From: an uncultured Bacteroidales bacterium
GTDB taxonomy: Bacteria; Bacteroidota; Bacteroidia; Bacteroidales; P3
NCBI GenBank assembly: GCA_937906975.1
Contig: CALCUN010000192.1
Location: 1 to 17,692 of the forward strand
DNA: 17,692 bases
Direction of reading: 5' to 3'
Both the position numbers and the translations under genes were made by a program. The notes beneath the pieces were generated by a model. It had not been told where the DNA came from. It saw nothing but the letters and a program-made list of their open reading frames with translations, and did no database searches. Positions 1 to 17,692 of this stretch are shown here, piece after piece. Every line of letters starts with the position of its first letter. Position 1 is the stretch's first letter.

Positions 1-86
1 CCAGAATTTCCTACTCCGCTACCGCCGTATTTTTCTAAATCGCTGTTGAATATTTCTTTGTAGGATCCAGGTTTAGCAACTCCAAT
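1..86 (-). pseudogene. glgB: C-terminal fragment of 1,4-alpha-glucan branching enzyme (cut at window edge)
   Basis: Read on the minus strand from about position 86 to 1, one frame gives IGVAKPGSYKEIFNSD followed by LEKYGGSGVGNSG. This matches the C-terminal all-beta domain of bacterial glycogen branching enzymes (pattern IGVPxPGxYxExxNSDxxxYGGSGVxN). The match stops near 86; upstream of it the NFTPV-type sequence expected for GlgB is missing and murC sequence on the other strand begins. The gene's 3' end lies beyond the window. The domain resemblance is seen directly; the gene name comes from family knowledge. It is only a fragment here, because the catalytic barrel is absent. Confidence 0.5.
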
Positions 87-111
87 AGCTGGATTTGCAG
101 TATCTGTTGCT

Positions 112-666
112 TTGATGGCAGATGCAGTATGTGACAATAATGAAAATGCAATACTTGCTTTATCAATAGCAATGAATCTTGGTGTAAGTGAATATGAATT
201 AAGAGCTTCTTTAAAATCATTTAAAGGTATGAAGCGAAGATTTGACTTGCAATTAAAAACACAAGACACAATATACTATGATGACTATGCTCACCACCCA
301 GAAGAAATCGAAGCAACAATTACATCATTAAAACACTTGCACCCAAATAAAAGAATATGTGGTATTTTTCAACCACATTTGTATTCAAGAACAAGGGACT
401 TTGCAGATGAGTTTGCAAAAGCATTAGAACATTTAGATGATATAATACTAATACCAATCTATCCAGCAAGAGAAGAACCAATAGCAGGAATAACTTCTAA
501 AACTATTTTGCATAAGATAAATAAAATGGATAAGTATCATGTGACAAAAGAACAGTTATTTCCATTGTTGTCTGCACTTGAGCCACAACTATTAGTTACA
601 CTTGGAGCAGGGGATATAGATCAATTAGTAGAGCCAATAACACAATTTTTAAAAGATAATGAATAA
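112..666 (+). CDS. murC: UDP-N-acetylmuramate--L-alanine ligase, 3' part only
   Basis: MurC joins L-alanine to UDP-MurNAc in the cytoplasm, the first step of peptide stem assembly in peptidoglycan synthesis. Only the C-terminal Mur ligase domain and the end of the central domain are present: NNENAILALSIAMNLGV corresponds to the PGxHNxxNAxAA region, followed by DDYAHHPEEI, FQPHLYSRTRDFADEF and LTLGAGDID, all typical of MurC. Full-length MurC is about 450-460 aa; only about 180 aa remain. An in-frame stop at 61-63 and stops in the other two plus-strand frames block any extension, so the N-terminal ATPase part is missing. The TTG at 112 and ATG at 115 are merely the first possible starts, not the natural one. 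True murC sequence probably starts around 121-133. The stop overlaps the ftsQ start by 8 bp, as expected in a division operon. Confidence 0.9.
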   Translation: MMADAVCDNNENAILALSIAMNLGVSEYELRASLKSFKGMKRRFDLQLKTQDTIYYDDYAHHPEEIEATITSLKHLHPNKRICGIFQPHLYSRTRDFADEFAKALEHLDDIILIPIYPAREEPIAGITSKTILHKINKMDKYHVTKEQLFPLLSALEPQLLVTLGAGDIDQLVEPITQFLKDNE

Positions 667-1414
667 GACGATAAAATTTCTACTATTAGTAATAGGATTA
701 TTAGCACTTGTCATCGTAGCGAATATTACGATGAAGAATCTTAATGTGTCTAAAGTAGAAATTGAAATGAACTACAAAACTGCAGATAGACTAATTTATA
801 AAGAGCAAGTACATTCATTACTCTCAAAAAAATATGGAGATTTTACTAATTATAAAAGAAAAGAAATAGAAACAGAGGAAATTGAAAATTTCTTAAGAGA
901 AAAGAATCTAATATATTCAGTAGATGTATATCTAAATTTGTTAGGTACACTTAAAATAGATATAGTTCAGAATTCGCCAATATTGAGAATATTTACAGAA
1001 AACAAACAATACTATATAGACGAAGAGGGTAATGTTTGTAATACAATAAAGAACAAAGCTGCAGATGTGATTATCGTAAACGGAAATATTAGAGAAGCAC
1101 TGAAAGGAATTAAAACAATAGATTCAGTAAAAACACCTATTACTTATGATATACATAAACTTGTTTTGAAAATAGAACAAGACTCAATTTTAAGAAATCA
1201 AATAGATCAAATCTATTATGATAAACAAAGAGGATTTGAGTTGTTGCCAAAAATAGGAGATTATGTAATCAAAATAGGAAAGATGGAAAAAATCGATGAG
1301 AAACTAATAAAACTAAACAATCTATATAAAGAGGGTTTTTCAGAATTTGGCTGGGATAACTATAGTGAAATAAAATTAGAATTCGAAGGACAAGTAGTTT
1401 GCGTAAGAAAGTAA
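659..1414 (+). CDS. ftsQ: Cell division protein FtsQ
   Basis: FtsQ is a single-pass inner-membrane divisome protein with a periplasmic POTRA domain that links early and late division proteins. The 251-aa product has a short basic N-terminus, one hydrophobic segment at about residues 6-24, then a POTRA-like region (about 30-100, including YSVDVYLNLLGTLKIDIVQNSPILRIF) and a beta domain ending in LEFEGQVVCVRK. Sequence identity among FtsQ proteins is low, so the call rests on this architecture plus position between murC and ftsA, the standard Bacteroidetes order. Its ATG overlaps the murC end by 8 bp, suggesting translational coupling. ftsA follows after 22 bp. Confidence 0.92.
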   Translation: MNKTIKFLLLVIGLLALVIVANITMKNLNVSKVEIEMNYKTADRLIYKEQVHSLLSKKYGDFTNYKRKEIETEEIENFLREKNLIYSVDVYLNLLGTLKIDIVQNSPILRIFTENKQYYIDEEGNVCNTIKNKAADVIIVNGNIREALKGIKTIDSVKTPITYDIHKLVLKIEQDSILRNQIDQIYYDKQRGFELLPKIGDYVIKIGKMEKIDEKLIKLNNLYKEGFSEFGWDNYSEIKLEFEGQVVCVRK

Positions 1415-1436
1415 AACAATAAACACAATAAATGAT

Positions 1437-2747
1437 ATGAAAAATATAGTAGTAGGAATTGATGTCGGTACGACAAAAATTGCAGTTTTTATTGCAGAGA
1501 AAAAAGAAAATGATGAGATTCACATATTAGGGATGGGACGTACAGAATCTCATGGAGTAGAAAGAGGTGTTGTAAAAAACATAGAAGATACAGCTTCTTC
1601 CATTAAAATAGCGGTAAAAGAAGCCGAAGAAATGTCGGGAGAAACAGTAGAAGAAGTATATGTAGGAATTGCAGGACATCATATTCGTTCTAAACAACAT
1701 AGAGGAAACATTATAATTAGAGAAGAAGAACACATTATTACAAGAGAAGACGTAGAGCGACTAAAAAACGAACAATACGACATTCTCATGGAACATGGAG
1801 AACAAATAATAGATGTTATTCCTCAAAATTACATTGTAGATAATGATTCTCCAACAATTAATCCAGTAGGAAGAATAGGAAAATGTTTGGCAGGAGATTT
1901 CCATTTAATAACAGGAAATGTAACAAACATACAAAACATTTATCGAAGCGTACAATTAGCAGGATATAAAGTAAAGAAATTGGTATTAGAGCCAATAGCC
2001 TCAGCAGAATCAGTAGTAGATAAAGGAGAAAAAGATGCAGGAATTTGTTTAGTTGATATAGGAGGAGGCACAACCGATGTTGCAATTTTCCATGGAGGAA
2101 TAATACGACACACAGCCGTAATTCCATTAGCAGGAAATGTAATAACAGACGACATAAAGGACTGCTGCTCTATCATAAGATCACAAGCCGAAGCCCTAAA
2201 ATGTAATTTTGGAGCATGTCTTGAAACCTCTACATCAAATAATGAAATTATTTCTATACCAGGTTTTAGAGGAAGAGACCCAAAAGAAATATCAGTACAA
2301 CAATTAATACGAGTGATTAATTCAAGAGTAACAATGATATTAGATCAAGTCTTATATGAGTTAGTAAACACAGGCTACGACAAAAAACTCATAGCAGGCG
2401 TTGTTTTAACAGGAGGAGGAGCAAAAATAAAAGACATAGATAAATACGCAGAATTTATTTTAGGATTAGATGCTCGCATAGGAACCCCACAAGAACATCT
2501 CTCAGGAACAATAACCGAAGAGATGAAACACCCAATGCACGCAACTGGAATAGGATTGATTCTAAAAGCACTTCAAGATTTAGAAGAAAAATTATTAGGC
2601 ACTCCAAAAGAGGAAGAAGAAAAAGAAGAACAGCAACAAGTAGGAGTACAAGAAACTATTGAAGTAGAGCCTGAAAAAAATAGAAAAAGTTTTGTGAAAA
2701 AAATAGAAAAATTTCTTGGAGGCATCATAGGAGAAGGAAAGGAATAG
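1437..2747 (+). CDS. ftsA: Cell division protein FtsA
   Basis: FtsA is the actin-like ATPase that tethers FtsZ filaments to the inner membrane and recruits later division proteins. The 436-aa protein shows the actin-fold motifs in order: phosphate-1 GIDVGTTK (residues 7-14), the FtsA-specific 1C subdomain (about 85-165), phosphate-2 VDIGGGTTDVAIF (206-218) and adenosine motif VLTGGGAK (323-330). After the core comes a Glu/Lys/Gln-rich linker (about 388-413) and a C-terminal amphipathic helix, SFVKKIEKFLGGIIG (418-432), which fits the membrane-targeting sequence. The ATG start gives a conserved MKNIVVGIDVG opening. It lies between ftsQ and ftsZ in one orientation; a 111-bp gap precedes ftsZ, in which I found no exact Bacteroidetes promoter. 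Confidence 0.97.
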   Translation: MKNIVVGIDVGTTKIAVFIAEKKENDEIHILGMGRTESHGVERGVVKNIEDTASSIKIAVKEAEEMSGETVEEVYVGIAGHHIRSKQHRGNIIIREEEHIITREDVERLKNEQYDILMEHGEQIIDVIPQNYIVDNDSPTINPVGRIGKCLAGDFHLITGNVTNIQNIYRSVQLAGYKVKKLVLEPIASAESVVDKGEKDAGICLVDIGGGTTDVAIFHGGIIRHTAVIPLAGNVITDDIKDCCSIIRSQAEALKCNFGACLETSTSNNEIISIPGFRGRDPKEISVQQLIRVINSRVTMILDQVLYELVNTGYDKKLIAGVVLTGGGAKIKDIDKYAEFILGLDARIGTPQEHLSGTITEEMKHPMHATGIGLILKALQDLEEKLLGTPKEEEEKEEQQQVGVQETIEVEPEKNRKSFVKKIEKFLGGIIGEGKE

Positions 2748-2858
2748 TATTATTAACACTTTCCTGTGGAAAACTCTATGAATCTCAATCATTATTGTGT
2801 ATATAAAAAATAGTAATTTTACAAATTGATATATTATTTGTCATTTAAGAATAAAAGT

Positions 2859-4478
2859 ATGGAAGAATTAATGCAATTTGAAAGCGAAATAACAGAAAGT
2901 AATTTATTGAAAATGGACGCACCAAAAGAACAATCCTCATATATAAAAGTATTAGGAGTAGGAGGTGCAGGAACCAATGCTGTAAATCACATGTTCAAGT
3001 GTGGGATACAAGGCGTGGACTTTATAGTTTGTAACACAGACCAAGTATCATTAGACACTTCACCTGTATCAAACAAAATCAAAATAGGAGAAGGCGGGTT
3101 AGGAGCAGGTAATGCACCAGAAATTGCACGTGTTGCAGCAGAAGAAGCAGAAGAAGAAATCAAATCATACTTAGAGCATAATACAAGAATGCTATTTGTA
3201 ACAGCAGGAATGGGCGGAGGAACCGGAACAGGAGCCTCACCTGTGATAGCGAGATTTGCAAAAGAAATACAATTAGAATCAACAGAAGAACAAATATTAG
3301 TAGTTGGAGTAGTAACCTTACCATTTTCATTTGAGGGAAGAAAGAGAAAAACTCAAGCACAAGAAGGTATAAAAAGACTAAGAGAAGAAGTTGATGCCGT
3401 AATTACAATCAACACAGACAAACTAAAAGAATATGGTAACTTTACTATGAGTAAAGCCTTCGCAATGGCAGACGACATTCTTTTAACAGCAGCAAAAGGA
3501 ATTTCTGAAATGATGACAGGAACAGGAAGAGTACATGTCGATTTCAGAGACGTTCAATCTGTTATGAAAAACTCAGGAGTAGCTCTTATGGGAACAGGAA
3601 TTGCAGAAGGAGAAAACAGAGCTATGGAAGCAATACAAGCAGCAACAACCTCAAAACTGCTTAATGATAATGATATATCATCAACAAAGAAAATACTTCT
3701 ATACTTCCTATCATCAGAAGAAAACGAAACACGTATGGAAGAAATAGACACTATTACAACATACTTAGAAGAAGTTACAAATGATGAGGTAGAATACATT
3801 TGGGGTATGGGAATAGACGATACATTAGGAGATAAATTGTCTATAACCTTAGTAGCAACAGGATTTAACTCACAAGAAATCTACACACCACAACAAAGAA
3901 CACCACTAACAACAAGCGTATTATCACAACCAACACAAACAACAGTTGTTACACCACAACCAGTACAAATAGAAGAACCATATATCAAACCAAAACAAGA
4001 AGACGTAGTAATAACTAAAAGGGAAGAAGAAGTAAAACAACCGATAGTTGATACCAGACAAGTAATATCAGTTGATATTAATATGAATCCCCTAACAAAC
4101 ACTACACCAAACACTGAAGCAGCAACAAAATTAACAGGCATTATCTCAGAACCTCAAATAGCTGTGATAACAAAACCAGAAGCACCTGTTGAAATCAAAC
4201 AAGAACCACCAGCACAACAAAAACCAATAGGCTTAAACTTTCCAGTAAACCCAAAACTTACAGTTGAAGAGCGAATGGTAAGAATGCAAAAAATAAGAGA
4301 ATTACTTTCAACAGAAGAAGGAATCAATCAACTCATATCAACCTCACCATTAGAAATGGAAACAATGAATTTTGATCAAGAATACTCACAAACAAATCAA
4401 ACTTCAAACTATTCCATCAACCAAGACGGTCAAGTAGTATATGGAATCAACAAAAGCCTTAACGCTTGCGTAGATTAA
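2859..4478 (+). CDS. ftsZ: Cell division GTPase FtsZ
   Basis: FtsZ is the tubulin-like GTPase that polymerises into the Z ring at midcell. The glycine-rich start of the GTPase core is [15 protein letters not shown] (31-45); the tubulin signature GGGTGTG lies at residues 119-125, and later core segments such as ITINTDKL and the [15 protein letters not shown] helix are present. After the core (about residue 330) there is a long disordered linker rich in Gln, Thr, Pro and Val, then a helix-forming segment [15 protein letters not shown] and a short tail ending NKSLNACVD, the expected place of the FtsA-binding peptide. I chose the ATG at 2859 (539 aa); a TTG at 2826 would add 11 residues with no family counterpart. 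The long linker makes it larger than the roughly 380-aa E. coli protein, as is common in Bacteroidetes. Confidence 0.97.
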
Positions 4479-4497
4479 AACAAGAAACAAAAACAAA

Positions 4498-4929
4498 GTG
4501 AAAGTAAAAATCATAAACAAATCACAACACCCACTACCTGCCTATGAGACAATCTCATCGGCAGGTATGGATTTAAGAGCCTCTCTTGCAGAACCAATCA
4601 TTCTCCAACCAATGCAGAGAGCATTAATCCCAACAGGACTTTACATAGAATTGCCAATAGGCACAGAAGCTCAAATACGCCCACGTTCAGGCTTAGCATT
4701 CAAAAACGGAATCACAGTATTAAACTCACCAGGCACAATAGACGCAGACTATCGCGGAGAGATAAAAGTCCTACTCATAAACCTATCACAAGAACCCTTT
4801 GAAATAAAAGACTCAGAACGCATAGCACAAATGGTAATCAGCCGCCACGAAACCATAGACTGGGAAGAAGTAGAAATACTTAACCAAACCCAAAGAGGCG
4901 AAGGCGGATTTGGCCACACAGGTAAATAA
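4498..4929 (+). CDS. dut: Deoxyuridine 5'-triphosphate nucleotidohydrolase (dUTPase)
   Basis: This trimeric cytoplasmic enzyme hydrolyses dUTP to dUMP and pyrophosphate, keeping uracil out of DNA and supplying the thymidylate precursor. All five dUTPase motifs are visible in the 143-aa protein: AGMDLRA (22-28), PRSGLA (62-67), [10 protein letters not shown] (79-88, with the catalytic Asp and base-stacking Tyr), RIAQMV (108-113) and the P-loop-like [10 protein letters not shown] (133-142). The length is normal for the family. Translation must start at GTG 4498: no in-frame ATG precedes the conserved MKVKIINKS opening. It begins 19 bp after ftsZ and ends 6 bp before prfB, so it is probably cotranscribed with them. 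Confidence 0.96.
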
Positions 4930-4935
4930 AACAAG

Positions 4936-6022
4936 ATGACAGCAGACGAAGCAATAAAAACCTTTCAAGAAAGAGTAGCAACTCTAAGGAGGTGTCTTTG
5001 ACGTAGATACCTTAGAAAAAGACATCAACCAAGCACAAGAAAAAACACAAGCCGAAGACTTTTGGCAAGAACCCAAAGAAGCAGAGAAATTCCTAAAACA
5101 ACTCAGCGAAAAAAAAAGCCGTTTACAATCCTTTCTAACAGTAAACACAGCCTTTGAAGACTTTCAAGTACTAAAAGAGTTCTATGACGAAGGCTCAGTT
5201 GAAGAAGCAGAAATCCAACAAAACATAGAAAGCCTTACAACCCTAATAGAAGACTTGGAATTCAAGAATATGCTCTCCTCAGAAGAAGACAGACTATCAG
5301 CAATCATAACAATAAACGCAGGAGCAGGCGGAACCGAATCCTGTGATTGGGCAAGCATGCTGATGCGTATGTATTTACGTTGGGCAGAAAAGAATAACTA
5401 CAAACAATCACAAGTAGATTACCAAGAAGGCGATGTAGCAGGAATTAAAAGCGTGAGTATAGAAATAGAAGGCGAATATGCATACGGCTATCTCAAAGGA
5501 GAAAGCGGAGTACACCGCCTTGTAAGACAATCACCCTTCAATGCAGCAAACAAACGCCAAACCTCCTTTGCCTCAGTCTATGTATATCCCATCATAGACG
5601 AAAACATAGAAATCAATATCAATCCTGCCGACATAGAATGGGACACTTTCCGTTCCTCAGGCCCAGGAGGACAAAACGTAAACAAAGTAGAAACAGCAGT
5701 ACGCCTACGATACAAACCCGAAAACATAGTAATAGAGTGCCAACAAACCCGTTCACAACTCCAAAACCGCGAAAAAGCAATGCAAATGCTACGTTCGCAA
5801 CTCTATGAAATGGAATTAAGAAAAAAGAAAGAAAAAATAGCCGAAATAGAAGGCAGTAAAAAGAAAATAGAATGGGGTAGCCAAATCCGAAACTATGTCT
5901 TGCACCCATATAAACTTGTAAAAGACGTAAGAACCGGCATAGAAACAACCGATACCACAGCAGTACTTGACGGCGACTTAGAACAATTCATCAAAGCTTT
6001 CCTAATGGAGTACGGAGACTAA
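4936..6022 (+). CDS. prfB: Peptide chain release factor 2, expressed by programmed +1 frameshift
   Basis: RF2 recognises UAA and UGA and triggers peptide release. Reading starts at ATG 4936 and runs 21 codons (ending TLRRCL) to an in-frame TGA at 4999-5001. Slipping +1 at CTT-TGA-C continues as DVDTLEKDI from 5000 without interruption to 6022, giving about 361 aa, the normal RF2 length. The shifted frame contains the SPF stop-recognition tripeptide (about 199-201) and the GGQ catalytic motif (about 244-246, in [18 protein letters not shown]). The N-terminal coiled domain is intact across the join, so this is the classical autoregulatory frameshift and not a mutation: low RF2 lets ribosomes pause at its own UGA and shift. 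The gene follows dut by 6 bp. A second, degraded copy of its 3' end lies near 6851-6915. Confidence 0.97.
4987..5002 (+). promoter_or_regulatory. RF2 programmed frameshift site
   Basis: AGGAGG (4987-4992) lies three bases before CTT (4996-4998), followed by TGA (4999-5001) and C. This is the canonical arrangement: internal Shine-Dalgarno, 3-nt spacer, slippery CUU, poorly terminated UGAC. Pairing of AGGAGG with the 16S 3' end strains the ribosome and promotes the +1 slip on CUU/UUU. The same order is found in E. coli prfB. Confidence 0.97.
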
Positions 6023-6034
6023 GAATTTGTATTT

Positions 6035-6844
6035 ATGAAAAAACAACAAGTTATATATATTGAAGATTCAGTAATAACAATTCTACCTCAAAACAATGAA
6101 GATTATATTTCTCTTACAGATATGGCACATAGCCAAATGCAAGAACATGTAATATTTCGTTGGTTAAGTCTTAAAAGTACAATAGAATACATAGGGGAGT
6201 GGGAATCTTTATACAATCCCAATTTTAATTATACCGAATTCGGTACAATTAAAAATATGGCAGGAAGTAATAACTTTGTGCTTTCAGTAAAAAGTTGGAT
6301 TGAAAAAACCAATGCTATTGGTATTGTTGCAAAGGCTGGAAGATATGGAGGGACTTACGCACATAAAGATATTGCATATCACTTTGGAATGTGGATTAGT
6401 CCTCGTTTTCAATTATTGCTCGTAAAAGAATATCAACGCCTTCAAGAAGAAAAACAGAAATTATTAGGCTGGACAGCAAAACGTGAATTATCAAAAATAA
6501 ATTATCATATACATACAGATGCAATTAAAAAGAATTTAATACCGCAAGAATTAACTCCCCAACAAATATCATATCTTTACGCTAATGAAGCAGATGTATT
6601 AAATGTATCATTGTTTGGAATGACAGCAAAACAATGGAGAGAAGCCAATCCTAATTTAAAAGGTAATATTCGAGATTATGCTACCATAAATGAACTTATA
6701 TGTTTATCAAACTTAGAAAATCTAAATGCAGTTTTTATAAATGAAAATATGCCACAAAACGAAAGATTGGTGAAATTGAATAAAATAGCCATACAGCAAA
6801 TGCAAATTCTTGAAGATACCAATAGAAAATTGTTGTTATCATAG
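6035..6844 (+). CDS. KilA-N domain protein (phage/mobile-element type DNA-binding protein)
   Basis: The 269-aa product carries a KilA-N domain at about residues 20-135: LTDMAHSQMQEHVIFRWL, a variable segment, then GRYGGTYAHKDIAYHFGMWISPRFQL. KilA-N is a DNA-binding fold of phage antirepressors and mobile-element proteins and is related to modules in homing endonucleases. The remainder (about 135-269) is helical, begins with charged coiled-coil-like sequence (KEYQRLQEEKQKLLGW), contains FGMTAKQWREANP and ends in NRKLLLS; I see no nuclease motif. ATG 6035 is 12 bp after the prfB stop, so it may ride on the prfB transcript. Its coding strand has visibly more T than dut and prfB, suggesting separate ancestry. 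A degenerate prfB 3' end follows it directly. The precise role is unknown. Confidence 0.88.
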   Translation: MKKQQVIYIEDSVITILPQNNEDYISLTDMAHSQMQEHVIFRWLSLKSTIEYIGEWESLYNPNFNYTEFGTIKNMAGSNNFVLSVKSWIEKTNAIGIVAKAGRYGGTYAHKDIAYHFGMWISPRFQLLLVKEYQRLQEEKQKLLGWTAKRELSKINYHIHTDAIKKNLIPQELTPQQISYLYANEADVLNVSLFGMTAKQWREANPNLKGNIRDYATINELICLSNLENLNAVFINENMPQNERLVKLNKIAIQQMQILEDTNRKLLLS

Positions 6845-6850
6845 GAATAA

Positions 6851-6915
6851 GGCGTAAACCGGCGTAGAAACCACAAATACCACAGCAGTACTTGACGGCG
6901 ACTAAGAAACCATTA
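6851..6915 (+). pseudogene. Degraded duplicate of the prfB 3' end
   Basis: This stretch aligns to the end of prfB (about 5926-5990). A 27-base identical block sits at 6877-6903 and at 5952-5978, with a clear but imperfect match on its 5' side. In frame it reads [15 protein letters not shown] then TAA, against [18 protein letters not shown] in the intact gene. The I-to-V and D-to-N changes look like divergence between related alleles more than random decay. It has lost the final codons and any start. Together with the prfB end at 6022 it brackets the KilA-N gene, which marks an insertion or gene-conversion event. Confidence 0.88.
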
Positions 6916-6969
6916 AAAAAAACGAATAAAAATAAAGAATAAACGCCTTTTTCTTAAAACTAAACTGCG

Positions 6970-7025
6970 AAATACTTCAAAAATTTTGGACTTTAAAACC
7001 CTAATCCGAAATTTTTGAAGTATTT
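6970..7025. repeat. Long perfect inverted repeat (17-bp arms)
   Basis: AATACTTCAAAAATTT-type arms at 6970-6986 and 7009-7025 are exact reverse complements and enclose a 22-nt loop. The arms are almost pure A/T. It may act as a terminator for the prfB/KilA-N transcript, but only a short T run follows (TTTTGTCTT). It could also be the end of a small mobile element. Confidence 0.7.
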
Positions 7026-7065
7026 TGTCTTAAATAAAATACACTAAATCAAAATACTTAATTTT

Positions 7066-7104
7066 AAAAAGCAAAGAATTCTTTAATTTTTTCTTTGCTT
7101 TTTT
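7066..7104 (+). terminator. Terminator-like stem-loop downstream of the KilA-N gene
   Basis: AAAAAGCAAAGAA (7066-7078) pairs perfectly over 13 bp with TTCTTTGCTTTTT (7091-7103) around a 12-nt loop, and ends in a T run. It is nearly symmetrical (A run before, T run after), so it could stop transcription from either side. It is the best candidate end of the transcript that includes prfB and the KilA-N gene. Confidence 0.6.
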
Positions 7105-7146
7105 AGAATTTTCCTTAGGATTTTTAAATTTTTTCTTTGCTTTTTT
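7085..7146. repeat. 20-bp direct repeat containing a copied terminator arm
   Basis: The same 20 bases (AATTTTTTCTTTGCTTTTTT) occur at 7085-7104 and 7127-7146. The first copy includes the right arm of the stem at 7066-7103; the second could pair with the same left arm, giving an alternative, longer hairpin. Origin could be slippage or partial duplication. Confidence 0.8.
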
Positions 7147-7157
7147 TCTCTCTTAAA

Positions 7158-7226
7158 AAGGGGTGTCAATTTAAACTTACAAGGGGTATCAATTTAACTT
7201 TACAAGGGGTATCAATTTAAATGTAG
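7158..7226. repeat. Three tandem 23-bp repeats (iteron-like or IS21-type end)
   Basis: Units at 7158-7180, 7181-7203 and 7204-7226 are each exactly 23 bp, share AAGGGGTrTCAATTTAA and differ mainly in the last six bases. The first unit has TGTCAATTT; the other two have TATCAATTT. There is no spacer, so this is not a CRISPR array. Spacing of about two helical turns puts the motif on one DNA face, as in protein-binding iterons. From general knowledge, IS21-family elements also carry several short repeats at their ends with a terminal TG; no istA/istB genes and no matching inverted end were seen nearby. Confidence 0.85.
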
Positions 7227-7359
7227 GACATGAATAATAATATAAATAATAACAAAAAAATAATAATATATTTATAACAGAAAGATTTTTTTAGATTTTT
7301 CTTTCATTTACATGTCTTCTTTCTTTTGAAATCAGTGCAAAAACTTAGCGCGCCAAATT
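7227..7359. other. AT-rich spacer, no gene seen
   Basis: Positions 7227-7275 are nearly pure A/T (ATAATAATATA-type runs). The stretch has a 6-bp inverted repeat near its edges (GACATG 7227-7232, CATGTC 7311-7316) and a small hairpin GAAAGA/TCTTTC at 7280-7305. I see no open reading frame with family resemblance. The low melting stability next to the tandem repeats would suit a DNA-unwinding element, but no replication gene is present. Confidence 0.5.
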
Positions 7360-7390
7360 TTTGTGCTTTTAAAAATTTGTTTTACCTTTG
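7360..7390 (+). promoter_or_regulatory. Consensus Bacteroidetes promoter
   Basis: TTTG at 7360-7363, a 19-nt spacer, then TACCTTTG at 7383-7390. This is an exact match to the Bacteroidetes sigma-70-type promoter (-33 TTTG, -7 TAnnTTTG). The start of transcription should fall near 7395-7398. No protein gene starts for about 330 nt downstream, so it drives either a noncoding RNA or a long structured leader before the gene at 7728. Confidence 0.75.
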
Positions 7391-7396
7391 TGGGCA

Positions 7397-7650
7397 GAAA
7401 TTTAAAATGTAAAAAAGGAGGACAAAAAGGAGACAAAGAATAATTATTATTTAGACTTAGTAAATTTTAATACGACATAAAAGCGTTTTTGCTTAAATTT
7501 GGTTACATGAAATCCGCAAAATTTCATTAAAACTTACCAAAAAGTTAAGCGGAAAACGCTCACGAGTAATATCGTGGGCTTTTCTTGTTTGGTAAGTAGG
7601 TAATTGCGGAACCTCATGTAACGATAAGAAAAAAGTCCCACGTTTTTTTA
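7397..7650 (+). ncRNA. Candidate structured noncoding RNA or attenuator leader, family unknown
   Basis: Downstream of the promoter at 7360-7390, positions 7502-7622 fold as a nested rod: P1 7502-7510/7614-7622 (9 bp), P2 7513-7519/7604-7610 (7 bp), P3 7532-7541/7588-7597 (10 bp) and P4 7553-7565/7572-7583 (12 bp with one G-U and one bulge) with a 6-nt loop. About 38 pairs occur in 121 nt. Competing pairings exist: 7573-7583 with 7631-7642, followed by seven T at 7643-7649, would form a terminator and break P3/P4; 7633-7640 can instead pair with 7689-7696. The sequence does not show the conserved segments of tmRNA, RNase P RNA or SRP RNA. A 6S-like rod, a leader riboswitch or a DNA-level palindrome all remain possible. 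Ends are approximate. Confidence 0.5.
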
Positions 7651-7727
7651 TGCCTTGAAGTCAAAGAAAGAAATCATTTATCGCCATTTGGGACTTGGGC
7701 AAAGAAACATTAAAAATAATAAACAAA

Positions 7728-7991
7728 ATGGAACAACAATTTAATCAAAAAAAGGAAGCTCCATACTCAACATTAGCGTTGGTTATGGGTATTTTATCGC
7801 TAACTTGCGGTGGATTTATATGTGGAATCATAGGATTGATTTTTGCAAACAAAGGATTAGCAGAATATAATCAAAATCCTGAATTGTACAAAGGGCAAGG
7901 AATGTTAACAGCAGGAAGAATTATGTCAATTATCGGTATTCCTGTCGGTGTAATTTCTTGGCTTCTTTCTATTATAATGCTGTTTGCATAA
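7728..7991 (+). CDS. Small CCC-motif/DUF4190-like membrane protein
   Basis: An 87-aa protein with a short soluble N-terminus (MEQQFNQKKEAPYSTLAL) and two membrane segments at about residues 15-37 and 62-85, separated by a loop with NKGLAEYNQNPELYKGQG. The pattern of a first helix (MGILSLTCGGFICGIIGLIFA), then a KGL loop and a second G-rich helix is typical of the DUF4190/CCC-motif family of small Bacteroidetes inner-membrane proteins, function unknown. I chose ATG 7728 over an upstream TTG at 7695, which would add 11 residues from within a pairing region. A DUF2752 gene follows, a frequent neighbour of such two-helix proteins. Its promoter is probably 7360-7390, through the structured leader. 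Confidence 0.8.
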   Translation: MEQQFNQKKEAPYSTLALVMGILSLTCGGFICGIIGLIFANKGLAEYNQNPELYKGQGMLTAGRIMSIIGIPVGVISWLLSIIMLFA

Positions 7992-8045
7992 TTGTAATAG
8001 GGATAAAAAATATTTAAGAATAGATTTAATTCTAAAAATATTGAG

Positions 8046-8324
8046 ATGTATGAGCATTTAATGTTACCTTGCATTTATAAACAACTCTTTGGAGTAAGTT
8101 GCCCTTTGTGTGGCTTTCAGCGTTCTGTTGTTTTGTTATTGCAAGGTAACGTTATTGGCAGTTTAGAGATGTTTCCGCCACTTTTTCTTCTGTTGTTTAT
8201 GATTGCTTTCTACCTTATTTCTTTTTTAAGAAAGCAAAAAGTAAATTCAAAAGCGGAAAAAATATTATGGATTATTGTCGGAATTTCTCTAATAGCAAAT
8301 GCAGTGTATCAAAATATCGATTGA
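8046..8324 (+). CDS. DUF2752 family membrane protein
   Basis: A 92-aa protein with the DUF2752 hallmark CPLCGFQRS (about residues 20-28, pattern CPxCGxxR) after a short LYKQLFG-type lead, then hydrophobic helices at about 43-61 and 72-87. The family is found in many bacteria; its function is unknown, and the paired cysteines may bind metal or form a disulfide at the membrane. It starts 54 bp after the CCC-motif gene and ends 25 bp before the lipoprotein, all on the same strand, so the four genes from 7728 to 9792 are probably one transcript. Confidence 0.82.
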   Translation: MYEHLMLPCIYKQLFGVSCPLCGFQRSVVLLLQGNVIGSLEMFPPLFLLLFMIAFYLISFLRKQKVNSKAEKILWIIVGISLIANAVYQNID

Positions 8325-8349
8325 AAGTAACAAAATTAAAACAGAAAAA

Positions 8350-8706
8350 ATGAAAAGAGTATTACTTGTTTTAGCAACAGTTTTATTATTCGCATCTTGC
8401 GACCTTAATTTAGATTTAAAGAAGAGAGGATTTGTCAAAGTCTCAGATTCCGGATGGGCAGAATATTTTGAAGAATGTGAAAACGGAGATACTGAACGCA
8501 ACGGTGGAAATCGCTATATTATATATACCGATGGAGCAACATTTATTGCCGTTAATGACGATGACAACGATGATAGATATATCATAGAAATGGGTCCTTA
8601 TACACGATGGTCAAAGTATATTTGCGGAAGTAGTAGCGAAGAAGAAAGAATAGAATATCAAGGAAGATTTTTAAGAAATGGATGCGAATACTATGTTAGG
8701 TGGTAG
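8350..8706 (+). CDS. Small secreted lipoprotein, unknown function
   Basis: A 118-aa protein with a lipoprotein signal: MKRVLLVLATVLLFASC, so Cys17 would be lipidated. The mature part is acidic and Tyr-rich (DDDNDDRYIIEMG, SSSEEERIEYQGRF) and ends in CEYYVRW. I see no named domain. ATG 8350 is preferred because it places the basic n-region and lipobox correctly; an upstream in-frame start at 8299 would overlap the DUF2752 gene and bury the signal. It lies between the DUF2752 gene and the protease lipoprotein, so an envelope location fits the neighbourhood. Confidence 0.75.
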   Translation: MKRVLLVLATVLLFASCDLNLDLKKRGFVKVSDSGWAEYFEECENGDTERNGGNRYIIYTDGATFIAVNDDDNDDRYIIEMGPYTRWSKYICGSSSEEERIEYQGRFLRNGCEYYVRW

Positions 8707-8751
8707 TTTCTAATATCTGCAAAAACGATTACAGATTAAAAACAAAAAAAG

Positions 8752-9792
8752 ATGAAACAAGGAATTATTTTAGCGTTGCTTGCATTTGTGTTTTTCGGAT
8801 GCAACAAATCTGAACAGGAAATCAATGAAGAATTTTCAAGTGGTGTGGTTTTGATTAAGAATACCGGGTATTACGAAATGAAAATCAGTGATGAAATTTC
8901 TATCTATTTTACAAATTATTCCGAAGAGAATGGTTTGGAGAATTTTACTACTGAAGAAGATTCTATTATTGTATCAACATCGTTCGGAACAGGCTTTTTT
9001 GTGTCGGCAAATGGTGAAATAGCAACAAATAATCACGTTGTATCACCTGCAATGACTGAAAAAGATGCTTTGAAAATAAAGAACAATGTTATAAAAGAAA
9101 CAAAAAATGAACTAAGAGTTACATATAATTATTACGATGAAGCTCTTACGAAAATCAACAATGCTCTTTTGTCATATTTGTTTGCAGATTATTATGACAG
9201 TGATTATTATGAATTAAAAGAGGCAGGAGAATACTGCGAAGAACAGATGAAAGTTTGTTCTCATCTCTTTGATTATTTTAGTGATGTTGATGTTAGCAAT
9301 GTTGATTGTAGTTATATAAATGAAGTAAGTGTTGCTTACAATGATGAATATGTAACATCTGAAACAGATTTCACTCCTTGTGTTTTGAAAAAGACAGATA
9401 CACAAAATGATTTGGCTATTATACAATTGAAAAGTAAGAAAACGCCGGAATCAAGACACGTTTTTGAAATACCAGAAGAAAATCCTATTGAAACTTCTTC
9501 TTTGTTATATCCCGACAAAAACGAAAAACTATTTATGATAGGCTTTAATCTTGGTCCTATGTTGGCTTTAACAAAAGAAGGAGTAAGGTCTCAATGTACT
9601 ACAGGAGCGATTACACAAGACAGAGAAAACAGTTATATGTATTCTATCTCATCTTTGCAAGGTTCAAGCGGAGCTCCTGTGTTGAATCGTAAAGGAGAAT
9701 TAGTCGCAATCAACTTTGCAGGAATTGGCTCTACACAAAATTTTAACTATGGTATTAAAGTAAAATATTTAAGAGAGTTATTGAATAAATAA
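8752..9792 (+). CDS. Trypsin-like serine protease lipoprotein with a large Cys-containing insertion
   Basis: A 346-aa chymotrypsin-fold (trypsin-like peptidase_2/HtrA-type) protease. The N-terminus MKQGIILALLAFVFFGC is a lipoprotein signal with Cys17. Catalytic triad candidates are His95 in GEIATNNHVV, Asp220 in QNDLAIIQL and Ser306 in the GSSGAP box. About 125 residues separate His from Asp, roughly twice the usual spacing; the extra part (about 105-215) is Tyr/Asp/Glu-rich and holds Cys162, Cys169, Cys186 and Cys210. No PDZ domain follows the protease domain, so it is not a full DegP. It is expected to act in the periplasm, anchored to a membrane. It is the last gene of the 7728-9792 group and ends before a strong terminator. 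Confidence 0.88.
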   Translation: MKQGIILALLAFVFFGCNKSEQEINEEFSSGVVLIKNTGYYEMKISDEISIYFTNYSEENGLENFTTEEDSIIVSTSFGTGFFVSANGEIATNNHVVSPAMTEKDALKIKNNVIKETKNELRVTYNYYDEALTKINNALLSYLFADYYDSDYYELKEAGEYCEEQMKVCSHLFDYFSDVDVSNVDCSYINEVSVAYNDEYVTSETDFTPCVLKKTDTQNDLAIIQLKSKKTPESRHVFEIPEENPIETSSLLYPDKNEKLFMIGFNLGPMLALTKEGVRSQCTTGAITQDRENSYMYSISSLQGSSGAPVLNRKGELVAINFAGIGSTQNFNYGIKVKYLRELLNK

Positions 9793-9821
9793 ACCTTTGT
9801 TTAATTTTTCCTAATTCAAAG

Positions 9822-9868
9822 AAAAACGCTCACAAGTCTTTGTTTTATTTTGACTCGCGAGCGTTTTT
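9822..9868. terminator. Bidirectional terminator between converging genes
   Basis: AAAAACGCTCACAAGTC (9822-9838) pairs with GACTCGCGAGCGTTTTT (9852-9868), 15 pairs with two mismatches and a 13-nt loop. Runs of A on the left and T on the right make it work from either side, ending both the protease transcript (+) and proS (-). Confidence 0.88.
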
Positions 9869-9875
9869 TTATTTT

Positions 9876-11354
9876 TTAGTATGCTTTTGCAAATATTACT
9901 CTTTTGTTTGAAGGTTTTCCTGTTAGGATACATTTGCCTTCTTCTTCTACGGCGTCAAATGGTATGCAACGTATTGTGGCTTTTGTTAGTTCTTTGATTT
10001 TTTCTTCTGTTTCTGGTGTGCCGTCCCAGTGTGCTGAGATAAAGCCTCCTTCGTTTTCCAATATATTTACAAATTCTTCCCAAGTGTCTGCTTTTCTTGT
10101 GTTTTCTTCTCTAAATGTTTTTGCTTTTAAGAAAAGGTTTGCTTGGATTTCTTCTAAGAGTCTTTCTATTGTTGCTACTGCATCTTCTACTGCAATGGTT
10201 TGTTTTTCCAAGGTATCGCGGCGTGCGATTTCGCATTTACCTTCTGCTAAGTCTCTTGCTCCCATTGTTAAACGTACAGGTACGCCTTTGAATTCGTATT
10301 CGCTGAATTTCCAACCTGGTTTGTATTCTCTTCTATCGTCAAACTTAACGCTGATGCCTTTTGCTTTGAGTTCTGCTTGTATTCTTGCTACTTCGGCGTT
10401 TATTTTTTCGCATTCTTCTTCTGTTTTGAAGATTGGAACAATCGCTACTTGGATTGGAGCAAGTTTTGGTGGAAGAACCAATCCGTTGTCATCGGAATGC
10501 GACATTATTAAGGCTCCCATAAGTCTTGTACTTACGCCCCAAGAGGTTGCCCAAACGTATTCTAATTTGTTTTCTTTTGATAGGAATTTTACGTCAAAGG
10601 CTTTTGCGAAGTTTTGACCAAGGAAGTGTGATGTTCCTGCTTGTAGGGCTTTTTTGTCTTGCATCATCGCTTCAATACAGTAAGTATCTATTGCTCCGGC
10701 AAAGCGTTCGTTTGGTGATTTCACGCCTTTCAACACAGGCATCGCCATATAGTTTTCTGCAAAGTTGGCATAGACTTCTAACATTTGTTTTGTTTCTGCT
10801 ATTGCTTCTTCTTGTGTTGCGTGTGCTGTGTGTCCTTCTTGCCAAAGAAACTCTGCTGTTCTTAAAAACATACGTGTACGCATTTCCCAACGCACTACGT
10901 TTGCCCATTGATTGCAAAGGATTGGTAGGTCTCTGTATGATTTTATCCAACCTTTGTATGTGTCCCAAATAATTGTTTCTGAGGTTGGACGTACTATAAG
11001 TTCTTCTTCTAATCTTGCATCTGGGTCTGGTTCTAAGCCTTTTGAACCATCTCTTTTTGGTTTTAGACGGTGGTGTGTTACAACTGCACATTCTTTTGCA
11101 AAGCCTTCTACGTGTTCTGCTTCTTTTTCAAAGAATGATTTTGGAATAAATAAAGGAAAGTATGCGTTTTGGTGTCCTGTTTCTTTGAACATACGGTCTA
11201 ATTCATCTCTCATCTTTTCCCAAATCGCATATCCGTAAGGCTTTATCACCATACAGCCTCTTACTGATGAGTTTTCTGCTAAGTCTGCTCTAACTACTAA
11301 TTCGTTATACCATTCTGAGTAGTTTTCAGAGCGTTTTACAAAATCTTTTGCCAT
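9876..11354 (-). CDS. proS: Prolyl-tRNA synthetase (eukaryote/archaeal-like type)
   Basis: ProRS is the class II enzyme that charges tRNA-Pro in the cytoplasm. The 492-aa protein lacks the bacterial-type editing insertion and ends in a C-terminal Tyr (VIFAKAY), both marks of the archaeal/eukaryote-like ProRS used by most Bacteroidetes. Visible motifs are RPTSET (122-127), motif 2 [24 protein letters not shown] (155-178) and motif 3 [10 protein letters not shown]. An anticodon-binding domain follows ([11 protein letters not shown] onward), then the C-terminal domain, in which only some of the usual zinc cysteines remain ([15 protein letters not shown]), normal for this clade. Start ATG 11354 gives the conserved [18 protein letters not shown] opening. 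It faces the lipoprotein gene divergently; a possible -7 element (TATCTTTG on the minus strand, 11448-11441) lies upstream, without a clear -33 box. Confidence 0.97.
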
Positions 11355-11392
11355 ATTTATACAACTTTTTATCTCTATTTAACGTTTGATTA

Positions 11393-11423
11393 TTTGTAAG
11401 ACAAAAAAATATTTGTATTTTTG
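11393..11423 (+). promoter_or_regulatory. Consensus Bacteroidetes promoter for the lipoprotein/barrel genes
   Basis: TTTG at 11393-11396, a 19-nt spacer, then TATTTTTG at 11416-11423, an exact match to TTTG-N19-TAnnTTTG. Transcription should begin near 11430, giving a leader of about 58 nt before the ATG at 11488. It reads away from proS. Confidence 0.78.
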
Positions 11424-11487
11424 TCTTTTCAAATGAGTTGCAAAGATACAAATATTTTATAAACATTTTTTAGAAAAGGAGTGTATT

Positions 11488-12510
11488 ATGAAGATTTATA
11501 GTTTATTTAAAAATTTATTTCTCGCTTTTTGCGGTTTATTTATCTTGTTTGCTTTTAATGGTTGTGGAATACCTATTCCTACAATAGGCTATGACGAGGT
11601 GTATGCTACGAATGTGAAAGAGCATGAGCCGTTTATTGCAGAGGATACTGATAATAAGATTTATCAAGACCCCTCTTACACAAAGCAAAAGGCTCATTAT
11701 AGAGAATTGATAAAGGTTGAAGACAGCATTGCACAATCGGAATCTTTTAATGCAGAAGAATTGCAAACCGAATATGATGTTAATTATGCGGAATTTGATG
11801 AAGAGGATTATTATGATTACGCTTATAGTGCTCGATTGAGAAGATTCTATCACCCTGTGGTGTATAGAGATTATTATGCTGATTATTACACTAACCTTTA
11901 TTGGTACACATACGATCCTTTCTGCTGGGGTACTTCTATTTATTTAGGTTATAGTTGGTGGTACCCATCTTACTATTCTTGGTATTGGGATCCTTTCTAT
12001 AATCCTTATTGGCATTCTCATCACTTCCATCATCACCACCACCATCATCATCACCCTCATTATGATGTTTGTTATTTCAATTCTATGGACTACAATTCAA
12101 ATATGTATAGAGGAAGTTCAGTTGGTGGAAGCATAAAAAGAGCTGGTAATGTTAGTGGAAGTTCTATAAAACAACAAATAACAAGAAAAGAAACTACTGT
12201 AAAACCAACAAGTAGCAAGAAGGTGGTTTATTCTAACAAAGCAAAAAGATACAATAAGCCTACTAATGTGGTTAATCGTACAAAACCAGGCACAGATAGA
12301 GCAGGAAAGGTTTCTACAATTAACAGACAAACAAATAAAAACACCAATTTATTTAACAGATCTAAAACAAACAGCAACAATAACAACAGAACTTTCAACA
12401 GAAGTAATTCTTCTTCAATAAATCGTAGTAGCGGAACACGCTCTTCTGGTAGTTCATTTGGAGGAGGTTCAAGAGGAGGCTCTCGCAGTGGCGGTTCAAT
12501 AAGACGATAG
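11488..12510 (+). CDS. His/Tyr-rich lipoprotein, unknown function
   Basis: A 340-aa protein with a lipoprotein signal (residues 1-25, lipobox FNGC, Cys26). The mature part has four zones: an acidic region (about 35-112), a Tyr/Trp-rich region (about 108-175), a His cluster (176-191; 13 of 16 residues are His) and a low-complexity Ser/Asn/Arg/Gly tail (about 205-340, ending in GGGSRGGSRSGGSIRR). I know of no defined domain. The His cluster suggests metal binding; the basic tail could bind surface polymers or nucleic acid. These are inferences from composition only. ATG 11488 follows an AAAGGAG-like sequence. It has its own consensus promoter and precedes the barrel gene by 30 bp, so the two are likely expressed together at the outer membrane. 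Confidence 0.85.
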   Translation: MKIYSLFKNLFLAFCGLFILFAFNGCGIPIPTIGYDEVYATNVKEHEPFIAEDTDNKIYQDPSYTKQKAHYRELIKVEDSIAQSESFNAEELQTEYDVNYAEFDEEDYYDYAYSARLRRFYHPVVYRDYYADYYTNLYWYTYDPFCWGTSIYLGYSWWYPSYYSWYWDPFYNPYWHSHHFHHHHHHHHHPHYDVCYFNSMDYNSNMYRGSSVGGSIKRAGNVSGSSIKQQITRKETTVKPTSSKKVVYSNKAKRYNKPTNVVNRTKPGTDRAGKVSTINRQTNKNTNLFNRSKTNSNNNNRTFNRSNSSSINRSSGTRSSGSSFGGGSRGGSRSGGSIRR

Positions 12511-12540
12511 TTTAGTAATAAAAAAATAATATTTACAAAT

Positions 12541-13947
12541 ATGAAAAGAATAATTGTATTGGTATTAAGCATTTGTGCTTTTATTGGAGTGAAAGCACAG
12601 AGTGAGGTTTTTCCTTTGTATTTTAGTCAATTGGGATTAGATGGAACGGCTAACTATATGGGTAGAGCAGGAGCGATTGGTGCGGTTGGAGGAGATATTA
12701 TGTCGGCTAATTACAACCCTGCTGGACTTGGTATTTACAGAGTGGCAGAAATGACTTTCTCAACAGGATTAAATTTTGCTTCTACTTCTGCTTTTTCAAA
12801 CGAACTCGGATTGGAAGACGATATGACAAAATTAACATTTGGTAATTTTGGTGTTGTTTTACCTATAAAGGTAGATAAATCTGGTTTAAAGTATATTCAA
12901 ATGTCTTTTGCTATCAATCGATTGAAGACCTTCTCAAATAATATTGCTATGCGTAGAGATGGGTTGAGTAGTTCTTTTATTGATGAAGTGGTAATGAATG
13001 ACATAGTAGAATATAATGATGCAGAAAATGAATTTATCAGAGCAGGCGTTGTGGAATTAGATACAAACACATATAGCATCTCTTCATTCTTTGAAGTAGG
13101 TATGTTTAATCAATTCAGAAGAATTAAATACAGCGGTTCACTCAATGAGTTTTCTTATACTTTATCAGGAAACTTAGGAGATAAATTGTATTTTGGTGTT
13201 ACAGCAGGCATTCCTTTTGCAGATATGACGACTTTGAGCACTTTAACAGAAAGCAAAGTAGATGTAAATGGAGAAACAATAGCAGCATACACCAATACAC
13301 AACAACAAGACTTGTCGGCAGTTGGTGTAAACCTAAAATTAGGAGCTATTTTCAAACCTATCTCTCCTCTAAGAATAGGTGTTGCAATTCATACTCCTAC
13401 TGCCTATTCTGTACAAGACGATTTTTCTTCAATAGTTCAATATGATAACACAGCAGGAAGCGTTGCTCCTACATTCTTCTATGGAATACAAACTCCATTT
13501 CGTTTCTTAGCAAGTACAGCTGTTGTTTTGGGAGATATTTCTTCTTCAATAGCGGGTACAATCAGTGCAGATTATGAATATTCTGACTATTCTATGATGA
13601 GATTTAACTTCACAGAAGATGTGGTTGGCGAATATGAATTTAACACAAGCATAGAAGATATTTTCCGTCCTGCACATACCTTTAGAATTGGAGGAGAATT
13701 GAAGTGTGGTCCTTTTTCTCTTAGAGCAGGATACGCAATGGAAGGAAACCCTTATGTAGAAATTCAAAACGATGCTTCAATAAACTATACTACTTTTGGA
13801 GTTGGATACAGAAAAAGCAAAGTTGGATTTGACTTAGCATACGTTCATTCAACAGGGGATTCAAAATATTATTGGTATGATGGAGCAGAAACAAAGATGA
13901 CTGAGATACACAATATTATTCAAGCAACATTAGTTTTAAAATTCTAA
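12541..13947 (+). CDS. OmpP1/FadL-family outer membrane beta-barrel protein
   Basis: A 468-aa protein with a Sec signal (residues 1-20, cleavage near VKAQ-S). The mature N-terminus resembles the OmpP1/FadL/TodX transporters: SQLGLDGTANYMGRAGAIGAVGGDIMSANYNPAGLGI, with the NPAG turn at 59-62. The rest is alternating hydrophobic beta strands, a C-terminal strand ending in a hydrophobic-Phe pattern (IIQATLVLKF) and Gly-X-Gly turns (FGVGYRKSKVGFDLAYVHS), as expected for a BamA-inserted barrel. FadL relatives import hydrophobic molecules such as long-chain fatty acids or aromatics; the Bacteroidetes members (often annotated as hemin receptor) have unproven substrates. It lies 30 bp after the lipoprotein and 22 bp before thioredoxin. 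Confidence 0.85.
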   Translation: MKRIIVLVLSICAFIGVKAQSEVFPLYFSQLGLDGTANYMGRAGAIGAVGGDIMSANYNPAGLGIYRVAEMTFSTGLNFASTSAFSNELGLEDDMTKLTFGNFGVVLPIKVDKSGLKYIQMSFAINRLKTFSNNIAMRRDGLSSSFIDEVVMNDIVEYNDAENEFIRAGVVELDTNTYSISSFFEVGMFNQFRRIKYSGSLNEFSYTLSGNLGDKLYFGVTAGIPFADMTTLSTLTESKVDVNGETIAAYTNTQQQDLSAVGVNLKLGAIFKPISPLRIGVAIHTPTAYSVQDDFSSIVQYDNTAGSVAPTFFYGIQTPFRFLASTAVVLGDISSSIAGTISADYEYSDYSMMRFNFTEDVVGEYEFNTSIEDIFRPAHTFRIGGELKCGPFSLRAGYAMEGNPYVEIQNDASINYTTFGVGYRKSKVGFDLAYVHSTGDSKYYWYDGAETKMTEIHNIIQATLVLKF

Positions 13948-13969
13948 ACAATAAAAATAAATTATAGTT

Positions 13970-14287
13970 ATGGCATTACAAATTACAGACGCTACATACG
14001 ATGAAATGGTAGCAAAATCAGACAAATTAGTAGTTATTGACTTTTGGGCTGAGTGGTGTGGACCTTGCAGAAAGGTTGCTCCAATTATTGACGAACTTTC
14101 AGGAGAATATGAAGGAAAAGCAGTTATCGGAAAATGTGATGTTGATGGTAATAGCGAAATAACATCAAAATTTGGTATCAGAAACATTCCTACTGTTATA
14201 TTCTTGAAAAACGGAGAAGTAGTTGATAAACTTGTAGGTGCACAAACAAAAGCAGCATTCGTTGAAAAAATAGAAAAATACTTATAA
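13970..14287 (+). CDS. trxA: Thioredoxin
   Basis: A 105-aa cytoplasmic dithiol oxidoreductase. The active site WCGPC is at residues 29-33 in FWAEWCGPCRKVAPII and the cis-proline is Pro74 in RNIPTVIFL. Length and fold landmarks (CDVDGNSEI, FLKNGEVVDKLVG) are standard. There is no signal peptide, so it acts in the cytoplasm, reducing ribonucleotide reductase, peroxiredoxins and similar targets. It starts 22 bp after the barrel gene and ends 10 bp before the DUF58 gene; I see no separate promoter. Confidence 0.96.
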   Translation: MALQITDATYDEMVAKSDKLVVIDFWAEWCGPCRKVAPIIDELSGEYEGKAVIGKCDVDGNSEITSKFGIRNIPTVIFLKNGEVVDKLVGAQTKAAFVEKIEKYL

Positions 14288-14297
14288 TTTCTATTTT

Positions 14298-15224
14298 ATG
14301 TCAGAAGAATTAAGAGACAAGTCTCTGTATAATTCTATTGATTTCAAGACTACTCAAATAGTAGAAGGATTTATGACGGGCTTTCACAAAAGCCCGTTTC
14401 ATGGTTTTTCAGTAGAGTTTGCCGAACATCGTTTATACAACACAGGCGAAAGCACAAAATATATAGATTGGCGTTTATTTGCTCGTACTGATAAGCTTTT
14501 TGTAAAAAGATTTGAAGAAGAAACAAACCTTCGTGCGATGTTTGTTTTGGATTCTTCTTCTTCTATGTTTTTCCCTTTCAATCAAAATTCCAAACCCGAA
14601 GAAAGCAACAAATTTTCTTTTTCTCTTTATGCTTGTGGCGTGATTATGCAAATCCTTTACAAGCAACGAGACGCTTTTGGATTATCTTTTGTTTCGGAAA
14701 ACATAGATTATATTTCGCCAATCAAGACAAATCTTGCACACAAGCAATATCTTTTTACGCTTTTAGAGAATAAAATCAAAGAAAAAGACAAATTCTCTAA
14801 GATTACTTGCATTGACAAAGCTCTGCACTCACTTTCGGAGCAGATACATCGCCGTTCCTTATTTATTATCTTTACAGATTTATTTTCCGATGCTTTTTCT
14901 GTTGAGCAATTAGTGGATTCACTAAGGCATTTAAAGCATAACAAACACGAAGTCATACTTTTTCATGTCTATGACCAGCAAAAAGAAGTGGACTTCAATT
15001 ATCAGATGGGTTATTACCGATTTATTGATGTTGAAAGCGGAAACGAATTGAAAATTAACCCAGATGAAATTCGTAAACAATACACAGAAATCACAAAAAA
15101 TAGATTAGAATTAATCAAAAGCGAATGTAACAAAATGAAAATCGATTTTGTCCAAGCCGACATTAACAAAGGCTTTGACCAAATCCTATTTCCTTTCTTG
15201 ATAAAACGTTCAAAATTAAAATAA
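14298..15224 (+). CDS. DUF58 domain protein (von Willebrand A-like fold)
   Basis: A 308-aa cytoplasmic protein of the DUF58 family. The N-terminal DUF58 signature is present (GFSVEFAEHRLYNTGESTKYIDWRLFARTDKLFVKRFEEETN, about residues 36-77), followed by a von Willebrand A-like domain with a MIDAS-type DSSSSM (85-90) and, later, a FTDLFSD segment. In Bacteroidetes, DUF58 proteins usually accompany a MoxR-family AAA ATPase and the Bat proteins of the aerotolerance cluster. Here neither MoxR nor Bat genes are adjacent, so the copy is detached from that context. ATG 14298 is 10 bp after trxA; the gene ends 6 bp before the exosortase gene, so cotranscription is likely. Confidence 0.9.
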   Translation: MSEELRDKSLYNSIDFKTTQIVEGFMTGFHKSPFHGFSVEFAEHRLYNTGESTKYIDWRLFARTDKLFVKRFEEETNLRAMFVLDSSSSMFFPFNQNSKPEESNKFSFSLYACGVIMQILYKQRDAFGLSFVSENIDYISPIKTNLAHKQYLFTLLENKIKEKDKFSKITCIDKALHSLSEQIHRRSLFIIFTDLFSDAFSVEQLVDSLRHLKHNKHEVILFHVYDQQKEVDFNYQMGYYRFIDVESGNELKINPDEIRKQYTEITKNRLELIKSECNKMKIDFVQADINKGFDQILFPFLIKRSKLK

Positions 15225-15230
15225 ACAACA

Positions 15231-15833
15231 ATGAATATAAAGCAAACCTTAAAAGATATTTGGGCAGTAGAGGATAATAGAAATATTATAAAAGATGGAC
15301 TTATCTTTGGCCTTGTTACTATTGCATTTCACTTTCTTTATTGGAATGCTAACATGAATTCTTGGTTGTTTGGCCCGTTTACAACTGATGTATTCGACTT
15401 TTTTACTCGTATTGCTTACGAAGGCACACACATATTACTAAATGCCTTTTCCTCTCACAGCTTTAACGCAGAGGGTTCAAGTTTTTACTTTTACGATAAA
15501 GAAGGCTTCTATGCAACAATCACAATTGTACATGACTGTTCTGCGATAAAACAATGTATGCAGTTTCTTTTAATAATGATTTTCTGTCCAAACAAATGGT
15601 ATAAAAGGCTTTTATACTTCTTAATAGGCTCAATAATAATACTATTGTGCAATATATTTAGATGTTTCTATCTCTCAGAACTCTTAGCCAATGGAGGCGA
15701 TTTCCAATATGCACACGACTGGGTAGCACGTCCGTTGATGTATGTTGTTATCTTTGCCTTATGGTTTGTATGGATAAACTTCTTTGCACGAAAGAAAAAA
15801 ACTAAGGACGAAAACCCTCAAGACTCACACTAA
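15231..15833 (+). CDS. Exosortase/archaeosortase family transpeptidase-like membrane protein
   Basis: A 200-aa multi-pass membrane protein. It carries the exosortase Cys/Arg/His triad in the right order: Cys103 in VHDCSAIKQ, Arg144 in LLCNIFRC, His162 in YAHDWVARP. Hydrophobic segments lie at about 23-38, 107-120, 128-143 and 168-186, and the tail is basic (ARKKKTKDE). Exosortases cleave short C-terminal sorting signals and attach proteins to the cell surface; small Bacteroidetes variants (XrtF-like and relatives) are known. The exact subfamily cannot be settled from sequence reading alone, so no symbol is given. No protein in the window shows an obvious PEP-CTERM-type tail, so its substrate must be elsewhere. 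Its 3' end overlaps folB on the other strand by 32 bp. Confidence 0.86.
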   Translation: MNIKQTLKDIWAVEDNRNIIKDGLIFGLVTIAFHFLYWNANMNSWLFGPFTTDVFDFFTRIAYEGTHILLNAFSSHSFNAEGSSFYFYDKEGFYATITIVHDCSAIKQCMQFLLIMIFCPNKWYKRLLYFLIGSIIILLCNIFRCFYLSELLANGGDFQYAHDWVARPLMYVVIFALWFVWINFFARKKKTKDENPQDSH

Positions 15834-16161
15834 CACTTTGCATTTGTCCCCCAAGAGGAGGATTCATTTTTTGAACTCTTGTCTTGCACCTTTTAACTTC
15901 GGGATATTTTTCTAAAATAGCGTTAATTATTCTTCTTGTTAGGTGTTCCAAAAGATGCGAAGGCGTTTCCATTTCCTTTTTTATAAGCTGATAAACATCA
16001 AGATAATTGACTGTGTCATTTATATCATCGCTTTCTTCTGCCAAAGTAGTATCAAGCTCAAATTCACAATCGACAATAAAATTTGTTCCTATTGTTCTTT
16101 CTTCTTCAAAACAGCCATGGTGAGCATAAAACGCCATGGAATTTATACGAATCTCTGCCAT
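15802..16161 (-). CDS. folB: Dihydroneopterin aldolase
   Basis: FolB converts 7,8-dihydroneopterin to 6-hydroxymethyl-dihydropterin in folate synthesis. The 119-aa protein has the family landmarks in order: FYAHHGCFEEER (about 11-22, with the substrate-binding Glu), the VNYLDVYQLI segment (51-60), HLLEHLTRRI (69-78) and the catalytic Lys98 before NPPLGG (100-105). Length is typical. ATG 16161 opens with MAEIRINSM. It is transcribed convergently with the exosortase gene, sharing 32 bp at the 3' ends, and sits downstream of pheS behind a terminator at 16174-16208. Confidence 0.95.
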   Translation of the reverse strand: MAEIRINSMAFYAHHGCFEEERTIGTNFIVDCEFELDTTLAEESDDINDTVNYLDVYQLIKKEMETPSHLLEHLTRRIINAILEKYPEVKRCKTRVQKMNPPLGGQMQSVSVSLEGFRP

Positions 16162-16166
16162 AATCT

Positions 16167-16208
16167 AAAAAAATAGCAACGAAAAATATCAAATACTCTT
16201 CGTTGCTA
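16167..16208 (-). terminator. Intrinsic terminator of pheS
   Basis: TAGCAACGAA (16174-16183) pairs perfectly over 10 bp with TTCGTTGCTA (16199-16208), with a 15-nt loop. On the minus strand the stem is followed by seven T (complement of the A run at 16167-16173), placed just after the pheS stop. It separates pheS from folB. Confidence 0.85.
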
Positions 16209-16224
16209 AATAGGTATTAATAAC

Positions 16225-17256
16225 TTAAAAATTTTGCTTAAACTGATTAAGGAATCTTACATCATTCTCAAAATACATTCTCAAATCGTTCACTCCATAT
16301 TTTAACATAGCAATTCTTTCTACGCCCATACCGAAGGCAAATCCAGAATAAACCTTGCTATCTATGTTTGAAGCCTCCAAAACATTAGGGTCAATCATTC
16401 CGCAACCCATAATTTCAAGCCAACCTGTACCTTTACAAACATTACAGCCCTTTCCACCACATAAATTACAAGAAACGTCCATTTCTGCACTAGGCTCTGT
16501 GAAAGGGAAATAAGAAGGACGAAGTCTAATCTTGGTATCAGCACCAAACATCTGTTGAGCAAAATACAATAAACTTTGTTTTAGGTCTGCAAACGACACA
16601 TTCTTGTCAATATATAAGCCCTCAATTTGATGGAATATACAATGCGCTCTTGCAGATATAGCCTCATTTCTGAAAACTCTACCAGGAGCAATAATTCTTA
16701 TAGGAGGCTGTTGAGTTTCCATAGTTCTAACCTGAATAGAAGAAGTATGAGTTCTCAAAACAGCATTATTGCCGTCCTCTCTATTTTCAATAAAGAAAGT
16801 ATCTTGCATATCCCTTGCAGGGTGTTCAGCAGGGAAATTCAAAGCCGAAAACACATGCCAATCATCTTCAATCTCAGGACCTTCTGCAACGCTATATCCA
16901 ATTTGAGAAAAGATGTCAATAATCTCAGCTCTTACAAGAGAAATAGGGTGTCGTGAACCAGTCTTTTCCAACAAAGCAGGCTTAGTCAAATCGTCGATTT
17001 GAATCTTCGCTTCGTTCTTACTTTCAATAATTTCTTTTAGACTTTCGATTTTGTTTTGAATAGCTGTTTTCAACTCATTAAGCATTGCACCCATTTCTTT
17101 CTTTTCTTCATTAGGCACAGACTTAAATTGAGCAAACAAATCATTCATTAACCCCTTCTTACCAAGATATTGAATCCTTAGTTGTTCCAATTCCTCAGCA
17201 GTGTTTACACTCAACTGCTTTAAATTCTCTATTGCTTGTTTTAATCTTTGTTTCAT
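16225..17256 (-). CDS. pheS: Phenylalanyl-tRNA synthetase alpha subunit
   Basis: PheS is the catalytic subunit of the alpha2-beta2 class II enzyme that charges tRNA-Phe. The 343-aa protein starts with the N-terminal coiled-coil tRNA-binding arm (about 1-85), then the catalytic domain: SRHPISLVRAEI, motif 2 in PGRVFRNEAISARAHCIFHQIEG (191-213), FTEPSAEMDVSC and motif 3 in GFAFGMGVERIAMLKYGVNDLR (305-326). A CxxCxGxxCxxC cluster (Cys263, 266, 271, 274) sits in the loop after motif 2, a possible zinc knuckle known in many bacterial PheS proteins. pheT is not adjacent. The upstream PPIase gene ends 5 bp before its ATG, so the two are probably cotranscribed. Confidence 0.97.
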   Translation of the reverse strand: MKQRLKQAIENLKQLSVNTAEELEQLRIQYLGKKGLMNDLFAQFKSVPNEEKKEMGAMLNELKTAIQNKIESLKEIIESKNEAKIQIDDLTKPALLEKTGSRHPISLVRAEIIDIFSQIGYSVAEGPEIEDDWHVFSALNFPAEHPARDMQDTFFIENREDGNNAVLRTHTSSIQVRTMETQQPPIRIIAPGRVFRNEAISARAHCIFHQIEGLYIDKNVSFADLKQSLLYFAQQMFGADTKIRLRPSYFPFTEPSAEMDVSCNLCGGKGCNVCKGTGWLEIMGCGMIDPNVLEASNIDSKVYSGFAFGMGVERIAMLKYGVNDLRMYFENDVRFLNQFKQNF

Positions 17257-17261
17257 AATTA

Positions 17262-17692
17262 CTATTCAACAATGCTTATTGTCATTTTTACATCTTCCAC
17301 AGGGCGGTCATAACGGTCTTTTTGCACTTTTGCAATTTTATCAATTACCTCTAAGCCTTCAATCACTTGACCAAACACTGTGTATTCATAATCCAAGAAA
17401 GGAACACCACCCTCATTTACATAAGCATCTTTTTGTATTTGATTAAATTGTTTACCCATTCTTGCTTGCAACATATTCAATTCCTCAGAAGTGTAACGTT
17501 TACCTTGAGCAATATAGAACTGACTTCCAGAAGATGCCTTTTGAGGATTTACATTATCTCCCATTCTTGCAGCAGCCAAAGCACCTTTTTTGTGAATTAA
17601 CTCTTGCTTAAACTCTGCAGGAACAGTATATCCAGGTCCACCTTGACCTAACATTTGATTTGGTTTAGCTGTTTTAGAATCAGGATCACCTC
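17262..17692 (-). CDS. Cyclophilin-type peptidyl-prolyl cis-trans isomerase, 5' end cut by window
   Basis: Cyclophilins catalyse proline isomerisation during folding. The minus-strand frame is open to the window edge and reads GDPDSKTAKPNQMLGQGGPGYTVPAEF, then ALAAARMGDNVNPQKASSGSQFYI, and after a variable region VFGQVIEGLEVIDKIAKVQKD. These are the cyclophilin GDPxx, GGPGYTVPAE, SSGSQFYI and VFGxVxxGxxVIDKI segments. The region between SQFYI and VFG carries about 45 residues including TSEELNMLQARMGKQFNQIQKD, longer than in short cyclophilins and typical of Bacteroidetes periplasmic members. The N-terminal part, including any signal peptide and the FHRV motif, lies beyond the window, so location is uncertain. 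An internal ATG at 17654 is not the true start. Confidence 0.92.
   Translation of the reverse strand, partial: GDPDSKTAKPNQMLGQGGPGYTVPAEFKQELIHKKGALAAARMGDNVNPQKASSGSQFYIAQGKRYTSEELNMLQARMGKQFNQIQKDAYVNEGGVPFLDYEYTVFGQVIEGLEVIDKIAKVQKDRYDRPVEDVKMTISIVE

Follow-up and report, generated by a model that had tools for sequence, protein, structure and literature searches.

This locus raises the question of how single defence genes, with no integrase, come to occupy scattered sites on chromosomes. The window (the whole stretch of 17,692 nt from an uncultured Bacteroidales bacterium analysed here) carries on its forward strand an intact prfB gene for release factor 2 (4936..6022), a KilA-N gene (6035..6844, 269 amino acids) and, starting 4 nt past the stop codon of the latter, a second and decaying copy of the prfB end (6849..6908, copy 2). 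The segment duplicated lies inside intact prfB (5922..5983, forward strand, copy 1), and the KilA-N gene is the only gene between the two copies. We propose, with moderate confidence, that this gene, a defence candidate of the PADLOC class PDC-S22, was inserted behind prfB and that the insertion duplicated at least about 60 nt at the 3' end of prfB, copy 1 staying in the intact gene and copy 2 decaying. The G+C content, taken in 250-nt windows, is 0.27-0.34 over the KilA-N gene, against 0.38-0.44 over prfB.

The PCRF and RF-1 domains of prfB lie in 5255-6022. Its first frame covers 4936-5001 and is followed by the +1 frame from a TGA, the frame change having been read by eye; in 4936-5002, about 20 codons in the other frame precede AGGAGG, CTT and the in-frame TGA, after which the +1 frame continues. 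We take this arrangement to be the self-regulating frameshift that is usual for release factor 2. Behind copy 2 there are an inverted repeat (6970-7025; 21-nt arms, 95% complementary, 14 nt apart), perhaps a terminator, and a 23-nt tandem unit present three times (7152-7221) that contains AGGGGTATCAATTT or a near-match.

An earlier note on this DNA had reported an identical 27-mer at 5952-5978 and 6877-6903. It is present at these positions and sits within a longer imperfect repeat: 5932-5983 and 6857-6908 are 90% identical without gaps over 52 nt, and a gapped alignment of 5922-5983 with 6849-6908 has 54 identical columns out of 62 and one 2-nt gap. The local alignment scores 82, against a best score of 25 among 10 shuffles. 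Direct copies of 62 columns bracketing an insert are much longer than usual target-site duplications. Copy 2 encodes, as the note had also said, 15 residues with two changes relative to intact prfB. A stop follows these residues directly, 14 residues short of the end of intact prfB, and the 2-nt gap lies near the left edge; the repeat therefore stands, but a complete second prfB end does not. The 14-nt stretch ACGGAGACTAAGAA (6012..6025, forward strand), a member of repeat family D4, resembles the end of both copies. Our guess is that this stretch was the right-hand limit of the duplication, which ran to the TAAGAA just before the KilA-N start, and that copy 2 later lost 42 nt between short repeats, those of family D4. 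That the whole arrangement is an assembly artefact is hardly credible: 8 of the 62 aligned columns differ between the copies, an identical KilA-N protein (P0001) occurs on 10 contigs, and the same pattern is seen in independent genomes.

Searching 295 sampled Bacteroidales genomes with prfB DNA gave G298 (94%), G105 (86%) and G208 (77%) as the best matches; in G208 the contig ends about 230 nt behind prfB. The nearest genus, that of G298, is represented by six genomes, which were compared with a query made of the prfB end, the KilA-N gene and copy 2. The prfB part was matched in four of the six, the other two giving no match at all, and the KilA-N part had no DNA match in any of them. No second prfB end was found in the stretches examined of the four genomes, each of which has a single one. 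These results uphold the suggestion that the prfB terminus acquired a lone KilA-N gene. When the window is aligned to G298 (locus L145), 141-6022 and 9864-16435 align, and 6023-9863 differs apart from a short inverted piece. The variable spot is the stretch between prfB and proS, window 6023-9863 against 7593-12422 of L145, with 7367-7702 inverted there. Because the insert forms the left part of this unalignable stretch, comparison fixes the left side of the event only, and not its right edge.

The order of intact end, insert and remnant end had led the earlier note to propose a cassette that carried a functional replacement 3' end into prfB by site-specific integration or homing. Insertion at a gene 3' end, seen also in four other loci of the family (L037, L074, L213 and L276), agrees with such a cassette. 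However, when the intact end (5920-6022) was compared separately from the rest of prfB, the check that the note had proposed, it did not stand apart: identity to G298 is 97/103 (94.2%) in the end and 622/665 (93.5%) in the preceding part (5255-5919). The corresponding values for the more distant G105 are 83/103 and 575/665, the end being somewhat lower. Furthermore, two bases common to both copies differ from G298 and G105 (GGCGAC versus GGAGAA). As the end and the rest are alike in their identity to G298, and both copies have the two lineage-specific bases, the intact end seems to belong to this lineage, and copy 2 to be a duplicate made locally in which decay has begun; a same-species donor of the intact end is possible. 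At L276, 119 comparisons with relatives placed the intact end nearer to them 97 times and the remnant 12 times, with 10 ties. Other sites of the family lie at leaders or 5' ends (L004, L051, L063, L068, L080 and L254), and all of this makes the replacement cassette very unlikely.

Domain content also speaks against such a cassette. Pfam finds no integrase or nuclease domain in the window protein, in line with the note's remark that none was visible, and KilA-N (PF04383, 3e-22) is its sole family; restriction-modification content of the insert is likewise absent by Pfam. A fold comparison, which by itself excludes nothing, gave no nuclease among the matches listed. Of 37 inverted repeats, the 25 listed include no pair with one arm at each end of the insert, the arrangement that the terminal inverted repeats of a DDE-type insertion sequence would have, and no recognisable enzyme of movement was found in the insert. 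In PADLOC, PDC-S22 is the sole match of the protein (E cut-off 0.1), with an E value of 3.4e-126 and near full length (protein 1-264, profile 1-269 of 281). PDC-S22 is a phage-defence candidate class of PADLOC, for which the accessible part of one report gives Streptococcus suis occurrences and co-occurrence data rather than an activity assay (PMC12813430). BstA, a KilA-N-like abortive-infection protein with 15 of 72 homologues outside prophages according to the portion available of its description (PMC8585504), is a further point of comparison; the PADLOC listing of the window protein has PDC-S22 alone. Judged from its sequence, the window gene is a candidate for single-gene phage defence; going by the profile match, its product most likely uses the KilA-N domain to bind DNA and works against phage or plasmid DNA that enters the cell.

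Of 393 sampled Bacteroidales genomes, 109 carry a member of the KilA-N family. A total of 176 loci were entered, and the 164 distinct ones with 200 nt on both sides were searched with a fixed threshold for a direct repeat across the gene; other ORFs of at least 200 aa, in the KilA-N loci and in prfB, xth and hisS loci, served as controls. Such a repeat was found at 28 of 164 KilA-N loci versus 7 of 356 controls (p 1.3e-9). The raw control count was 9/362, and two of the nine were refetched KilA-N loci; those two loci were removed. The remaining 136 of the 164 loci have no such repeat, which counts against the reading of insertion with duplication. Repeat lengths in the 28, measured inside test flanks of 200 nt, are 22-167 nt, and L037 reaches 201 nt. 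When KilA-N loci and controls were filtered to exclude dispersed, tandem and simple repeats, with the tandem criterion for KilA-N only, 15/164 versus 3/356 remained (p 5.9e-6). The 13 loci that fail the filter include L034, a tandem KilA-N array, and L004, L045, L049 and L050, which have dispersed repeats; in these four and in others, the flanking repeat matches more than twice in its own locus. The filter removes L213, L252, L257 and L004, convincing by eye, and retains L203, L279 and L280, short or weak, among the 15. Accessory genes of the RhuM type, used as a further control, have the repeat at 3 of 26 testable loci (30 loci in all; Fisher p 0.35 against KilA-N), so that neither an excess over acquired genes at large nor specificity to KilA-N is supported.

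Some loci have features of their own. Members of the groups L011-L028 and L019-L042 have up to about 420 nt in common upstream, with mostly different sequence downstream, and a TTTG-type promoter-like motif just before the gene start. In L045, from a bin named Neisseriaceae, the flanking copies (4929-4960 and 5822-5851) contain CAGGCAGCCTGAA, resembling a DNA uptake sequence of Neisseriaceae, which may point to entry by transformation.

Relatives that have one copy, no KilA-N match and both flanks continuous were found for two loci, L080 and L004; in the window only the left flank can be aligned. Segments 4001-4858 and 5850-7803 of L080 map side by side in G610 (71%), overlapping in one 52-nt segment. 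At the equivalent of L004, both G434 and G424 are continuous, with an overlap of about 70 nt. The gene is present in L002 at the place orthologous to L004, so the empty relatives of L004 may have lost it, a loss between the repeats being possible. For L074, G623 (94%) has one copy and no KilA-N match, on the evidence of the left flank only, the right flank having diverged. For L037, G371 (83%) has no KilA-N match, and the sister genome G322 (91%) has, at that site, a truncated KilA-N gene matched over residues 7-177 and lacks the second copy. The copies of L037 are 96% alike and its second copy is 87% like G322; given this similarity and the missing second copy in G322, the duplication may be younger than the insertion, or gene conversion may have acted.

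The remnant in G322 fits another explanation of the window, namely that the gene arrived otherwise, that the prfB end and the gene were duplicated later in tandem, and that the second gene was lost. KilA-N genes of the same family do occur in tandem, some of them truncated, in L034 (4266-6885) and L010 (4992-6204). Yet in L080 and L004 the gene and the copy came or went together, since the empty relatives have one copy, continuous flanks and no gene, and there is no KilA-N remnant among the ORFs listed behind copy 2 of the window. We regard a later tandem duplication as quite improbable.

The targets of the duplicated loci are diverse. Copies are found at the 3' ends of prfB (window), exonuclease III (L037), cysteine desulfurase (L276), a NuoF-like gene (L074) and hsdS (L213), and at the leader or 5' end of the next gene in the case of hisS (L004), DUF6057 (L080), Bro-N (L254) and hsdS (L063 and L068). 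Sites beside type I hsdS are L063, L213 and L252. There is no one recurrent target site among the duplicated loci, and the idea of a cassette aimed at prfB is not sustained: three other loci of the family have prfB within reach, and in none does it adjoin the KilA-N gene. The host gene keeps one whole copy in these cases as far as the locus shows, the gene of L068 running off the end.

At 12 of the 28 loci (6 of the 15 filtered ones) copy 2 starts 0-6 nt past the KilA-N stop, for the 12 of 28 far above an even spread (binomial p 8e-10, a rough null); the first copy ends at most 7 nt from the KilA-N start in 8 of 28. The KilA-N start and the hisS start have 13 nt in common at the junction of L004, the first eight residues are the same at that of L254, and homology runs into the stop codon over 2, 4, 6, 6 and 10 nt at five loci. 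These five were selected for a copy that abuts the stop, and no junction homology is present in the window, so this homology is suggestive only.

The main rival to our proposal is a single crossover, in which a circular molecule bearing the KilA-N gene together with part of prfB recombined into chromosomal prfB and left the shared part on both sides of the insert. It yields the same product, with a duplication of variable length, and copies that are unequal, like those of the window with 8 differing columns out of 62, fit a donor from a related strain. Nevertheless, the donor would need a different gene end for each site, the two bases common to both window copies and absent in G298 and G105 are unexpected for a foreign copy, and copies that abut the stop codon are not predicted. 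We consider the crossover unlikely.

Insertion with target duplication, the reading we prefer, perhaps proceeds by microhomology-guided template switching, which the junction homologies fit. The insert would enter during replication or repair through switching at short homologies: the growing strand would leave the target, copy the KilA-N ORF from incoming DNA and return upstream of its exit point, so that the stretch between would be made twice. Since one copy remains intact, an essential gene would survive the event.

Insertion with long target duplication was reportedly described for restriction-modification genes by Nobusato et al. in 2000 (Gene 259:99). In the parts available of three published accounts (PMC3031569, PMC1643837 and PMC3154945), restriction-modification genes form, as here, a transposase-free gene unit between long and variable target duplications, with an empty allele that has one copy. 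That case was found by comparing two Helicobacter pylori strains, whereas the present one is a lone KilA-N gene, with no nuclease or methylase, mostly in Bacteroidales. Since the insert has only a KilA-N domain, the label 'long target duplication' refers here to the mode of insertion and not to gene content. Transposed genes of Arabidopsis had flanking repeats longer than 15 bp in 22 of 126 cases versus 6 of 102 controls, with the repeat at the orthologous empty site in many cases, according to the accessible sections of that study (PMC2869330). It differs in concerning a plant and mixed gene families, and a circle recombining through target homology was proposed there. Our literature search found no report of insertion with long target duplication for KilA-N genes; the mode is known, and within the literature searched the cargo, a lone KilA-N candidate, and the breadth are new.

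The finding adds a lone KilA-N gene to the restriction-modification genes for which insertion with long target duplication is known. One whole copy remains after the duplication, a hint at why prfB, hisS and similar genes tolerate the insertion. The scar is readable at a minority of sites of a family found in 109 of 393 genomes, which makes many junctions, ages and empty sites available for study. Flanking copies at this minority of sites, in unrelated places, hint at a transposase-free movement of single defence genes.
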